A stretch of 64,000 nt of DNA from Fibrobacter sp. (GTDB taxonomy: Bacteria; Fibrobacterota; Fibrobacteria; Fibrobacterales; Fibrobacteraceae). The stretch is taken from positions 1-64,000 of the forward strand of contig JAKSIG010000001.1 of the NCBI GenBank assembly GCA_024398955.1. The letters run 5' to 3'. The notes beneath the pieces are model-generated. The model saw only the letters and a list, made by a program, of their open reading frames with translations, was not told where the DNA came from and did not search any database. Position numbers and translations under genes: made by a program. Positions 1 through 64,000 of this stretch are shown one piece after another (positions within the stretch are counted from its first letter, which is position 1; each line of letters begins with the position of its first letter).

Positions 1-242
1 TTGCTTAGCAAGTACAACGATTTTAAGACTCATAATGTTATTTCTTTAGCGGGTTCAAACCGCCAAGTGTGTTAGTTTAATGTTTAGTTGAGACAAAATT
101 TACCTTATTTATAAAGGGCTCAAAAAAAGATTGCGGGAATTGACTGCGATTTTTGTATAGAAAACGAAACGAAGTGTATTGTTTTATTACGGAAAACTTA
201 CGAGGTCGGAAAAGTGGTGAAACCTGAACAAAAATTTCCCAC
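1..242. other. No gene seen at the left edge
   Basis: This AT-rich stretch lies before the riboswitch promoter. I see no reading frame with a ribosome-binding site. A short GC stem with a TTCAAA loop near 49-64 is not part of a tRNA. It could be the trailing end of a transcription unit outside the window. Confidence 0.5.
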
Positions 243-272
243 TTGAGTAGTAGGTTTTCTTTTTTATATTTG
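243..272 (+). promoter_or_regulatory. Promoter of the riboswitch-btuB unit (Bacteroidota-like)
   Basis: TTG at 243-245 is followed after exactly 19 bases by TATATTTG at 265-272. This matches the Bacteroidota-type promoter (TTTG or TTG, about 19-20 bases, TAnnTTTG). It can also be read as a weak sigma-70 promoter, TTGAGT, 16 bases, TATATT. Either way transcription would begin about 280, just before the riboswitch. Confidence 0.55.
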
Positions 273-289
273 GTTCAAAAAAAAATGCC

Positions 290-537
290 TCATGCCGTGA
301 AAAGCTGCGAGGCCAGTGTCGCAAAAATGCGCGAACTTGCCCGTAAGAGAATCCCGTGCTGGAACTGCGTCGCAGTTTTCCAAATCCGGGAACGGTCCCG
401 CCGCTGTAAGGGAGGACGAAACTGGCATAAACCAATGCTCGCAAGTGGGCGCCGTGCATTCGCGCGATGTCTAATCGGGTGTGAAGGAGCCAGGAGTAGA
501 ATGATCCCCGAGTCAGAAGAACTGTGAGACAAGTCGG
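290..537 (+). promoter_or_regulatory. Cobalamin riboswitch
   Basis: The stretch has the conserved marks of the AdoCbl-type riboswitch in the right order. First comes the core around 394-416 (AATCCGGGAACGG then TCCCGCCGCTGTAA). Near 480-495 is the GTGAAGGAGCCAGG segment. At about 509-524 lies a B12 box reading GAGTCAGAAGAACTG. It ends about 40 bases before the receptor start, the usual place for a switch that hides the ribosome-binding site when cobalamin is bound. It should therefore repress the receptor and probably the following lipoprotein when B12 is plentiful. The exact ends are estimates. Confidence 0.9.
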
Positions 538-570
538 GTGCGGTCGTGTGCTGCGCCCATCTGGAGTCGG

Positions 571-2613
571 ATGCGAGAGACATCGACAAGATTTGCCGCG
601 CTGGTATTGGCTGCGGCCTTTGGCGCGTTTGTGCATGCCCAGGAAGATCCTGTACAGGACCTGGGTTCCACCGATGTGGTGGCGTTGACTCCTGTTGCCC
701 AGATTTCAAAAAGTACAAGTGTCGTAGAGATTTCCAGGGAGGCCTGGGAAGGCAAGCCGTACTCGGCTGCGGAACTTCTGGCCACGCTGCCTGGCGTCCA
801 GTATTACCGCCAGGGTGGCTTGGGTAGTTTTCAGACTGTCAGCATTCGCGGGATTGCCGCCAAGAATATCGTGATTTGTGTCGATGGCGTTCCCCTGAAT
901 GACGGTAGTGGCGGTGCGGTGGATCTTGGCCAGATTGACTTGAACCAGATTGAAAAAATCGAGGTGTACAAGGATCGCGTTCCTGCGAAGTTCGGCGGTG
1001 CGGGAATAGGCGGCGCCGTTAATTTTGTGACCAAGTCTGCTGTGCAGCGCAATGTTGTGCCTAGTGCTGACGGAGTCCCGTCGAAAAAGACATCGGGCCG
1101 TGTGCTTGCCAGCTATGGCAGCCACAACTTCTGGGAAGGAGCCGCCCAGGTTCAATCCAACGTGACGGATAGCGTTTCATTTGCAGCAACTCTTTCTGCC
1201 CGCCATTCCGACAACGACTATGAATTTAAGAACCGCAACGGTACCAAGTATAACGAAGACGATGACTATACGGATGTCCGTCGAAACGCCCAATATACCG
1301 AATATTCCGGGAACTTGAAGTATCGAGTTCTTCATGGCTTTGGCGGGTTCTCGACTTTGTCGTTAAACGCATCTGCTTCCGAAGCGGGAAATCCTGGCCG
1401 CGAAGACTATCAGACCACTTTTGCGGGTTTTGAAAGTCAGAATGCCCTGCTGAATTACCGCATGGAATTTCCGGAATACTTTGGATGGCTCTGGTTAGAA
1501 GTGGGCCTTACGGGAAAGTTTGAAAAGTCGGTGTCCCACTCTTATTATCCCGTTGATCATATTGGATACGCGTCTACAGACTTTATGGAATATGGTACGG
1601 CGGGTTACAAGTTTGTTCCTGAGCTAAGTGCCAGTTATTATGGAGATCGTCTTGACGTTAACGTTCGTGTAGCGGGTGGCGCCGACTATTATACCCCGCG
1701 GGGATACGCGTCTGCTTGGGCTCTTGATCGTTACTCTTTCTCGTTGGCAGGAGACGGCGAGTATCGCATTTTGCCTTGGCTTGCCTTAGGTGCGGAAGGT
1801 TCCCTGTTAGGGGTAAAGGATAACGTGGAAAGTGGTTGGCTTGTTTTGCCGACCTTCTCCAAGAATCTGGAAAATGGAGCCGAGAAAAATCTTTCTTATT
1901 CTGCCCGAGGTCAAATCAAGTTGGGTCAGGAACGGGGGCGGTTTGGTGGCGGAGCGAGCTTTGGCCGTTTTTACAAGAAACCGGATATCATGGAACTTTA
2001 TGGAGTGTTCCCCGGTGTTGTTAGCAATCCGGAATTGAAGGATGAGTCGGCGCTACGCTTTGAAGCGAATGCCTTCGTGACTACATCCAAAAGAAAGACG
2101 GTTCTTCGTGCCTCCTATTTTGAAACTCATTCGGAAAATGGGATTTTCTGGCTGAATACCGCGACTTTTGTAAAGCCCTTTAATTTGAATGATGCTTTGA
2201 TTCGCGGATTGGAAATTGATTTGGAAAGTAACCCCGTCCGTTTCTTGCGTACAGTACTGCGAGCTACATTCCAGGATGCTCGCGACGAATCTGAGACTGA
2301 AAAATATAATGGGAATAAATTGGTTGGGGAACCGGCTCGTTCTTATTATGCTGAGGCTCAGCTGTTGCTGCCGTTCCATTTTGATTTGACATGGTCTTCT
2401 GATTATCGCACAAAGATTTATAGCGATCGCGCTAATAGAATTGAACAGCCGGCTGTGGCGATTCACAAGGCTACATTGGGGTTCAGTCCCTTTGAAAAAA
2501 CGAGATTGTCTGCATCTGTAGATAACATTACTGACGAAAACTATCGAAATCTTTATACCCCATTTCCCACTCCCGGGCGGGAATACAAATTCACTCTAAC
2601 CCAGGGGTTCTAG
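571..2613 (+). CDS. btuB: TonB-dependent vitamin B12 receptor (BtuB-type)
   Basis: This is an outer-membrane gated beta-barrel of about 680 residues that should import cobalamin using TonB energy. A signal peptide ends near residue 23 (VHA before QED). A plug domain follows, with the typical VSIRG, CVDGVPLND, IEKIEVYKD and GGAVNFVTK stretches, and the barrel ends with a terminal Phe (TLTQGF). The ATG at 571 is preferred over a GTG at 538 because it has GGAG a few bases upstream and starts directly with the signal peptide, while the GTG would lie against the riboswitch. The substrate is inferred from the cobalamin riboswitch upstream and the BtuG-like gene downstream; the barrel alone would not tell B12 from other ligands. 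Confidence 0.85.
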   Translation: MRETSTRFAALVLAAAFGAFVHAQEDPVQDLGSTDVVALTPVAQISKSTSVVEISREAWEGKPYSAAELLATLPGVQYYRQGGLGSFQTVSIRGIAAKNIVICVDGVPLNDGSGGAVDLGQIDLNQIEKIEVYKDRVPAKFGGAGIGGAVNFVTKSAVQRNVVPSADGVPSKKTSGRVLASYGSHNFWEGAAQVQSNVTDSVSFAATLSARHSDNDYEFKNRNGTKYNEDDDYTDVRRNAQYTEYSGNLKYRVLHGFGGFSTLSLNASASEAGNPGREDYQTTFAGFESQNALLNYRMEFPEYFGWLWLEVGLTGKFEKSVSHSYYPVDHIGYASTDFMEYGTAGYKFVPELSASYYGDRLDVNVRVAGGADYYTPRGYASAWALDRYSFSLAGDGEYRILPWLALGAEGSLLGVKDNVESGWLVLPTFSKNLENGAEKNLSYSARGQIKLGQERGRFGGGASFGRFYKKPDIMELYGVFPGVVSNPELKDESALRFEANAFVTTSKRKTVLRASYFETHSENGIFWLNTATFVKPFNLNDALIRGLEIDLESNPVRFLRTVLRATFQDARDESETEKYNGNKLVGEPARSYYAEAQLLLPFHFDLTWSSDYRTKIYSDRANRIEQPAVAIHKATLGFSPFEKTRLSASVDNITDENYRNLYTPFPTPGREYKFTLTQGF

Positions 2614-2682
2614 CCCCCGCGCAATAATGAAACTTATCGAATGGTAAATACATTACTGCGACGACACAAAAAGGAAAACACA

Positions 2683-3807
2683 ATGAAGAATAAATACTTG
2701 ACTCTTCTTGCTGCAAGCTCTTTCGCTTTCTTTATGCAGGCTTGCGGTGACGACTCCTCCTCCTCTTCTGCTGCTTTGGATGAAGAAAAGCCTGCTGAAG
2801 AATCTGCAACTGCAGGCCAGCTCTTTGTAGTTGGCTCTGACTACGAATCTGGCGAAATTCGCTGGATCGAAGATGGCAAGCTTTCCAAGAAGTCCATCTC
2901 TATCCATCAGGATACCAAGCTGGTTTATGCTGGCTCTAAGCTGTTCGCTCTGGAACGTTACGGTTCTGACAACCTTGCTCTTATCAATACCGAAGACAAG
3001 AAGGTTGAATGGGAAGTTTCTTTGGGCGATGGCGCAAATCCTGCTGACATCGTTGCCATCAATGATAACGAAGTATGGGTTGGCATGGCTGGCACTCCTG
3101 AAATCGTGAAGGTTTCCATGAAGGATGGTAAGACTGTTAAGACCATCAAGACCGATGCTTTCATGACTAAGGATGCTTACTCCCCGAACCTTGCTGATTT
3201 GGATGTAACTGGCGATACTTTGCTTGCCATTTTCCAGCGCTATGTAACCGATGAAAACTGGAACACTGTTTATCCGAAGGGCTTGCTCGCTATGTACAAC
3301 CTGAAGGATGGCAAGCTCCTGGATACCATTCAGCTTGCAAAGCAGAATCCGCAGGCTATCGCTGTTGTTGACGGTAATGTATACGTAAGCTCCATGGGTG
3401 AATACAATGATTCTTGGGGTACCGATGCCGATGACAAGCGCGGTATCGAAAAGGTTGATCTGGCCAAGAAGACTTCTAAGCTGTTTGTTTCCGGCAAGAA
3501 GATTGGTGCTGGCGTCTATCAGTTTGCTGTAGACCATAAGGCAAATGTTGCTTACGCAACTGCATATGGCGACGGTGAATATCCTGTTGTCAAGATCGAT
3601 CTTGAATCCGGTGATGTCAAGACTATCGAAGGTCTTGACAATGGCCAGGGTGGTCTGGTTGTTGATGAAGCAACTGGAACTCTTTACGTTGGTGACCGTT
3701 CCTTCATGGAACCTGGCGTTCGCTCCTATGATGGAAAGAAGGCTGCCTTGATTGAAAACAGCGATTCCAAGACTTTGGATCCTTATAGCCTTGCTGTTGT
3801 GAAGTAA
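2683..3807 (+). CDS. Beta-propeller lipoprotein, BtuG-like B12-capture partner
   Basis: The product is a 374-residue lipoprotein. The signal peptide ends in a lipobox with Cys21 (MQAC), followed by a short Ser-rich tether. The rest is built of repeated beta-propeller blades of the YncE/DUF5074 kind, visible as recurring units such as LFVVGSDY, VWVGMAGTPEIVKV, VYVSSMG, and LYVGDRS. In Bacteroides, BtuG is a surface lipoprotein propeller that binds cobalamin very tightly and sits on BtuB. The gene lies 69 bases after btuB under the same riboswitch, which supports the same role here. Starting at ATG 2683 gives AAGGA upstream and an intact lipobox. The function is an inference from fold and context; other propeller lipoproteins look alike. 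Confidence 0.7.
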   Translation: MKNKYLTLLAASSFAFFMQACGDDSSSSSAALDEEKPAEESATAGQLFVVGSDYESGEIRWIEDGKLSKKSISIHQDTKLVYAGSKLFALERYGSDNLALINTEDKKVEWEVSLGDGANPADIVAINDNEVWVGMAGTPEIVKVSMKDGKTVKTIKTDAFMTKDAYSPNLADLDVTGDTLLAIFQRYVTDENWNTVYPKGLLAMYNLKDGKLLDTIQLAKQNPQAIAVVDGNVYVSSMGEYNDSWGTDADDKRGIEKVDLAKKTSKLFVSGKKIGAGVYQFAVDHKANVAYATAYGDGEYPVVKIDLESGDVKTIEGLDNGQGGLVVDEATGTLYVGDRSFMEPGVRSYDGKKAALIENSDSKTLDPYSLAVVK

Positions 3808-3844
3808 TTTTTCACGAAGGCTTGTTGCTCCAAATTTTGTAAAA

Positions 3845-3876
3845 ATGGTCTGGCGTTACGCCAGGCCATTTTTTTT
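3845..3876 (+). terminator. Rho-independent terminator after the btuB unit
   Basis: An 11-bp stem (ATGGTCTGGCG with CGCCAGGCCAT, one G-T pair) and a 3-base loop are followed by a run of T. It closes the B12 uptake transcript. Confidence 0.9.
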
Positions 3877-3942
3877 GTAAAGAAGACTGTTGATGGATCG
3901 AGGTTGCCAAAGGGGCGCTTTGGGTATAAGCTTTATTTGCTT

Positions 3943-4015
3943 GTTAACGATTTGGTTAACTAATACTTGCGAAATTTGCCTTTTTTTACGTTTATTAGTT
4001 AACGATTTCGTTAAC
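3943..4015. promoter_or_regulatory. Pair of 18-bp palindromes, putative operators
   Basis: GTTAACGATTTCGTTAAC at 3998-4015 is a perfect palindrome with 8-bp arms. GTTAACGATTTGGTTAAC at 3943-3960 is the same site with one mismatch. The centres are 55 bases apart. They look like operators for a dimeric regulator, but they lie between two gene ends that point at each other, so no target promoter is obvious. Further copies of TTAACTTA follow at about 4061-4090. Confidence 0.5.
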
Positions 4016-4085
4016 AACTGAAAAAAAGAGTTTTGTGTAGCTCTATTGATGTTTGTTTTTTTAACTTAATTCAACTTCGCTTAAC

Positions 4086-5231
4086 TTAACTCTTGTTTAC
4101 TTCGATTCCCAGTCGGTTTACTTTATAGTGCATGACGCGGGGGCTTAAGTCCAAATCGCGGCCCGCGGCGCTCATGTTGCCTTTGTTACGGCGAAGAGCT
4201 TCGGAAATGATTTCTTTTTCGTAGGAGTCCAGAAGCGTTTCGAGGGATGCGGTGCCTTCGGGTAAGAGAGCGGAACCGCTGGTGACATCTGTTTGCAATG
4301 TTGGCGGCAGGTCGTAGGCGTTAATGGCGACGTCGGTGGTAACAAGGCAGGCATGCTCAATGCAGTTTTCCAATTCGCGAACGTTGCCGGGCCAGTGGTA
4401 GCTTAGCAGCATATCGATGGCGGGGGAACTGAGCCGCAAAATTTTCTTGCCGTACTTCAGGTTCATCTTGGCAATAAAATGGTCCGCCAAAAGAAGAATG
4501 TCGGTCTTGCGCTGGACAAGGTCGGGAAGGTTTATCTGGAAGATGTTCAGGCGGAAATAGAGGTCTTCGCGGAAAAGCCCCTGCTGCATCATTTCTTCAA
4601 GATTCTTGCCGGAACTCGCCATGATGCGTACGTCTGTATGCTGCACGATGTTGCTGCCCAGTCGGCTGAAACTTTGCCCCTGGATGAATTCAAGAAGCTT
4701 TCTTTGTGCGGTGGGGGAGAGGTTGCCCACTTCGTCTAGAAAGAGGGTGCCGTGGTTTGCCTGCTCCGCCTTGCCGAGACGTCGGCTGGTGGCGCCTGTA
4801 AAAGCGCCGCGCTCGTAGCCGAAAAGTTCCGTTTCGAAGTTGTTGGCGATGGTGTCGTTCAGGGATTCGCAATTTAGGGTGATGAATGGAGCGTCGCTGC
4901 GGTCGGACAACTGATGGATGGCGCGGGCGATGTATTCCTTTCCGGTTCCTGCGTTCCCGCGGATGAGAACCACGGCGATAGATGGGGCAATTTGCTTGAC
5001 CTGCTTTGAGACCTGCCGCATTTCGCTGGTGTTGCCGATAATCTTTCCGGACTTGCCTTCGAGAAGATTGCGTATGCTGTCGCATTCCTCGTCGTGAAGG
5101 GTCTCTGCGGTGGCGAATTTTTTTTGAAGGATGCGATGGACTTGTTCCAGCTGCGATTCGCGTTTACGGACTGTCCTTAGGACGCCCGCAATTTCTGCGA
5201 ATGCTGTTTTTTCAAGCGTTGTAAAGTCCAT
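4086..5231 (-). CDS. Sigma-54-dependent activator, NifA/NtrC type without sensor domain
   Basis: This is a bacterial enhancer-binding protein of 381 residues from the ATG at 5231. A short helical N-terminus of about 60 residues is followed by the AAA+ domain: Walker A GNAGTGKE near residue 92, the sigma-54 contact loop GAFTGA at 142-147, Walker B LFLDEV near 163, and the arginine-finger region FREDLYFRL. It ends with a Fis-type helix-turn-helix whose sequence (PRVMHYKVNRLGI) resembles NifA. There is no receiver or GAF domain, so the input must come from a partner protein or from expression level. It is divergent from a glutamine synthetase, which suggests nitrogen control. A TTG start at 5279 would add 16 residues and cannot be excluded. 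Confidence 0.85.
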   Translation of the reverse strand: MDFTTLEKTAFAEIAGVLRTVRKRESQLEQVHRILQKKFATAETLHDEECDSIRNLLEGKSGKIIGNTSEMRQVSKQVKQIAPSIAVVLIRGNAGTGKEYIARAIHQLSDRSDAPFITLNCESLNDTIANNFETELFGYERGAFTGATSRRLGKAEQANHGTLFLDEVGNLSPTAQRKLLEFIQGQSFSRLGSNIVQHTDVRIMASSGKNLEEMMQQGLFREDLYFRLNIFQINLPDLVQRKTDILLLADHFIAKMNLKYGKKILRLSSPAIDMLLSYHWPGNVRELENCIEHACLVTTDVAINAYDLPPTLQTDVTSGSALLPEGTASLETLLDSYEKEIISEALRRNKGNMSAAGRDLDLSPRVMHYKVNRLGIEVNKS

Positions 5232-5548
5232 TCCAAAAATCCATCCAACATCAATCGGTTTTCGCCTCCCCGTTGTCAACCCCGGATTCGTTCTGGGGTC
5301 TCCTTATGAAAATTGCTACGCCGGAGGACTTTTTGGAGTACTCTACCCCCGGCGTAGCATGTTCTAGGAGAGAAATTCTTTCTTGACTGGTCTAAATATA
5401 CAAACTTTTTTCAGATTTGTTTTACTAAAATGTAATAAATCTATACTTTTTTACATTTTTGTAATAAAAATTGCGTTGTTTATCTAAAAAATCAAGTGAA
5501 AAGGCTCTTTTTTGTTCCTAATTTGTGCTTCACACAAGGAAAAATTTT
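5232..5548. promoter_or_regulatory. Divergent control region between the sigma-54 activator and glnN
   Basis: No gene is seen here. A large hairpin has 10-bp arms, GCTACGCCGG at 5315-5324 and CCGGCGTAGC at 5349-5358, with a 24-base loop. The right half is very AT-rich and carries two similar stretches around ATGTAATAAA and TTGTAATAAA (about 5430-5468). I looked for a sigma-54 promoter (GG, 10 bases, GC) on both strands and did not find a convincing one. Confidence 0.5.
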
Positions 5549-7675
5549 ATGAGCTCTTATAGAAAGGATACCATCGCTGAAATCGCCAAGGCCGCTACCG
5601 CCCCGGTAAAGCCTGCCGAAACCGTCAACGTGGATTACTACGGCGAAGACGTCTTTAACGCCAACGCCATGAAGGTTTACCTGCCCAAGGACATTTGCAA
5701 GAAGCTTCTTGCCACCATCGAGCAGGGCGCTCCCCTGGATCCGAACATCGCCGGCGAAGTGGCTCACGCCATGAAGAAGTGGGCCATGGATCGTGGCGCT
5801 ACTCATTTTACTCACTGGTTCCAGCCCCTCACCGGTTCCACCGCCGAAAAACATGACTCCTTCCTGGAGCCCGATGGCCTTGGCGGCTGCGAAGCCATTA
5901 TGGTGTTCAGCGGCAAGAATCTGATCGTGGGCGAACCTGACGCCTCCTCTTTCCCCAGCGGCGGTATCCGTTCTACTTTCGAAGCCCGCGGCTATACTGC
6001 CTGGGATCCCACCAGCCCCGCTTTCATCAAGCGCCATGGCAACGGTGCAACCCTTTGCATTCCTACCGCATTCTGCTCTTACACTGGCGAAGCTCTGGAC
6101 AAGAAGACTCCGCTGCTCCGCTCCCTGCAGGCTCTTTCCAAGTCCACCGAACGCTTGATGGCTTGCTTCAAGGCAGGCAAGAAGAAGACTACCGTTACTC
6201 TGGGTGCCGAACAGGAATACTTCCTCATTGACAAGCGATTCTACCTGCAGCGCCCTGACCTGTATCAGGCTGGCCGCACTCTCTTCGGTGCTGTTCCTGC
6301 AAAGCATCAGCAGATGGATGACCATTACTTCGGTTCTATTCCCGCACGCATTCTGAACTTCATGAACGAAGTGGAAATGGAACTGTGGAAGCTTGGCATT
6401 CCCGCCAAGACCCGCCATAACGAAGTGGCTCCTGCTCAGTTCGAACTTGCCCCCATGTTCGAAGAAGTGAACCTGGCTTGCGACCATAATATGCAGGTCA
6501 TGGAAGTCCTTCGCAATGTGGCCGACAAGAATGGTCTCGTCTGCCTCCTTCACGAAAAACCTTTCGCTGGCGTGAACGGTTCCGGCAAGCATAACAACTG
6601 GAGCGTTTCCTACGGCAATGCAAACTTGCTGAATCCGGGAACCAACCCTCATGAAAATGCGGTGTTCCTTACCACTCTCTGCGCTGTGATTTACGCTGTG
6701 GATTCTCATGCTGATTTGCTCCGTATGACAACTGCCGGCGCAGGCAACGATCATCGCCTGGGCGCAAACGAAGCTCCTCCGGCAATCGTCTCCATGTACC
6801 TGGGCGACCAGCTCATGGATGTGATTGAACAGTTGGAACAGGGCGCTCCCAAGTCCAGCAAGCAGGCCGGTGCCATGAAGCTTGGCTCCGACAGTTTGCC
6901 GCCGCTGCCCCGCGACGCTACGGACCGTAACCGCACCAGTACTTTCGCCTTCACCGGCAACAAGTTTGAATTCCGCGCGCCGGGTTCCAGCCAGTCTTGC
7001 TCCGAACCTAACGTGGTTTTGAACACCATCGTGGCCGAAGCCTTCGACATGATTGCAGAACAGCTGGAAAAGCTGGACGACAAGAATTTCCATTCCGGTC
7101 TTCAGAAGATTCTCCAGAAGATCGTGAAGGATCACAAACGCGTGATCTTCAACGGTAACGGCTATACCGACGAATGGATCGCCGAAGCGGAACGCCGCGG
7201 CCTTCCCAACATCCGCACATCCCTGGAAGCACTGAAGGCTCTGAAGAACGAAGCCAACATCGCCCTCTTTGAAAAGTACGGCGTCATGAACCGCGTGGAA
7301 ATGGAATCCCGTTACGAGGTGAACGTGGAAGACTATCACAAGCGCGTCCGCATTGAAGGCGAAATCTGTCGCGACATGGCAAAGAACATCATCTTGCCCA
7401 AGGCAGTGGAAGCGTACTCCTGCGCCCTCAAGACTAACGAAATGGCTCTGAACCAGGGCTTCCCCGGTGTGGATGTTTACGTAAAGTCTCTGGGTGAAGG
7501 CTGCCGCGACCTGACCGCCGCCGTCTCCAAGATGGAAACCGCCCTCGCCGGCGAGCATCAGGACATTCTCGCCGCCATGGCGGAAACCCGCAAGATCGTT
7601 GACGCCCTCGAAAAGGTTGTCTCCGACGAAATGTGGCCCCTGCCTAAGTATAGAGAGATGATGTTTATTTATTAA
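5549..7675 (+). CDS. glnN: Type III glutamine synthetase
   Basis: The enzyme makes glutamine from glutamate, ammonia and ATP and is the main entry point for ammonia. At 708 residues it has the size of the GSIII (GlnN) family, much longer than GSI. Family marks include the [10 protein letters not shown] metal-binding strand, the GSGKHNNWS stretch, the FEFRAPGSS arginine segment and a long C-terminal helical part. ATG 5549 is chosen because AAGGA lies 8 bases ahead; a start at 5525 would add eight residues with no such site. Its neighbour, a sigma-54 activator reading the other way, is the likely regulator. GSIII is frequent in Bacteroidota and cyanobacteria, which fits the host. Confidence 0.95.
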
Positions 7676-7747
7676 GATGAATGTCTTGCAAAAACCCCAA
7701 CACTTACAACGAGTGCCGGGGATTTCTTCGTTAATGCTCGTTGAATC

Positions 7748-8974
7748 TTAAGCGAACAGCCTTACCACTCGCTTGATGCCTGCGATAAATCGGTCTACAT
7801 CCCGTTCAAGAGTGTACACGCCGAAGGAGAGTCGCAGGGTGGCGTCTACGCCGAACCTGTCCATGACAGGTTGAGCGCAGTGGTGGCCACTGCGCACAGC
7901 GACGTTTTCTTCGTCAAGAATCATGGCGGCGTCGCTGACGGCGATTCCGTCAAGCGTTACGCTGATGAGTGCACCGCGATTCTTGGGGTTGCCAAGCACC
8001 TTAATCTGCGGGATTGTTGCTAACTGCTCCAACGCATAGGCGACAATCTTTTCTTCGTGCTCGCGAATGTTGTCAAGTCCAATTTCCTGCAGCCATTCTA
8101 CAGCCTTGCCCAGGCCAATAACTTCTGCAATGGCGGGTGTACCTGCCTCGAAGCGCTCGGGAACGTCGGCGTAAGTGGTTTTTTCGAAGGTGACGTTCTT
8201 GATCATTTCGCCACCGCCGTGCCAAGGAGGCATGGAATCCAGAACGTCGTACTTTCCGTAAAGTACGCCGATGCCTGTGGGGCCATACATCTTGTGGCCG
8301 CTGAATGCGATAAAGTCGCAGTCCAGCTTTTGCACGTCGATCTTCAAATGAGAAGAACTTTGTGCGCAGTCTATCAGGACCTTTGCCTGAGGGGCCAATT
8401 TACGTACCGTCTTGATAATTTCTTCGATGGGGTTCACTGTACCTACGGCGTTACTTACGTGGGTCACTGCAACCATCTTCACTTTTTCAGTCAGCAGGCT
8501 CGGCAGCGCATTCAAATCCAGGTCGCCGTCATCCTTTACGGGAATGACCTTGATCTTTGCGCCCTTCATTTCTGCAACGATCTGCCAGGAAACGATGTTG
8601 GCGTGATGCTCCAGACCGCTGATCAGAACTTCGTCGCCAGCGTTAAAGAACTTGCGTCCATAGCTCCAGGCTACCAGATTGATGCTTTCGGTGGTACCGC
8701 GGGTAAAGACGATTTCGCTTTCGGACTTTGCGTTGATGAACTTTGCAATGTTCTTGCGTGTAGCTTCGTAGGCCTCGGTAGTGCGGGCGCTCAGGCGGTA
8801 CACGCCACGTTTTACGGAACTATAATGCTCGCGGTAGAAGTCGTTCATTACGTCAATGACGCAATCGGGCTTCTGGGTGGTGGCGGTACTGTCTAAAAAT
8901 GCCAGGGGCTTGGCTTCCTTGTCTCCAGCCACCAGCATAGGGAATTCGCTACGGATCTTTTCTGCATCAATCAT
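7748..8974 (-). CDS. sufS: Cysteine desulfurase SufS
   Basis: This PLP enzyme removes sulfur from cysteine as an enzyme-bound persulfide for iron-sulfur cluster assembly. Its 408 residues match the family. The PLP lysine is Lys228 in SGHKMYGPTG, the catalytic Cys366 lies in RSGHHCAQP, and the HH of LEHHAN stacks on the cofactor. The short RSGHHCAQP loop marks it as group II (SufS/CsdA) rather than IscS. No sufBCD or sufE genes lie beside it in this window, so the partners must be elsewhere. It converges with glnN across 72 bases that hold only a weak hairpin with a mismatch (about 7693-7720). Confidence 0.95.
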   Translation of the reverse strand: MIDAEKIRSEFPMLVAGDKEAKPLAFLDSTATTQKPDCVIDVMNDFYREHYSSVKRGVYRLSARTTEAYEATRKNIAKFINAKSESEIVFTRGTTESINLVAWSYGRKFFNAGDEVLISGLEHHANIVSWQIVAEMKGAKIKVIPVKDDGDLDLNALPSLLTEKVKMVAVTHVSNAVGTVNPIEEIIKTVRKLAPQAKVLIDCAQSSSHLKIDVQKLDCDFIAFSGHKMYGPTGIGVLYGKYDVLDSMPPWHGGGEMIKNVTFEKTTYADVPERFEAGTPAIAEVIGLGKAVEWLQEIGLDNIREHEEKIVAYALEQLATIPQIKVLGNPKNRGALISVTLDGIAVSDAAMILDEENVAVRSGHHCAQPVMDRFGVDATLRLSFGVYTLERDVDRFIAGIKRVVRLFA

Positions 8975-9038
8975 GGCTGTAAAAATAGAAATTGAAATTA
9001 TAAAAATTGCGGTGGAAGTCCTTCAGTGAGTAGTTTTC

Positions 9039-9046
9039 TATATTTG
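9039..9046 (+). promoter_or_regulatory. TATATTTG box ahead of the FISUMP gene
   Basis: This is the same 8-base box as in the btuB promoter, 28 bases before the start codon at 9075. No clear upstream TTTG element at 19-20 bases is visible. Confidence 0.35.
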
Positions 9047-9074
9047 TTTTCTGTAAAATAAAAGGGTTATTGGT

Positions 9075-10514
9075 ATGGTTTATAATTACAAAAAAGTTTT
9101 TCTTATTGCGGGGCTGGTGTCGATGCTATCTGTGTCTGCCTTTGCCCAGCAGGAACTGCGCGATGCTGTAGATGCGGGCGACGTGGCTACGGCTCAGAAA
9201 ATCGTAAAGAAAGGTGCTGCAGAGGAAATCTATTGCGGCGAACTTTCTGCAAACGATGCCGTAAAGGTTTACGAAAGAATTTTCAAGGCCATGCCTGCGG
9301 AATCCTTTGAAAGTTGCCCCAATCAGTTCGCCTATGGCTATGGAGCAAAGGTCTGTTCCAATGGTAAGGAAATGGAAACCTGCCTTAAGGTTTCTAACAA
9401 GCTGATTGCCGATGCGACTGCCGGTAATTCCAACGCCATTGATGCACTCGGTGCCGTTACAAAAGCAGCCCTTAAGACAAAGGCCTTTGCAAAGCCTGTC
9501 AAGGAACAGGTGGATACTTCTCTTTGGGTTCCCTGTGCCAAGAAGGGCAAGGCTCGCGAGGCCTGTATTGAAGAATGCTGGGCCCAGGCAGATACTTTGC
9601 GCGGTGTAGATCGCAAGCCTGTCTGTGATGCTGCTCCCGAACATTATGTGGATACGGTCATTTCTGTATCCAAGCCATCGCCACTCTATGAGGCTCTTCG
9701 CAATGGAATTGTAGATGGTTTCTGGAAGGTACCCATGGCTGCTGCGGAATCCTTTGCGAAACTTTTACAGGCTAATGCCAAGGGGCTTTCTGTCGCTGAT
9801 ACTTCCATTGTGAACATTGCCTATGTCAACCGTTGGGCCGATGCCCATAAGGCAGATAGCACTGCACTGCCAGGTGGCCAGCTGTTCCGTTTCTGCTATA
9901 TGTGGCAACCTAAGGTGGATTCCATCCTTGCCTCTAAGGGCTTTGAAACCCGCTGCCCTGTGTTTGAAGTCTTTACCGACCCTCGCGACAGCAAGAGTTA
10001 CAAGGTCAAGGAAATCAATGGGACAAAGTGGTTTGTACAGAACCTCGACTATGTGATTGAAGAAAAGTCCAAGTGTTACGATGACGAGTCTGAAAATTGC
10101 AAGGTGTTCGGACGCCTCTATTCTTTTGATGCCGCCCAGGTGGCCTGTCCCGAGGGAACCCACCTTTCTACGGATGACGAATGGAAAATGCTGGAAGTCT
10201 ATGCTGGTGGCGCCAACGTGGCTGCAGAAAAACTTCGCAGCAATGGTTCCGATGATTACGCCTTTACGGTACTCTTCGGTGGTTACATCAATAAGAACAA
10301 CATTTCTGTTATTCAAGGCGAAGGGGCCTACTTCTGGACCGATGCCGATGTAGGCGATGGTCGTGGGGTTGCTCGCTCCATGTTCAACACTGATAAGGAC
10401 GTTTCTTCGATGCCTGTGGACAAAGGCTTTTCGATGTCAGTGCGATGTGTTGTAAATACCGTGGTTAGTGGCGGCGAAGAAAATGCAACAGAAGAAATCT
10501 CTGCCGAAGAGTAG
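9075..10514 (+). CDS. Exported FISUMP-domain protein
   Basis: This is a secreted or periplasmic protein of 479 residues with a signal peptide ending near residue 24 (SAFA before QQEL). The middle part is Cys-rich and helical, with no domain I recognise. The last 150 residues or so form a FISUMP domain: the KWFVQNLDY strand, the CPEGTHLSTDDEWKML segment, an FGGYI strand and the closing SVRCV. This domain is greatly expanded in Fibrobacter and its function is unknown. The gene stops 3 bases before epmA starts, so the two are probably co-transcribed, although no functional link is evident. Confidence 0.8.
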   Translation: MVYNYKKVFLIAGLVSMLSVSAFAQQELRDAVDAGDVATAQKIVKKGAAEEIYCGELSANDAVKVYERIFKAMPAESFESCPNQFAYGYGAKVCSNGKEMETCLKVSNKLIADATAGNSNAIDALGAVTKAALKTKAFAKPVKEQVDTSLWVPCAKKGKAREACIEECWAQADTLRGVDRKPVCDAAPEHYVDTVISVSKPSPLYEALRNGIVDGFWKVPMAAAESFAKLLQANAKGLSVADTSIVNIAYVNRWADAHKADSTALPGGQLFRFCYMWQPKVDSILASKGFETRCPVFEVFTDPRDSKSYKVKEINGTKWFVQNLDYVIEEKSKCYDDESENCKVFGRLYSFDAAQVACPEGTHLSTDDEWKMLEVYAGGANVAAEKLRSNGSDDYAFTVLFGGYINKNNISVIQGEGAYFWTDADVGDGRGVARSMFNTDKDVSSMPVDKGFSMSVRCVVNTVVSGGEENATEEISAEE

Positions 10515-10517
10515 TCT

Positions 10518-11495
10518 ATGAACGAGAATCAGCGCCACTTTGCTCCTACATGTTCTCGTGAGAATTGGCTCAAGCGCCAGGCTCTCATGAACAAGGTCCG
10601 CAATTTTTTTACGAGCCGTAATTCACTTGAAGTTGAAACGCCCACCCTTTCTAATGCAGGTGGTACCGATCCCCAGCTGGATTATTTTCAGGTAGGTGTA
10701 GAAGGCGAGCCTCCACGCTTTATGATGACCAGCCCCGAATTTCACATGAAGCGTTTGCTGGCTGCTGGCTTTGGCGATATCTTCCAGATTACAAAGTCTT
10801 TCCGCAAGGATGAATTCGGTAGCCATCATAACAATGAATTCAGCATGGTGGAGTGGTACCGTGTTGGCTGGCCTCAAGAAAAATTGATGGACGAGGTGGA
10901 AACTCTCGTTAGCGAAATTCTTGGGACTCCGATTAACGCTCGCCGTACCCGCTGGATCGACGCCTTTAAAAATTACGCAGGAGTTGATCCGGTCAACTGC
11001 GCGCTTGAGGATTTTGCTGCAGCCTGCAAGGTTCGTGAAATTCCCGTTCCCGAAGGTTGCGAAAGCATGCCCCGTGAGGAATGGTGGGACTACCTGATGG
11101 TCTTCGTTATCGAACCCGCTCTCGCTAGCAACGGACCTGAGTTTATTCTGGATTACCCGCCCTCTCAGGCGGCGCTTGCGCAGACTTACGTTGATGCAGA
11201 CGGCCTTACCTGGGCCAGGCGTTTTGAACTTTTTGTAGATCAGGTGGAGCTCTGCAATGGTTATACGGAGTTGACCGATGCCGCAGAACAGCGACGCCGT
11301 TTTGCCGCAGACCTAGAAATTCGCAAGCAGATGGGAAAACCCTTGCCGCCCATAGATGAACATTTCCTTGCTGGTCTTGAGTCTGGAATGCCTGCCTGTT
11401 CCGGAGTGGCTTTGGGGCTGGATCGCCTGTTCATGCTGGCTATGGGCAAAAGCGAAATTTCTGACGTGATTCTGTTTCCCAGTCCTATTGCCTAG
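10518..11495 (+). CDS. epmA: Elongation factor P (R)-beta-lysine ligase EpmA
   Basis: The product is a class II lysyl-tRNA-synthetase-like enzyme of 325 residues without the N-terminal anticodon-binding domain. This is the mark of EpmA (PoxA/GenX), which attaches beta-lysine to elongation factor P so that ribosomes pass proline stretches. Class II motif 2 is seen as ITKSFRKDEFGSHHNNEFSMVEWYR, given here only as a pointer to residues about 90-115. Motif 3 is GVALGLDRLFML near the C-terminus. EpmB and EF-P genes are not in this window. It follows the FISUMP gene by 3 bases. Confidence 0.9.
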   Translation: MNENQRHFAPTCSRENWLKRQALMNKVRNFFTSRNSLEVETPTLSNAGGTDPQLDYFQVGVEGEPPRFMMTSPEFHMKRLLAAGFGDIFQITKSFRKDEFGSHHNNEFSMVEWYRVGWPQEKLMDEVETLVSEILGTPINARRTRWIDAFKNYAGVDPVNCALEDFAAACKVREIPVPEGCESMPREEWWDYLMVFVIEPALASNGPEFILDYPPSQAALAQTYVDADGLTWARRFELFVDQVELCNGYTELTDAAEQRRRFAADLEIRKQMGKPLPPIDEHFLAGLESGMPACSGVALGLDRLFMLAMGKSEISDVILFPSPIA

Positions 11496-11498
11496 TTT

Positions 11499-12017
11499 TT
11501 ACTTCAGCAGCTTTTCGACGGCTTTCTGCATCTCTTTTTTTTCGAAGATGCCCACATTCACTTTTACGATACTGTCCTGTTCGTTGACCAGGTAGCTTAC
11601 CGGCAGTACTCCTGGGTTTCCCAGCGCGTTCATGATGTCGTAGTTCCAGTGAATCATGGGCCAGGGGAGATTTGCCTTTTTTTTGTAGCGAGCGGCGACT
11701 GCAGGGGAGTCGTCTTCATTGATCATTAAAATTTCAAGCCCCTGATCCTTGTAGCCAACAGAAAGTTCCTTAAGAAGAGGGACTTCCGCTTGACATGCGG
11801 GGCACCAGGAGGCTGTTAAAACGATGAGCGTTGCCTTGCCCTTGTGGGATCTGTAGCTTGTAATGTCTGCCTTGTTTTTTTTTGAGGAGACCTTTTCGTT
11901 AATCAAAATTCCCTTAAAATCTGCAATTTTTGTAGGAATTGCCTGAAATTCCTGCTGACCACAACCTGCCAGAAGGAGGAATAATCCCAAAATTCCTATA
12001 AAACCCAGTTTACCCAT
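11499..12017 (-). CDS. Thioredoxin-fold lipoprotein, TlpA/ResA-like
   Basis: This lipoprotein of 172 residues is anchored by Cys19 of the lipobox LLAGC. A thioredoxin fold follows, with the redox pair Cys72 and Cys75 in the motif WCPAC and the cis-proline strand VLPVSYLV. It probably keeps periplasmic cysteines reduced or supports cytochrome maturation. ATG 12017 is chosen because it starts the signal peptide; an upstream start at 12113 would add 32 Lys- and Phe-rich residues and run into pilT on the other strand. It converges with epmA with only 3 bases between them. Confidence 0.85.
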   Translation of the reverse strand: MGKLGFIGILGLFLLLAGCGQQEFQAIPTKIADFKGILINEKVSSKKNKADITSYRSHKGKATLIVLTASWCPACQAEVPLLKELSVGYKDQGLEILMINEDDSPAVAARYKKKANLPWPMIHWNYDIMNALGNPGVLPVSYLVNEQDSIVKVNVGIFEKKEMQKAVEKLLK

Positions 12018-12102
12018 CTTATGTCTATTAAAATAGCGTTTTTTTTTGTTTTTGAAAAAATGAAAGTGAAATCTTTCCCTGCATAATGTTATATTCTTTG
12101 GT

Positions 12103-13170
12103 ATGGCATACAATATTCAAGATCTTCTCGCAGAAATGGTTAAGCGTGGCGCTTCTGACTTGCACATTACTGCAGGCGCCCCTCCGTTAATTCGTCTTCA
12201 TGGCAAGTTGACTCCGATCGGAGAAAACAAGCTTAAACCAGACGAAACCATGCGAATGACTTATAGCCTTATGAACGAAGGCCAGAAAAAGTCTTTTGAA
12301 CAGAATAAGGAATGTGACTTTTCTTTCGGTATTGCAAACCTAGCCCGATTCCGTGCTAATGCGTATCTTCAGCGTGGTTGCGTGGCTTTGGCTCTCCGTA
12401 TTATTCCTCTTGATATCAAGACCTTTAAGGAATTGGGCCTGCCTAAGATTATGGCGGAGTTTACGACCCGTCCTTCTGGCCTTGTGCTGGTGACTGGTGC
12501 TACCGGTTCCGGTAAGTCCACCACCCTGGCCGCAATGATCGACAAGATCAACAAGGAACGTCACGACCACATCTTGACGGTAGAAGACCCTATCGAATTC
12601 TTGCACAAGCATCAGAACTGCATGATCAACCAGCGCGAAGTGGGTAGCGATACAAACAGCTTCGCCAACGCTCTTAAGATGGCCCTCCGTCAGGACCCGG
12701 ACGTTGTGTTGATCGGCGAAATGCGTGACTTGGAAACCATTCGCGCTGCTCTTACCATTGCAGAAACGGGCCACTTGGCCTTTGCAACTTTGCACACCAA
12801 CTCTTGCGTACAGACAATCAACCGCGTGGTGGATGCCTTCCCTAAGGGAGAACAGCAGACGGTGCGTACTCAGCTTTCCTTTGTGCTTCAGGGCGTTATA
12901 TGCCAGACCCTGGTGCCCAAGATTGGCGGTGGCCGTGTCATGGCATACGAAGTCATGAACGTTACTCCGGGTATCCGCGCCCTGATTCGTGACGACAAGG
13001 TGCATCAGATTGAATCCATGATCGAAATCGGCCAGAAGTTCGGCATGAACACCATGAACATGTGCTTGTGCGATCTGGTTAAGAACCGTAAGGTGGACCG
13101 TTTCGAGGCCTTGTCCCGTTCACCCAGTCCCGACCAGTTGGAACAGCTGTTCGTGAAGGAAGGAATCTAG
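12103..13170 (+). CDS. pilT: Type IV pilus retraction ATPase PilT
   Basis: This hexameric motor of 355 residues pulls type IV pili back into the cell. All family motifs are intact: the N-terminal GASDLHITAG strand, Walker A GATGSGKST (132-140), an Asp box, Walker B VVLIGEMRD with its catalytic Glu, the His box TGHLAFATLHT, and the C-terminal GIRALIRDDK helix equivalent to AIRNLIRE. It runs 6 bases ahead of pilC. This complete enzyme is a useful yardstick for the two degenerate relatives at 26524-29180. The ATG has no Shine-Dalgarno sequence and lies 2 bases after a TTTG. Confidence 0.97.
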   Translation: MAYNIQDLLAEMVKRGASDLHITAGAPPLIRLHGKLTPIGENKLKPDETMRMTYSLMNEGQKKSFEQNKECDFSFGIANLARFRANAYLQRGCVALALRIIPLDIKTFKELGLPKIMAEFTTRPSGLVLVTGATGSGKSTTLAAMIDKINKERHDHILTVEDPIEFLHKHQNCMINQREVGSDTNSFANALKMALRQDPDVVLIGEMRDLETIRAALTIAETGHLAFATLHTNSCVQTINRVVDAFPKGEQQTVRTQLSFVLQGVICQTLVPKIGGGRVMAYEVMNVTPGIRALIRDDKVHQIESMIEIGQKFGMNTMNMCLCDLVKNRKVDRFEALSRSPSPDQLEQLFVKEGI

Positions 13171-13176
13171 TAGACT

Positions 13177-14385
13177 ATGGCAGAATTTCTCTATAAAGCC
13201 ACCAACAGCGCTGGCAATAACTTTGAGGGCTCCATCGAAGCGAAGGACAAGGCCGAAGCCGAAGCCTTGCTGATGCGCCGTCGCTTGATTATTGTAAGCT
13301 TAAAGAAAAAGCCTACTGAAATCAAGATTAAGTTTGGTTCTGGCATTACGCCCGCAGACATCTCTCGCTTTACCCGTATGTTCTCTTCTATGAGTTCTGC
13401 AGGTTTGCCGATGTTGCAGTGCCTGAACATTCTGGAATCCCAGTGCGAAAACCCCGACTTGAAGGAAGTGGTCCACAAGGTGACCATGTCCATTAACGGT
13501 GGTTCTTCTTTGGCAGATGCTCTTGCACAGCACCCCAAGGTGTTCTCCACTTTGTACACCAACATGGTGGCTGCCGGTGAAGCTGGCGGTATCTTGGATG
13601 GAATTCTTGCCCGTCTTGCTGATACCCTGGAAAACGGCGAGCGCCTGAAGCGTAAGGTGAAGAAAGCCCTGACCTACCCGGTGATGTTGATTATCGTGGG
13701 TGTGTTGGTGGTGATTGCCTTGATGGCCTTCGTTGTGCCGACCTTTGCAGAGCAGTTTGCAGCATTGAATGCCGAACTGCCTATGCCGACTCAGGTGGTG
13801 ATGAACATTTCTGACTTCATCCTGAACAATGGCGTGTTCCTTGGTATGGGCGTCGCTGTCCTTATTGTGGGCTATAAAATGGCCATGAAGGTACCGAAGC
13901 TTAAGTTTGCCTGGGATGGCTTTATGCTAAAGGTGCCAAAGCTGGGAGACCTGCAGATTAAGTCTGCTACGGCAAGCTTTGCAAGAACCCTGGGCACGCT
14001 TTTGAATGCAGGCGTGTCTGTGATGGACTCCCTAAAGGTGGTTGCGTCTACCGTTTCGAACAAAGTTGTGGAAAAGGCGATTAATAAAATCGCTATCGGT
14101 ATTGCCGGTGGTAAGTCCATTGCCGATCCTATGGCAGAATGTAAGCTGTTCCCGCCCATGGTGATTCAGATGACTGGTGTGGGTGAAAAGACCGGTAATT
14201 TGGGCGGCATGCTTTTGAAGCTTGCAGACTTCTACGACGAAGAAGTGGACGCTGCAGTGGACGCCGTGGTGGGCATGATGGAACCGTTGATCATCGTGTT
14301 CCTTGGTGGCGCTGTGGGTGGCCTCCTGATTGCAATGTACATGCCGATGTTCGGTATGGGCGATGCAGTGGGTAACCAGAGCTAA
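13177..14385 (+). CDS. pilC: Type IV pilus inner-membrane platform protein PilC
   Basis: This inner-membrane protein of 402 residues has two T2SSF repeats. The first begins about residue 65 (DISRFTRMFSSMSSAGLPML) and the second about residue 265 (SFARTLGTLLNAGVSVMDSL). Each is followed by a hydrophobic segment, and a last membrane helix lies near the C-terminus. PilC couples the ATPases to the pilus base. It lies in an operon with pilT; pilB, pilM-Q and pilin genes are not in the window. Confidence 0.95.
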   Translation: MAEFLYKATNSAGNNFEGSIEAKDKAEAEALLMRRRLIIVSLKKKPTEIKIKFGSGITPADISRFTRMFSSMSSAGLPMLQCLNILESQCENPDLKEVVHKVTMSINGGSSLADALAQHPKVFSTLYTNMVAAGEAGGILDGILARLADTLENGERLKRKVKKALTYPVMLIIVGVLVVIALMAFVVPTFAEQFAALNAELPMPTQVVMNISDFILNNGVFLGMGVAVLIVGYKMAMKVPKLKFAWDGFMLKVPKLGDLQIKSATASFARTLGTLLNAGVSVMDSLKVVASTVSNKVVEKAINKIAIGIAGGKSIADPMAECKLFPPMVIQMTGVGEKTGNLGGMLLKLADFYDEEVDAAVDAVVGMMEPLIIVFLGGAVGGLLIAMYMPMFGMGDAVGNQS

Positions 14386-14408
14386 TTAGCTGTTTAAATA
14401 GATCATTG

Positions 14409-14446
14409 CGGGCTGGCTATATGTTATGTAGCCGGCCCGTTTTTTT
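14409..14446 (+). terminator. Terminator after pilTC
   Basis: A 12-bp stem CGGGCTGGCTAT with GTAGCCGGCCCG (two G-T pairs) is followed by seven T. Confidence 0.9.
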
Positions 14447-14494
14447 CGTGGGGTGGGGGATGTTTGTTGATTGACTCTGTTGATACAGTTTAAT

Positions 14495-14502
14495 TATTTT
14501 TG
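14495..14502 (+). promoter_or_regulatory. Possible promoter box of the GH16 gene
   Basis: TATTTTTG fits TAnnTTTG and has TTG at 14471-14473, 21 bases upstream. The start codon is 71 bases further on. A sigma-70 reading with TTGACT at 14471 gives no good -10 box. Confidence 0.35.
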
Positions 14503-14572
14503 CGTGTAGAGCGATTTGCATGTGTTTATGATTTTGGATAGATTACATCATGTAAAAACAAAGAGGTCTATC

Positions 14573-15730
14573 ATGAAAACAAAATTCATTCTCCCGATTG
14601 TTACCGCTGCACTTTCTATGAGCATGTTTGCGGCTTGCTCGGATGATAGCAGCTCAAATCCTCCAGTAATGAACCCTGCGACAGATTCTTCTGTTACTGA
14701 TTCTACCATTACCGATCCTACCGTGACTGACCCTACTGTTACTGACCCGACTGTAACCGATCCTGTCGTGACTGACCCGACTGTCACCGATCCGGTAGTA
14801 ACTGATCCTACTGTCACTGATCCGATTGTCACAGAACCTATTGTGACCGATCCGTCGGTAACAAATCCTGTTGAACCTCCGGTAAATACAAATGGTGCTC
14901 CTGCGACTCCGACTCTCGACGCCAGTGGCTATGCTGTAACTTGGGTGCGTCCCGATGACGACTTTGTCAGGATGCCTAATAACGACACCATTTCTGCAGT
15001 AAAGAGCGATTACGATTATTTTGGTGCAGAACTTTCTGGCGTAGACCAGTTCCACTACGGCCGCTTTGAAGCTCGTATGAAGATGGTGTCCTTCCCGGGT
15101 ACGGTGAGCTCCATGTTCCTTTACTACGATGATTCCTGGAGAAAGGATGTTTTCCCCTGGAACGAAATTGACATTGAAGTCCTTGGTAAGAATAAGGGAC
15201 AATGGCAGTCTAATTTGATTACCCGAATTCCCGATGACGTTTCTGGCAAGGTGACAAAGACCAATACCACTTCCGAAAAGATTCATCAGTTCGGTTTCGA
15301 TGCTACAGAAGACTTCCATCTTTACGCCATGATCTGGACTCCGGATTATATTTCCTGGGAAATCGATAGTGTAGAAGTGCGTCGTGATTACCTTGGCGAA
15401 AAGAAGGGACAGGTGGAATTCATGACCGAAACTCAGACACTCCGATTCAACTTGTGGTCTGCCAAGAGTACTGCCTGGGTGGGCAAGTTTACGGGTGCCG
15501 AATTGGCTGATGGTCCTCAGACTCAGTACATTGACTACGTTCGTGTGTACAAGTATGATGAGGCTTCCAAGACCTTCTCTTTGGATTGGCAGGACGATTT
15601 CGAAGGCTCCGATCTTTCTGAACATTGGACTGCCGGCAACTGGGAAATGGAAAATGTGATGTTGAGTGCCGACAACGTTGTTGTTGCTGATGGCATGTGC
15701 AAAATGATGATGACGCGCGAAGCTAAGTAA
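14573..15730 (+). CDS. GH16 beta-1,3-1,4-glucanase (lichenase), circularly permuted, lipoprotein
   Basis: The enzyme should cut mixed-linkage beta-glucan. It has 385 residues. A lipobox with Cys22 (FAAC) is followed by a Ser/Asn tether and twelve 5-residue repeats of the TVTDP type (residues 41-100). The GH16 domain starts about 120, with the catalytic signature WNEIDIEVLG: Glu198, Asp200 and Glu202. The order YGRFEARMKM, GTVSSMFLY, EIDIEVLG, LRFNLWS, VRVYKY and then a C-terminal DFEGSDLSEHW block is that of the F. succinogenes lichenase, where the strand block normally at the N-terminus sits at the C-terminus. The Ser-Pro tail of that enzyme is missing; a lipid anchor takes its place. The ATG at 14573 has AGAGG ahead. 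Confidence 0.88.
   Translation: MKTKFILPIVTAALSMSMFAACSDDSSSNPPVMNPATDSSVTDSTITDPTVTDPTVTDPTVTDPVVTDPTVTDPVVTDPTVTDPIVTEPIVTDPSVTNPVEPPVNTNGAPATPTLDASGYAVTWVRPDDDFVRMPNNDTISAVKSDYDYFGAELSGVDQFHYGRFEARMKMVSFPGTVSSMFLYYDDSWRKDVFPWNEIDIEVLGKNKGQWQSNLITRIPDDVSGKVTKTNTTSEKIHQFGFDATEDFHLYAMIWTPDYISWEIDSVEVRRDYLGEKKGQVEFMTETQTLRFNLWSAKSTAWVGKFTGAELADGPQTQYIDYVRVYKYDEASKTFSLDWQDDFEGSDLSEHWTAGNWEMENVMLSADNVVVADGMCKMMMTREAK
14693..14872 (+). repeat. Twelve 15-bp repeats coding for TVTDP units
   Basis: Twelve in-frame 5-codon repeats with varied third bases make a rigid Thr/Pro/Asp linker between the lipid anchor and the GH16 domain. Confidence 0.9.
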
Positions 15731-15761
15731 TTTTTAAGACCTTCATATAGAACACTCTCTG

Positions 15762-15795
15762 AAAGACTGGTGGTAAAACGCCAGTCTTTTCTTCT
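15762..15795 (+). terminator. Terminator after the GH16 gene
   Basis: AAAGACTGG pairs with CCAGTCTTT across a 10-base loop, followed by a T-rich run. Confidence 0.85.
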
Positions 15796-15934
15796 ATAGT
15801 TTTTTTTAAAGACTGCTGTTTTTTCTAAATTTCCCGCCGTATAAAAAGTTGCAAGGCGAGCGTCGCGGCAGAAAGTATGCTTTCTGACATGACCGAGCCG
15901 AAGCAATTTCTGCAAAATTATAAAGGGACACATT

Positions 15935-18577
15935 ATGCCTACTATGACTTCTGCGCAGGTGCGCGAATCTTTTATTAAGTTCTTCGAGAGCAAGGACCAT
16001 TTGTTTGTCCGTAGCTCTCCCGTGGTTCCTCACGACGACCCCACCCTCATGTTCACCAACGCTGGCATGAACCAGTTCAAGGCCATCTTCCTGGGTGACA
16101 ATCCCAAGGGTTGGAAGCGTGCTTGCAACAGCCAGAAGTGCCTCCGCGTTTCCGGTAAGCATAACGACCTCGACGTTGTGGGTCGCGACAACTACCACCA
16201 CACTTTCTTCGAAATGCTGGGCAACTGGTCCTTCGGCGACTACTACAAGAAGGAAGCTATCGCTTGGGCATGGGAACTCTTGACCGAAGTCTGGAAGCTC
16301 CCCAAGGAACGCCTTTTTGCAACCGTCTATCAGGACGATGACGAAGCATGGCAGATCTGGAAGGACGTTTCCGGTCTTCCCGATGACCGCATCATGCGCT
16401 TCGACGCTCACAGTAACTTCTGGGAAATGGGCGACACCGGTCCTTGCGGCCCCTGCTCCGAAATTCATTACGATCGCGGCGACCTGGCTACCCAGGCTGA
16501 AACCTTCAAGGACCCGATCCTGGGCGTGAACGGTGAAAACGACCGCTACATCGAAATCTGGAACAATGTGTTCATGCAGTACGAACGCATTAGCGACGGC
16601 TCCCTCATTCCGCTGAAGGCTAAGAACGTGGACACCGGTATGGGTTTCGAACGTATCTGCGCCATCCTTCAGGGCAAGCGTAGCAACTACGACACCGACG
16701 TGTTCACCCCGATTATTTCCAAGGTTGCTGAACTTTCCGGCGTTCCTTACACCGACGACGAAAACGGTACTCCCCACCGCGTGATCGCAGACCACATCCG
16801 CGCAGTTTCCTTCGCTATTGCCGACGGCGCTCTCCCGTCTAACGAAGGCCGTGGCTATGTGCTCCGCCGCATTCTCCGCCGTGCAAGCCGCTTTGCTCGC
16901 CTCCTCGGTCAGAAGGAAGCTTTCATTTACAAGCTGGTCCAGGTTCTTGCAGATACCATGGGCGAAGCATTCCCCGAAATCCGTCAGCGTCAGGCTTTCG
17001 TTACCGAAGTCATCAAGAGCGAAGAAGACCGCTTCATCAAGACTCTGGATGCAGGTCTCGAACGTTTCGAAGCCATCGTTGCTGAAATGGGTTCCGCAAA
17101 GGTTGTGCCGGGCGACAAGGTCTTCGTGCTTTACGATACCTATGGCTTCCCGCCGGACCTCACTGGCATCCTCGCCGAAGAAAAGGGCCTCACCATCGAT
17201 GAAGCCGGCTTCGAAAAGTGCATGGAAGAACAGAAGGAACGTGCCCGCGCCAACATGAAGCAGGGCATCAACACCATGGGTACCGAAGGCTGGACCCAGT
17301 ACTCCGAAGCTTCTACCAACTTCGTTGGTTACGAACTGTCCGCTTGCGAAACCAAGGTTGTCCGCTACCGCGAAGACAAGGGCGTTCTTTCCATCGTTCT
17401 TGAAACTTCCCCGTTCTACGCCGAAATGGGTGGCCAGGTTGGCGACAAGGGCATGCTGGTTTCCAAGGATCTTGAAATCGCCGTGTTCGACACCGTGAAG
17501 GTGAACGACACCGCTCTCTGCCGCGGTAAGGTGGTGAAGGGTGAAGCTAACGAACAGACCATGGGTGGCGTGTTCATGGCAACTGTGGATGACGAACGTC
17601 GCATGGACATCCGTCGCAACCACTCCGCTACTCACTTGGTTCAGGCCGCTCTCCGCGAAGTGCTGGGCACTCACGTACAGCAGCAGGGTAGCTTGGTGAC
17701 TCCGGATTCCCTCCGCTTTGACTTTACTCACTTCAATGGCATGACCGCTGAAGAAATTCAGAAGGTCGAAGACATCGTGAACGCAAAGATCATGGAATGC
17801 CTGCCGGTTCACACCGACGTTATGGGCGTGGACGAAGCCAAGGCTTCTGGCGCTATGGCTCTCTTCGGCGAAAAGTACGGCGATACCGTACGCGTTGTGA
17901 AGATGGGTGCCGCTGGCGAAGAATTCTCCAAGGAACTTTGCGGTGGCTTGCATGTTTCCAATTCCGGTAACATCGGCATGGTGAAGATCGTTTCTGAATC
18001 CAGCGTTTCCGCTGGTGTCCGCCGTATCGAAGCCGTTACTGGCCGCGGTGCCATGGCAATGCTTCGCGCAGGCGCACAGATCGTGAACGCTCTTCGCGAC
18101 AAGCTCCGCTGCAAGGATGTTGAAGTTCTGGATCGTATCCAGCAGTCCTTCGAAAAGACCCAGGCTCTCGAAAAGAGCCTCCAGGCAGTGAAGCTTGAAC
18201 TTGCAACTCTCGCCGCTGCAGACCTGCTGAAGGATGCAACCGACGTTAAGGGTGTCAAGCTCTTCGTTCGCGAACTTGAACTTGCCGACGACAAGTACAA
18301 GGAACTTCTTGACGGCGTCCAGAACAAGCTGGATGTTGACTCTGTTGCAGTTATTGCCAACAAGGGTAAGGACAACGGAAGCGTTGCCGTTATCGTGGGC
18401 AAGAACGTTCAGGGCAAGGGCGTCAAGGCTGGCGACATGGTGAAGGAACTGGCTGCAATTTGCGGCGGTAAGGGCGGTGGCCGTCCGGACCGTGCACAGG
18501 CCGGTACCCGCGAACCTGCTAAGATCGCTGCAGCTCTCGCTGAAGCCGAAAAGTGGGTCTCTACTAAGCTCGCTTAG
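15935..18577 (+). CDS. alaS: Alanine-tRNA ligase
   Basis: The enzyme charges tRNA-Ala and clears mischarged Ser and Gly. At 880 residues it is full length. The class II catalytic core opens with FFESKDHLFVRSS and includes GRDNYHHTFFEMLGNWS. The editing domain has its zinc ligands HSATH and CGGLH. The C-terminal C-Ala domain ends in the glycine-rich CGGKGGGRPDRAQAG. The ATG at 15935 follows AAAGGGA. A small hairpin (CAGAAAG, loop TATG, CTTTCTG at 15869-15886) lies in the leader. No T-box was seen. Confidence 0.98.
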   Translation: MPTMTSAQVRESFIKFFESKDHLFVRSSPVVPHDDPTLMFTNAGMNQFKAIFLGDNPKGWKRACNSQKCLRVSGKHNDLDVVGRDNYHHTFFEMLGNWSFGDYYKKEAIAWAWELLTEVWKLPKERLFATVYQDDDEAWQIWKDVSGLPDDRIMRFDAHSNFWEMGDTGPCGPCSEIHYDRGDLATQAETFKDPILGVNGENDRYIEIWNNVFMQYERISDGSLIPLKAKNVDTGMGFERICAILQGKRSNYDTDVFTPIISKVAELSGVPYTDDENGTPHRVIADHIRAVSFAIADGALPSNEGRGYVLRRILRRASRFARLLGQKEAFIYKLVQVLADTMGEAFPEIRQRQAFVTEVIKSEEDRFIKTLDAGLERFEAIVAEMGSAKVVPGDKVFVLYDTYGFPPDLTGILAEEKGLTIDEAGFEKCMEEQKERARANMKQGINTMGTEGWTQYSEASTNFVGYELSACETKVVRYREDKGVLSIVLETSPFYAEMGGQVGDKGMLVSKDLEIAVFDTVKVNDTALCRGKVVKGEANEQTMGGVFMATVDDERRMDIRRNHSATHLVQAALREVLGTHVQQQGSLVTPDSLRFDFTHFNGMTAEEIQKVEDIVNAKIMECLPVHTDVMGVDEAKASGAMALFGEKYGDTVRVVKMGAAGEEFSKELCGGLHVSNSGNIGMVKIVSESSVSAGVRRIEAVTGRGAMAMLRAGAQIVNALRDKLRCKDVEVLDRIQQSFEKTQALEKSLQAVKLELATLAAADLLKDATDVKGVKLFVRELELADDKYKELLDGVQNKLDVDSVAVIANKGKDNGSVAVIVGKNVQGKGVKAGDMVKELAAICGGKGGGRPDRAQAGTREPAKIAAALAEAEKWVSTKLA

Positions 18578-18589
18578 TCCTAAGCAGCA

Positions 18590-18649
18590 GACTCATTAAT
18601 ATGAGTCGCTTGTGGCTCACAAGGCTCGGCTAATTGACACGAAGTGTCA
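18590..18649. repeat. Three consecutive short hairpins after alaS
   Basis: GACTCAT/ATGAGTC at 18590-18607, CTTGTG/CACAAG at 18609-18623 and TGACAC/GTGTCA at 18635-18649 are perfect inverted repeats with loops of 3-4 bases. They lead directly into a GTC...CTAG element and a terminator. Confidence 0.75.
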
Positions 18650-18678
18650 CCCTGAAGCCCGTAGGCTGAAGGGTCTAG
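18646..18678. repeat. Palindromic element with GTC...CTAG ends (copy 1)
   Basis: The element starts GTCACCCTGAAGCC and ends GGCTGAAGGGTCTAG. The core is an imperfect hairpin (ACCCT with AGGGT, GCC with GGC). It shares its flanks with a second copy inside the neighbouring gene at 19281-19307. It resembles the dispersed GTCAT...ATCTAG type of palindromic repeat known from other bacteria. Confidence 0.6.
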
Positions 18679-18685
18679 CATAACA

Positions 18686-18718
18686 AGGTCTCTGCAATTC
18701 TGCAGAGACCTGTTTTTA
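18686..18718 (+). terminator. Terminator after alaS
   Basis: A perfect 11-bp stem AGGTCTCTGCA with TGCAGAGACCT and a 4-base loop is followed by GTTTTTA. It may work in both directions, since the next gene converges. Confidence 0.9.
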
Positions 18719-18740
18719 TATCTCGCTTGCCGGTCGGGGG

Positions 18741-19784
18741 CTAGATGAATTTTCTGAAGTATCCCTTCTCTTTGCTTAAATCTAGACCATCGATCACGTG
18801 TTCCAGATTTTCTGCACGTTCAATTTGCAGACGTGCGAAATCCATTGTGCTAGGGGATGACGCATCTTCAATGCGGTGCGTTGCACCCTTCATGAATTTT
18901 TCTACACGCTTCATGTCTGCAATTGTTTCGCTGCTGCAATAGGTCTCGCACATTCTTTCAAAGATGTAATCTTCTGCGATGGGGCCCACGTGAGTCATGT
19001 CTTCTGCGTAGAAGCGGTAGTCGCGCAATTCGTCCATGACGATTTCGTAACTGGGGAAGTAGGAGACTGCGGCGCAGCACCTGCCGGCGCTGACGTTCTG
19101 ACCGTCAAGCAGGGGAGCGTTCGCGAATTCCTGGCAGATTTTTTCTACGGCAAGTTGCAGTGTTGCCTTGGACAGATTGTTCCCGTGGGCGCCATCGTTT
19201 AAATGCCGAATCGGCGAAACCGTAAAGACAATTTTCACGTCGCGTGATGTGTTCTTTTCGTCATTCTGATTTCCCGCATCGTCATTCTCGCAAAAGCGAG
19301 AATCTAGCCGTGCCTTCAGAATACATTTGACGATATTCCTTAGCGCCTCTGCAGCCTCGTCCACCGAAATCAAACGTCTTTCAAAAAGATCTGCAGGCTC
19401 CTTGTGACAGTTTGCCACAGCCTTGCCTGTTTCTTTCAGGAAGTAAACGAAAGCCGTTCCTAGCGTAATGAATACGACGTCGGCCTTGGCGAAAAATTTG
19501 CGACTTGAATGGACGATGCCATCTAATTCTTCGCCAGAAAAATTTCCTTGGTAATCCCAGCGGTTCCAAAGTTCCGTATTTGTTCCGCTCAGTTTTTCAA
19601 TAAAATTTTCTATGGAAAGCGGGTTGTAGATAACTCCCAGGGGGTTTGCTAAAACATGGAACTTGCGGCAGGCCCACTTGCGAGAAATATTGTCTGCAAA
19701 GCAGGAACCTATGAAAACAAGATTCGTCTTGTAGTCAATTTTAAAGTCGGATGTTGGTATATCTGCTTTTGTGATAAGTTCCAT
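18741..19784 (-). CDS. GSCFA-domain protein with in-frame repeat insertion
   Basis: The product has 347 residues. It shows the family motif GSCFADNI at residues 26-33, and the later conserved FTVSPIRHLNDG stretch near 186-197 and ELRDYRFYAEDMTHV near 254-268. GSCFA proteins are SGNH-hydrolase-like and of unknown function, common in Bacteroidota. Between KCILKA and NTSRDVKIV lies a hydrophilic stretch that includes LDSRFCENDD. It is encoded by a palindromic repeat (19281-19307), so this segment is probably an insertion in a surface loop rather than original sequence. The gene converges with alaS. Confidence 0.8.
   Translation of the reverse strand: MELITKADIPTSDFKIDYKTNLVFIGSCFADNISRKWACRKFHVLANPLGVIYNPLSIENFIEKLSGTNTELWNRWDYQGNFSGEELDGIVHSSRKFFAKADVVFITLGTAFVYFLKETGKAVANCHKEPADLFERRLISVDEAAEALRNIVKCILKARLDSRFCENDDAGNQNDEKNTSRDVKIVFTVSPIRHLNDGAHGNNLSKATLQLAVEKICQEFANAPLLDGQNVSAGRCCAAVSYFPSYEIVMDELRDYRFYAEDMTHVGPIAEDYIFERMCETYCSSETIADMKRVEKFMKGATHRIEDASSPSTMDFARLQIERAENLEHVIDGLDLSKEKGYFRKFI
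19281..19307. repeat. Palindromic element with GTC...CTAG ends inside the GSCFA gene (copy 2)
   Basis: GTC, then ATTCTCGC, loop AAAA, GCGAGAAT, then CTAG. The stem is a perfect 8 bp. A partial copy, GTCATTCT, lies 21 bases before it at 19260. On the coding strand it reads LDSRFCEND without breaking the frame. Confidence 0.7.
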
Positions 19785-20026
19785 AATGTAAATCTAGTTA
19801 AAGACTGCAGACTTGTGAAGAAAATGGGGCGGCCTTGCAATACGGGTTGGTGCAGCTGGAATGTAAACGAATTCAGAAATGCGCATGTTGTTCGTTGAAT
19901 AAAGTACTTGTTTTTTAGTTAGAAGGCGAAAATCGGGGGAAGGTAAGGGAATGCGCACTTTGTCGTGCCGTTCATTTGCTATTTTGCAACTGTGGTTACG
20001 TACTTTTACGTAAAAAAGGATTTGTT

Positions 20027-20782
20027 ATGAAAATCGGAAAGACTGAAGCTCGTCTGAATGCGGCAATAGAAAAGCGCGGTGCATTGTTTGCCGTGCTGCT
20101 GGATCCGGATACTTCTGACGAAACCGCCTTTGTGAAGGCTGGTGCCATGGCCGCCGAAAATGGTGCAGACTTGCTTTTGGTGGGTGGTTCCTATCTTGGC
20201 AACTTCACTCTTCCCAAGCAGGTGGCAGCCCTTAAGGCCAATGTGGATCTTCCCGTGGTGCTTTTTCCGGGTGGCGCGTCCCAGGTTGTTCCCGGTTTTG
20301 ACGCCATGCTGTTCATGACCTTGGTCAGCGGTCGCAATCCCAACTACCTCATCGATGAACAGGTCCGCGGTGGCGCCCTGGTTCGTGCCTTGAACATGGA
20401 GGCCATTCCTACGGCTTATCAGCTGATCAATAGCGGCAAGCGTACTACTGTTGAATATATTAGCGGCACTATGCCGGTTCCGGCTAACAAGCCCAAACTC
20501 AGTATGGTGAACTCCATTGCTGCAGAGCTGATGGGTATGCGTTACGTCTATCTTGAAGCTGGCAGCGGCGCAGAAGAACCCGTACCTGTGGAACACATTG
20601 CCTACACCCGCAAGGCTACCGAGATGACCATCATTACCGGAGGCGGCATCAAGGACCCCCAGACTGCAGCCGTTCGCGTTGCAGCCGGTGCGAACATTAT
20701 TGTGACTGGCACCTTATGGGAAAAGGTTCAGGATCCCGCCCTACTTAAGGAATTCTCTGCTGCGATTCACGTTAAGGGCTAA
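20027..20782 (+). CDS. Geranylgeranylglyceryl phosphate synthase family protein (bacterial GGGPS/PcrB)
   Basis: This TIM-barrel prenyltransferase of 251 residues joins a polyprenyl diphosphate to glycerol-1-phosphate. Seen motifs: LDPDT near residue 27, DLLLVGGS, SGRNPNYLI near 104, YLEAGSGAEEPV near 173, the phosphate-binding GGGIKDP and the closing VTGTLWE. The length and SGRNPNYLI region fit the bacterial group II branch better than Bacillus PcrB. The lipid made from it in bacteria is mostly unknown. ATG 20027 has AAAGGA 6 bases ahead; an earlier start at 19976 lacks one. Confidence 0.85.
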   Translation: MKIGKTEARLNAAIEKRGALFAVLLDPDTSDETAFVKAGAMAAENGADLLLVGGSYLGNFTLPKQVAALKANVDLPVVLFPGGASQVVPGFDAMLFMTLVSGRNPNYLIDEQVRGGALVRALNMEAIPTAYQLINSGKRTTVEYISGTMPVPANKPKLSMVNSIAAELMGMRYVYLEAGSGAEEPVPVEHIAYTRKATEMTIITGGGIKDPQTAAVRVAAGANIIVTGTLWEKVQDPALLKEFSAAIHVKG

Positions 20783-20838
20783 GGCCGAACGCTTCGTGAT
20801 ATTTGCAAAAACGGAGAAAAATTCTAGAAGGCGAAAGA

Positions 20839-20871
20839 AAAGGTCCGATGAACGGACCTTTTCTTTTTTTA
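20839..20871. terminator. Bidirectional terminator between GGGPS and lysR
   Basis: AAAGGTCCG and CGGACCTTT around a 5-base loop, with T-rich runs on both strands, serve the two converging genes. Confidence 0.85.
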
Positions 20872-21762
20872 AAAGTTTTTCTTTTTCCAGCGTTTTTTGG
20901 CGTCGTAATTAAGCATGAAGTTGTAGAACTCGTCGGTATGGATGCTGTTCTGCTTGTTGCGTCGGTAGGCTACCACAATGTCGCGTTTGAACTCGGTGTC
21001 GGTGATTTCAAGAAGCTTGACTTTCTTGTGGTCCATTTTTCCCCAGGTCACTTCGGGCCAGAAACAGACGCCGATGCCGCCGGCGACGGCTTCCTTGATT
21101 GCTGCGGAGTTGTCGCTTTCGAATGTGGTTTCTGTCCTGAACCCGATCTTCTCGCACAGTTCGTTACAAATTTTGCGGTACTGCTTGGATCCGTAGAGAC
21201 GGATGAATTTTTCGTCACCGAGATCGAACAGGGATATGGAATCGAGTTTCTTGTATTTTGCAATGTTGGGCACCGCAAGAAAAATCTTTTCGGAGCGAAC
21301 AAAAAGCTCGTCGCTCCTGAAGTTGTCAAGTTCGGGCTTGTATGAGCTGAATGTTCTTACGCAGAAATCGGAAAGGTCCGTTTCTTCGTTCTGGATCATG
21401 TCGATGTTGATGTTCGGATGGGTCTGCTTGTATTCGATTACCACATTGGTAAAAAGAGCAGATGCCGCCAGTACATTTAGCTTGATGTTGTTGTTCTGCT
21501 GATTGGCGACTTCCTGCAGTTTTTTGGGGAGCGCGACCATTTCGTTATAGATGGGTTGCAGTTGCTCGTAAAAGAACTTGCCACTTTCAGTAAGCTTGAT
21601 GTTTCTGCCTGAAGTCTTGAAGAGTGAAACTCCCAGCTCGTCTTCTAGTTTGTGTATGGCTTGAGTAAGAGCGGGCTGTACGATGCAAAGGTTTTTGGCG
21701 CTTTGCGTTACGTGCTCGTTCTTTGCGACTTCCAGAAAATATTTGAGCTGCGTAAGTTCCAT
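20869..21762 (-). CDS. LysR-family transcription regulator
   Basis: This regulator of 297 residues has an N-terminal winged helix-turn-helix (LKYFLEVAKNEHVTQSAKNL, then QPALTQAIHKLEDELGVSLF) and a periplasmic-binding-protein-like effector domain that starts near residue 88 (NIKLNVLAAS). The effector is unknown. ATG 21762 is chosen since the motif MELTQLKYFLEV is the usual beginning. A TATATTTG box ends only 5 bases before it, so the message would be leaderless or nearly so. The palindrome at 21781-21797 between the promoter elements suggests autorepression and possibly control of the divergent FISUMP lipoprotein. Confidence 0.92.
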   Translation of the reverse strand: MELTQLKYFLEVAKNEHVTQSAKNLCIVQPALTQAIHKLEDELGVSLFKTSGRNIKLTESGKFFYEQLQPIYNEMVALPKKLQEVANQQNNNIKLNVLAASALFTNVVIEYKQTHPNINIDMIQNEETDLSDFCVRTFSSYKPELDNFRSDELFVRSEKIFLAVPNIAKYKKLDSISLFDLGDEKFIRLYGSKQYRKICNELCEKIGFRTETTFESDNSAAIKEAVAGGIGVCFWPEVTWGKMDHKKVKLLEITDTEFKRDIVVAYRRNKQNSIHTDEFYNFMLNYDAKKRWKKKNF

Positions 21763-21767
21763 ATTTA

Positions 21768-21800
21768 CAAATATAGGCAATTGTGATTAAATCACAAGGT
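21768..21800 (-). promoter_or_regulatory. lysR promoter with embedded palindromic operator
   Basis: On the minus strand TTG, 19 bases, then TATATTTG (21775-21768) fits the Bacteroidota promoter spacing exactly. The perfect palindrome TTGTGATTAAATCACAA (21781-21797) covers the -33 element and spacer. A looser inverted repeat TGATTA...TAATCA lies at 21842-21866. Confidence 0.55.
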
Positions 21801-22000
21801 TTCATAATTATACTTTAAATTTATATAATGATAATAAAAAATGATTAGTTACAAAAATTGTAATCACTTTTTGTTATTGATTTGATTAAAAGAAAATATT
21901 AGTCAAAAGTGATGAATCCATCTAGATTTGGCTCGTCTTGGAAAAATGACCAAAGACTTAGATTAACAAACATCCGATTGCTGAATAAGGATTATACAAA

Positions 22001-22516
22001 ATGAAAAAGCTTATTTTCCTCGCCGTTGCCGCTCTCGTTTTTACCGCTTGCGATAAGGCAAACGTTTGCTCTTATAATGAAGGTGCAAATATGCTCTCTT
22101 GCCAGGAAAAGTCCTATAAGACTGTAAAGACTGGGGATAAGATCTGGATGGCCGAAAATCTTGCCCGTTTTGATTCCGACTCCAGTTTCTGCTACGGAAG
22201 CAATCATGACAATTGCGAAAAGTATGGCCGTCTTTATCCTTATGAATCTGCCAAAACAATCTGCCCCGAGGGCTGGGCTTTGCCTACTCAGGCTGATTTC
22301 GAAAAGGCCGATGTGAAGTCTCTTGATGTAAAGTTCGGCGGTTATCGCTATGCAAGTAACGGTAAGTTTGCTGACGAAGGTGTAAGCGCCAACTTCTGGA
22401 CTGCAGATTCCTTTGATGATGCCCGCGGTACCATGGTGCGTGTCAAGGATGACACTGTCACATTCGAACACTTTAGCAAGAACATTGCCTACTCTGTTCG
22501 CTGCATCAAGAAATAA
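22001..22516 (+). CDS. Small FISUMP-domain lipoprotein
   Basis: The product is a lipoprotein of 171 residues: signal peptide, then the lipobox VFTAC with Cys17. Nearly all of the mature protein is one FISUMP domain: KIWMAENLARF, CPEGWALPTQADFE, VKFGGYRY, ANFWTAD and YSVRCIKK. The same domain ends the larger protein at 9075. The role is unknown; surface anchoring is likely. It is divergent from the LysR gene and might be its target. Confidence 0.85.
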   Translation: MKKLIFLAVAALVFTACDKANVCSYNEGANMLSCQEKSYKTVKTGDKIWMAENLARFDSDSSFCYGSNHDNCEKYGRLYPYESAKTICPEGWALPTQADFEKADVKSLDVKFGGYRYASNGKFADEGVSANFWTADSFDDARGTMVRVKDDTVTFEHFSKNIAYSVRCIKK

Positions 22517-22530
22517 TTACGAGATATAAG

Positions 22531-22605
22531 TTATGAATTACGAGAGTCGTAATCGCGGCTGTGCCGCCTAATTGAAATTCGTACTTCGTAACTAGTAATT
22601 CATAA
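22531..22605. repeat. Structured inverted-repeat element between FISUMP gene and transporter
   Basis: Outer arms TTATGAATTAC (22531-22541) and GTAATTCATAA (22595-22605) enclose two inner hairpins, ATTACGA/TCGTAAT and GCGGC/GCCGC (22555-22567). It has no T run, so it is not a simple terminator; a dispersed intergenic repeat is possible. Confidence 0.6.
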
Positions 22606-22625
22606 TTAAAAACGGAGCTCTTCCT

Positions 22626-24293
22626 ATGCAATGGTTTCTAGATCTCTTTACTGGAACATCCGTCGCTCAACAGGTTGTTGTGCTGTCCTTCACTGCTGCC
22701 GTAGGCCTTATGGTCGGAAAGATCTCAGTCAAGGGCATTAGCCTTGGTGGCGCGGGTGCTCTATTTGTTGGCATTCTGATGGGCCATCTTGGCTTGAGAA
22801 TTGAACCTAACGTCTTGCACTTTATGCAGGAATTTGGCTTGATTCTATTTGTCTATACCATCGGTATGCAAGTAGGGCCTGGCTTTATTGACTCTATTCG
22901 CCGCCATGGCCTGGTGCTGAACATTCTTGCCGTAAGTATTGTGCTTATGGGCGTGATTGTCACTCTCTGCCTATACTTCTTTACGGATATGCATAACAAC
23001 GTACCCGTGCTCATTGGGATGCTTTGTGGCGCTGTCACAAATACGCCTTCTCTTGGTGCCGCAAATTCAGCCTTTGTCGCGGCCGGAGCAGACACGTCCC
23101 TTACGGGTATCGGGTACGCTGTTGCATATCCCTTCGGTGTCATGGGTATTATTCTGGTAATGATTCTTATTCGCCTGTTCTTCAGACAGAACCCCCAGAA
23201 GTCTGCCGAAGACTATGCTGCCGAAATCGCCGCCACCCGCAAGGATATTGTCTCTGCCAGCCTTTCGTTGGATAATAAGAATCTGTTCGGTGTCATGATC
23301 AAGGAGATCCCCGGCATTCGTTCTAGCGGGGTCGTTATTACTCGACTCCTTCGCGATGGAAATGTCTCTATGCCTAATGGGAAAGTCGTGCTGCAGCAAG
23401 GTGACTGCCTGCACATTGTGGGCTTCCCCGAAGCGGTGGCCGAGATGGAAAAGATTATTGGAACGCGTCTTGCAAAACCCATTACAGAAGCAGACTCTAA
23501 ACTTGAAACCCGCAGCATTCTTGTGACAAACAAGAAGGTGCTGGGGAAGACTCTTGGTGAACTGGCTCTTGAACGCTATGGCGTTACCGCTAGCCGTGTT
23601 GTTCGTGGCGAATTCAAGTTTACCGGACGATTGGATCTTCGCCTGAAATTTGCCGATAAGATTTTTGTGGTTGGATCTAGAGATAGTATTGACGCTGTGG
23701 CTCACAAGCTGGGCGATTCCCTGAAGGCCCTGGAACATCCCGAAATAATTCCTGCCTTTGTTGGAATCTTCCTGGGAATTATCGTAGGGTCTATTCCGCT
23801 GGCAATTCCTGGCATGCCGACGCCGTTGAAGCTTGGCCTTGCCGGAGGCCCGCTGGTCATCGCCATCATTCTTTCCCGCGTTCGCAAGATTGGCCCTCTG
23901 AATTTCTTTATGGCCACAAGCGCAAATCTGATGCTTCGTGAATTGGGTATTACTTTGTTCTTAACCTGCGTGGGCTTGAATGCCGGCATCAAGTTCTTTG
24001 ATGTGCTGCTGAATGGCGATGGCTTCTATTACATGGGACTTGCTGCTCTTATCACTTTTGTCCCTCTGATGGTTGCTGGCATCGTTGGCAAGTTGGTCTT
24101 TAAGGTAAACTACCTGAGCCTTTGCGGTGCCATTGCGGGCTCCATGACTGATCCTCCGGCACTTGCCTTTGCCAACGGGCTTTCTAGCAGCGAAGCGGTA
24201 AACGTGGGATATGCCTCTGTTTACCCCCTTACGATGCTGCTAAGAATCCTAAGTGGGCAGGTCCTTGCAATCGTGCTGTATAGTATGGCTTAA
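22626..24293 (+). CDS. AspT-family (AAEx) membrane transporter
   Basis: The protein has 555 residues with about ten membrane segments in two blocks. Between the blocks are two RCK_C (TrkA-C) domains at roughly residues 205-375, seen as VVITRLLRDGNVSMPNGKVVLQ and its repeat with LGKTLGELALERYGVTASRV. The halves each start with a Gly-rich GLILFVYTIGMQVGPGF-like and LFLTCVGLNAGIKFF-like segment. This layout is that of the aspartate:alanine exchanger family (AspT, YidE, YbjL). The substrate cannot be told from sequence. The spacing to the FISUMP gene is 109 bases with a structured repeat. Confidence 0.88.
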   Translation: MQWFLDLFTGTSVAQQVVVLSFTAAVGLMVGKISVKGISLGGAGALFVGILMGHLGLRIEPNVLHFMQEFGLILFVYTIGMQVGPGFIDSIRRHGLVLNILAVSIVLMGVIVTLCLYFFTDMHNNVPVLIGMLCGAVTNTPSLGAANSAFVAAGADTSLTGIGYAVAYPFGVMGIILVMILIRLFFRQNPQKSAEDYAAEIAATRKDIVSASLSLDNKNLFGVMIKEIPGIRSSGVVITRLLRDGNVSMPNGKVVLQQGDCLHIVGFPEAVAEMEKIIGTRLAKPITEADSKLETRSILVTNKKVLGKTLGELALERYGVTASRVVRGEFKFTGRLDLRLKFADKIFVVGSRDSIDAVAHKLGDSLKALEHPEIIPAFVGIFLGIIVGSIPLAIPGMPTPLKLGLAGGPLVIAIILSRVRKIGPLNFFMATSANLMLRELGITLFLTCVGLNAGIKFFDVLLNGDGFYYMGLAALITFVPLMVAGIVGKLVFKVNYLSLCGAIAGSMTDPPALAFANGLSSSEAVNVGYASVYPLTMLLRILSGQVLAIVLYSMA

Positions 24294-24347
24294 GGGCGTA
24301 CCCAATAGCTAAAACGGCTTTAATCTGTACTCCAATCCACTCTAATG

Positions 24348-24379
24348 ATCCCCGGCCTGTTTACAGGCTGGGGATTTTA
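24348..24379 (+). terminator. Terminator after the AspT-type gene
   Basis: ATCCCCGGCCTGT pairs with ACAGGCTGGGGAT across a 2-base loop with one G-T pair, then TTTT. Confidence 0.8.
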
Positions 24380-24509
24380 TAAAAACTGCGTTTTTTTGCC
24401 TGATTTTGCCCCGTTTCGCAAGATTCCATGCTTGCTTTTGCCTTGTAAAAGTGTATTTTTCAGTGAAAAGAGAAACCGTGAGTTTTGTCGCGGTGTTATT
24501 GAGGTTCGT

Positions 24510-24788
24510 ATGAAAAAACTTGTGATTGTGACTTACGTGCTCCGTGGCCTGGGCTTTGTGCTTGTCCTTTTGAGTCTCTTTGGTCACAGCCTGATTTTGA
24601 ATTTGTTCCCCGGTCTCGAAGGCCAGTCTATCAATCCGATTTTCTACTCTGGAATTTTGGTGTACATGGTTGGTGCCGTTATCTATTTCTTCGTGAATAA
24701 GAAGGAAAAGGCGGAAAGGCGCCGCCGTGAAATCGAGGAAGCAGAAGAACGAGCCTTTGGCCCTCGCGATGGAGAAGAAAAATCCTAA
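24510..24788 (+). CDS. Small membrane protein of unknown function
   Basis: The protein has 92 residues with two membrane helices (about 4-30 and 42-61) followed by a charged, Arg- and Glu-rich cytoplasmic tail of about 30 residues. ATG 24510 follows GAGG by 5 bases; an upstream frame extension to 24345 overlaps a terminator and is not believed. It is the first gene of the run that continues with an ABC transporter and may be part of that membrane complex. I recognise no family. Confidence 0.6.
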   Translation: MKKLVIVTYVLRGLGFVLVLLSLFGHSLILNLFPGLEGQSINPIFYSGILVYMVGAVIYFFVNKKEKAERRRREIEEAEERAFGPRDGEEKS

Positions 24789-24825
24789 TGGGTTGAATCG
24801 TTAGGTGATTTATTCGGTTTTTGAT

Positions 24826-25737
24826 ATGATAAAGATTGAGCATTTGCATAAGACCTACCGCAGCGGTTTTTTGATGAAGCCGAAACAGGCTCTTAAGGAT
24901 GTGAGCTTTTCTGTGGAACCCGGTCAGGTTTACGGATTTATTGGCCCCAATGGGGCAGGCAAGTCAACCACTATTAAGGTCTTGACGGGTCTGTTGAATT
25001 ATGATTCCGGTTCTGTTCTGATTAACGGCGTAAGCCCGCGTGATGTGAAGAGCCGTACTTTTTTGGGGTATACTCCCGAACAGCCCTACTTCTATGATTA
25101 CTTGACTGGACGTGAATTGCTGAAGTTCTATGGAAGGCTGGTGGGTCTTGAAGGCGCAGAACTGGATAAGCGCATTCAGTGGGCACTGGAATTGCTGCAC
25201 GCAGATAAGGACTGGATCGACCGTCGCCTGCGCTCCTATTCCAAGGGCATGATGCAACGTGTCGGGATTGCCCAGGCAATTCTTGGAAAGCCGAAGCTCC
25301 TGATTCTAGATGAACCCATGAGTGGCCTTGACCCCATGGGACGTCGTGATGTTCGCGAGGCAATCCAGCAGCTGAACCGCGACGGCATTACCATATTCTA
25401 TTCCAGTCACTTGCTTAGCGATGTAGAGAGCATTAGCCATCGCGTCGCCATGATCGTAGACGGAAAGATTGTTCGCGAAGGAACCGTCGACGAGATTACT
25501 GAATCCTGCGGCGTGGAATACCATGTTCGGACCCGTCAGGCGATTCTTCAGACGGATCTGCCCGAGGGCGTTGCTCCTGCAGGACACCCTCAGGAATGCG
25601 TCTGCGCCGATGACGCTGCCCGCGACCGCCTGCTCCGCTACTGCTTAGAAAAGGGAATCGCTGTGGAACGTATGGATCACAAGCGCCCCAGCCTGGAAGA
25701 TATTTTGACAGAGGAGATTGCCCGTGCAGACGTTTAA
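24826..25737 (+). CDS. ABC transporter ATP-binding protein (ABC-2 type)
   Basis: This ATPase has 303 residues: Walker A GPNGAGKS near residue 41, Q-loop in YTPEQPYFYD, signature LRSYSKGMMQR, Walker B LLILDEPMSGLDP, and H-loop YSSHLLSDVE. The D-loop and signature resemble exporters of the Nos/Gld/CcmA-like group. The C-terminal 90 residues are an extra domain with an odd Cys/Asp stretch (ECVCADDAA). The ATG at 24826 starts the usual IKIEHLHKTY strand; a GTG at 24805 is possible. The permease gene overlaps its end. Confidence 0.92.
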   Translation: MIKIEHLHKTYRSGFLMKPKQALKDVSFSVEPGQVYGFIGPNGAGKSTTIKVLTGLLNYDSGSVLINGVSPRDVKSRTFLGYTPEQPYFYDYLTGRELLKFYGRLVGLEGAELDKRIQWALELLHADKDWIDRRLRSYSKGMMQRVGIAQAILGKPKLLILDEPMSGLDPMGRRDVREAIQQLNRDGITIFYSSHLLSDVESISHRVAMIVDGKIVREGTVDEITESCGVEYHVRTRQAILQTDLPEGVAPAGHPQECVCADDAARDRLLRYCLEKGIAVERMDHKRPSLEDILTEEIARADV

Positions 25738-26527
25738 GCATATCGGCGTTATTGCCCTCAATACCTTCCGCGAATCAATTCGCGATAAGATCCTCTATAA
25801 CATTGGCTTTCTGGCAATTGCCCTTGCCCTGTTCAGCATTGTTCTTGGCGAATGGTCTGTCTTTGACCGCTCCTACATGATCAAGTCTGTAACTCTTTCT
25901 GTGATGAGCCTGTCTGGCTTGCTGATTTCCATATTCGTGGGCATCAGTCTTGTGCAAAAGGAAATCAAGGGGCGAACAGTGCTGACCTTGTTGTCGAAAC
26001 CCATTAGCAGGGCGTCCTTTATTGTGGGGAAGTACCTTGGGCTTTTGGCGGTGGTCGCTGTACACCTGGTCTTGCTGACCTGTATTTTTTATGTGGTGCT
26101 TTTCTTGACCGGTTCAGACCCGACGTTAAGTTTGCTGAATGCGGTGTACCTGATTTTTTGTGAAATGGCTATTGTAATTTCTGTAGCCTTGCTGTTCAGC
26201 AGCTTTAGCAGCACTGTTTTGAGCGCCCTGTTTACCCTGGGTGTTTATTTTGCCGGCCACCTGAGCAATCAACTTTTGGAACAGGTCCGTTTCGCCAGCC
26301 GTATGGGCGAGATGGACGGGACTTCGACTGCAATTTTTGAAAAGGCTGCCGTGGTTATCCACGCGGTGTTCCCGGGCCTTTATCGTTATAATGTGACAAA
26401 TTATGTAGTTCATGGTTTAGCTCTTCCGGATATGTATATGTTCTGGAATACGGTTTATGCCATTGGCTACACAGGCGTTTTCTTGGCCATCGCAAGTTGG
26501 TGGTTTAGCCGGAGGGATTTCCTATGA
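25724..26527 (+). CDS. ABC-2 type permease
   Basis: The membrane protein has about 267 residues with six helices and the N-terminal amphipathic ALNTFRESIRDKILYNI segment typical of the NosY/GldF-like permeases. It pairs with the ATPase before it (14-base overlap) to form an exporter or mechanical transporter of unknown cargo. GTG 25724 is chosen because GAGGAG lies 7 bases ahead; a TTG at 25718 would be too close to it. Its stop overlaps the next ATG (ATGA), which indicates translational coupling with the PilT-like gene. Confidence 0.88.
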   Translation: MQTFKHIGVIALNTFRESIRDKILYNIGFLAIALALFSIVLGEWSVFDRSYMIKSVTLSVMSLSGLLISIFVGISLVQKEIKGRTVLTLLSKPISRASFIVGKYLGLLAVVAVHLVLLTCIFYVVLFLTGSDPTLSLLNAVYLIFCEMAIVISVALLFSSFSSTVLSALFTLGVYFAGHLSNQLLEQVRFASRMGEMDGTSTAIFEKAAVVIHAVFPGLYRYNVTNYVVHGLALPDMYMFWNTVYAIGYTGVFLAIASWWFSRRDFL

Positions 26528-28164
26528 GAAATCAGTATATGGCAAAAGTTCTCGTGCATAACAAGGTTGTGTCCGAGGAACAGGTTCAGGCCCATTGGGC
26601 CAAGGCTTCAGACCAGAAGGATATTGGTCAGGTTTTAGTAGAGGCTGGGATTTTGCAGCCGGCCGTGTATGCCAAGGTTCTTGCCTTTGTAAAGAATCTT
26701 GAGGCGAAGAATGGTGCGGCTGTCCCTGCAGAACCTGCTGCCCCAAAGCCGGCTCCCGCAGCAGCTCCTGCTGCTGCTCCGGCGGCATCCGCTGCTCCGG
26801 CCATGCCCTCGATGAGTGCAGCAATGGCTGCAAAGCCTGCAACGGGTGCAGCTCCGGCGCCTTCCGAGGAACCTGTTGGATTTCATATTGAAGGTAACAA
26901 TCCTTATGGCGAATCTGCGTCTACCACCAACATGGAAGTGGAAACGGTTGCGGGTCTCGAAGCGACCAGCATCGGCTCTGTACGTGTGCAGACGGAATCT
27001 GGAGAGGCTGAATCCGAAGAAGAAAAAGGCAAGTTGCCTTCTCGCTTTGCGGTAGCTTCAGGAGAAGGAACTCCCGTTGAGGCTCCCGAAAATATCCGCC
27101 CCATGACAACGCTCCCGCAGTTGATTGCCTTTGCTCGCAAGTTTAACGCAACGGATATCTACCTCTTTGCGGACCGTCCGGTTGTCATGCGTCAATCTGG
27201 CGCCCTGTTTGTGGCGTCAGAAGCACCTCTGGATTTGGACCGCATTAACGAACGCCTGAATGAAGCTGTTGTTGGTTTTTCTGATGGTTACAAGATTGTG
27301 GTGGGCAAGAACTTTAGCAAGACTATTGGCCTTGCCGGAGCTGGACGAGCCCGCATTACTGTTACCTGGAACGATACAACTCCCAGCATTTCTATTCGCG
27401 TGATTCCTACAGAATCTGCAAGCCTAGAAAATTTGTACTTGCCTGCATTCTGTAATCAGTTTACCGAATTGACCAGCGGTCTAGTCTTGATTGCTGGCCC
27501 TGCTGCAAGCGGTCGATCGACCACCATGACGACTTTTGCGTCTACCATTGCCGCAAATCGGAATGTGTACATTCAGACAATCGAAAAGCCTATTGAACGC
27601 CTGCTTGAAAATCCCAGTGGCGCAATTGCCCAGCGAGAAGTCGGCCTGCATGTGCGTTCCGGTGTAGAAGGCATTGAACTGGCCATGGCCAGTGGCGCCG
27701 ATGTGATTCTTTTTGATCATCTGGAATCCATGGACGAATTGAACCTGCTGCTTCGTGCTTCGAATTCCGGTGCGCTTGTGTTTGCTGTTACCGAGGGTAA
27801 TAACGTGCACGCCCTGCTTTCTCGATTGCTGGCTTCTGTGCCCGAGGCCAATCGCAATGCGTTTGCCAATACTTTGGCCGACCAGCTGAAGGGCGTCATC
27901 GTGCAGCACCTGATTCCCATTGTCCAGAATCAGGGACTGATTCTTGCGGCCGAAGCCATGAAGATGACTTCTCCCATGGCTAACTTGCTGCGACGTGGGG
28001 ATGTTTCTCAGGTTGCCGCCGCTATCAGCAGCCAGAAGGATCTTGGCATTACGTTAGATGACTCCTTGCAGAAATGCGTGGAATCTGGTTATATCGAAGG
28101 CGCCGAAGCCTGGAAACGTGCTTGCGACAGCCGCCGTTTTGCATCTTATCGCTCGATGAAATAA
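26524..28164 (+). CDS. Degenerate PilT-like ATPase with N-terminal extension
   Basis: The protein has 546 residues. Residues 1-60 form a helical domain like the start of MshEN/GspE N-domains, 70-115 is an Ala/Pro-rich linker, 120-190 is acidic, and 195-546 follows the PilT fold (FNATDIYLFAD matching GASDLHITAG, then the ATPase). Catalytic motifs have decayed: Walker A is GPAASGRST with Arg for the Lys (325-333), the Walker B stretch reads VILFDHLES where PilT has VLIGEMRD, and the His box is SGALVFAVTEG with no His. It probably binds partners rather than working as a normal motor. The start overlaps the ABC permease stop by 4 bases. Confidence 0.8.
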   Translation: MRNQYMAKVLVHNKVVSEEQVQAHWAKASDQKDIGQVLVEAGILQPAVYAKVLAFVKNLEAKNGAAVPAEPAAPKPAPAAAPAAAPAASAAPAMPSMSAAMAAKPATGAAPAPSEEPVGFHIEGNNPYGESASTTNMEVETVAGLEATSIGSVRVQTESGEAESEEEKGKLPSRFAVASGEGTPVEAPENIRPMTTLPQLIAFARKFNATDIYLFADRPVVMRQSGALFVASEAPLDLDRINERLNEAVVGFSDGYKIVVGKNFSKTIGLAGAGRARITVTWNDTTPSISIRVIPTESASLENLYLPAFCNQFTELTSGLVLIAGPAASGRSTTMTTFASTIAANRNVYIQTIEKPIERLLENPSGAIAQREVGLHVRSGVEGIELAMASGADVILFDHLESMDELNLLLRASNSGALVFAVTEGNNVHALLSRLLASVPEANRNAFANTLADQLKGVIVQHLIPIVQNQGLILAAEAMKMTSPMANLLRRGDVSQVAAAISSQKDLGITLDDSLQKCVESGYIEGAEAWKRACDSRRFASYRSMK

Positions 28165-28175
28165 GGGAGGTTGTA

Positions 28176-29180
28176 ATGGCTACTGAAATTGAATCTCTGT
28201 TGGATTACGCTCTGCAAATTGGAGCCAGTGAAGTTGTTGTTACCGAAGGCGCCCCTGCAGCTGTTCGCCTGGCAGGAAAGGTTTGCGCCATTCCCGATGC
28301 TCCTGTTGTAGAGTTTGGCGCACTGCGTGACTTTCTGGGCTCCATGGACGGCGAATCCGGATTGGTGATTGGCGGCCCCTGGTGCAATTCCCGCTGGCGT
28401 GTTCGCTATTTTCGTGCGGCGCTAGGCAATGCTGCCGTATTCCGCCCTGTTCTCGAGGAATGTCCTGATTTTAGTGCGTTGGGCGCTCCCGAGATGATGA
28501 ATGACCTGCTGGGCCTTAGTTCGGGTCTTGTCGTGTTTGGCGGTCCTGCCTGCTGCGGTAAGACAACTACTGCGACAGCTTATGTTTCAGCATTGTGCCA
28601 GTCCAAAATTTTACGCGCAAGCCTTCTGAATTCGAAAGAGGAACTTAAGGTAAAGGCCGGCGATAGCCTTGTTCTTGAAGATACTAATGGTAGTATTCAG
28701 GATAAGATTGACCAGGCTTTACGTAGCGGAACGGATCTGATATGGCTTGGCGATTTTGAAGGAATTTCGCTGATTCCCGTTCTGCAGGCTGCCGAGGCAG
28801 GAGCCCTTGTGGTAGTCAACGTTTCTGCAGGAAACACCGTTGGTGTTCTTGAGGCCTTGCTTTCATCCGAAGAATCCGGCGACCGCAACTTGGCCCGCAA
28901 TATGCTTGCCTCTGTGCTTAAGGCGGTCGTTGTACAGCGTCTGATTCCTGCGGCCGAAGGCAACGGCGCTGTTCCTGCCTGGGAAATCATGTACGGTACC
29001 CAGAATGTTGCCTCTAGAATTCGCAACGGCGAACAGTATACTTTGCCCTCCATCATTGCGGCTTCTGCTTCCGATGGAATGCTTTTGATGGATGACTGCC
29101 TTGCTGAATTGGCTAAGGCCGGCTATATCTTGCCCGAGGATGCTGCAAAGTATGTGGCAAATCCTGCACGACTGGGCTAA
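28176..29180 (+). CDS. Second PilT-like protein, partly degenerate
   Basis: The protein has 334 residues with the PilT fold over its whole length: IGASEVVVTEGAPAAVRLAGKV at the N-terminus matches the PilT opening. Walker A GPACCGKTTT (123-132) is intact, but the Walker B part is LIWLGDFEG with Asp for the catalytic Glu, the Asp-box region is much shortened, and the His box reads AGALVVVNVSA. It starts 11 bases after the first PilT-like gene with a strong GGGAGG site and is likely its partner in a mixed ring. Both differ clearly from the complete PilT at 12103. Confidence 0.8.
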   Translation: MATEIESLLDYALQIGASEVVVTEGAPAAVRLAGKVCAIPDAPVVEFGALRDFLGSMDGESGLVIGGPWCNSRWRVRYFRAALGNAAVFRPVLEECPDFSALGAPEMMNDLLGLSSGLVVFGGPACCGKTTTATAYVSALCQSKILRASLLNSKEELKVKAGDSLVLEDTNGSIQDKIDQALRSGTDLIWLGDFEGISLIPVLQAAEAGALVVVNVSAGNTVGVLEALLSSEESGDRNLARNMLASVLKAVVVQRLIPAAEGNGAVPAWEIMYGTQNVASRIRNGEQYTLPSIIAASASDGMLLMDDCLAELAKAGYILPEDAAKYVANPARLG

Positions 29181-31572
29181 TCGATTGCGCTTAAAGAAAT
29201 CGGCGGCAGTTCTTGCCGCCTGTTTGGCATTTGTCTCCATTGAAACCGAAAACGCCTTTGCGCAGGATTCGCTACAGGCTGTCGTTCCCGTAGATTCGCT
29301 CCCTTTTGACCAGCCTGCAGAAAATGCTACTGCAGGGGTGCCCTCCGTAGAAAGTCCGAAGGAGGCATTGGCTGTAGATTCTACTGTAGTAGATACAGCT
29401 CGCCAGGTTGCAACGACTCCGTCTGCAACTCCTGTCCTGCAAGATAAGAATATCAAGACCGTTCTCTACTTAAGCGGTGGTGAACGTTCCCCATGGTTCC
29501 ATTTGGGCGTCTTGTATGCCATTGAGGAATTTGGGGTTCCTGTAGATTCTGTTGTGGGTACGTCCTGGGGCGCTTGGATTGGTGCCTTGTGGGCTAAGGG
29601 AATTTCTCCCGATGAAATCCAGAGGCTGATGCTGGATTCTGCCATTGCTCCTTACGTGGGGCATGACTATTCCGGAGTTTCTTTGGATAGTGAATCTGAT
29701 TCCTATGCCTGGCCTGTATCCCGAGAGGGGGTGCCTTCGTTACGTAAGCGAATCACATTGTCGGAAGATGCTGCTGGCAATCTTGTACTGACGAGGAAAC
29801 CTCTTGATGTTGACACCTCGAGAACCCAGAAAGTTCTTGCTAAGCTTCGCCTTCAAGAAACTCTGTACCGCCAATCGGTACAGTATGTTCGTCCATTCGC
29901 CTTGCAGGTATGCAACGAAAACGCTTCGCCGGAATTGTCAGGGATTACTGTAGACAACATCATGAAGTCATTGCCCCTGTGGGGTTCTGCAACTGCAGAA
30001 AAAATGCAGGACGTGCCTGGAGAACTGTGCCCATTCTACGCCCTTCCTGCTGAAGACCGTCCCGATGAATTGGCGATTGTCGTTGTTGCCGACCCTTTCA
30101 GAAATCCTGTGGCAGGCGATTCTAAAAACAAGTTGCTTCATAAGATGAACGATGAACGTTTAACGAATCAGCCGGGGCTCGTGATTCGAGCCCATGCGAT
30201 ACAGGACACTTCTCGCAATGCCTGGATCCAGGCTGGTTTTTCTGCCATGGAGCAACGTCGTACGTCGCATGCCGTGCTAACGAATCGCAAGGTGGACTAT
30301 TCAAAAATTCGACGCGCTTCGGCAAAGCCCTGGTTCCGCTATATGCCTTCCCTGGAATATCTTTCTCCCAGGATTCACGATGCTGTAAAGACCTATTGGG
30401 TGGATTCTGATACGGGAATGACTGGGCCTCGGAATTTTGTGGCGAGAATTCAGCAAAACCCTGTGTACGATTCCTTAAACTTCTCGATGTTGCCTAGCGG
30501 CGATTTGAAAATTGAGTCTGCGTCTCTTTTGACTGTTGACGTAGCTGCAGGTGGGTTCGGCTCGAATTACTTTGGGGCTAATGCCTATGCAGAGGCGAAC
30601 CTCCGCTATGTAGACCATATAGAAATGCAGCTGATCTTGGCCGGCTTCTGGGGGAATACCTCATATGGCTTTCAGCCTAAATTGCAAATTTCGAAATTGT
30701 TCAGCAGGCACTGGAACTTGTCGTTGGGCTATGACTATCTCAAGTTGCATCCTCTAAAATCCTATAGCAACAATATAAGGCGTTCCCTAAGGTCAGATTA
30801 CGAAATTCGTAGTGACTTGAATTTGGTCATGTCCTATGATCTCGATGACCGCCAACGTATCGCAGCCGAATTCCTATTCGGTCACAGAAGTTTTAGCCTT
30901 GATCCAACATATTTTAAGGATGACGAAGTGAATACGTATCCGGTGTCGCCAATGCTGCACTATACCTTCAGTACTTCCGATGAGTCAGGCTGGTTTGCAC
31001 AAGATGGCCTTGAAGTGAACGCCCTGGCAGGAATGGAATCCATTGGCTACAGTTTTGGCATCATCGATTTGGTTCCTATTTACTGGAAACTTTTGCTGGA
31101 CCTTCAATTCGCGTTTTCTCCGAAGCCTTACTTGTCGTTTGTCGCAGGCGCAGCAGGTGGAATTGAACGTTATCACGATGATGGTTTCGGCTATGTGTAT
31201 CCAAAGTCCTTTGACTACGCTCCCTTAGATTTGGCTTACAGGCTGCATGCCGGCGCAACTCCCTGGTCTACAGAATGGTATGACCCGGAGCTGTCTTCTC
31301 ATGAGTATGGCCTGCTGCGTGCCAGCGGGAGCCTTCATGGAAAGTATTTTGGGGTTTGGCTTTTTGGAGCCTATTATCATGACTTTGAGAATAGCCCGTT
31401 GGCCTCAATGGGCAGTAACAAGGTTGTACTTGAACCTGCGCTACGTTTCGCCTACAAGTCCGTATTCGTTTATGCAGGAATGAATAGGATTGCAGAAGCG
31501 GGATCGCTATCTGATTTGACAAAGTTTGATGATTACACCTACTTTATTCGCGTCGGAAACTATTCGTTCTGA
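29152..31572 (+). CDS. Patatin-like protein fused to an outer-membrane barrel (type Vd-like)
   Basis: The protein has 806 residues. A signal peptide ends near residue 38 (AFAQ). A patatin-like domain follows (103-380) with VLYLSGGERSP and the nucleophile elbow GTSWG, Ser138. The C-terminal 400 residues are rich in alternating beta-strands and end in NYSF, as outer-membrane barrels do. This matches patatin-barrel (PlpD, type Vd) proteins. Two active-site features are altered: the oxyanion motif SGGGxRG reads SGGERSP, and no DGG/DGA motif for the catalytic Asp is seen. The start is uncertain: ATG 29152 or 29140, both inside the previous gene, so translation is coupled. Confidence 0.75.
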   Translation: MWQILHDWANRLRLKKSAAVLAACLAFVSIETENAFAQDSLQAVVPVDSLPFDQPAENATAGVPSVESPKEALAVDSTVVDTARQVATTPSATPVLQDKNIKTVLYLSGGERSPWFHLGVLYAIEEFGVPVDSVVGTSWGAWIGALWAKGISPDEIQRLMLDSAIAPYVGHDYSGVSLDSESDSYAWPVSREGVPSLRKRITLSEDAAGNLVLTRKPLDVDTSRTQKVLAKLRLQETLYRQSVQYVRPFALQVCNENASPELSGITVDNIMKSLPLWGSATAEKMQDVPGELCPFYALPAEDRPDELAIVVVADPFRNPVAGDSKNKLLHKMNDERLTNQPGLVIRAHAIQDTSRNAWIQAGFSAMEQRRTSHAVLTNRKVDYSKIRRASAKPWFRYMPSLEYLSPRIHDAVKTYWVDSDTGMTGPRNFVARIQQNPVYDSLNFSMLPSGDLKIESASLLTVDVAAGGFGSNYFGANAYAEANLRYVDHIEMQLILAGFWGNTSYGFQPKLQISKLFSRHWNLSLGYDYLKLHPLKSYSNNIRRSLRSDYEIRSDLNLVMSYDLDDRQRIAAEFLFGHRSFSLDPTYFKDDEVNTYPVSPMLHYTFSTSDESGWFAQDGLEVNALAGMESIGYSFGIIDLVPIYWKLLLDLQFAFSPKPYLSFVAGAAGGIERYHDDGFGYVYPKSFDYAPLDLAYRLHAGATPWSTEWYDPELSSHEYGLLRASGSLHGKYFGVWLFGAYYHDFENSPLASMGSNKVVLEPALRFAYKSVFVYAGMNRIAEAGSLSDLTKFDDYTYFIRVGNYSF

Positions 31573-31589
31573 TTAGATGAATTCTGGAA

Positions 31590-32915
31590 CTAGACTACGC
31601 CGGAAGTTTGCCACTTTCCGGTGCGCCAGCGAATGTAGTTGACGATGGAACGGTAGAACTCGTCGGCCGCCATGCCAAGCCAAATGCCTGCAAGCCCCAA
31701 TTCGAAGGTAAAGCCCAGAAGAAGTGCTGTGCCCAGACCACAGGTCCACATCATTGCTGTTCCAATGATTGCAGGGAACTTGGAGTCCCCGGCGGCTCGT
31801 AGTGCCGCAGTAATGGTCATGTTGGCTGCCTTGAAGGGCTGCAAGGCTACATCGCACCAAAGGCAAATTTTGCCAAGTCTCAGAACTTCGGGATCATTGG
31901 TGTAAAAAGAAAGCAGTTGAGTTCCAAAAATGGCGACAATTACCGCTACGATAAGACCGCTGGAACATCCGGCAATAAGACTCTGGTGCAGCCTTCTGTC
32001 GGCTTTGCCGTAGTCGTGGGCGCCAACAAGATGCGCTACCAGAATCTGGTTTCCACTGCTGAGACCCACGCTAAGGATTACTGCCAGCATGGCAAAGTTG
32101 GCGCTGAAGATTCTGGCGGTCATGGCGGTAATGCCTAGATGAACGATAATGGCTGTAAGTACTACCTGGAACATCTGAAAACTGACAGGTTCCACTGCTG
32201 CAGGAACTCCAATGCGAATCCAGTCGGGAAGAATGATTCTGGAACGCTTGAAATCGGTTCCGCGAATTTTATGATGGACCTTGTACCGCTGAATGGCAAA
32301 GAGAATCGCAGATGAAATCAGCCAGGAAAGCATTGTGGCAAGAGCTACTCCCTTGACGCCCATCTGAGGAAATCCCAGATAGCCGTTTAGGAAGATAATG
32401 TTCATGATGGCATTGGAAACGATGGTAATGATATTGCCAATAAGGTTCCAGCCCGTTAGGCCGTGAGTCGCAATCAATGCTGTCAAAGTGGTCTGCAGGG
32501 ATCTGAATGCAAAACCGAATGCTACGATATGCAGAAAATCGCAGGCGTGTTCTGCAGCTTCGCCTGTAAGGCCCATCCAGCTTACGATATTGCTTTCGAT
32601 CGGAATGACAATCAGGGTGAATGCAATGCCTAGCAGAATGCTTCCGAGAAGCACCATGGTCTGGGTGGTTCCAGCCTGGCGAGGGCGTTCTGCCCCAAGG
32701 AACTGGGAGGCGATACTGGCGCCGGCCTGTGAAAATGCGGTAATTGCCATAAAGAGCGCTCCCAGAAGGGGGCCGAGCGCACCAACACCTGCCGCCGCGG
32801 CTTCAGAGGTTCTTGCAAGGAACCAGCTGTCCATCATGGGCTGGCACGTGGCGATGCCGAATGTTAGAAACAACGGCCATGACAAACTCAGTAGAGAACG
32901 ATCTTTAACTTGCAT
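31590..32915 (-). CDS. MATE-family efflux transporter (first copy)
   Basis: The multidrug and toxin extruder has 441 residues from ATG 32915 and 12 membrane helices. It begins LLSLSWPLFLTFGIATCQPMMDSWFLAR, with the family's early helix 1 and 2 features, and repeats in the second half (WIRIGVPAAVEPVSFQMFQ). It exports organic cations in exchange for Na+ or H+; the drug is unknown. A start at 32945 would add ten residues. A 10-bp hairpin (32926-32950) lies immediately upstream of the chosen start. It may be co-transcribed with mltG. Confidence 0.88.
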   Translation of the reverse strand: MQVKDRSLLSLSWPLFLTFGIATCQPMMDSWFLARTSEAAAAGVGALGPLLGALFMAITAFSQAGASIASQFLGAERPRQAGTTQTMVLLGSILLGIAFTLIVIPIESNIVSWMGLTGEAAEHACDFLHIVAFGFAFRSLQTTLTALIATHGLTGWNLIGNIITIVSNAIMNIIFLNGYLGFPQMGVKGVALATMLSWLISSAILFAIQRYKVHHKIRGTDFKRSRIILPDWIRIGVPAAVEPVSFQMFQVVLTAIIVHLGITAMTARIFSANFAMLAVILSVGLSSGNQILVAHLVGAHDYGKADRRLHQSLIAGCSSGLIVAVIVAIFGTQLLSFYTNDPEVLRLGKICLWCDVALQPFKAANMTITAALRAAGDSKFPAIIGTAMMWTCGLGTALLLGFTFELGLAGIWLGMAADEFYRSIVNYIRWRTGKWQTSGVV

Positions 32916-32925
32916 ATAACAAACG

Positions 32926-32950
32926 TAGCAATGGGGTGAACCCATTGCTA
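32926..32950 (-). promoter_or_regulatory. Hairpin just upstream of the first MATE gene
   Basis: TAGCAATGGG and CCCATTGCTA form a perfect 10-bp stem with a 5-base loop. It has no T run, ends 10 bases before the start codon and could be an operator or leader structure. The second MATE gene has a similar arrangement. Confidence 0.5.
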
Positions 32951-33001
32951 GTTACATTGTTGCTATATCTGTATACAATTGTATCGGCTTTTTCTTAAGC
33001 C

Positions 33002-34009
33002 TTACTCTCCGCGGTTCTTGGCAGCCACGTCCTTATACTTGTTGTGGTCGGCCAGGGTGCTGCTAAAGAAGTGTGTCATGGAACCGTCGTCTTTGGCAAC
33101 AAAGTAAAGGGCGTCGGTCTTGGCGGGGAAGAGCGCTGCCGTAATGGCCTTGCGACCGGGGTTAGAAATGGGGCCGGGCATCAGTCCCTTGAACTTGCGG
33201 GTGTTGTAGGGGCTGTCGCTGTTCAACTGGCTCTTGTAGATGGGGCCTGTCAAGTTGCGGAAGATGAACCTTACTGTGGGGTCGGCGCCCAGGGGCATGC
33301 CTATACGGAGGCGGTTGTGGAACACTCCGGCAATAAGGGGGCGTTCTTCGGGAATGCCTGTTTCTTCTTCGACCACGCTAGCGAGGGTCAACACGCGGTG
33401 CCAGTTCCCTAAGGTTTGCCACATGGAACCAGGCTTGCCCTGCAGTTCGTCGCGGAGCTTCAGGTTGGCAGCCACCATCTGCTTAAGGATGGTTTCTTCG
33501 TTGGCGTCTATGGCGAAGGGGTAGGTGTCAGGCAGAAGGTAACCTTCCAGAGATGAGGCTTCGAGCCCCAGGCTGCGGGCGAACTTCGGGTCCTGGACTA
33601 GCTTGTTCCAGCGGTCCTCGTCCAGGCTGGGGAACGCCTTTTTCAGGTAGGCGGGAATTTCCCAGCTGGCGCGGCCTTCGGGAATCGTAACCTTCTTGAC
33701 GGCGTTTTTACCACTTTCGATGATCGCCAGCACCTGTGGGAGACTTAGACCTGCGGGGATTTCGAACCAGCCAGCCTTCAGGTTTGGCTTCTGCTGACGG
33801 CAGACAATCTTGAATGCCAGCTCATCGGACCAGATTCCGTTCTTTTGCAGAACCTGAAAAACCTTGGTTGGAGAACTCCCCTTAGGTATTTCTATAAGGA
33901 CTGAATCCTTGTTTTGGGCGGTTTCATCTAGTCTAGACTTTATGGAATAGGCTCCAAAAACGGCGATTAGGGCCAAAATGAGGGTAAAACAAAGTAAAAT
34001 CTTCTTCAT
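33002..34009 (-). CDS. mltG: Endolytic murein transglycosylase MltG
   Basis: This inner-membrane enzyme of 335 residues cuts nascent peptidoglycan strands and so sets glycan length. An N-terminal membrane anchor (residues 3-22) is followed by a LysM-like part with IPKGSSPTKVFQVLQKNGIW, and the YceG catalytic domain. The catalytic Glu lies in LASVVEEETG, followed by AGVFHNRL and LGADPTVRF, all diagnostic. ATG 34009 begins the anchor helix directly; an upstream start at 34039 is unlikely. It overlaps no neighbour and lies 86 bases ahead of the MATE gene. Confidence 0.93.
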   Translation of the reverse strand: MKKILLCFTLILALIAVFGAYSIKSRLDETAQNKDSVLIEIPKGSSPTKVFQVLQKNGIWSDELAFKIVCRQQKPNLKAGWFEIPAGLSLPQVLAIIESGKNAVKKVTIPEGRASWEIPAYLKKAFPSLDEDRWNKLVQDPKFARSLGLEASSLEGYLLPDTYPFAIDANEETILKQMVAANLKLRDELQGKPGSMWQTLGNWHRVLTLASVVEEETGIPEERPLIAGVFHNRLRIGMPLGADPTVRFIFRNLTGPIYKSQLNSDSPYNTRKFKGLMPGPISNPGRKAITAALFPAKTDALYFVAKDDGSMTHFFSSTLADHNKYKDVAAKNRGE

Positions 34010-34104
34010 ACGGCAAAAATTTAAAAGAAAATATGACAAATCGCAAAAATAAAAGGTATATTCCTATCGCATAATTGAATTTTACCCTGTTTCTGAGGAA
34101 GAAT

Positions 34105-34542
34105 ATGAAAAAGGTATTGTTGATTGCACTTGCCCTGATGGTCGGTATGTCTTTTGCCGCAGGCAAGAAGGTTAAGTCTAAGCTGGGTGATGTTGACCTG
34201 ACTAAGGAAAAGGATGGCGGTTCCGTTGTTTGTACCGCTGGCTTTAACGAAGAATTGACCATTGTTAAGGAAGGCGATACCGAAGTTCTCGTTAAGGGTT
34301 CTTGCGGTCAGGGTTGGGTACCCAAGTCCAAGATTGAATACGTTGCCCAGGCTGCTGGCGATAAGTCCATGAAGTTGGAAGGCGTGGACGTGGTCGGCTG
34401 GCTCGACAACCCGTCTGCAGTGTTCGTGTTGGAAAACGATGACCTTGATTTCGACGGTGTGAACATCGACCGTGACTTTAAGGAATATCTCCAGCATACC
34501 ATGGACCGTGAACAGATGGAAATGCACAACAACGAAAACTAA
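34105..34542 (+). CDS. Small exported protein, possibly SH3-like
   Basis: This protein of 145 residues has a signal peptide cut near residue 19 (SFA before AGKK). The stretch VLVKGSCGQGWVPKSKIEYV looks like the end of a bacterial SH3 barrel, with two Cys (43 and about 66) that could form a disulfide. The tail is acidic and Met-rich. GAGGA lies 5 bases ahead of ATG 34105. Family not recognised with certainty; a wall-associated role would fit the neighbour mltG, but this is a guess. Confidence 0.65.
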   Translation: MKKVLLIALALMVGMSFAAGKKVKSKLGDVDLTKEKDGGSVVCTAGFNEELTIVKEGDTEVLVKGSCGQGWVPKSKIEYVAQAAGDKSMKLEGVDVVGWLDNPSAVFVLENDDLDFDGVNIDRDFKEYLQHTMDREQMEMHNNEN

Positions 34543-34555
34543 TTAAGGGAATTCC

Positions 34556-34586
34556 AAAAGGCCCCGCACTATGCGGGGCCTTTTTT
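34556..34586 (+). terminator. Terminator after the SH3-like gene
   Basis: AAAAGGCCCCGCA with TGCGGGGCC and a T run forms a very stable hairpin. Confidence 0.92.
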
Positions 34587-34899
34587 CATTCAGGGGAAGG
34601 GGGATGCGTCCCCCCTTCCCCTGGACTCCTTTCCCCCGACCGCCTAATGCGGGGGCGCGGCCCCGCCCCCAGACTCCCACCCTGCCAGCGAAAACAAAAA
34701 GCGCATATTGGGAATACAAAAATTCCATCAGGAGTTCTGCGCGAACCGCAGGGCTTTTTTTGTATTCTGGAGGCAAGGATTTGTAATACAGTGGGTACAG
34801 TTGTATACGTTTTTGCTGTTGGAAAATCAGTTTTTGAGAAGATCCGGATATAGATTGCAGTTTGGTGAATTGAATCCGCAAAACAGTGAGGTTTTGTCA
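34587..34899. repeat. Gene-free stretch with two GC-rich hairpins
   Basis: No gene is seen. A perfect 12-bp hairpin (CAGGGGAAGGGG at 34591-34602, CCCCTTCCCCTG at 34612-34623) is followed by GGACTCC. A second hairpin (GGGGGC/GCCCCC, 34651-34670) is followed by AGACTCC. The two units are alike in layout and far richer in G+C than the surroundings. Around 34740-34760 a small stem CTGCG/CGCAG precedes GGCTTTTTTT and could be a weak terminator. The leader of the GH5 gene follows. Confidence 0.55.
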
Positions 34900-37800
34900 A
34901 TGAAAAAGGTTCTTGGTTTATGCCTTTTGCTGGCCGCAACATTGTTTGCAGCAGGTCCTGTGGACGTGTACGGCAAGCTTCAGGCAAAAAATGGTATGCT
35001 CTATGGTGCTAGGACCAATCAGCCGGTTCAGCTGAAGGGTATGAGCATGTTCTGGGATGTCTGGTCCTCTGAATTTTACACCGCAGGCGTGATTAAGGGA
35101 CTGGTGGACAAGTGGAAAATTGAAATCATCCGAGTTCCCCATGGTGTTGGCGGTACAAAGGGCGGTGGCCCTATGGCCGACTGGCAGAATGTTGACGAAA
35201 CTGTCATTCAGGCTGCCATCGATAACGGCATTTATGTCATTATTGACTTTCATTCCCATGAAGCTCATATTCAGACTGAAGATGCAAAGTCATTCTTCAG
35301 AACCATGGCCAGCAAGTGGGGCAAGTACCCCAATGTGATTTTTGAAATCTTTAATGAGCCCATGGGCGCAAACATGTGGAGTTCTATTAAAACTTACGCT
35401 GATCAAGTGATTCCTGTGATCCGCCAGAATGGTGGTACCGACAACCTGATTATCGTGGGCAACAGCGAATACTCCATTCGCCCGGGTGAAGCCGCTTCTA
35501 ATCCGATTAAGGACAGCAATGTTGCTTATACCTTCCACTTCTATGCAGGTTCACATTCCTTGGATGGTGGAGAATATAGTGGCTATCCTACATACAGAGC
35601 CGGCATCAACAATGCCATTCAGGCAGGCCTCACCGTTTTCGTGACGGAATGGGGTACTGTGAATGCTAGCGGCGATGGCGGTTACAACAAGTCTAGTTCT
35701 GACGCTTGGATGAGCTTCCTTGACCAGAAGAAGATCTCCTGGTGTAACTGGTCTGTGCACAGTAAGAATGAAAGTGCTTCCATCTTTGCAAATCAGTCCA
35801 CTTACACAAATCCCCAGAACTGGAGCTATAGCGGCTATTCTGAATCTGGCCAGTATGTTTACGATCAGCTTCAGAGCTGGGCTGCAAAGGCTCCGTGGCG
35901 TTCCGGTGCTGCAAATTCCTCTTCTTCCGCAGCCTCTTCTTCTAGCGTTGGCGGCGTTGTTTCTGGCGGCAAGACCAACATGTTCGATAACTTTGAAGAC
36001 CTTGACAAGTATGCCTTTACCGGCGGTGTCTGGTATGCCTACACCGATAAGGATGATAAGGGCCTGTCTTCCATTAGCAACAAGGTCGTTGTCGATGATG
36101 ATGGAGAAGGCTGGACTGTGGTTGTCCCCACTGATAACAGCAACAGCACCAAGGGTATGTTGGCTGCAACAGGAATTAAGCTTGTAAAGGGCGAAAACGA
36201 ATATGCCCCTTATATTGCCTTGGGTATTAACCTCAACAAGGATGAATCCGCTTTCGACTTGACTTCTTGCAAGACCTTCAGCTATAAGTACAAGGGCGCT
36301 GCCCATAACTTTAAGGTTCAGTCCACAAAGGTTGAAAACTACAACTATCACTCCACAAGCTTTATTGACCAGGGTGATTGGAAAACTGTGACTATTGATT
36401 GGGCTGATCTGGTTCAGGGCAACTGGGGCACAGCAGAAGCGGCAACTCACTTTGATATTTCCAAGTTCAAGAATACTGTGAACAAGTTGGCTTGGGAAGT
36501 GAAGGGTGATGAAAAGGCCGCAACTACTACCTTGAAGTATGACTACCTCTACATTGACGATGTGATGTGCGATGGTATGTCCATCAATGTTGTGACACCA
36601 AGCTCTAGTTCCAGCAGCGTCAAGGTCAGCTCTAGCTCTGCAAAGTCAAGCTCCAGTAGCGCCAAGTCTTCGTCCAGCGTCGCTTCCAGTTCTTCTGCGA
36701 AGTCCTCTAGCTCTATTGCTCCTTCTTCTAGCAGCGTTGCTCGCAGTTCCAGCTCCTATGTGGCAAGCAGCAGCTCTATTAGAAGCTCTAGTAGCGTGGC
36801 TTCGTCCTCCAGTGTTGTGAAGTCCAGCTCCAGTATTGCTGCCGGTATGAAGGTGACTGGAGATTTGACTCAGACTGTTGCTAAGGGTAGCTCGTTTGGC
36901 ACGATTACGATTACCGGAGTCACGTCCTTCAATCGTGATACATGGAATCTGTCCTATTTGAACATTGAAAATAAGAATGGAACTGTAACAGTTTCTGGTA
37001 CTGTTCCCAACTGGGCTACTTCTAATTCTGAAACCTTGACCATCAATGGCGAAAAGGTTGTTGTTAAGCTGATTGTTGCCGAAGCTGGCTCAGTCTCTAG
37101 CTCCAGTGTTGTTTCTAGCAGTTCAGTCACGAGTTCTAGCAGCGTTGCAAGTTCTTCCAGCGTGCAGCCGGTTTATTCTTCCAGCGAAGTGCTGCCTGCA
37201 TCTTCTAGTGCTGTAATTCCTGCTTCTTCTTCCAGTGAACCTACAGTAGCTGCTCCGGCCGGTATGGTAGACGACTTCGAAGATGGAGACAATCAGGCGT
37301 ACACTAGTGGCTTCTGGTTTGCCTATAATGACGCGGGTGACAAGGGCGCTTCTTCCTTTGCTAATGAAGAAGATGCTGCAAACGGCGGCTATGTGGTCAT
37401 CTTCCCGGCCACAAACGGCTCCACCACAATGGGTGGCCTCAAGGATATCGTTCTTGACCAGGGCGAAAACGAGTACGATCCCTATGTTGCTCTCGGCTTG
37501 AACCTGGCTGAAGAAGACGAGGCCTATGATCTTTCCAAGTGCCGCGAAATCTCTTATGATTATATCGGCGCTGCCCACAACTTCAAGGTTGTTCTTGCTG
37601 GCGACGGCAAGGGCGCTGTAACTTCTTACGACCGTCACATGGTTGCAGTTCCTGCCTCTACTTCCTGGACCACCGCAAGTATCGCCTGGGCCGATTTGGA
37701 ACAGGCTGGTTGGGGTGAAAGCGTGACCCTCAGCAAGTCCAAGGTTTCTGCATTCCACTGGGAAGTGAAGGGCGAAACGCCTGTTCCCAACTACCTCTAC

Positions 37801-38136
37801 GTGGATAACTTCAAGTGTGATGGTCTGAAGGTTGTTGCTCCTGCAGGCTCCAGTTCTTCCGGAGCTGTTGTTCCGGGATCATCTTCTTCTGAGCCTTCCA
37901 CTGCTATTGTGGCGGTCGCTTCTGTCAAGTTCTCCGTTTCCCTTCAGGGGCGTACCCTCCAGATTGGCGGAGCCGATCTGGTGAATGTGGACGTGTTCGA
38001 CATGCAGGGGCGTCCTATCAAGAGTCTCCGCAACGTTCAGAACGAAGTTGCTCTTGACGCTCTTGCCAACGGCAACTACATCGTGCGAGTTCGTGCTGGT
38101 TCCGCCAATATGACCAAGCGCATTATGTTGAAGTAG
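34900..38136 (+). CDS. GH5 cellulase with two CBM11-like modules and a T9SS-type sorting domain
   Basis: This secreted enzyme of 1078 residues has a signal peptide (1-18), then a GH5 TIM barrel (about 25-335). The acid/base is Glu153 in IFEIFNEP, the nucleophile Glu250 in VFVTEWGT. A poly-Ser linker leads to a CBM11-like beta-sandwich (about 360-565, FDNFEDLDKYAF). A long Ser/Ala linker, a short domain (about 650-725, TGDLTQTV), another Ser linker, and a second CBM11-like module (about 785-985, VDDFEDGDNQAY) follow. The last 70 residues (VFDMQGRPIKSL, NGNYIVRVRAG, TKRIMLK) form a type A sorting domain as used by type IX secretion. It should be exported to the surface and degrade beta-glucans. 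ATG 34900 has GTGAGG ahead. Confidence 0.92.
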   Translation: MKKVLGLCLLLAATLFAAGPVDVYGKLQAKNGMLYGARTNQPVQLKGMSMFWDVWSSEFYTAGVIKGLVDKWKIEIIRVPHGVGGTKGGGPMADWQNVDETVIQAAIDNGIYVIIDFHSHEAHIQTEDAKSFFRTMASKWGKYPNVIFEIFNEPMGANMWSSIKTYADQVIPVIRQNGGTDNLIIVGNSEYSIRPGEAASNPIKDSNVAYTFHFYAGSHSLDGGEYSGYPTYRAGINNAIQAGLTVFVTEWGTVNASGDGGYNKSSSDAWMSFLDQKKISWCNWSVHSKNESASIFANQSTYTNPQNWSYSGYSESGQYVYDQLQSWAAKAPWRSGAANSSSSAASSSSVGGVVSGGKTNMFDNFEDLDKYAFTGGVWYAYTDKDDKGLSSISNKVVVDDDGEGWTVVVPTDNSNSTKGMLAATGIKLVKGENEYAPYIALGINLNKDESAFDLTSCKTFSYKYKGAAHNFKVQSTKVENYNYHSTSFIDQGDWKTVTIDWADLVQGNWGTAEAATHFDISKFKNTVNKLAWEVKGDEKAATTTLKYDYLYIDDVMCDGMSINVVTPSSSSSSVKVSSSSAKSSSSSAKSSSSVASSSSAKSSSSIAPSSSSVARSSSSYVASSSSIRSSSSVASSSSVVKSSSSIAAGMKVTGDLTQTVAKGSSFGTITITGVTSFNRDTWNLSYLNIENKNGTVTVSGTVPNWATSNSETLTINGEKVVVKLIVAEAGSVSSSSVVSSSSVTSSSSVASSSSVQPVYSSSEVLPASSSAVIPASSSSEPTVAAPAGMVDDFEDGDNQAYTSGFWFAYNDAGDKGASSFANEEDAANGGYVVIFPATNGSTTMGGLKDIVLDQGENEYDPYVALGLNLAEEDEAYDLSKCREISYDYIGAAHNFKVVLAGDGKGAVTSYDRHMVAVPASTSWTTASIAWADLEQAGWGESVTLSKSKVSAFHWEVKGETPVPNYLYVDNFKCDGLKVVAPAGSSSSGAVVPGSSSSEPSTAIVAVASVKFSVSLQGRTLQIGGADLVNVDVFDMQGRPIKSLRNVQNEVALDALANGNYIVRVRAGSANMTKRIMLK

Positions 38137-38163
38137 TCCTGAAAAAGACATCCTTATAACGAA

Positions 38164-38193
38164 AAGCTCACCGTTGTGGTGGGCTTTTTTTTT
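38164..38193 (+). terminator. Terminator after the GH5 gene
   Basis: AAGCTCACC with GGTGGGCTT (one G-T) and a run of nine T. Confidence 0.9.
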
Positions 38194-38224
38194 GTGATTC
38201 TCGTCAGTGCAAACAAAAATTGCA

Positions 38225-38255
38225 TTGGATTTAGGGCATGTTGAATTTATATTCC
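38225..38255 (+). promoter_or_regulatory. Possible promoter of the 38283 gene
   Basis: TTG at 38225-38227, 20 bases, then TATATTCC at 38248-38255, a near match to the TATATTTG boxes elsewhere in the window. Confidence 0.35.
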
Positions 38256-38282
38256 AACTTGGATGTTTTATATGGAGACCAT

Positions 38283-41200
38283 ATGAAAAATTGGCTTGGT
38301 TTTGTGGCAGCGGCCCTTTCTATTTGTGTCATGCCTTCTTTGGCTGCATTTAGTGAAAGCAATTTTAATTATGGTGCCATGTGGGAAGGCATCAAGGATC
38401 GTTCCGACAGGGCTAGCCTTGGACTTTCCCATGTAGCCATGTATATCGGCGATGCCAATACGCAGTGGTCCGACCGTGTTAATCAACCGTATAATCCCTA
38501 TTGGGAAGCGGACATGGTCAAGTTCTGCGCCCAAAACGATATTACTCCGGTGTTTTACGCCTACGTGATTGCTGAATGGGACAAACATCTTGGCTATTCC
38601 GATTGCGATGTGGGCAGCCCGAACCATTGTACCAATGGTGCAGAAACCATACGCAATGACTGGCAGACCATTTTGTGGCGCTACGGTGAGCTGGCAAAGG
38701 GTGTTGCTTCGGACATGGGCTCTAAAAAGAATACGATTCCGTCGATCTGGCTGATTGAACCAGACTTTTATCAGTATTCAGTTTCCGGAGATAACCAGAG
38801 GGGCGGTCAGCAGTCTGGTGGTGGCATTCCTGATGCGGATTTGGCTGGTACTAAGTTCAATCAAATTGTTGCTGCCATTAAACAGCATCTTCCAAATGCA
38901 AAGATTGCCGTCGATATTTCTCCTTGGATTTCCAATCCCCAGGGCTGGTATTCCAATTTTGATGCAAGCAAGATTGACTACATGTTCACTTCTGGTGGTC
39001 GCACCGAAGGTAACAATACCAAGATCCGTTCCGAAAATAACATGACCTGGGCTCAGGCTAGCGGCTTCCTGGGAAAAAAGATTATTGCCGACGATGGTTA
39101 CGGCGTTGGTGGCGGTGCTGAAGAAAATTATAGCGATTGGCAGAATGTCAATAACTTGAAATCTCGCATTAGTGATGGTGTTATTGGTCTTACCATCAAG
39201 TCCCCAAGTGCGTCTTTCATGAATTGGACAAAGCAGAATCCTCTTTCCATTAGTTCTGGCAATTCGGGCAATAGTTCCAGCTCCTCTGCAAGGTCTAGTT
39301 CTAGCTCTGCAAAGAGCAGCAGTTCCCAGTGGCAGGGCGGTATTAGTTCTCCTTGGCAGGGGGGCATTAGTTCCCCATGGTTGCCTAGCGTTTCCTCCAG
39401 CAGCGTTGCATACTCAAACTCTGCGACGGTATCTAGTAGTTCTGCTGTTACGGGTAATTGTATAGCCTATGTGGCTGGTGCTGGTGAATATGACAAGCAC
39501 TGCTATAACTCGGGCTTGACAGGTATGGCTGTCGGAAAGTGTTATACCTTGAATCCGGAACGTTCTCCGTCTCCTCAGTGGATAAACAATAATGTGGCAG
39601 AAACTTATTGGTGGGTAGAAACTAGCTGTGGTGATGCTGTTTCCAATACGCCTGTAGTGACCGTGTTTACTCCTGCCGCAGCCAACACCACTCAGAATGT
39701 GGTAGCTGGCCAGGCCATCACTCCGATTGTGTATAACTTCGAGAATGTTAAGAGTGTGTCCGTAGCAGGCTTGCCGAAGGGCCTGAACGGAGTAATTGAT
39801 AACAATGCAAAGACGTTTACGATTTCTGGTACGGTTGATGCCGCCCTTACTGACCATGACTATGAATACACAGTGACCGTCACCGGCGTAGATGAAAATA
39901 CTACAGCCACTGGCACCATCAAGGTCGCTCACAAGCCTGTAGTGACAGTATTCAATCCCGCTGCCGCCAATACCACTCAGAATGTGGTAGCTGGTCAGGC
40001 CATCACACCGATTGTCTACAATTTTGAAAACGTGAAGGGCGTATCTGTTGCAGGCTTGCCGAAGGGCCTGAGCGCAGTTCTTAACGAAAGAGCCAAGACT
40101 TACACCATCAGCGGAACAGTCGATGCAGAACTCGGTACTCATGATTACGAATACGCCGTGACCGTGATAGGTGTAGATGAGAACAAATCCGCTACAGGTG
40201 TCATTCATGTGACTCGTGCTCCGGTCGTAACAACAGTTGCACTGACTAGCAATAATGCTGATCAGAACGTTGTCGCCGGTCAGGCAATCGATCCTATTGT
40301 TTTCCGCTATGAAAACGTGACCGAGATTTCTGTTGATGGTCTTCCGCTGGGTTTGAGTGGATCTGTGGATCAGTTGGCGGGAACTTATGTAATCAAAGGT
40401 ACTGTTGATGAAAAACTCTCAACCCGTGATTACGACTATACCGTAATATTCTTCGGTGTAGATGAAAATAAGACAGCTACAGGTTCCATCAAGGTGTTGG
40501 AACTCGAGATATCCAGCAGTTCCGAAATTCCGCCGCAGTCTTCCTCCAGCGAAGAACCAGAATTGTCCAGCAGTTCTATTGAAGTTAGCAGTAGTTCCGT
40601 TGATGAGATTTCCAGCAGCAGCGAAGAACCTGCAGTCTCTAGCTCCAGCGAAGAAGCGAACCTTTCCAGTTCTAGTGAAGAATACGTCAGCTCCTCCAGC
40701 GAAGTTCCGGAATTTTTCAGCAGTTCCGAAATTCCGCCGCAGTCTTCCTCCAGCGAAGAACCAGAATTGTCCAGCAGTTCTATTGAAGTTAGCAGTAGTT
40801 CCGTTGATGAGATTTCCAGCAGCAGCGAAGAACCTGCAGTCTCTAGCTCCAGCGAAGAAGCGAACCTTTCCAGTTCTAGTGAAGAATACGTCAGCTCCTC
40901 CAGCGAAGTTCCGGAATTTTTCAGCAGTTCCGAAATTCCGCCGCAGTCTTCCTCCAGCGAAGAACCAGAATTGTCCAGCAGTTCTATTGAAGTTAGCAGT
41001 AGTTCCGTTGATGAAATTTCCAGCAGCAGCGAAGAACCTGTAGTCTCTAGCTCCAGCGAAGAAGCGAATTTTTCCAGTTCTAGTGAAGAATACGTCAGCT
41101 CCTCCAGCGAAGTTCCGGAAATTTCCAGCAGTTCCGAAATTCCGCCGCAGTCCTCTTCCAGCGAAGAACCAGAATTGTCCAGCAGTTCTATTGAAGTTAG

Positions 41201-41735
41201 CAGTAGTTCCATTGATGAAATTTCCAGCAGCAGCGAAGCACCGGAAGTTTCCAGCAGTTCCGAAATTCCGCCGCAGTCTTCCTCCAGCGAAGTTCCGGAA
41301 ATTTCTAGCAGTTCCGAAATTCCGCCGCAGTCTTCCTCTAGCGAAGAACCAGAATTGTCCAGTAGTTCTATTGAAGTTAGCAGTAGTTCCGTTGATGAAA
41401 TTTCCAGCAGCAGCGAAGCACCGGAAGTTTCCAGCAGTTCCGAGGAACCTTCTGACTCGAGCAGTAGTTCTGAAGACGATGGTACAGAACTTGTCGTTGC
41501 AAATCGAACATCCTTCAACATTGGATTTGCCCGTAATGTCCTGACTCTCGCTTCTTCTAGAACGGCCACCTACAAGATTCAGATCTTTGACATGATGGGA
41601 CATGCTGTCGCATCCCAGAAGGAAGACGTTTCTGGTAGCTTCAGTATGAACCTTGATCATCTCAATAGAGGTAACTACCTAGTTCGCATTTCTAGCGGCA
41701 GCGAAGTTCGTACAAGTCGAATCGCTATTCGCTAA
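38283..41735 (+). CDS. Large secreted protein: unknown catalytic-like domain, Ig-like repeats, Ser/Glu repeat region, sorting domain
   Basis: The protein has 1150 residues. A signal peptide (1-22) is followed by a domain of about 310 residues that looks like a glycoside-hydrolase barrel: MYIGDANTQW, VFYAYVIAEWD, SIWLIEPDFYQYS (Asp161), AVDISPWI, KIIADDGYG. I cannot assign it to a known family. A Ser-rich linker with two WQGGISSP units follows, then a Cys-containing module (NCIAYVAGAG to YWWVETSC, perhaps carbohydrate-binding). Three Ig-like repeats (about 455-738) share VVAGQAI-PIV and an E-Y-V-GVDEN pattern. Next is a Ser/Glu/Pro repeat region (747-1060). The last 65 residues (IFDMMGHAVAS, RGNYLVRISSG) form a type IX sorting domain. 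It lies beside the GH5 cellulase and probably also acts on plant cell walls. Confidence 0.8.
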   Translation: MKNWLGFVAAALSICVMPSLAAFSESNFNYGAMWEGIKDRSDRASLGLSHVAMYIGDANTQWSDRVNQPYNPYWEADMVKFCAQNDITPVFYAYVIAEWDKHLGYSDCDVGSPNHCTNGAETIRNDWQTILWRYGELAKGVASDMGSKKNTIPSIWLIEPDFYQYSVSGDNQRGGQQSGGGIPDADLAGTKFNQIVAAIKQHLPNAKIAVDISPWISNPQGWYSNFDASKIDYMFTSGGRTEGNNTKIRSENNMTWAQASGFLGKKIIADDGYGVGGGAEENYSDWQNVNNLKSRISDGVIGLTIKSPSASFMNWTKQNPLSISSGNSGNSSSSSARSSSSSAKSSSSQWQGGISSPWQGGISSPWLPSVSSSSVAYSNSATVSSSSAVTGNCIAYVAGAGEYDKHCYNSGLTGMAVGKCYTLNPERSPSPQWINNNVAETYWWVETSCGDAVSNTPVVTVFTPAAANTTQNVVAGQAITPIVYNFENVKSVSVAGLPKGLNGVIDNNAKTFTISGTVDAALTDHDYEYTVTVTGVDENTTATGTIKVAHKPVVTVFNPAAANTTQNVVAGQAITPIVYNFENVKGVSVAGLPKGLSAVLNERAKTYTISGTVDAELGTHDYEYAVTVIGVDENKSATGVIHVTRAPVVTTVALTSNNADQNVVAGQAIDPIVFRYENVTEISVDGLPLGLSGSVDQLAGTYVIKGTVDEKLSTRDYDYTVIFFGVDENKTATGSIKVLELEISSSSEIPPQSSSSEEPELSSSSIEVSSSSVDEISSSSEEPAVSSSSEEANLSSSSEEYVSSSSEVPEFFSSSEIPPQSSSSEEPELSSSSIEVSSSSVDEISSSSEEPAVSSSSEEANLSSSSEEYVSSSSEVPEFFSSSEIPPQSSSSEEPELSSSSIEVSSSSVDEISSSSEEPVVSSSSEEANFSSSSEEYVSSSSEVPEISSSSEIPPQSSSSEEPELSSSSIEVSSSSIDEISSSSEAPEVSSSSEIPPQSSSSEVPEISSSSEIPPQSSSSEEPELSSSSIEVSSSSVDEISSSSEAPEVSSSSEEPSDSSSSSEDDGTELVVANRTSFNIGFARNVLTLASSRTATYKIQIFDMMGHAVASQKEDVSGSFSMNLDHLNRGNYLVRISSGSEVRTSRIAIR
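40524..41465 (+). repeat. Tandem 204-bp repeats coding for Ser/Glu/Pro segments
   Basis: The marker GAAATTCCGCCGCAG begins at 40524, 40728, 40932, 41136, 41262 and 41316, that is three full 204-bp units followed by shorter 126- and 54-bp units. The full units are nearly identical at the DNA level, so copy number should change easily by recombination or assembly error. Each unit encodes 68 residues of SSSS blocks separated by EE-P and EIPPQ motifs. Confidence 0.95.
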
Positions 41736-41761
41736 TCATACGAAACTATTTCTATAAAATC

Positions 41762-41797
41762 AGCTTCACCCACCCTCAGGAAAGGTGAAGCTTTTTT
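41762..41797 (+). terminator. Terminator after the 38283 gene
   Basis: AGCTTCACC with GGTGAAGCT across a 13-base loop, then six T. Confidence 0.85.
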
Positions 41798-41809
41798 GTT
41801 CCCTTTTAC

Positions 41810-41817
41810 TATATTTG
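41810..41817 (+). promoter_or_regulatory. TATATTTG box 5 bases ahead of azlC
   Basis: The box is followed by CCCCC and then the ATG at 41823. No Shine-Dalgarno sequence is possible in between, so a leaderless message is implied if this is the promoter. No TTTG lies 19-20 bases upstream. Confidence 0.4.
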
Positions 41818-41822
41818 CCCCC

Positions 41823-42551
41823 ATGAAATTTACAAAAGGTGTAAAAGACGGTCTTCCCATCGGAATAGGATATTTTGCTGTATCCTTCTCCTTTGGCATT
41901 GCTGGGTCCAAGTTCTTGACTTGGCCTCTAGTCACCTTGATTTCTATGACCAACGTGACATCTGCGGGTCAATTCGCAGGCCTCCAGATTATGGCAGATG
42001 CCGCGGGAACCTTTGTCGAGATGGCGATTGCTACGTTCTTTATTAATTTACGCTACAGCCTGATGGCGATTTCCCTTTCCCAGAAAGTTGCCCCCAGTTT
42101 TGGTACCGGCAAACGTCTGCTTTTGGCAATGGGCATAACAGATGAAATCTATGCCGTATCCATGATTCAAAAGGAGCCTGTTACCCCCATTTATTTCTTG
42201 GGTCTATTTACATTGCCCTATGCGGGTTGGTCCTTGGGAACTTTGACTGGAGCTGTTTGCGGCGAAATCCTGCCTGCCATCGTGACCAACGCTCTGGGGG
42301 TTGCTCTTTATGGAATGTTTATAGCTATTGTGGTTCCGCAGATGAAGGTGCACAAACCGACAATGATTGCCGTTGCTATTGCCATTGCATGTAGCTTGGC
42401 TTTCAAGTTTGTTCCGGCCCTGAGTGGAGTTACCGTTGGTTTTGCCATCATTATCTGCGCCCTAATCGCTTCCTTGATCGGTGCAGCGCTTTTCCCCATC
42501 AAGGATGATGAATCCCTTGATGCCAAGAACGAGGCGGGGGAGGCAAAATGA
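41823..42551 (+). CDS. azlC: AzlC-family branched-chain amino acid exporter subunit
   Basis: The large subunit has 242 residues with a family-typical start (GVKDGLPIGIGYFAVSFSFGI) and the TNVTSAGQFAGLQIM and INLRYSLMAISLSQK stretches. AzlC with AzlD exports branched-chain amino acids or their analogues. The gene overlaps azlD by 4 bases (ATGA), showing translational coupling. ATG 41823 is the start that gives the standard N-terminus. The last 20 residues are an acidic cytoplasmic tail. Confidence 0.92.
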   Translation: MKFTKGVKDGLPIGIGYFAVSFSFGIAGSKFLTWPLVTLISMTNVTSAGQFAGLQIMADAAGTFVEMAIATFFINLRYSLMAISLSQKVAPSFGTGKRLLLAMGITDEIYAVSMIQKEPVTPIYFLGLFTLPYAGWSLGTLTGAVCGEILPAIVTNALGVALYGMFIAIVVPQMKVHKPTMIAVAIAIACSLAFKFVPALSGVTVGFAIIICALIASLIGAALFPIKDDESLDAKNEAGEAK

Positions 42552-42865
42552 ATTTAAAGCAGTATTTTATTTACCTTGCGGTAATGGCTGTAGTTACGTA
42601 CTTGCTGCGTGCGGTTCCGTTCGTTTTGCTAAAATCAAAACTGAAGAGCCCTTTTTGGCGTTCCTTTTTGGCATATGTTCCCTATACGGTACTTGCAGCC
42701 ATGACTGTTCCCGCCATCTTCTATTCCACAGACAGTAAGCTTTCGGGGGCTTGTGCTCTGGTTGCTGCAGTCGTTGCTTCCTTGTTTGGTGCGGGGCTCG
42801 TAGGAGTGGCCGCAGTGGCTTGCGTTACAGTTCTAGGTGTCGATGGTATCATGCTGCTCCTTTAA
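42548..42865 (+). CDS. azlD: AzlD-family small subunit of the exporter
   Basis: This membrane protein of 105 residues has four helices and the family features YLLRAVPFVLL near residue 18 and a FLAYVPYTVLAAMTVPAIFY stretch. It works with AzlC, to which it is coupled by a 4-base overlap with GGGGGAGG ahead of the ATG. No Lrp/AsnC regulator, often found beside azlCD, lies next to it. Confidence 0.92.
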   Translation: MNLKQYFIYLAVMAVVTYLLRAVPFVLLKSKLKSPFWRSFLAYVPYTVLAAMTVPAIFYSTDSKLSGACALVAAVVASLFGAGLVGVAAVACVTVLGVDGIMLLL

Positions 42866-42909
42866 ATTTTTTTATCTTGCATCTTGTAATTCCTTTATAA
42901 AGACTGCGC

Positions 42910-43686
42910 ATGACTCCAGAACAGTGGAAAAAAATCAACGAAATCTGTGACCGGCTTTCTAAGGTCACTTATGAAAACCTCACCAAGATAATCCGTCTAG
43001 AACAGACAGGAAGTTCTTCTGCTGCACAGAAGCTGGATGATAGCTTTCAGAACGATGTTGATGCCTGGATGGGTGGTGGTACCTGCTTTAGCATGACCTG
43101 GCACCTTTATCAGGTTTTTACTGACATGGGCTTTAATCCCCGCCTGGTCATGGGACACAAGCGCAAGGAACGTAACATTCACTGCGCCCTGATACTACCG
43201 ACAACAGACCCGCAGACGCAAATACCTTGCGAGTACCTTTTTGACCCTGGTTATCTGATTTTTGAACCGCTTCCCATTCCCTTGCCGCCACCCTTTGGTA
43301 CAGGAACCGCTTTTTTTCCGTTGGTTCCCAATTGTGTTCGCCTGGATCGCCCTAGCCAAGAAGCGATGTCCTTGTGGACCGGAGGTGCCGGCGCTCCTAT
43401 GAAACTCCGCTTTGACTATCCTGTGGAAGGAGTTTCTGTAGAAGAATTCAAGCTGCACTGGAACGAAAGCTTCTATCGAGAGATGATGACTTATCCGGTT
43501 TTGAATCGTCTGGATCGGGAACGAGGAATCCAATACTACTATCAAAAGGGCAATTTGGTCACTCGCGACGCCAACGGCTCCCGCATGGAACGAATAGAGG
43601 CTCCTGCACGGGTTGAAACTTTAAGCCGGATTTTTGACTTGAAACCTGAATTGGTGGAACGAGCACTTCATATTTTGGAAAAATAA
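42910..43686 (+). CDS. Arylamine N-acetyltransferase-like cysteine enzyme
   Basis: This cytosolic protein has 258 residues. The order GGGTCFSMTWHLYQVFTDMGF (Cys59), NIHCALIL (His91), and YLFDPGY (Asp112) matches the Cys-His-Asp triad and spacing of arylamine N-acetyltransferases, where GGxCFE-N, HxxL and D-G-follow each other in the same way. The second half is unlike typical NATs, so this is a divergent branch; a transglutaminase-like protease fold is the alternative. The substrate is unknown. It has its own start 44 bases after azlD. Confidence 0.6.
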   Translation: MTPEQWKKINEICDRLSKVTYENLTKIIRLEQTGSSSAAQKLDDSFQNDVDAWMGGGTCFSMTWHLYQVFTDMGFNPRLVMGHKRKERNIHCALILPTTDPQTQIPCEYLFDPGYLIFEPLPIPLPPPFGTGTAFFPLVPNCVRLDRPSQEAMSLWTGGAGAPMKLRFDYPVEGVSVEEFKLHWNESFYREMMTYPVLNRLDRERGIQYYYQKGNLVTRDANGSRMERIEAPARVETLSRIFDLKPELVERALHILEK

Positions 43687-43805
43687 TTTTAGACAGGCAA
43701 CGCTGTTTTTATAATTTATTTATATTCTGCTCAAGAATAGAACGCATACTTTGTTGTTTAAAGTTTGGGTTCTGTCAAAATTGGGAATTGAACAAAGGAA
43801 TGATT

Positions 43806-44291
43806 ATGAAGAAAATGGCTCTTGCCCTGTTGGCTGCTGTATCTATGGTCTTTATGGCCTGTGGCCCTTCCAAGCTTGAAATTCAGGAAATGTCCGCTCA
43901 GAGCGACGTGATGGTCGAAGTCCGTCAAGTTCTTAATGACTCCATCAGCCTTTTTGTGGGTAACACCCTTTACCTGAATGCCAAGCAGATGGTTGCCGAC
44001 GACATGTATCCGCTGCTGGTCAGTACCCGCGACCCCTCTGAAATAGAAAAGCCTACTGCAACGGATATTCTTAATTCCGACGAAGACATGCTGAACTATC
44101 TTCGTAAGGTTTCTCCACAGATGACCACCGTAGGCGTTGTCATCGGTGAAACCGCAGCCAATGAAATTGGTTTTGAAGAAGCCGATGCGATTGTCAAGCT
44201 GGTTAAACTTTTCAAGAAGATGAATGGCGGATCCTTGATCCTCTTCCACGAAAAGGCTGGCGAACTCACCGACGCCAAAAAGCTGTATTAA
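43806..44291 (+). CDS. Lipoprotein of unknown function
   Basis: The protein has 161 residues. A signal peptide with a lipobox VFMAC gives Cys20. The mature part is mixed helix and strand with no recognised motif; short hydrophobic strands (MTTVGVVIGETAANEIGF, GSLILFHEK) suggest a compact fold. ATG 43806 follows AAAGGA. It converges with the second MATE gene, with a 10-base gap. Confidence 0.7.
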   Translation: MKKMALALLAAVSMVFMACGPSKLEIQEMSAQSDVMVEVRQVLNDSISLFVGNTLYLNAKQMVADDMYPLLVSTRDPSEIEKPTATDILNSDEDMLNYLRKVSPQMTTVGVVIGETAANEIGFEEADAIVKLVKLFKKMNGGSLILFHEKAGELTDAKKLY

Positions 44292-44301
44292 AAAACGCTT
44301 T

Positions 44302-45687
44302 TTACTTCATCTTCTTCCATTCCCGACGTAGCATAAACAGACCGATAAAGGCTGTTCCTACGTCAGCCACGGGCTGGGCAAAGAAAACGCCCTTCAGCCC
44401 TAGGAATGGTGGAAGAATCAACAGGAACGGAATAAACAGAATCAATTGACGGCAGGCATTCAGGAACATGGATTTGCCTGCCTTTCCTGTACCCTGGAAA
44501 AAGCTTCCTGCAATCATGCCGCAGGGAACCATAAAGATTGTACAGGTAAAGATTCGCATGGCCTTTGCCGCCACTGCCTGCATGGTTTCGTCACCTGGTG
44601 CAAAGGGAGCCACAAAGGCTTCGGCTTGCCACTGCACCAATGCCCAGGCGATAAACATGAAAATCAGGGAATACAGATAGGCGAACTTTACCACGCCCTT
44701 CACACGGTCATAAAGTTTGGCGCCATAATTGTATCCTGTAATGGGCTGTGTTCCGTTCACAAATCCAAGCAGCGGCAGCACGATAATGGAAACAACACTA
44801 TTTAATATACCGAAGGCAGAAATTGCCATGTCGCCACCGCTCATGGTGGCGGAAGATTCCAGACTCTTGTTTCCGTAGGTGGTCAGGCTCCAGGCAAGAA
44901 TTGCGTTCATCAGGCTATTGCAAATCTGCATTACAGAAGGGGGGAGTCCCAGGATGTAGATCTTGCGCACGTAGGGGAGGCGCAGCTTCATGTAGCGGCG
45001 GTTGATCTTTACAGGAGTCGTCTTCTTTAGGAAGAAGTGGGTGATCAGGAGGCTGCTGACCAGCTGGGAGCAGATGGTTGCCCATGCGGCGCCTTCAATA
45101 CCCCAGTGCAGGCGCATTATAAATATGTAGTCCAAAATCACGTTGGTCACCGCACCGATGATCTCGCGGAACATGGCTGTCTTGGGGTGGCCCATAGAAC
45201 GGATAAAGTGGTTCATACCAGGGGCCACCGTCTGAAAAACGCAGCCCAGCAAAATAATCCGCATGTAGCTAGAGGCCACCGGCAAAGTCTGGTCGCTGGC
45301 TCCAAACAAGCGTAACAGCGGTTCCATGAATATTTCGCCAAAGGCGAATGCTCCCACTGCCATAATGATGAGCAGCACAAAGGAGTTGTTCAGGATGATG
45401 GCCGCCTGCTGGTACTTCTTTTCGCCCAGTCGGATAGAGAACAGCGTGTTGCCGCCTACGCCCACGATCATGGACATGGCCATGATGAAGAGCATAATGG
45501 GGAAGCATAGGGTGATGCCAGCGATGCCTAGGCTCCCTACGCCCTGACCCACAAAAAAACGGTCCACTATATTGTATAGAGCGTTTACCACCATGCTGAT
45601 GATGGCGGGAACAGAAAACTGCAACACCAGCTTGGGAATGCTGGCTGTTCCGAAGGACTTTAGCTTTTCGTTATGGATTTCGCTCAT
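44302..45687 (-). CDS. MATE-family efflux transporter (second copy)
   Basis: The exporter has 461 residues and 12 helices with the MepA/DinF-like opening (IPKLVLQFSVPAIISMVVNALYNIVDRFFVGQGVG). It has YNYGA in the second half, typical of the MepA group, and so belongs to a different branch from the copy at 31590. Substrate unknown. The start codon lies 3 bases from a strong inverted repeat (45691-45717). Confidence 0.9.
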   Translation of the reverse strand: MSEIHNEKLKSFGTASIPKLVLQFSVPAIISMVVNALYNIVDRFFVGQGVGSLGIAGITLCFPIMLFIMAMSMIVGVGGNTLFSIRLGEKKYQQAAIILNNSFVLLIIMAVGAFAFGEIFMEPLLRLFGASDQTLPVASSYMRIILLGCVFQTVAPGMNHFIRSMGHPKTAMFREIIGAVTNVILDYIFIMRLHWGIEGAAWATICSQLVSSLLITHFFLKKTTPVKINRRYMKLRLPYVRKIYILGLPPSVMQICNSLMNAILAWSLTTYGNKSLESSATMSGGDMAISAFGILNSVVSIIVLPLLGFVNGTQPITGYNYGAKLYDRVKGVVKFAYLYSLIFMFIAWALVQWQAEAFVAPFAPGDETMQAVAAKAMRIFTCTIFMVPCGMIAGSFFQGTGKAGKSMFLNACRQLILFIPFLLILPPFLGLKGVFFAQPVADVGTAFIGLFMLRREWKKMK

Positions 45688-45690
45688 TTC

Positions 45691-45717
45691 GGGGGCGCAA
45701 TTTAGAAATTTGCCCCC
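45691..45717 (-). promoter_or_regulatory. Inverted repeat directly upstream of the second MATE gene
   Basis: GGGGGCGCAATTT and AAATTTGCCCCC pair over 11 bp with a 2-base bulge and a tiny loop. It is placed so that it would cover the promoter or ribosome entry site. Confidence 0.5.
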
Positions 45718-45752
45718 TGCAAGGCAAGGTTTTGCCGGCTCGGGCTACTGTG

Positions 45753-46637
45753 TTAGCCCGAAACTACCTGATTTCGCCCGTTTTCTTTAGCGATGTACAG
45801 GCATTTGTCGCATTCGGCAATCATTTCGTCAATTTTTCCGATGTTTTCGCCCTGCCTGCTGCATAAGCCGAGGGAAATTGTAACAGGAATGATGGTGTCT
45901 TTCCAGGAAAAATGATGCCTTTCTACGGCCATGCGTAGCCTTTCGGCACTTTTCTTGGCGTCTTCGACCCCGATTCCTGACAGGAGGAGCACAAACTCTT
46001 CGCCGCCGTAGCGAGCCAGCAGGTCGGATTCCCGCTTTTCTTCTTTGAGAATGCGTGCGACTTCCTTAAGGACCATGTCTCCGCACTGATGCCCCCAGGT
46101 GTCGTTGACCCGCTTGAAGTGGTCTGCGTCTACCATAATGGAGTGAACGTAATAGTTATTGCGGCGGGCGAGGGCCAGTTCTCCCAGGCTGCGGTCCATA
46201 AAGGTGCGGCGGTTGCTGATTTTGGTCAGGGGGTCCATAGTGGCGGCTTCGTACAGTTCCTTGTCGAAGGCCTCTTCGGTGGGATCCTTGAAATCCACTT
46301 TCAGCACCATCTTGCCGATCTGGAGTCTATTGTCAGATTCTAGACGGCGGCTCTGTACCGGAGATCCGTCGACGAAGGTCCCGTTGGTACTGTTAAGATC
46401 GGTTACTGTTACATAACGGCCGTCAAATTCCAGCTGGCAATGCTTGCGGCTTACCAGTTCGTCGTCTAGGCGAATGTCTGCGTCGGTTCCTCGTCCAAGG
46501 ATCACTGTTCCCTTGGTCAAGGCAATCTGTTTGAACATGGTCTGGGGGTACAGCACAATCAGGTGAGGCCGCATTTCTACGGTTGGGAATTTGATTGTGT
46601 TGTTGCCTGTGGCTATGGTCAGGTCCATGTCTTGCAT
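45753..46637 (-). CDS. FHA-GGDEF diguanylate cyclase
   Basis: This soluble protein of 294 residues should make cyclic di-GMP. Residues 40-112 form an FHA phosphothreonine-binding domain (LGRGTDADIRL, SRKHCQL, LNSTNGTFVDG). The GGDEF domain follows, with substrate-binding VDADHFKRVNDTWGH, the active-site loop GGEEF (211-215), and the inhibitory I-site RESD (202-205), so it should be active and feedback-controlled. The FHA input implies control by a Ser/Thr kinase. A GGAG site precedes ATG 46637. Confidence 0.93.
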   Translation of the reverse strand: MQDMDLTIATGNNTIKFPTVEMRPHLIVLYPQTMFKQIALTKGTVILGRGTDADIRLDDELVSRKHCQLEFDGRYVTVTDLNSTNGTFVDGSPVQSRRLESDNRLQIGKMVLKVDFKDPTEEAFDKELYEAATMDPLTKISNRRTFMDRSLGELALARRNNYYVHSIMVDADHFKRVNDTWGHQCGDMVLKEVARILKEEKRESDLLARYGGEEFVLLLSGIGVEDAKKSAERLRMAVERHHFSWKDTIIPVTISLGLCSRQGENIGKIDEMIAECDKCLYIAKENGRNQVVSG

Positions 46638-46922
46638 AATAACTCCAGTAATTCACTACGAAATCTAACAATTTATAGGGGCGTTTGCTCAAAAAGGCAA
46701 GTAAAAATGCGAGTGTAAACTTTTGTTAATGCGTTTTTGTGTGATGAATGCACGATTCCGCAGTATATCCACCGTTTGTATACAAAACAAACCGCTTTTT
46801 TTACTTAAATTTCAAAAAATAATTGGCATTTTCGGTTTGAAAAGGATAAATTTCAAGCCGGTGTGGCATTTCAGAATGACCGGTCTTTCTGTTTTGCCAG
46901 AATGTTGGAAGGAAAACCATCG
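46638..46922. other. Divergent gap between the cyclase and fibro-slime genes
   Basis: AT-rich, about 285 bases, no gene seen. A short stretch TTGAAA...TTTCAA around 46838-46855 could fold. I see no confident promoter. Confidence 0.4.
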
Positions 46923-49900
46923 ATGGATATTAAGATTATGAAGAATGCAAAGAATACCCTGCTCGGCGGATCCCTTAAGTGGATTTTGGGCGCTAGTGCT
47001 GTACTGATGGGCGTTCAGAGTGCTATGGCATGTACGGGCACAGCCTATATTCGTGTCCCGAGTACCTGGTCTGATGTGAATATTTTCTACGGTAACGAGA
47101 CTACTGTTATTCCCAAGACCGCCTACGATGCAACTTCCGACTACTATATTGTAGACCTTGGAACATTGAAAGGCAATATGAATTCCTACTTCCTGGTCTA
47201 CTCCACCGATGAAGGAAGTTCTATTGACCATCCCGGTGTCTTGTCTATTAACTCTGCAATTTATAACCAGGTGTATGCCGGTCGTCCTGAAGCTGGATTG
47301 AAGAACGCTGCTGGTCAGCCGGATACAACTCTTGGTCACATCGGTATTAAGTGCCCGGGTGATGGTGCCTCTGTTTATGTTATGGATAATCCCACCAAGC
47401 CGGGTACCACCTATACCGGTGATGTCCCGTCGGGTGCAAAGTATTTCCATTTCCTCGTTCCCGATAACGTAGAATGGCAGGGTGACCAGATCATCATGAA
47501 CATTGATGGTGTCAAGGATACCGCCATGTCTCCGGACCCGAATCTTTGTGGTTGGGTCAGCATGGTTTTTGAAAGTGCTCCTTCTGCAGTTTATTTCTAC
47601 AGAAAGAATGACCCCGCAGCCCAGATTGGTCAGGGCGGTATTCCGGATTATGACGCAGGTAAGCCTGCCACACCTATTGATTTGGCTACCCAGTACGAAA
47701 CCTTTGGCGTAGATGAACTTTACTTTATGCCCGACGAAGAAGACTGGCCGGATGGGGCTCTTAGTGGCTGGAACATTGTAGACCCAGGCGTACCTGACCC
47801 CGATGACAAGGCTCGTTGCTCCTTCTCTCTGGCAGCCTTGATTTACGATAGCGATGAAGAGGTGAACCCCGTGTTCTCTCACGATGGTGGTGGTGATATT
47901 TCCAATCCCTATGGCAAAATTACCGGATATAATGATGGCTGCGTTGGCGTGCACCATGGCATAGTTGACGTGAACCTTGGCCCCGATGGTAAGCCTAAGT
48001 TCTCTGGTAGCGCCAATGCAATTAAGTGCTTCGGCAACGAAGCTAACTTCAATACCCTCTTTAACTATACCCCGGGTAAGAACGAAGTGCAGTGCTATGA
48101 TATGCCTTTCCGTCACTATGGCACCGATACCCGTTGGGGCTACGACTCTGACTCTGCTGTAACCAATGATCTTGTTGGCGGTTTCTCTCCCCTCGAAGAA
48201 ACCACTGATCTTGGCGTGGTAACAACTAATGGTGTGACCATGGGCCCCCTTGCTAAAGCAAGAACCAAACGTCCTGCCGCAGGTCCTGTTCCCACCATGC
48301 CTGGTATTTTCCCCATGAAGGTGGGCGTTAACACTGTTCAGGACTTTGACCATTATTGCAATACCCCGGGTTGGACTGGCGGTACAGACTGTGAAGGAAA
48401 GTTTGACAATGGTGATAACCCGGCTGATTTCTGGTGCTGGGGCAACTACTGCAATGCTAACTTTAAGCGTTGGGGTGATGGTTCTGCAGACCTTCCGCTT
48501 ACTAAAAATGAAAAGCGTAACCAGCAGTTCTGCTTCCAGTCTCATGCAACCTTCGTTTATCACGAAGACCAGGAATTTACCTTCCGTGGTGACGATGACA
48601 TTTGGGTGTTCATTAACAAGAAACTGGCCGTGGATAACGGTGGTGCCCACTTGGCAGCACCTGGCCACGTTGTGCTGAAGAATCTAAACGCAGTCTATGG
48701 TGAAGGCTTCCTGGAAAAGGATAACACTTACGACCTGGATATCTTCTTCTGTGACCGCCGTACGACCATGAGTAACGTGATCATCAAGACCAATATGTAT
48801 ATCCAGCAGAAGGTGGCTATCACTTCTAAGAAGACTAAGGACTATACCGCAGCCAATCCTTCTTACGAACTGTGCTATAAGGAAACTGGTGACGGTTCCT
48901 GCGCTGCTGCAGTGACTGGCTCTAGCGACGGTGTGGAATGCTGCGGTGCAGACTTTACAGATCCAAAAAAGCCTGAATGTGCTGCTGTTCAGATTCACTA
49001 CTACCTTGTTAACGGTAGCAAGCTCGAAAAGGGCGCCGATGGTACCTTTGCTGCAGAACTGCTCCCCAACGCTGTGGGTGTAAAGGGCGGCTTCGATCTG
49101 TCTAACCCTGCAATGCCTGTTATCCATAAGGATAAGCTGACTCTTGGCCCGGGTAAGTGGACCCTCTGGTCTGAAATTTCCGGTAAGACTAAGTTGGTCT
49201 ATACCTACCGTTCTGCAGGTGTGGTTGATGTGGTTTATGGCAATGCCGTTGCCCTTGACTCCTCTGACCAATCTCTCCCCTGTACCAAGACTACTTGCGG
49301 CTTTATGGGCGTCGAAAAGTCCAACTACAAGGTTGAAACCTTTGCTATGGGTGGCGTACTGCTTCCGGTTTATGTTACTGCCGTTCAGGAATCTGGTGAC
49401 TCTATCCAGTTGCTGCCTTACGATGCCAGAGGCCTGGATTACACTCTGGATTATGACAGCCGCATCCTTGACGTTTATGCAAAGGGTGGCTCTGGCCCCT
49501 GCATGGATGTTGAAGGAATTGGTAAAGTCTGTAAGTTGGCTGCTGGCGAAAAGCGCGTCTTTGGCGAAGATGGCGGTGTGGATACGCTCTACGCCACTGT
49601 CGACATGAATGTTCTCGAAAATCCGACTGAAACCTACTCCATCAATGTAACTGGTCATGCCGATAAGAAGCTTAAGCTCACCTACTACTTGCCCCAGATT
49701 TCCTTTGTGGATAGCAAGGATCCGGATGCATGGAAGGAAAAGAAGGGTGAAGATGTGAATGACCCCAAGTTTGTTGAATACTGGGTGGGTTCCTTCTATG
49801 ACTTTAACGTTGTCGCAATGAAGCCCGACGAAAAGGGTGTCTACTATCGTTGCGAAGAATGCTCCTTGCCTTTGAGCCTGACTATTGGTACTTCTGATGG

Positions 49901-51671
49901 TATCACTCTCAGCGACGAAGAAGCTGTGTTCGAAAATGGCTTTGCTACCATCTCTCTGCGTTGCATCGGTGATGCCTGCAAGACTTACCGCCATGCTGCT
50001 GCCGGTGACGACCCGTCTATCGAAAAGCCCGCTGCAGTTGTGATTACTGGTGGTAATCCGGCTATTACTGCGACCTACTATCCGATTTACTTCCGTGAAC
50101 CGCCTGTACCTGTGCCGCAGTATGCAGACATCTTTGATGTGAAGGGCGCTCCGTCTTCTGAACAGCTCAGAATCTATCTGCCTTACCAGGCTGATGAATA
50201 TCTGGACGGTATCGCAGACTCCATTGCTATTTACTATAACCGTCCCATTCATAAGGACTCCTTGCCCAACTCTATCTGTATCTTGTGGGATTCCACTTCT
50301 GCACAGACTGTGAATGCCTATAAGGAAGGTCTCTCCAATATCCCGAAGGATTCCGCAAACCCGATCATGTGTAATGCGATTGTGGATCAGACCAAGTATT
50401 CCTGCCTAGAATTGGATGCAGGTACTGGCTACTGCGCAAACCGTATCGAAATCGGAGGCCTTGAGCTCTCTAGTTCTGTAAAGACCGCTGGAGAAGGTAT
50501 GGTTTACTCCTTCGCTCAGTTCGAAGATAAGGGTAAGACAATGAAGCAGGGCTTCGATGGTCACGTAGTTGATCGTATTGCTCCTGTGGTTCTCGAAGCT
50601 ATCGTTCTTTCTCGTAAGGATGCTGATGGCGAACTGACTGGTTACGACAACCTGACCATTACCGTTTCTGAACCGGTTAAGTTGATTGACCAGGCTAACG
50701 TTACTGCTCTTGACTTCTACCTGAACTCTGCAACCAGCCTTGATTCCGCTGACCGCCTGGCTTCTGCAACCGCTGCTACTCAGTATGTTGTATCTGCAAT
50801 GGGTGCTCCGGTGATCTCTGTCGACAATGGCAAGGGCAAGATTGAAGTTATCTACTACAACGATCCCAAGAAGCCTGCAAGCAATGTTGTTACCCCCCAC
50901 GCTGGCGACTATATGCGTCTCGGTGGCGATATGCAGCAGCCTGTCTGGATTGATGCAGCCGCTATCAATGCCTACGTAACCGAAGAAGTTCAGCGTGTCT
51001 CTGCCGATGCAGCCTACAACTGGAACGCTCCCACCGGTTACAAGGAAACCTCTCGTCTGCCGTCTCGCTGGATTCTGGTTACGGGTGACGCAGAAGTGGG
51101 TATCTTTGATGTTAACTTCGCCTATACCGGTAATGCCGCAAACTGCGAAACTTGCGTTGAACCGATTACTGTGTTCCCGGTTTCTAGCCTCGACGGTAAC
51201 GAACAGGTTATCAAGAGCCTTGGCGGTCTTCCGGGTCAGTTCGTCAAGTCTGACATGAAGGCTCTCTACGACAAGATGAAGCTGTCTGGTGCAGAAATTG
51301 ACATTAACGAACTGTACTTCTCTTATGAGGTTGAGTACTACACTAATCTGGGTGCCTATGTGGCAGGCAAGAGCGGTAAGATCTACTGCAGCGATGCTAA
51401 GAACATGGCCGAAAACGGCGCCTACTACTTCGGTGGCGAAGGCCATGACTGTACCGAACACGGCACGAACTTCTTCCTTGCCTGGAACATGAAGTCTGAC
51501 AAGGGTCGTGAAGTGGGTACCGGTGCCTACATTACCAAGATGAGTTCTTACGTTCGCATCCTTGGCAATAAGGAAAACCAGAAGGAAGAAACTTCCATCT
51601 TCGGTATCAGAAAGTCTAACGCTGCTTACCCCATCGATCGTACTTGGGAAGACTTTAAGAAGCACAACTAA
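46923..51671 (+). CDS. Giant fibro-slime domain surface protein
   Basis: The protein has 1582 residues. A signal peptide ends near residue 36 (AMA before CTG). The fibro-slime (PA14-like) domain covers roughly 430-625; its hallmark is FRGDDDIWVFINKKLAVDNGGAHL (near 555), then YDLDIFFCDRRTTMSNVIIKT. Many Cys pairs occur along the chain (e.g. CYKETGDGSC, CEECSLP, CETC), pointing to disulfide-linked extracellular modules. A FlgD-like Ig segment (FFLAWNMKSDKGREVGTGAYI) lies near the end. Unlike the cellulases above, no type IX sorting domain is seen. Fibro-slime proteins of F. succinogenes are linked to cellulose adhesion. ATG 46923 is chosen since AGGAA lies 8 bases ahead. Confidence 0.9.
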   Translation: MDIKIMKNAKNTLLGGSLKWILGASAVLMGVQSAMACTGTAYIRVPSTWSDVNIFYGNETTVIPKTAYDATSDYYIVDLGTLKGNMNSYFLVYSTDEGSSIDHPGVLSINSAIYNQVYAGRPEAGLKNAAGQPDTTLGHIGIKCPGDGASVYVMDNPTKPGTTYTGDVPSGAKYFHFLVPDNVEWQGDQIIMNIDGVKDTAMSPDPNLCGWVSMVFESAPSAVYFYRKNDPAAQIGQGGIPDYDAGKPATPIDLATQYETFGVDELYFMPDEEDWPDGALSGWNIVDPGVPDPDDKARCSFSLAALIYDSDEEVNPVFSHDGGGDISNPYGKITGYNDGCVGVHHGIVDVNLGPDGKPKFSGSANAIKCFGNEANFNTLFNYTPGKNEVQCYDMPFRHYGTDTRWGYDSDSAVTNDLVGGFSPLEETTDLGVVTTNGVTMGPLAKARTKRPAAGPVPTMPGIFPMKVGVNTVQDFDHYCNTPGWTGGTDCEGKFDNGDNPADFWCWGNYCNANFKRWGDGSADLPLTKNEKRNQQFCFQSHATFVYHEDQEFTFRGDDDIWVFINKKLAVDNGGAHLAAPGHVVLKNLNAVYGEGFLEKDNTYDLDIFFCDRRTTMSNVIIKTNMYIQQKVAITSKKTKDYTAANPSYELCYKETGDGSCAAAVTGSSDGVECCGADFTDPKKPECAAVQIHYYLVNGSKLEKGADGTFAAELLPNAVGVKGGFDLSNPAMPVIHKDKLTLGPGKWTLWSEISGKTKLVYTYRSAGVVDVVYGNAVALDSSDQSLPCTKTTCGFMGVEKSNYKVETFAMGGVLLPVYVTAVQESGDSIQLLPYDARGLDYTLDYDSRILDVYAKGGSGPCMDVEGIGKVCKLAAGEKRVFGEDGGVDTLYATVDMNVLENPTETYSINVTGHADKKLKLTYYLPQISFVDSKDPDAWKEKKGEDVNDPKFVEYWVGSFYDFNVVAMKPDEKGVYYRCEECSLPLSLTIGTSDGITLSDEEAVFENGFATISLRCIGDACKTYRHAAAGDDPSIEKPAAVVITGGNPAITATYYPIYFREPPVPVPQYADIFDVKGAPSSEQLRIYLPYQADEYLDGIADSIAIYYNRPIHKDSLPNSICILWDSTSAQTVNAYKEGLSNIPKDSANPIMCNAIVDQTKYSCLELDAGTGYCANRIEIGGLELSSSVKTAGEGMVYSFAQFEDKGKTMKQGFDGHVVDRIAPVVLEAIVLSRKDADGELTGYDNLTITVSEPVKLIDQANVTALDFYLNSATSLDSADRLASATAATQYVVSAMGAPVISVDNGKGKIEVIYYNDPKKPASNVVTPHAGDYMRLGGDMQQPVWIDAAAINAYVTEEVQRVSADAAYNWNAPTGYKETSRLPSRWILVTGDAEVGIFDVNFAYTGNAANCETCVEPITVFPVSSLDGNEQVIKSLGGLPGQFVKSDMKALYDKMKLSGAEIDINELYFSYEVEYYTNLGAYVAGKSGKIYCSDAKNMAENGAYYFGGEGHDCTEHGTNFFLAWNMKSDKGREVGTGAYITKMSSYVRILGNKENQKEETSIFGIRKSNAAYPIDRTWEDFKKHN

Positions 51672-51699
51672 TTAAGGTCAAGATCAAAACGATTTGCAA

Positions 51700-51727
51700 A
51701 AAGGGACGGATGATTCCGTCCCTTTTT
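51700..51727 (+). terminator. Terminator after the fibro-slime gene
   Basis: AAAGGGACGGA with TCCGTCCCTTT around a 4-base loop, then a T run. Confidence 0.9.
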
Positions 51728-51729
51728 GT

Positions 51730-51737
51730 TATATTTG
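51730..51737 (+). promoter_or_regulatory. TATATTTG box 4 bases ahead of the SPOR gene
   Basis: The box follows the preceding terminator almost at once and is followed by CACC and the ATG at 51742. It implies a leaderless message. Confidence 0.4.
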
Positions 51738-51741
51738 CACC

Positions 51742-52158
51742 ATGCGAAAGATGTTAGCTATCATGTCAATTTTGGCTGTGGGATTCTCTGCTGCAATTGC
51801 AGATGGACCTACGGATTTAGACTCCCTTTTCAAGGGCAAGGAATACAGGCCCGAATTGAATGCTGGCCTTAGGGATTCTGCAGCAAGTCAGGCTGCGGTT
51901 GTCAGCAAGTCCGCTGCAAAGTCCGGGAAGTCCGAAGGCTACTATATGCTTCAGTTTGAAGCTGTGGCTGATTTCGATGCTGCACAGCGTCGCCGAGCCC
52001 AGATTTCTGCAAGCACCGGCTATGCCATTCAGGTTGTGTTTGACACTCCGTTCTACAAGCTCCGCGGTGGTGGATGGACAACAAAGAAGGCTGCCGAAGA
52101 CAAGGCTCGTGAGCTGTCCGCCTACAACATTAATGCTTTTGTGGTCAAGGTAAAGTAA
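51742..52158 (+). CDS. Periplasmic SPOR-domain protein
   Basis: The protein has 138 residues: a signal peptide (1-20), a Ser/Ala/Lys linker, and a SPOR domain over the last 70 residues (YYMLQFEAVADFDAAQRRRAQI, then FYKLRGGGWTTKKAAEDKARELSAYNINAFVVKV). SPOR domains bind denuded glycan at the division site. The ATG has no Shine-Dalgarno sequence. It is flanked by terminators on both sides and so is a single-gene unit. Confidence 0.9.
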   Translation: MRKMLAIMSILAVGFSAAIADGPTDLDSLFKGKEYRPELNAGLRDSAASQAAVVSKSAAKSGKSEGYYMLQFEAVADFDAAQRRRAQISASTGYAIQVVFDTPFYKLRGGGWTTKKAAEDKARELSAYNINAFVVKVK

Positions 52159-52188
52159 TACCTTCAGTTTTTTGGACAGACTGCAATT

Positions 52189-52220
52189 AAAAAAGGGACT
52201 GTTTTAACAGTCCCTTTTTT
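52189..52220. terminator. Bidirectional terminator between the SPOR gene and the DUF4011 gene
   Basis: AAAAGGGACTGTT with AACAGTCCCTTTT, A and T runs on either side. Confidence 0.9.
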
Positions 52221-52236
52221 GCTTTCTAGAACTTTC

Positions 52237-55200
52237 TTATTCAAGAAGCCCAAGTGCCTGCTTGATGGAATGTTCGTCCATGGCGGCAGGCATGAGCGCA
52301 CGTTCCTCGGGACCCACAAAGGCGAGCTTGCGTTCAAAGTCGGGGCGTCCTTCGCGGTTGCGAGGAGTGATGTCTAGAGGCTTCAGCGAATAGTAGAAGG
52401 GACCGGTCTTTACAAAGCGCTTCTTTTGCAGACCTTGGTTCAGCGCTTCTGTTATGGCTTGCTGCAGCATGGGGCCTGCGCGGTCCACATGATGCAATTC
52501 CAGCAGTCGCAGCTTGAGAACTTCTTCGTGAATGGGCGCTTCGTGATCCACATAGAACTTGAGCTGTGTAATGAGGGCCGCAACAGGCAATTCTGCAATA
52601 GGCTTGTCGTGGGGGGTTCCCTCGATCTTGGGGTGTTGCACCTGGTAAGGGACTACCTGGGAGCCTTCGTTAAAGATTTCTTCCAGTTCCTCTTCTTCGG
52701 GTTCTGTTTCGTCGCGAGGTGGCGGAGCGATGCTTTGCTCGATAGCTATGGTGGTCACCAGATGGCCTACTTCGTCTTGGTTGGCCATGAACCAGAACGG
52801 CAACCAGACGGTAAGAACCTTCCAGCCCATCTGCTTTAGGATGGTGGGGCGGATATAGTCGCGGTCTTCGACAGAGTCGCGGAAACGTTCCGTGGTGCAG
52901 TCGTCTTCTACAAGGGCCAGGAAACGGTTGCTGTTGTTGGCGTCTACAACTACGGGGCCTACGGGAATGCTTCCCTTGGAGAAGCTTTCTTCGGCCTGGA
53001 TGTTTTCCTTCTGCAAGGCCGCCATGATGCTATCGCGTATGATGGAGCTCGCTGTGTGCTGCTCGTTGACTTCTGAGAAGTCCTTGGCCTGCAGGTAGGC
53101 TATCCATTCCCAGAACAATGACTTTTTGGCATTCGCCTGCTTAGAGGTATCGGATTCGGAAATGAATACGTGTGTCTCGGCCTTGGCGAGCGTGGTGCAG
53201 ACGCAGACCTTGTTGTCGTTATTGGCGCTGCTTACATAGTCTGTTTCGGCACATACAAGAACCACATCTCTGAAGCGACCCACAGCTCTTTCTGGAGTCT
53301 TGACATAGAATCGAATGTCCGGATTTTGTTGCGCGAAGAATCTTGCGGTTGCGGAACCTGCGGCTACCAGGGCATGGATGGCTTCTTCGATTTCGTGGCA
53401 GGTTGACTGGTGGAAGGCTACAATGCCCAGGGTCTTGCTCGGGGACTTTTCTGCGTGTCGAATAGCAGCCTGTGCAATGGAAAGGATCTTGTTCTGTACA
53501 GTCCTGAATTTGATACCGTTAAACTTTTCGCGGTTTGGTACCGGCAACTGCTTGATGCTGTGGTTGTAAACCTTCTGGTTGGCAAAACTGATGAGCGAGG
53601 CGTCGGCGTACTGGCTGGAGAACCACAGTTCTCGAGTCGGAATGCCCTGACGGAGCGCCGCGGACAGAATGCTGTCATGGAAGAACGACGTGTGGGATAT
53701 TGCCGGTTCCTGGAATGCGTCAAAGGGCTGCGGTTCCAATGTTGGGGCATGGGGGTCGCCAATCAGGATGACCTTGTCGGAACAGAGTATGGCGGGAATC
53801 GCCTCGACGATAGAAATGCAGTCTGCATCCAGGAGGATGGCGATGTCGTAATGCTTGTCTTTAGCAATTGTAAAGGTGGAACTGAGGCTAACTGCGGTCA
53901 GCTTGCTGGGGTCGTCTTGCAGGGCTTTATGAAGTTCGCTAAAGTTTGCATTGTTGAATCGGTCTGTTAGGTCTCTGTATTCCTTGCTCTTTTGGGCGTG
54001 GACCTTGGGCGTTAGGGAAAACAGTTCCGGGAACGCGCGTGTGGCCGACTGGATCTGGCTTCCGGCCCAATAATGTACCACAGCTTGGCTGATTTCCTTG
54101 CTTACGTTGCCTGCGTCCTTGACGAATGCTGAAAGGCTGGGGCAGTTGTATTCCTCTATCTTGTTGAGCAAGGCTGTTAGCTGCAGATGCACATCGAGAT
54201 TTTCCCAGTTCTTGCTCCAGGACTTGATGGTACCGAGCCATTTTTCGATGCTCTGGCTTTCTAGAGGTTCCTCAAGATTTAAATCCTTGGTAATCTGACG
54301 GATAGAAATCTGCAGGCTTTTTACGGATTCGCATAAATTTTGAATTTGCGGCTGGATGTCCTTGAACAGGTGCCATTGTTCAAGAATCTGCAGAAGTAGA
54401 TCTAGACGGGGATCCTTCTTATGCTTGTCGCGGAAGCTATAAACGAACTGGATCTTTGTGTTAAGCTCTACCCAGTTGGAACGTTCGTATAGCCAGTCCT
54501 TTCCTAACAGGTGATTGCCTAGAACGGCAGTCTCTTTATAGGCCTTCTTGTTTTCCTGCAATTCCAGCAGGGCATCGATAAGGTCGATGAGCTGGTTGTC
54601 GGATTGGACATCCTTGGGATTACGGAGAACTTGCAGCAGACGGCGTCTAGAGGAACGGTATCGATCCGAAAGGCCCTTGAGGGTCGCCTTCTGACTTTCT
54701 ACAAAGTCATCGCGGGCCGAAAGAATGTTTTCGTCGGCGGCGTTGTCGGTGTAGATTTCGGATGTCTGCCTGCGATAACGCACCCACATGTCGCCAGCTT
54801 CGGGTAATTCCAGCAGGGTATCCCTATAGGCGTCCCAGTTGTTGGATCTGAGCTGCCACTGTTCAAAGACAGGTGTTTCTGCATCAAAGTTTTCGCTGAT
54901 AAGGTTCAGGATGTCGGCAAGTCCTGCCAGGAAAATTCCTGTGGGGAAGAGTCCGGCTTCTTCAAAGCGCTTGATGATTTCGTCAAGTTCTGTTGCTCTT
55001 GTGGACGCTCTGTTCAGTTCTTCGGCTAGTTTGCCTTTTTGCTCTGGCGTTAGGCTGGGAACCTTGACTCCCTGAAATGCCTTTCGTGCCTCGACTCCGT
55101 TTCTGGCAAAATAAAGATCCGTAAGCTCGTTGAGGTCGTTCTTTAGCTTTTCGTAATTGTCAAAGCTAAGATTGCCGACTCCCTGGAATATGGATTCTGG

Positions 55201-56346
55201 AAGTTTTTGCTTTGGGGCTCGGGCTTTTGTAAATTCGGTCAGGAGGCTCGACAGCATTGCACCCGAGGGCTGAATCGGCTTGTTGACCGTGGCGTAGTAG
55301 TCAACGAAATTCTTGCGTGCGGTATTCAGTTCCTTGGCCAGGGCGTCGCGATCTACATTTGGAAAGGTGCGGAAGGGAGGCTTCCAGGCGTTTTGGAATT
55401 CCCTTGCGGTAACGGCACGACGATGGACCACAAGAACGTTCTTGCCTTGGGCTATGGAGTCAGCTACGATATTTGCGGCGACTTTTGCCTTGGATGTCCC
55501 TGGCAAAGCCTGAAGGGCGTAGGCCGGCGCTTCGGGGTTCATGGCATCTAGCGTCGCCTTGCTGGTATGGGAATCTACAGTGTATAGAAAGTGATGCTCG
55601 CAAGGATTAAAGACCTTGTCGAAGTCCGCGTCTTCAAACAGGGATTCCTTGATTTCAAAACCGTCTTCCTTGAGTAAAGAAGAAAGCATTGGGTTAGAAT
55701 CGACTTTTTTGTCAGACCAGCCAGATTCCAGACAATCCTTGAGAAACAGTCTGTTGGTATTGAAGAATCCGAGACAAAGCCCGTGGCGTGTGAATTTCCA
55801 GGTCCTCATGCTGGCGATGGCCTTCTCGAACATTGAGAAGTATAGGAGAAGGCTGAACTGGCCATTGATGGCGGCATCGCTTGCCTTTGGCAGCGCCACG
55901 ACATCTTTAAGCCTTTCTCGCAGAATGACATTTTCGATAGGCATTCTGTTGGCGAGGGTCAGTGTCCTTTTGCTTAAGTCTACGTCGACCGGCATTAGGA
56001 GGCTGGGGGCAAGAGCGTTGCCGTCCCACTTGAGAAATCCCAATACTAGGTACAAATCAGATTGCGCAAAGTCTTCGTCCTTTTCTCTAAGGACTGTGCA
56101 GACCGTATCCATGACGGTCATTTTCTGCTGAGCCGTAAACTTTTCGCTTACGGGGAAGAACGAATCAAGGGGCAGGGGACCACCGGACTGTTTCCATTTT
56201 TCATAAAAAAGGTCTCCCGCCTCCATAATGAGGGGGGACTGGAAATCGCCCTTGGTCGAAAAACTAAGCAGACGGTCCTTGGAATCAAAAAGGGATGCTT
56301 CCTGACAAATCTTTGAAACTATTGCAGAGGGGGACACTTGCGCCAT
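52237..56346 (-). CDS. DUF4011 / helicase-like / nuclease-like / DUF3320 giant protein with degenerate motifs
   Basis: The protein has 1369 residues. The N-terminus (about 20-245) follows DUF4011: LYLVLGFLKWDGNALAPSLLMPVDVDLSKRTL. A SF1-helicase-like region follows, but Walker A reads ALPGTSKAK (about 280) where relatives have GPPGTGKS, and the DEAS box reads LDADC. Later motifs SSQYADASLISFANQKVY and PERAVGRFRDVVLVC are also altered. Near 1130-1200 is a Vsr/MTES_1575-like nuclease domain (LALVEDDC, RDYIRPTILKQMGW), and at 1265-1345 a DUF3320 domain. This domain order is that of a family linked to phage defence (as I recall, the single-gene system named Hhe). The ATPase is probably dead, so its job is open. 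It ends at a bidirectional terminator. Confidence 0.78.
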   Translation of the reverse strand: MAQVSPSAIVSKICQEASLFDSKDRLLSFSTKGDFQSPLIMEAGDLFYEKWKQSGGPLPLDSFFPVSEKFTAQQKMTVMDTVCTVLREKDEDFAQSDLYLVLGFLKWDGNALAPSLLMPVDVDLSKRTLTLANRMPIENVILRERLKDVVALPKASDAAINGQFSLLLYFSMFEKAIASMRTWKFTRHGLCLGFFNTNRLFLKDCLESGWSDKKVDSNPMLSSLLKEDGFEIKESLFEDADFDKVFNPCEHHFLYTVDSHTSKATLDAMNPEAPAYALQALPGTSKAKVAANIVADSIAQGKNVLVVHRRAVTAREFQNAWKPPFRTFPNVDRDALAKELNTARKNFVDYYATVNKPIQPSGAMLSSLLTEFTKARAPKQKLPESIFQGVGNLSFDNYEKLKNDLNELTDLYFARNGVEARKAFQGVKVPSLTPEQKGKLAEELNRASTRATELDEIIKRFEEAGLFPTGIFLAGLADILNLISENFDAETPVFEQWQLRSNNWDAYRDTLLELPEAGDMWVRYRRQTSEIYTDNAADENILSARDDFVESQKATLKGLSDRYRSSRRRLLQVLRNPKDVQSDNQLIDLIDALLELQENKKAYKETAVLGNHLLGKDWLYERSNWVELNTKIQFVYSFRDKHKKDPRLDLLLQILEQWHLFKDIQPQIQNLCESVKSLQISIRQITKDLNLEEPLESQSIEKWLGTIKSWSKNWENLDVHLQLTALLNKIEEYNCPSLSAFVKDAGNVSKEISQAVVHYWAGSQIQSATRAFPELFSLTPKVHAQKSKEYRDLTDRFNNANFSELHKALQDDPSKLTAVSLSSTFTIAKDKHYDIAILLDADCISIVEAIPAILCSDKVILIGDPHAPTLEPQPFDAFQEPAISHTSFFHDSILSAALRQGIPTRELWFSSQYADASLISFANQKVYNHSIKQLPVPNREKFNGIKFRTVQNKILSIAQAAIRHAEKSPSKTLGIVAFHQSTCHEIEEAIHALVAAGSATARFFAQQNPDIRFYVKTPERAVGRFRDVVLVCAETDYVSSANNDNKVCVCTTLAKAETHVFISESDTSKQANAKKSLFWEWIAYLQAKDFSEVNEQHTASSIIRDSIMAALQKENIQAEESFSKGSIPVGPVVVDANNSNRFLALVEDDCTTERFRDSVEDRDYIRPTILKQMGWKVLTVWLPFWFMANQDEVGHLVTTIAIEQSIAPPPRDETEPEEEELEEIFNEGSQVVPYQVQHPKIEGTPHDKPIAELPVAALITQLKFYVDHEAPIHEEVLKLRLLELHHVDRAGPMLQQAITEALNQGLQKKRFVKTGPFYYSLKPLDITPRNREGRPDFERKLAFVGPEERALMPAAMDEHSIKQALGLLE

Positions 56347-56390
56347 GTCCAGAATATAATTTTTTTGCGGGAAAAAGTTTAACTTGCCCC

Positions 56391-57299
56391 TTATAATGTG
56401 CTTGCTATTTGGTCAATGGCTTCGCAGAGGGATATCCGTGCAAGTTCCTTCCTTAATTTGGCCTTGTATAGGACTCTTCCGAGTAGTTCTTCGGGTGTGA
56501 TTCCAGCTTCCTTATCCTGGCGGATGCTGTGGGCCAATTCCCTTTTTGATAGCTTCTTACCGTTAGGGTCCACGATTAGGCCATGGTGCAGGTATAGGGG
56601 GCGGCGGTAGGCAGGAATGTTCAATTGTGGGGCGTCCTGGCATGTCTCGGCAATTGCTTCCGAAAGCATGATCTGGCGTGCTGTTGAGTTCCTGATGTCT
56701 TCTCCTCGCACAATATGGGTTATGCCCTGGCTCAGGTCGTCGATACAGACCGCAAATTGATATGTCCAGAATCCATCACGGTCTTGAATGGGAAAGTCGC
56801 CGCACTGTAGGGCAGGGCTTTCGCTGAAGTTTCCTAGACGCAGATCCGTCCAGTTGATTACTTTGTCTGAAACCTTAAAGCGGGTGTTGTGAGGTGGCAT
56901 GGGGGCGATGCCGTTGTCTAGGGCCCGGTGACGGCATTTCCCCTGATAGATGATTTCTCCGGTTTCGCTGCGTGGGTTTTCTGCTTCTAGAAGTTTGCGG
57001 CTGCAGGTGCAGGGATATACCCGGTTTTTGGCCTTAAGTTTCTCCAGAACCTGCTGGTAAAAGCAGAAGCGTTCGCTTTGAATGCTTTCGCTGTGGTGCT
57101 CAAAGCCCAGCCATTCCAAGTCTTCGCGGATTCCGTCGATGTATGCCTGGCGGGCTCTGCCCTGGTCGTGATCCTCGATTCGTAAATGAATATGCAGATC
57201 CCATTTTTTTGCGGCAGCCCATACGTAGAGGGCCGAAAGGAGGTGACCTTCGTGTAAATACCCTGTGGGACTGGGGGCGAATCGGATTTTACCTGTCAT
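56391..57299 (-). CDS. gluQ: Glutamyl-queuosine tRNA(Asp) synthetase
   Basis: The enzyme attaches glutamate to queuosine 34 of tRNA-Asp. At 302 residues it is a GluRS catalytic domain without the anticodon-binding half, the mark of GluQ-RS (YadB). HIGH equivalent: PTGYLHEGH; KMSKS equivalent: KKLSKRE. Zinc ligands: CTC near residue 97 with YQGKC near 118. It is separated from the DUF4011 gene by 44 bases and could share its transcript. Confidence 0.93.
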   Translation of the reverse strand: MTGKIRFAPSPTGYLHEGHLLSALYVWAAAKKWDLHIHLRIEDHDQGRARQAYIDGIREDLEWLGFEHHSESIQSERFCFYQQVLEKLKAKNRVYPCTCSRKLLEAENPRSETGEIIYQGKCRHRALDNGIAPMPPHNTRFKVSDKVINWTDLRLGNFSESPALQCGDFPIQDRDGFWTYQFAVCIDDLSQGITHIVRGEDIRNSTARQIMLSEAIAETCQDAPQLNIPAYRRPLYLHHGLIVDPNGKKLSKRELAHSIRQDKEAGITPEELLGRVLYKAKLRKELARISLCEAIDQIASTL

Positions 57300-57351
57300 A
57301 TTCCAAAGTTAAAAAATGCGAGGGGCTTTTATTTGCTAACTTGAATGGCAA

Positions 57352-58920
57352 ATGCGTAATGGACGTTTTGATTTTATAAAGAGTATGGCCTGTGCTGCAG
57401 TTCTTATGGGTTCTGTAGCGGTGATTGCGTCTTGCTCATCGGCTCCCGCCCCTAAGACTGAATCTGCCCAGAATGCTTCCGCAGAGGCAGTTCCTGTAGC
57501 GGAATCTTCTGCGGGAACAGTTGCCGTTTCTGTTTCCAGTGCGGCTGCTGAGTCTGCTCTGCCCCAGAGCTACAAGGATGTTAAGTTTCCTGAGTTTCAG
57601 TATGTGGCTCCCTATCCTACGGATTACCGTGTAGAAATTACACCGGATATTGTAGGCTACATCGTTAGCGACAGAAGTCTTCCTCTGGTGAATTTTACCG
57701 TCTACTTTGACGAATCCAGCGTGGTTACCTCTATCAAGGACGAAGCCGCCGATGAAATGGTTAGTTCCATGATTCGCAGGGGTGCCGGCGGGGGAATTAC
57801 CCCCAGTGCATTGGACGACTCGCTGGAATTTATTAGCGCCGGGCTATCCTCTTCTGTGGGAACTTTCAGTTCTATGTTCGACATCGACTGTATGTCCAAG
57901 GACTTTACGGGCATGCTGAATTTAGCCCGCCAGGTCTTTACGGCTCCTGCTTTTGATGCAGAACAGCTGGAAATCATCAAGGCCAATTTTGTTACTGCAT
58001 ATGATAGACGCTACGACACTCCGTCAAAGATTCTTTCGGCCTTGAATTCCAAGGTGAACTACGCGCCGAATCCCCGCTTGTGGGATGCGACTGCCGAAGA
58101 GTACAAGAGCGTTTCGGCTGCTGACGTAAAACGCCTGGCCGAAGGCGTTTTCTCTTCCAAGAGGATTATCTTTGCGCTCTCAGGAGACATTGACCGGGAT
58201 TCCGCTGTAACCATGATGAAAGACTTCTTCAGCAATTGGAATGTGGAACCTCCAAAGACGGCCCGTGCAAAGCCCGAACCTTTGACATTCTTGCGTAAGC
58301 CGGGGATTTATGTTGTAGACAAGGACATTACCCAGGCCAACATCTCTATGCACCAGCCTTTTGTACAGCGCCCTCATCCGGATTATTATCCTGCCGCCAT
58401 GGCTAGCTTTATTTTGGGTGGAGGTAGCTTTACGTCGCGTCTGATGAACCGTGTCCGCAGTGACGAAGGTTTGGCCTATAGCGTTTATAGTTCCGCCGGT
58501 AGTGATTATCGCGATACGGCAATGACGACCATTGCCCTGCAGACAAAGGTTGAATCGGTTGATTATGCTCTGAAGCTTGTGTTCGAGGAAGTGGATAAGC
58601 TGGCTAAGGAAGGCCCCACCGAAGAAGAATTGGTGCAAGCCAAGAAGGCCCTGATCGAGAGCCTTCCGAGCTTGTTTGACAGCCCATCCTCGACGGCCAT
58701 TATTTTTGCCAAGGGTGAACTTACTGGCAAGGACTTTGACCACTACTTGAATTATGTCAAGGAAATTAATGCTGTTACGGCGGAGCAGGTCAAGGCAATG
58801 ATAGCGAAGTATTTTGACAAGAGCAAAATGACGATCTCTATCGTGGCGCCGGTGTCTAAGCTGGAAGCCCTGAAACCTTTTACTGTTGTCCCCTTGGATA
58901 GCCTGGACTTTAGAAACTAG
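57352..58920 (+). CDS. M16-family peptidase-like lipoprotein lacking the zinc motif
   Basis: The protein has 522 residues. A signal peptide with lipobox VIASC (Cys28) and an Ala/Ser linker precede two M16 halves. The first half has DEAADEMVSSMIRRGAG where active relatives have HxxEH, so no zinc site is formed. The second half keeps the substrate-contact segment GGGSFTSRLMNRVRSDEGLAYSVYS. Such inactive M16 proteins usually pair with an active subunit, but none is visible here. It is the first gene of the run to 64000; its TAG shares a base with the next GTG. Confidence 0.88.
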   Translation: MRNGRFDFIKSMACAAVLMGSVAVIASCSSAPAPKTESAQNASAEAVPVAESSAGTVAVSVSSAAAESALPQSYKDVKFPEFQYVAPYPTDYRVEITPDIVGYIVSDRSLPLVNFTVYFDESSVVTSIKDEAADEMVSSMIRRGAGGGITPSALDDSLEFISAGLSSSVGTFSSMFDIDCMSKDFTGMLNLARQVFTAPAFDAEQLEIIKANFVTAYDRRYDTPSKILSALNSKVNYAPNPRLWDATAEEYKSVSAADVKRLAEGVFSSKRIIFALSGDIDRDSAVTMMKDFFSNWNVEPPKTARAKPEPLTFLRKPGIYVVDKDITQANISMHQPFVQRPHPDYYPAAMASFILGGGSFTSRLMNRVRSDEGLAYSVYSSAGSDYRDTAMTTIALQTKVESVDYALKLVFEEVDKLAKEGPTEEELVQAKKALIESLPSLFDSPSSTAIIFAKGELTGKDFDHYLNYVKEINAVTAEQVKAMIAKYFDKSKMTISIVAPVSKLEALKPFTVVPLDSLDFRN

Positions 58921-59975
58921 TGAAAACGAATCTTATAAAAATTGCTGGTCTTGTTCTGCTGGTTCTATGTGTAGCCCTTCCGACTGTGTCGTGGGCCGAT
59001 GAACCTGTGCAGGCCGTATCGCCGGATTCCCTGGCAAAGATTAAGGCTCACGACGAACTTCGAAAAAAACTAGGAGGCAATGACGACCTAAGGGCGTTGT
59101 GTTCCGGTTTGAAAGTTTGTATGAACATGGACTACGAAGGCTGCTTTGCCGATGACCAGAAGCCTTGGCCTAAGGTTAAGTACGACGAAGAGTATTGCGG
59201 TGCTTATAAGGAAGTGGCTAAACGTGGTTTTGTTCCAGACCCGAAACAGCCCATGGTTCCTGAAATTTATGCACGTCTAGGTCGCCAGTACCGCGCAATC
59301 TACATTAACGAAGGCACCCTTCCGTTAAATGAGGATATGATTAGCTACCTGTTTGACAACATGCCTTTTACGGCTCAGCTAATTAACGCCTACCTGGACG
59401 AAAATTACACTCTGGAATATGCACATCCTAGCCGCAGATTCTTTAATGGAAGCAATGGCCGCAGCCTTTCGGGAGAGTTTTACTGGGCCTTGCAGGACAG
59501 TGCCGGCATGAGGTTGGGCATGCGAAATTTGTTCTTTGGATATGGACATGCAAAGGTTCTAAAGTGGTCTTTACATGGGACTGCCATTGCCTATCTGGAC
59601 ATGGACAATATTCCGGGAAACAGGATTAAGTACAAATTAACTGCAATTGTGTTCCCTGCAAATTCTGTCTTGAATTCAATTATGCAGATGGGTGTTTTCA
59701 AGAAGGTTGTAAACGAAAAGATTGACCGCATTGTTGATGACGTCAAGAAGGCTTCTGGCAAGTATTTTGCCGGAGACAAGGAACCTATACTGAATAGCGC
59801 TGCCCTCAAGTCTTCTGAAAATGTTCAGTATGTAATTGACTTTGAGAATGTGGTAAATGGCGCCCCCTGGAAGTTGGGTGACTTTGTTAAGCTGCAGCAG
59901 AAGAGAGCCGAAGAAAAGAAGAAGAATATGAACTCGGTGCCCATCGTTGTAGATGACAACAAGAATGCTAAGTAA
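58920..59975 (+). CDS. Exported protein of unknown function
   Basis: The protein has 351 residues. The signal peptide is cut near residue 26 (SWA before DEP). The mature part has a Cys cluster (LCSGLKVCMNMDYEGC, then EYCGAY), a central region rich in aromatic residues (FFNGSNGRSLSGEFYWAL, RNLFFGYGHAKVLKW), and a Lys-rich tail. I recognise no family. The GTG start at 58920 overlaps the stop of the M16-like gene (TAGTG), so the two are translationally coupled and may act together at the envelope. Confidence 0.75.
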   Translation: MKTNLIKIAGLVLLVLCVALPTVSWADEPVQAVSPDSLAKIKAHDELRKKLGGNDDLRALCSGLKVCMNMDYEGCFADDQKPWPKVKYDEEYCGAYKEVAKRGFVPDPKQPMVPEIYARLGRQYRAIYINEGTLPLNEDMISYLFDNMPFTAQLINAYLDENYTLEYAHPSRRFFNGSNGRSLSGEFYWALQDSAGMRLGMRNLFFGYGHAKVLKWSLHGTAIAYLDMDNIPGNRIKYKLTAIVFPANSVLNSIMQMGVFKKVVNEKIDRIVDDVKKASGKYFAGDKEPILNSAALKSSENVQYVIDFENVVNGAPWKLGDFVKLQQKRAEEKKKNMNSVPIVVDDNKNAK

Positions 59976-60005
59976 ACAAAAACGGAAATAAGTGAAGGTT
60001 ATAAA

Positions 60006-60662
60006 ATGAGCGAAAAGGAAAGCCTGGAATCTTTATTGGCACGCGTGACCGATCGTCGCAAGGAGCTTTTGACTTCTGTGGTGGATCGTCGTACAAGACA
60101 TTTCTGCATGGTGCTGGAAGATCTCTTTGACCCCCATAACATTTCCGCTGTGATTCGTACGGCTGAAGTTTTTGGCCTGCAGGATGTGCATATCATTGAA
60201 GAAGATAACGCGTATAGCGTGAACAAGTCCATCCTGAAGGGTTCCTACAAGTGGATGAATCTGTATCTGTACAAGAAGCGCATGCTCTGTATGGAAAAGC
60301 TGCGCGCCAAGGGCTACAAGATTGCTGTTGCCAGCACCAATACCACGAATTCTGTTCTGGACTTGGATTTGAGCCAGCCTACGGCATTCTATTTGGGTAG
60401 CGAGTTCCACGGAAATCACCCGGATACCTTGGCCCACGCCGATTATGAGTTCAAGCTGCCCCAGTATGGCATTACCGAATCCATGAACGTTTCTGTGGCC
60501 GGCGGCGTTCTGATGACCTATCTGGATGTGTTTATGCAGAAGGAAGGCCGCGAAAAGTTCCTTTTGCCCAAGGATGAACGAGACGCCTTGCTCTATGATT
60601 GGCTGGACCGCCACGTAAATGGCATTGAAAATAACAGTCCCATTAAACGGATTGAAGAATAA
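60006..60662 (+). CDS. trmH: SpoU-type tRNA (guanosine-2'-O-)-methyltransferase TrmH
   Basis: The knotted SPOUT methyltransferase has 218 residues. Motif 1 is VLEDLFDPHNISAVIRTAEVFG, motif 2 FYLGSEFHGNHPDTL, motif 3 MNVSVAGGVLMTYL. The C-terminal extension (PKDERDALLYDWLDRHV) is that of TrmH, which methylates G18 of tRNA, rather than RlmB. It lies 30 bases after the exported protein and 20 before the MCE gene. Confidence 0.92.
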   Translation: MSEKESLESLLARVTDRRKELLTSVVDRRTRHFCMVLEDLFDPHNISAVIRTAEVFGLQDVHIIEEDNAYSVNKSILKGSYKWMNLYLYKKRMLCMEKLRAKGYKIAVASTNTTNSVLDLDLSQPTAFYLGSEFHGNHPDTLAHADYEFKLPQYGITESMNVSVAGGVLMTYLDVFMQKEGREKFLLPKDERDALLYDWLDRHVNGIENNSPIKRIEE

Positions 60663-60681
60663 TAACTAGATTGAATCCCAA

Positions 60682-61602
60682 ATGAAAAAGTATTCTGCAC
60701 TGTATTTTTCTGTGGGCCTGGTAGTTATCCTTGCCCTTATCATCTTGGTGTTTGGTGTATTCTTCTTGAACGAGAAGGATCCCCGCGAAACATTCAACAC
60801 CTACTATCTTCGTTTTTCCCAGGTAAGTACCCTGGTGCTGGATGACCCTGTTAAGGTTAACGGTGTCCGTCTGGGTAAGGTAGAGGCCATTGAGCTTTCG
60901 GGCCACCGAGTGGTTGTAACCATTCGCCTTCGTACCGATGTGAAGATCCCGAAGGATTCCGAGATCAGAGTGCAGAATATCGGTATCATGGGTGAGCGTC
61001 AGATTGGCATGATTCTTGGCGATTCTACAGATTACTTTACTCCGGGAGATACGATTACGGGCCAGTTTGACGCGGGTATTGCAGAAGCTATTGGTCTTGC
61101 AGGTGAAGTTTGCGATAGTACCAAGGTTCTTCTGGAATCCGTAAAGCAGGCTTTGAATCAGACTATTGTAAATCCTGAATTCCAGGAACGCTTTAAGACC
61201 TTGCTGGTAAAAGCCGAAAAGCTGGAAGATCGCCTGATGCTCATGCTGAATACAACCGATCCTCAGCTGAAGAAGAGTCTCGAAGGCCTGAATCAGGTTA
61301 CGGTCAAGGTTAATGACCTGATTGATGGGGTCAAGACTCCCATTGACAACATGTTTGCAAATACTGATAAGGTGATGGGCAACGCCAACAACCTGATCGG
61401 TGAACTTGAAGGTGTGACGAAGCACCTGGATGAATTGATTAATAAGGTTCAGACGAAATTGGATTCTAAGGATAACACCGCTGGCCTTTTGTTGAACGAT
61501 CGCGCTCTGCATGATGACATTGTTAAGACGGTTCAGTCTGCAGACAGTCTGTTCCGCATTATTCTGCAGGATGGCTTAGACGTCAACGTGGATATTTTCT
61601 GA
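60682..61602 (+). CDS. MCE-domain (MlaD-like) lipid transport protein
   Basis: The protein has 306 residues. One N-terminal membrane helix (7-30) anchors it, followed by a single MCE domain (about 38-120): FSQVSTLVLDDPVKVNGVRLGKVEAIEL and the GIMGERQIGM stretch. The C-terminal half is a long helical region (130-300) that in relatives forms a needle or tube across the periplasm. MCE proteins move phospholipids between membranes with an MlaE permease and MlaF ATPase, which are not in the window. Confidence 0.9.
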   Translation: MKKYSALYFSVGLVVILALIILVFGVFFLNEKDPRETFNTYYLRFSQVSTLVLDDPVKVNGVRLGKVEAIELSGHRVVVTIRLRTDVKIPKDSEIRVQNIGIMGERQIGMILGDSTDYFTPGDTITGQFDAGIAEAIGLAGEVCDSTKVLLESVKQALNQTIVNPEFQERFKTLLVKAEKLEDRLMLMLNTTDPQLKKSLEGLNQVTVKVNDLIDGVKTPIDNMFANTDKVMGNANNLIGELEGVTKHLDELINKVQTKLDSKDNTAGLLLNDRALHDDIVKTVQSADSLFRIILQDGLDVNVDIF

Positions 61603-61609
61603 GGAAAAA

Positions 61610-61882
61610 ATGATAGTTAAGACATTGGTGGTCACAAACAAATTGGGAATTCACGCACGACCTGCCGGTATGATCGTTGACATCACCGGTCAGGCCAAAA
61701 GCGACATCTCCATCGTTTTCGAAGGTTCCAAGGCAAATGCCAAGAGCATCCTGAACGTGATGATGCTCGCCATTCCCGCAGGTTCCGAAGTAAAATTCGA
61801 AATCGATGGCGAGGATGAAGAAAACGTGGCCTCTTTGTTGGAAGGTTTGTTCAATGACCACTTCAACGAAGAACCCTGCTAG
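61610..61882 (+). CDS. ptsH: Phosphocarrier protein HPr
   Basis: HPr has 90 residues. The phosphorylated His15 lies in GIHARPAG and the regulatory Ser46 in AKSILNVMML, so it can be a substrate for both enzyme I and HPr kinase. The last residues (HFNEEPC) are acidic. The gene overlaps the enzyme I gene by 29 bases and lies 7 bases after the MCE gene. Confidence 0.96.
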   Translation: MIVKTLVVTNKLGIHARPAGMIVDITGQAKSDISIVFEGSKANAKSILNVMMLAIPAGSEVKFEIDGEDEENVASLLEGLFNDHFNEEPC

Positions 61883-63695
61883 CAACGAAGGCTTGAATCC
61901 GGATCGTGAACAACTGCCTCGCACTGTTCTGATCGGTGTTCCTGCTTCTCCCGGCTTTGCAATGGGCCGGGTTTTTCCGGTTACCAATCGTGAAATATCC
62001 GTGGTGGAGGAGACTCTCCCCGAAAGTCGCCTGGCTGACGAAGAACAGCTGTTCTTAAAGGCGGTCAGCAAGACTGCTAAGGAAATTGCCCAGATAAAGG
62101 AAATTTCCGAGAGCCGTGCAGGCATGAAGGATAGCCTGATTTTTGCCACCCATCTGATGATTCTTCAGGATCCGGGGCTGGTAAACGGCATTATCGACAA
62201 AATCCGTACTGGCCATAAGAATGCCCGCTGGGCGGTGCATGTGGTGCTGGGTGCCTATATAGATCGTTTTGAATCTATTGATTCTGCTGCCATGCGTGAT
62301 AAGGCGGCTGACCTTAGAGACCTGTATAATCGTCTTATGACGGCAATGGAAGACTCCGGACCTGTGCTGGAGGACGTGGCTAATGAAGAAGGTGTCGTTC
62401 TTCTTGGACACGAACTTCTTCCCAGTCTCTTGATGTCCATTAAGCCTGGCCAGGTAAGCGGTCTGGCGATGGATACCGGTGGTCGTACCAGCCATGTAGC
62501 CATTCTTGCCCGGTCCCTGCAGATTCCCCTGGTATCTGGCTTGCGTAATGCGGCTGCCATCATTAAGGCTGGCGATACGCTTATTGTCGATGGCTCCAGC
62601 GGCAAGGTCGTTGTAAACCCCAACGAAGAAGACATTAGGGAATTCCACGAAAGGCAGGAAGTCTTTGAACGCCAGCGTCGTGAACTGTTTACGATGCGAC
62701 AGCTGGAACCCATGACTCGTGATGGCAAGTACATTACGCTTCATGCGAATATCGAAATTCCTGGCGAAGCGGACAAAGTAACAGACTTTGGCGCAACGGG
62801 AATTGGCCTGTACCGTTCTGAATTTTTGTTCCTGCGAAAGGATGCTCCTTCTCAGGATGAACAGCGAGACGCTTACCGTTATATTCTTGAGACCATGTCT
62901 CCCTGCCCGGTGACCATTCGTACGCTGGATGCTGGTGGTGACAAGCTTGTAAGCGGTATTAATGCAGTTAGCGAATCCAATCCTTTCATGGGGTGGCGCT
63001 CTATTCGCGTGTGCCTTGATCGAGAGGATATTTTCTGTACTCAGCTGAAGGCTTTGCTTCTCGCAAATACAAAGGGCAATTTGCGCCTACTCCTGCCCAT
63101 GATTTCTGGGATGACTGAATTCCGTCGGGCCAAGGCCTGTATTAAGCGGTGTCGAGAGGAACTGGAAGCAGAGGGAAAGAAGTGCGCCAAGGTTAAGGTT
63201 GGCGTCATGATTGAAGTCCCTGCAGCAGTCATGATCGTGGATAAGCTAGCAAAGGAAGTGGATTTCTTTAGCATTGGTACCAATGACCTGATTCAGTTTA
63301 CCTTGGCAGTAGACCGTACCAACGAACTTATTACAGACATGTTCCAGCCCCATCATCCGGCTGTGCTCAGCATGATTTACGAAACCATCAAGGCAGCCCA
63401 TCGTGAGGGCATTCCCGTGGCGGTTTGCGGTGAAATGAGTGCAGACCCAATGAGCGTGTTGCTCCTGGTGGGCCTGGGTATTGACGAACTTTCCATGACT
63501 CCGTGGAACGTCATGTCTACGAAGAAGATTATTCGCTCCATCAATTTTGAAGAGGTTCGAGAAACAGCCTTGACCGTGCTTCAGATGGACGATGCCGAAA
63601 GTGTAAATGCCTATCTGCATAAGAAGTACGCTCAGACCATTAGGGACCTTGGCGTTCTGAGTGTAGTAGGTCAGGCCGATAACAGCAAGAAGTAA
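61854..63695 (+). CDS. ptsI: PTS enzyme I (phosphoenolpyruvate-protein phosphotransferase)
   Basis: Enzyme I has 613 residues from ATG 61854, which has GGAAGG 8 bases ahead; a longer N-terminus is possible but not family-like. The active His lies in TGGRTSHVAILARS. PEP-binding features are ATGIGLYRSEFLFL, NPFMGWRSIR, GVMIEVPAAV and FFSIGTNDLIQFTLAVDR, and the catalytic Cys is in VAVCGEMSADP. It is about 40 residues longer than the E. coli enzyme, mainly by an N-terminal extension. No EII permease gene is seen. Confidence 0.95.
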   Translation: MTTSTKNPASNEGLNPDREQLPRTVLIGVPASPGFAMGRVFPVTNREISVVEETLPESRLADEEQLFLKAVSKTAKEIAQIKEISESRAGMKDSLIFATHLMILQDPGLVNGIIDKIRTGHKNARWAVHVVLGAYIDRFESIDSAAMRDKAADLRDLYNRLMTAMEDSGPVLEDVANEEGVVLLGHELLPSLLMSIKPGQVSGLAMDTGGRTSHVAILARSLQIPLVSGLRNAAAIIKAGDTLIVDGSSGKVVVNPNEEDIREFHERQEVFERQRRELFTMRQLEPMTRDGKYITLHANIEIPGEADKVTDFGATGIGLYRSEFLFLRKDAPSQDEQRDAYRYILETMSPCPVTIRTLDAGGDKLVSGINAVSESNPFMGWRSIRVCLDREDIFCTQLKALLLANTKGNLRLLLPMISGMTEFRRAKACIKRCREELEAEGKKCAKVKVGVMIEVPAAVMIVDKLAKEVDFFSIGTNDLIQFTLAVDRTNELITDMFQPHHPAVLSMIYETIKAAHREGIPVAVCGEMSADPMSVLLLVGLGIDELSMTPWNVMSTKKIIRSINFEEVRETALTVLQMDDAESVNAYLHKKYAQTIRDLGVLSVVGQADNSKK

Positions 63696-63702
63696 AAGAA
63701 AC

Positions 63703-64000
63703 GTGAAATTTGGTGTTTTTGTTGCATTGTTAAGCCTTTGCACAATGGGTGCTTGGGCTCAGGATTCTGTTCAGACAAGTTCTGCTCAGGCTAGTGTTGT
63801 TCCCCAGCCGATGCAGGCTACAGATAGTCTAGTGGCTTCTATGCCCTTGACTCCATCCAATCCATATGTGGACCTGGAACAAATTGCGCCTTCCCGCTTT
63901 CAGGATATGGTGGTGCGCTATGATCGAGCCAAGGCGGCCAGCGAAGATGAAAAGCAGCCGAAGGATATTCGTGATTTTGCCAAGGCAGCTCAATTCTTTT
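63703..64000 (+). CDS. Exported protein, truncated by the window end
   Basis: An open frame begins at GTG 63703, 7 bases after ptsI, and runs off the window without a stop (99 complete codons). The product starts MKFGVFVALLSLCTMGAWA, a signal peptide cut before QDSVQ, then a Ser/Gln/Ala-rich stretch and a charged helical region (YDRAKAASEDEKQPKDIRDF). The family cannot be told. It continues the co-directional run. Confidence 0.7.
   Translation, partial: MKFGVFVALLSLCTMGAWAQDSVQTSSAQASVVPQPMQATDSLVASMPLTPSNPYVDLEQIAPSRFQDMVVRYDRAKAASEDEKQPKDIRDFAKAAQFF

Follow-up and report, generated by a model that had tools for sequence, protein, structure and literature searches.

Pilin translocation in Myxococcus xanthus is described as requiring PilG, PilH and PilI (PilGHI; PMC3724824), and PilGHI is described as accompanying the type IV pilus (T4P) clusters of myxobacteria (PMC6060248). 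PilT and PilU are retraction ATPases (TIGR01420; PDB 6ojx, 2gsz and 9n32). In PlpD, a type Vd autotransporter (PDB 5fqu), the patatin domain precedes an outer-membrane barrel shaped like BamA/TamA. Proteins resembling members of all three are encoded by a single gene run in Fibrobacter; in F. succinogenes, T4P are reported to aid cellulose attachment (PMC4704652).

The window analyzed here is the whole 64,000-nucleotide stretch of Fibrobacter sp. DNA. Its run comprises, in order and all on the forward strand, a small membrane protein, an ABC ATPase, an ABC-2 permease (perm), two PilT-like proteins (pt1 and pt2) and a patatin-barrel protein (pat). The pilT-pilC genes lie about 10 kb upstream and are listed for context.

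12103..13170, + strand, intact PilT retraction ATPase (context; TIGR01420, 485.8 bits against a cut-off of 319.1)
13177..14385, + strand, PilC platform protein (context; PF00482, 6.9e-66)
24510..24788, + strand, small membrane protein, 92 aa; opens the conserved run
24826..25737, + strand, ABC ATPase, predicted PilH-type (PF00005, 5.8e-30)
25718..26527, + strand, ABC-2 permease (perm), predicted PilI-type (PF12679, 5.5e-12)
26524..28164, + strand, predicted PilT-like pseudo-ATPase 1 (pt1), 546 aa; PilT fold
28179..29180, + strand, predicted PilT-like pseudo-ATPase 2 (pt2), 333 aa; PDB PilT 2gsz, E 2e-26
29137..31572, + strand, patatin-barrel protein (pat; PF01734, 4.8e-10)

Open reading frame mapping and profile searches agreed with the genes and coordinates of the first-pass annotation, including a full PilT elsewhere, at 12103, which scores well above its family cut-off. 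That annotation missed that the small protein at 24510–24788 is a member of the conserved run. In all mapped Fibrobacteraceae loci, as well as in genera g2, g4 and g8 (g and G numbers are our handles for genera and genomes), its gene precedes the ABC gene. The protein has a hydrophobic N-terminal stretch, a second hydrophobic stretch and a charged tail, and gave no Pfam or NCBIfam match. The small gene ends 37 bases before the ABC gene in the window and overlaps it in many relatives. From 24826 onward the genes had been said to overlap or to lie within 11 bases of each other; the overlaps were borne out, whereas the gap between pt1 and pt2 is 14 bases (28165–28178). The perm gene, which starts at GTG 25724 (likely) or TTG 25718, overlaps the ABC gene (stop at 25737), perm and pt1 share 4 bases (ATGA at 26524), and pat, starting at 29137 or later, overlaps pt2. 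These overlaps and the short distance between pt1 and pt2 support the view that the genes from ABC on are transcribed together. A scan for promoters and terminators gave signal at the level of shuffled sequence.

Judged by sequence, the ABC ATPase retains its Walker A, signature, Walker B and H-loop motifs. Of 168 genomes of the phylum, 148 carry the permease, in almost every case as a single good match. Among the best tblastn matches listed, the ATPase shows 42–54% identity to ABC genes of Myxococcota pilG-pilH-pilI-pilD loci and the permease 35–40% identity to permeases of Myxococcota pil loci. Twenty Myxococcota loci were chosen on permease similarity alone, and 15 further windows of those genomes served as controls. 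A T4P gene, for pilin and/or prepilin peptidase, was close by in all 20 loci and in 1 of the 15 control windows (Fisher P about 6e-9, for loci that are not independent). Pilins were recognized with a motif rule that made no call in the controls. The window permease and ATPase matched all 20 of these loci and three others by tblastn. The usual order in these loci is pilin, pilG-like gene, ABC gene, permease, pilD, which we take to be the M. xanthus pilAGHID arrangement. In other phyla, transporter homologues lie near T4P genes at 18 of 36 loci. In a scan of GTDB genomes, Nitrospirota, Deltaproteobacteria, Acidobacteria, Myxococcota and others had an ATPase-permease-TPR set of this kind, and pilins, prepilin peptidase, PilB and PilC were among its neighbours (Pfam checks). 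These comparisons, made with homologous loci of Myxococcota and other phyla, support a match of the predicted ABC pair to PilH and PilI of the Myxococcus-type PilGHI. The first-pass annotation had named pilus control, surface export and motility as possible roles for a run with an ABC-2 pump; the match lends independent support to the pilus option, and the pump does not appear to be a generic one.

The likeness to PilG-PilH-PilI comprises an ABC ATPase with a single ABC-2 permease, homology, and a PilG-like third gene across phyla. In other classes of Fibrobacterota this third gene, encoding a membrane TPR-like protein of about 230 aa, directly follows the permease. In Fibrobacteraceae, by contrast, it is unlinked: most genomes carry one homologue (E about 1e-7 to 1e-12; G000:C77 in the genome of the window), and its absences largely coincide with absences of the permease. 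Neither pilG, a pilin gene nor pilD (prepilin peptidase) adjoins the run in the window, and Fibrobacteraceae have added two pseudo-PilT genes and a pseudo-patatin barrel. The PilG-like gene of the window genome adjoins a candidate MlaD-like gene, as judged by inspection. The gliding transporter GldA-GldF-GldG of Bacteroidota resembles the pair in having a DrrA-type ATPase and an ABC-2 permease; it was rejected as an identity on the scores for GldA (184.8 bits against a cut-off of 402.6) and GldF (19.7 against 288.5).

The protein encoded at the far end of the run, pat, consists of a signal region, a disordered segment, a pseudo-patatin domain (residues ∼104–345), a helical segment and a barrel (444–806). 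Its N-terminal domain matches PlpD (5fqu, E 4.8e-16). The C-terminal domain is predicted to be a BamA/TamA-like β-barrel (AlphaFold and Foldseek, E about 1e-9 to 1e-10), a call made from a predicted model with pLDDT about 90 in the barrel and a modest TM score by query. No clear POTRA domain was seen in the model. The domain order is that of PlpD, but pat lacks both the catalytic Asp and the oxyanion-loop Arg. Relatives in other families of the phylum have the oxyanion loop intact, along with the nucleophilic Ser and the Asp of DGG (13 of 13), and in one distant relative (G029) an intact patatin-barrel gene adjoins pilB, pilC and pilT. The DGG Asp is missing from every Fibrobacteraceae protein examined and from the class relative g14; the DGG motif is absent from all 35 rows of A1 and from g2 and g4. 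The Fibrobacteraceae and g14 proteins have lost the oxyanion Arg as well, and some genera the catalytic Ser. Judged by its sequence, the patatin domain is probably a dead enzyme, a degeneracy that the first-pass annotation overlooked.

Both PilT-like proteins were said to keep the fold and to have lost key residues, and both parts of the claim held. In pt1, a helical N-terminal domain (1–64) and a disordered linker (66–170) precede a PilT fold (∼190–546), whose AlphaFold model has PilT4 6ojx as its best PDB match (E 8e-32, TM 0.91 by target). For pt2 the fold was assigned by sequence, from the 2gsz match. The two proteins resemble PilT and PilU over the whole core fold and the full domain sequence, but score below the TIGR01420 cut-off of 319.1 (pt1, 181.4; pt2, 131.7) and have neither the Walker-B Glu nor a His box; pt1 also lacks the Walker Lys and carries the additional helical domain. 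Each window protein, with 19 of its orthologues, was aligned with the intact PilT at 12103. The Walker A of pt1 reads GPAASGRST, with Arg in place of the Lys that had been called missing; DH stands where Walker B has GE, and no His box (TLHT) remains. The pt2 protein keeps Walker A (GPACCGKTT), its Walker-B GE is GD, and its His box is likewise gone. Nearly all pt1 orthologues share the Lys-to-Arg change (one genus retains Lys), the P-loop of pt2 orthologues is canonical in all but the most diverged genera, and the Walker-B Glu and His box are lost in both proteins across orthologues. The claim that both lack the catalytic Glu stands for the Walker-B Glu; the Asp-box Glu, lost in pt2, is retained in pt1 (IEKPIE), where it is nearly invariant among orthologues. 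The alignments revealed no ATPase motifs restored at other positions. Binding of c-di-GMP by the N-terminal domain of pt1 was considered and rejected: one NCBIfam match was weak (19.3 bits against a cut-off of 38), Pfam MshEN matched none of 33 members at E 0.05, and by inspection the RLG motifs lack their Arg.

These parts could form a stand-alone system for envelope export or lipid handling that has no part in the pilus. A lipid, glycolipid or peptide would then pass from the ABC-2 transporter to the barrel protein, with the PilT-like proteins recruited purely as a shape-giving scaffold. This family of ABC-2 permeases serves a wide range of substrates, a patatin-barrel in the outer membrane hints at lipid binding, and the candidate MlaD-like neighbour of the PilG-like gene would fit. 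The run also stands mostly outside pil clusters; in genus g6 (G144) it is about 177 kb from pilC. Against this, pilT-pilC start only 69 bases after the end of the run in G150 (where the run is divided by contig ends), two of the co-opted proteins come from T4P motors, and the transporter has a strong neighbourhood tie to T4P genes in other phyla. We consider an export or lipid system rather unlikely. Genomes as a rule carry one PilC, with two T2SSF domains per genome, and in most Fibrobacteraceae genomes no other T2SSF protein is complete. Counting against a pilus module, several members of the phylum have PilC and no PilHI, and genus g4 has PilHI with pt1, pt2 and pat not linked to it, which means that T4P as such can do without the added genes. 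Genus g15 (G160–163) has jointly lost PilC, the transporter, the PilT-like pair and the patatin; as a single clade, it offers weak evidence.

A second alternative is that pt1 and pt2 form a slowed but working heteromeric ATPase ring, a PilU-like second retraction motor, in which pt2 would supply the P-loop and pt1 the Asp-box Glu. The complementary retention of these two motifs speaks for it, as does the existence in the phylum of related adjacent pairs with almost intact motifs. Outside the family such pairs consist of a long partner, with an N-terminal extension like that of pt1 and almost intact motifs, and an intact short partner. In the PilT family, however, the P-loop, Asp box, Walker B and His box all lie in the C-terminal domain of one subunit, so a mixed pt1/pt2 ring would not rebuild a site. 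Furthermore, in genus g8 both proteins have eroded past Pfam detection and the pt1 P-loop is gone, and the operon persists with its gene order intact, which argues that hydrolysis by pt1 and pt2 is dispensable. A working mixed motor would on this evidence be surprising. The phylogeny joins pt1 and pt2 of Fibrobacteraceae (support 96), a grouping that is likely due to long-branch attraction. The alternative tree, pairing pt1 with the long outgroup protein and pt2 with the short one, from which pt2 would then derive, was not rejected, with an AU value of 0.25 from 2,000 replicates, fewer than the advised 10,000.

The six-gene order is kept in all 28 mapped loci of the cellulose-degrading Fibrobacteraceae, from nine genera, as far as contigs permit (G150 is a further genome, outside the 28). 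This answers, for Fibrobacteraceae, the question, raised with the first-pass annotation, of whether the order is conserved among relatives; the genomes are mostly metagenome assemblies, and conservation of a neighbourhood is itself no proof of interaction. The pt2 gene occurs in nearly all genomes of the window's genus, the exceptions being G086 and G127 (∼71% complete). Across four species pairs, dN/dS is 0.03–0.08 for pt1 and pt2 and a looser 0.09–0.18 for pat, with dS high or saturated in the most distant pair. Both pt1 and pt2 are under strong purifying selection and so are not decaying pseudogenes. Elsewhere in the phylum, the PilT-like pair and the patatin are found at separate loci with motifs intact or nearly intact. 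The notion that the genes are co-transcribed through history only, with unrelated functions, draws on the neutrality that conserved operons may show over short times and on transporter loci that lack pt1, pt2 and pat, in g2 and g4 (which keep the small gene, ABC gene and permease) and in the order-level outgroup g12, but it is improbable given an order that is constant over nine genera while the flanking genes vary freely and given that three proteins of two unrelated families lost catalytic residues in the same part of the phylum.

On balance we lean toward reading the run, with the adaptor and anchor roles set out below, as one T4P accessory module built around a PilH-PilI type ABC transporter; we are less confident of any single mechanical detail than of the whole. 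Genomics supports the T4P link of the transporter; we infer the mechanism and a T4P function in Fibrobacter. Judged by their motifs, the ABC protein is the single intact ATPase of the unit and the other three large parts are pseudo-enzymes. ATP would be hydrolyzed by the ABC subunit only, and PilHI would handle pilin or minor components at the inner membrane. The pt1 and pt2 proteins, presumably without ATP hydrolysis, would most likely serve as a cytoplasmic adaptor or regulator that occupies the docking site of PilT and PilB on the PilC platform and links the transporter to the base of the pilus. At the outer-membrane end would be the pseudo-patatin barrel, retained for binding or anchoring and not as a lipase. 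The best reading, then, is of a module whose parts would associate, span the envelope and serve T4P biogenesis or retraction. A mixed pseudo-motor ring within an envelope-spanning assembly, as the first-pass annotation proposed, is conjectural. In a bolder version, PilHI would act on PilC through the dead PilT-derived ring, which would be its clutch or lever and transmit the ATP hydrolysis of the ABC subunit to the pilus base; the dead patatin-barrel would be the partner in the outer membrane. This version is speculative and probably wrong. If true, the pilus machine would be partly ABC-powered and three former enzymes would be mechanical parts.

The PilGHI transporter, the PilT fold and the PlpD-type patatin-barrel are kinds already known; new here are the PilH/PilI match of the ABC pair and the degenerate patatin domain. 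Our literature search found no paper describing this gene run. The constant pairing of the transporter with three pseudo-enzymes points to a pilus accessory complex that is non-enzymatic and so far undescribed. Three former enzymes from two unrelated families that have lost catalysis in one lineage and have yet been retained make a rare case. PilGHI is among the least understood parts of T4P, an ABC transporter tied to pili in many phyla for which we know of no substrate. Fibrobacter, whose setting is one of bacteria reported to use T4P in cellulose attachment, provides a natural case in which a PilGHI-type transporter is tied to identifiable cytoplasmic and outer-membrane partners, so that its position and role become testable.

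The six-gene order of the run is retained in genus g8 (L092, genome G146, 5855-12461). At this locus the Pfam T2SSE match is gone from both PilT-like pseudo-ATPases, and the P-loop is absent from the first of them. Judged by its sequence, the g8 locus is erosion of the pseudo-motor at an extreme stage. In genome G041, one stretch of a very long ORF resembles the 92-aa membrane protein of the run (L093, 8807-14020); this ORF may be a fusion or an ORF-calling artefact.

In G029 (L120, 6075-12661), pilB, pilC and pilT adjoin a patatin-barrel gene whose catalytic residues are intact by sequence. One in-frame stop lies inside each of three other patatin-barrel matches (G079:C48:8386-10788, G122:C9:1700-4042 and G148:C112:18391-20658), which may reflect a real interruption, a start-site effect or an assembly error.

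Four small genomes of genus g15 (G160-G163, 87-100% completeness) have neither PilC nor the PilG-like gene, and the transporter, both PilT-like proteins and the patatin-barrel protein are missing along with them. In G000, the PilG-like gene (L220, contig C77, 8041-8901) adjoins a protein that is MlaD-like by inspection, and pil genes are not close to it.

Two other genes of the window are listed here.

38238-41735, 1165-aa protein with a Por_Secre_tail domain (type IX secretion sorting)
52237-56346, - strand, 1369-aa protein whose match to the MTES_1575 nuclease domain is weak and below the cut-off

The 1369-aa protein is possibly the product of a defence gene.

Outside Fibrobacteraceae, the intact outgroup PilT-like pair has a sensor kinase close by, together with a response regulator of the NtrC type, in L050 (G157), L052 (G159) and L054 (G155), an arrangement recalling PilS-PilR. 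The Pfam check of the pair's neighbours applies to both kinase and regulator in L050 and to the regulator in L052.

What the first reader, a model, noticed from the sequence alone, without database searches (positions are those of the whole stretch)
52237..56346. Giant DUF4011-type defence relative with a ruined helicase core
The domain order DUF4011, SF1-like, Vsr-like nuclease, DUF3320 is retained over 1369 residues, and the frame is fully open, so the gene is under selection. But Walker A (ALPGTSKAK), Walker B (LDADC) and the later helicase motifs are all changed. The nuclease region keeps VEDDC and the RDYIRP segment. This may be a defence protein that no longer needs ATP, or a protein recruited to another task. 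No other defence gene is beside it.
Basis: partly seen in the sequence, partly recalled or inferred. Interest (0 to 1): 0.65.

Follow-up and report, generated by a model that had tools for sequence, protein, structure and literature searches.

The report
Core double-dead helicase-nuclease of Fibrobacter
This giant protein looks like a virus-fighting DNA motor-and-scissors enzyme whose motor and cutting residues are altered in every relative examined, yet gut bacteria of one family keep it as a fixed, conserved gene, which suggests it was recruited for another job.

Summary
Window 52237-56346 (minus strand) encodes an open 1369-aa protein with the architecture of PDC-S37/Hhe/ProA: DUF4011, SF1 helicase, Vsr-like nuclease, DUF3320. 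All 84 orthologues examined lack the motif II DE pair and an intact P-loop, and none keeps motif V Gln or motif VI Arg, although 70 of 84 keep the Walker lysine. The nuclease also lost its first Asp; only E-x-D remains. Ten full-length relatives keep the helicase motifs.

It is not a pseudogene: dN/dS 0.077, against 0.095 for neighbour gluQ. It is not accessory: 78 of 80 congeners and 15 of 31 other genomes of the family have it, nearly always directly behind gluQ, with branching close to that of RpoB. Intact relatives occur patchily in a few of the same genomes; two sit near restriction-modification genes.

Best reading: a defence-type helicase-nuclease acquired once, inactivated and domesticated before the crown genera split, probably binding nucleic acid or scaffolding as RecC and AddB do. 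The function is inferred, not shown.

The parts
52237..56346 (-). 1369-aa gene, degenerate DUF4011 / SF1 helicase / Vsr-like nuclease / DUF3320 protein
55597..56346 (-). residues 1-250, N-terminal region with DUF4011 remnant (91-146); limits approximate
55357..55596 (-). residues 251-330, first part of RecA-like domain 1; degenerate P-loop ALPGTSKAK at 280-288 (55483-55509)
53902..55356 (-). residues 331-815, all-helical insert; many family-invariant residues at 497-632
53557..53901 (-). residues 816-930, second part of RecA-like domain 1; LDAD replaces DEAS at 839-842 (53821-53832); degenerate motifs III and IV
53062..53556 (-). residues 931-1095, RecA-like domain 2; degenerate motifs V and VI, RD (1026-1027) kept
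52747..53061 (-). residues 1096-1200, MTES_1575/Vsr-like nuclease domain without its first catalytic Asp; E1147, D1149 kept
52240..52650 (-). residues 1233-1369, DUF3320 and conserved C-terminus (lowest dN/dS, 0.050)
56391..57299 (-). gluQ-like gene directly upstream, 44-nt gap, conserved neighbour, possible operon

Best explanation
A DUF4011-type SF1 helicase-nuclease, of the kind used as single-gene anti-phage systems, was acquired once by an ancestor of the crown genera of this family (taken to be Fibrobacteraceae). It lost its ATPase and nuclease residues before those genera diverged and has since been kept as a vertically inherited core gene behind gluQ. It most likely works without catalysis: the inactivated RecA-like domains, helical insert, inactivated nuclease domain and DUF3320 C-terminus form a nucleic-acid-binding or scanning scaffold that regulates a separate active partner, as the inactivated helicase domains of RecC and AddB do in RecBCD and AddAB. 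Shown here: homology and predicted fold, loss of catalytic residues, conservation, fixed locus, purifying selection. Inferred: loss of activity, nucleic-acid binding, the existence of a partner, co-transcription with gluQ.
For: Motif II DE absent in 84 of 84, motif VI Arg in 83 of 83 letters, first nuclease Asp in 83 of 83 letters, against present in 10 of 10 comparators for each. Fold kept: pLDDT 86.6 and 87.0; UvrD Z 20.4 (rmsd 3.9, 320 aligned), Upf1 Z 17.8 (rmsd 3.1, 332 aligned), Ighmbp2 Z 18.3 (rmsd 4.2, 329 aligned). 78 of 80 congeners and 15 of 31 other family genomes. gluQ neighbour in 30 of 31 loci. Gene tree and RpoB tree nearly congruent. dN/dS 0.077 over 27 pairs, 0.063-0.093 in the dead core, gluQ 0.095. 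Precedents: RecC, AddB, D. radiodurans PriA.
Against: No activity, binding or partner was measured. The Walker lysine persists in 70 of 84 and E1147/D1149 in 83 of 83, so residual ATP or metal binding is possible. The family clade has support of only 0.577 in the gene tree. RecC is already present in most of these genomes, so no obvious vacancy exists. No partner gene was identified; g19 lacks the gluQ neighbour and G164 lacks the gene.
Confidence: 0.5

Rival explanations
1. It is still an anti-phage protein: a sensor, decoy or regulator that lost its own enzymatic activity but triggers or supports another effector.
For: Strongest family match is the defence candidate PDC-S37 (400 bits). A core DUF4011 gene also flanks a defence hotspot in every P. 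aeruginosa isolate examined in PMC10250203 (passages), so core presence does not exclude immunity.
Against: Near-universal in the genus, fixed locus, no PADLOC match in ten flanking proteins, housekeeping-like dN/dS; intact relatives in the same genus are patchy and two lie near restriction-modification genes.
Confidence: 0.22
2. It is still an enzyme with non-canonical active sites: K286 and the acidic cluster E1147/D1149/E1160/D1161 serve a remodelled ATPase or metal site.
For: K286 kept in 70 of 84; E1147 and D1149 in 83 of 83, E1160 in 82 and D1161 in 81 of 83 letters.
Against: K286 is replaced in 14 of 84 (W, A, G and others); motif II, V and VI residues that couple ATP are all gone; first nuclease Asp gone in 83 of 83 letters. 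Geometry could not be measured.
Confidence: 0.13
3. It acts on RNA or tRNA together with the GluQ-like enzyme, as an Upf1-like fold reused in RNA metabolism.
For: Neighbour of gluQ in 30 of 31 loci, gaps of 7-79 nt in 57 of 62. Upf1, Ighmbp2 and Sen1 rank high in fold comparison.
Against: g19 keeps the gene although no GluQ-like gene was found beside it or in its genome; G164 keeps gluQ without the gene. A shared fold shows no substrate.
Confidence: 0.08
4. It is a decaying pseudogene or an assembly artefact.
For: One in-frame TAG (G028) and one apparent frameshift (G116) among the 93 genomes with the gene.
Against: Open over about 1360-1400 aa in nearly all complete copies; dN/dS 0.077.
Confidence: 0.01

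Closest known systems
PDC-S37 (PADLOC-DB candidate defence family PDLC05009)
   Same: Best profile match, three stretches, 400 bits; same domain order
   Different: Full-length members score 1225-1952 bits and keep all helicase motifs; this clade is about 1369 aa against a 1550-position profile, degenerate and core
Hhe (NF042953) and ProA (NF058533), DUF4011 anti-phage proteins
   Same: Homologous helicase and nuclease regions
   Different: 109 and 281 bits against cut-offs of 2000 and 1500; catalytic motifs intact in the Hhe and ProA comparators, lost here
RecC / AddB
   Same: Principle: SF1 helicase fold without motifs plus, in RecC, an inactivated nuclease domain (PMC1185551, PMC4824097, passages)
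   Different: No RecC Pfam match; genomes have their own RecC (11 of 13); DUF4011/DUF3320 ends; no partner known
Pseudohelicases: D. radiodurans PriA, yeast Utp25
   Same: Helicase fold kept, motifs lost or dispensable; PriA keeps DNA binding and a DnaB contact (PMC4504706, PMC9539457, abstracts)
   Different: Not DUF4011 proteins; no inactivated nuclease is mentioned in the abstracts read

Membership tests
DUF4011 (PF13195) | Pfam score above gathering cut-off 22.2 | tested here: inconclusive
   15.1 bits for this protein; 14 of 19 orthologues match at E<=0.01; orthologues in G005, G107, G033 and G158 exceed the cut-off
PDC-S37 | Profile match over the whole length | tested here: inconclusive
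   400 bits in three stretches against 1225-1952 for three full-length members; no cut-off given
Hhe (NF042953 equivalog) | Score above 2000 | tested here: not met
   109.2 bits
ProA (NF058533 equivalog) | Score above 1500 | tested here: not met
   280.6 bits
Active SF1 helicase | Intact P-loop GxxxxGK[ST], DE of motif II, QG of motif V, Arg of motif VI | tested here: not met
   84 orthologues against 10 comparators; pattern scan
SF1 helicase fold | Two RecA-like domains matching solved SF1 helicases | tested here: met
   predicted models only; UvrD Z 20.4, Upf1 Z 17.8, Ighmbp2 Z 18.3
Active MTES_1575/Vsr-like nuclease | First Asp, then [EIL]-x-D-G and a His/Lys/Arg-containing segment, as in the comparators | tested here: not met
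   Asp 0 of 83 letters, Gly replaced by Cys or Ser in 83 of 83; E-x-D kept
Defence-island gene | Patchy presence and defence neighbours | tested here: not met
   78 of 80 congeners; 0 of 10 flanking proteins match PADLOC at E<=1e-5
RecC (PF04257) | Pfam match | tested here: not met
   absent from the Pfam scan at E<=1
RecC-like mechanism | Catalytically inert, binds DNA, controls an active partner | not testable with these tools
   needs biochemistry

The most novel reading that the evidence does not exclude
A second, independently evolved counterpart of RecC: an anti-phage DUF4011 helicase-nuclease whose motor and nuclease were both inactivated and which became a housekeeping DNA- or RNA-reading subunit, fixed in most genera of a bacterial family. 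Present defence catalogues would score it as a candidate immune system.
Probability: 0.3. Interest if true: 0.78.

Novelty: new variant of a known kind. Interest (0 to 1): 0.6.

Why it matters
Domestication of an immune-type helicase-nuclease into a catalytically dead core protein, seen across seven genera with intact relatives still present in some of the same genomes, would be a clear case of how RecC/AddB-like scanners can arise. It also warns that profile-based defence catalogues (PDC-S37 here) can mark a conserved, probably non-immune gene as a defence candidate in nearly every genome of a genus.

Tried and rejected
Pseudogene: rejected by dN/dS and conservation. Intact motifs elsewhere in the protein: pattern scan of 84 orthologues and 10 comparators; the only GxxxxGK[ST] lies at residue 614 of a contig-edge piece, nowhere near the P-loop. 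Substitute for a missing RecC: rejected, RecC is present in 11 of 13 genomes (not found in the window's own incomplete genome or in G106). The PDDEXK_1 search was uneven (7 of 13) and is not used. Phage-borne copies: 82 stretches matched one of two short patterns, none confirmed (weak). Solved relatives by sequence: two chance-level matches. Relatives in named genomes: one locus only. Plasmids: 296 records match, none covering 80% of the query in one place. Search of another class of the phylum: one genome held, uninformative. Orthologues outside this phylum were therefore not properly tested.

Literature: searches for DUF4011/DUF3320, ProA, PDC-S37, Hhe, Fibrobacter with defence, and pseudohelicase listed no paper recognisable as being on this gene; only search listings were seen for most of these, and the library lacks most subscription journals. 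No source paper for ProA was found.

A first RpoB tree used wrong frames for several genomes and was discarded; one search replaces it with 21 sequences. g14, g15, g21 and the window's own genome gave no usable RpoB and are not in it; the support of the crown node itself was not printed after rooting.

Rows dropped: the gene tree leaves out two short pieces (82 of 84 kept). The 84 come from 93 genomes with the gene; nine (the G015 fragment and eight without a locus) were not aligned. dN/dS segments with undefined or very high dS were left out (25-27 of 27 pairs per segment; 23 of 27 for gluQ). One truncated relative (L040) was dropped from the comparators, and one split copy (L118) from that alignment.
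Full report
OBSERVATION. The open frame lies at 52237-56346 on the minus strand, 1369 aa, ATG start, no internal stop. Pfam finds three weak but ordered matches: DUF4011 91-146 (15.1 bits), MTES_1575 nuclease 1105-1200 (35.4 bits, E 1.1e-8) and DUF3320 1266-1295 (19.6 bits), all below their cut-offs. PADLOC gives PDC-S37 at 400 bits (E 5.9e-120) and Hhe at 60.8. NCBIfam gives ProA 280.6 bits (cut-off 1500) and Hhe 109.2 (cut-off 2000). In contrast, four full-length relatives carry DUF4011, MTES_1575, AAA_11 and AAA_12 well above cut-off, and DUF3320 in two of the four.

MOTIFS. I aligned 84 distinct orthologues with 10 full-length relatives: three from Fibrobacter-like genomes of the same genus, one Bacillota MAG, and Azospirillum, Rhizobium, Vibrio, Bacteroides, Halalkalicoccus and the Klebsiella Hhe. 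The comparators have the Q-motif Gln, GPPG[TS]GKSQ, DEASQ, GDxxQ, HYRS, QGDERD and the motif VI Arg in 10 of 10. In the family the Q-motif Gln, the first P-loop Gly and the motif II DE pair are absent in 84 of 84; the second P-loop Gly and the motif IV Arg are not among the eight commonest residues listed for their columns; motif V Gln and motif VI Arg are absent in 83 of 83 letters. The Walker Ser/Thr column holds Ser in 3. Kept are the Walker lysine (70 of 84), the Gly of PGT (84 of 84), the motif III Gly (84 of 84) and the RD of motif V (83 of 83 letters). The register at motif II is ambiguous by one residue: LDA[DE] replaces DEAS, with Leu in the Asp column (83 of 84) and Asp in the Glu column (84 of 84). 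In the nuclease the first Asp is gone (Gly in 70, other residues in 13), the Gly of ECDG is Cys (68) or Ser (15), and His is not among the eight commonest residues of its column; Glu1147 and Asp1149 stay in 83 of 83 letters, and RDRDR becomes ED-x-x-[YC]. The comparators themselves vary here: Glu 7 of 10, His 7 of 10.

FOLD. Models of residues 240-1369 and 1-960, built from 41 orthologues each, reach mean pLDDT 86.6 and 87.0. The first matches SF1 helicases: Foldseek Dna2 5eaw_A E 1.9e-9 and Upf1 2gk6_A E 1.4e-8; VIA-align UvrD 2is4_B Z 20.4 (rmsd 3.9, 320 aligned) and Upf1 2gk6_A Z 17.8 (rmsd 3.1, 332 aligned). The second matches Ighmbp2 4b3g_B Z 18.3 (rmsd 4.2, 329 aligned) and Upf1 6ej5 Z 18.1 (rmsd 3.6, 268 aligned), which are tied. 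The helicase architecture is thus predicted to be retained. The nuclease and C-terminal parts were not tested by fold search on their own.

DISTRIBUTION. In the genus the gene is in 78 of 80 genomes: 37 of 37 (one of them a contig-edge fragment), 38 of 38 and 3 of 5 (after leaving out G015, already counted). The two without it (G111, G121) are 65% and 71% complete and show only glutamate-tRNA-ligase-like matches when gluQ is sought, as expected of a missing stretch. In the rest of the family it is in 15 of 31: g17 3/3, g18 6/6, g19 1/1, g21 1/1, g22 2/2, g23 2/3; it is absent in g14 0/1, g15 0/1, g16 0/12 and g20 0/1 (G097 of g16 has a short weak match). The 23 genomes from outside the family had none. 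One orthologue has an in-frame TAG (G028) and one is split by an apparent frameshift (G116).

LOCUS. A GluQRS-like gene (224.7 bits, below the 256 cut-off) lies directly upstream on the same strand with a 44-nt gap. The automatic neighbour table shows it in 29 of 31 loci; in a thirtieth, L111, it had been hidden by an overlapping frame and was seen. The exception is g19 (L104). Gaps were measured in 62 of 84 loci: 57 between 7 and 79 nt, 5 negative, which I put down to the choice of start codon. G+C content is like that of the neighbours (0.513 against 0.455-0.517). None of ten flanking proteins matches PADLOC at E<=1e-5.

DESCENT. The gene tree puts 82 of 82 family members in one clade on a long branch (1.59; support only 0.577), with g1, g17, g18, g22 and g23 each monophyletic at 1.0. 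RpoB places g16 and g20 outside the crown {g1, g17, g18, g19, g22, g23}. Both trees group g18 with g22 and g17 with g19; they differ in the place of g23. Because all genera share the lost residues, the losses most simply predate the crown. One gain at the base of the crown and one loss (G164) is the simplest history; g14, g15 and g21 could not be placed by RpoB.

SELECTION. Over 27 non-overlapping pairs, summed dN/dS is 0.077 (NG86); by part: N-terminus 0.087, RecA1a 0.063, insert 0.080, RecA1b 0.072, RecA2 0.093, nuclease 0.091, linker 0.174, C-terminus 0.050. gluQ gives 0.095 over 23 of the same pairs. The dead core is therefore constrained about as much as the rest.

CONTRAST. Full-length relatives with intact helicase motifs exist as accessory genes in a few congeners: G033 (L038, PDC-S37 1407 bits), G131 (L105, ProA 2043 bits, above cut-off) and G006 (L039, PDC-S37 1216 bits). 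L039 has a MmeI-type gene and a DUF3990 gene within 3 kb, and L038 a gene with N6-methylase and specificity domains within 2 kb. The dead gene is present in the same three genomes at its own locus. The two forms have gone separate ways: one patchy and intact, one core and apparently inert.

MECHANISM. [quoted passage not shown] AddB and RecC helicase-like domains keep the SF1 topology, lack most motifs and read Chi in the former ssDNA track (PMC4824097, passages); Chi is recognised in a tunnel in RecC (PMC7644769, passages). D. radiodurans PriA lost ATPase and unwinding yet binds DNA and shows evidence of a DnaB contact (PMC4504706, abstract). By analogy I take the protein as a non-catalytic nucleic-acid-binding scaffold or scanner with an unknown active partner. 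That step is inference; the sequence shows only inert-looking sites in a preserved, constrained fold. RecC itself is present in 11 of 13 genomes searched, so this is an additional protein, not a substitute.

LIMITS. Relatives outside the phylum were sampled only through plasmids, the 14 control genomes of the family searches and one named-genome scan with an intact relative. Motif numbers and catalytic roles are recalled from general knowledge of SF1 helicases and PD-(D/E)xK nucleases.

Noticed in passing
L105:6131-11998 (G131) and L039:4308-10256 (G006): Two congeners carry an intact long relative beside the dead core gene; the one in G131 exceeds the ProA cut-off (2043 bits). L039 has MmeI-type and DUF3990 genes close by.
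   Followed up: partly
window 52237-56346: PADLOC's PDC-S37 profile rings in 78 of 80 genomes of the genus largely because of this degenerate gene; defence counts for the genus based on that profile would be inflated.
   Followed up: partly
L172, L175, L180, L183, L185 (g16 and g14): The gluQ-like gene of g16 and g14 is shorter (about 230-266 aa) and aligns in two pieces, seemingly without the stretch around residues 110-166, and sits in other surroundings.
   Followed up: no
window 46863-51671 and 51694-52158: A fibro-slime-domain protein and a small SPOR-domain protein lie downstream on the opposite strand and recur as neighbours in many relatives.
   Followed up: no
L022 (G028) and L118 (G116): Single disrupted copies: one in-frame TAG and one apparent frameshift; real loss or assembly error not resolved.
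   Followed up: no
window 46812-48668 and 48684-50252, minus strand: Long open frames (618 and 522 aa) run antisense to the fibro-slime gene; probably a composition effect.
   Followed up: no
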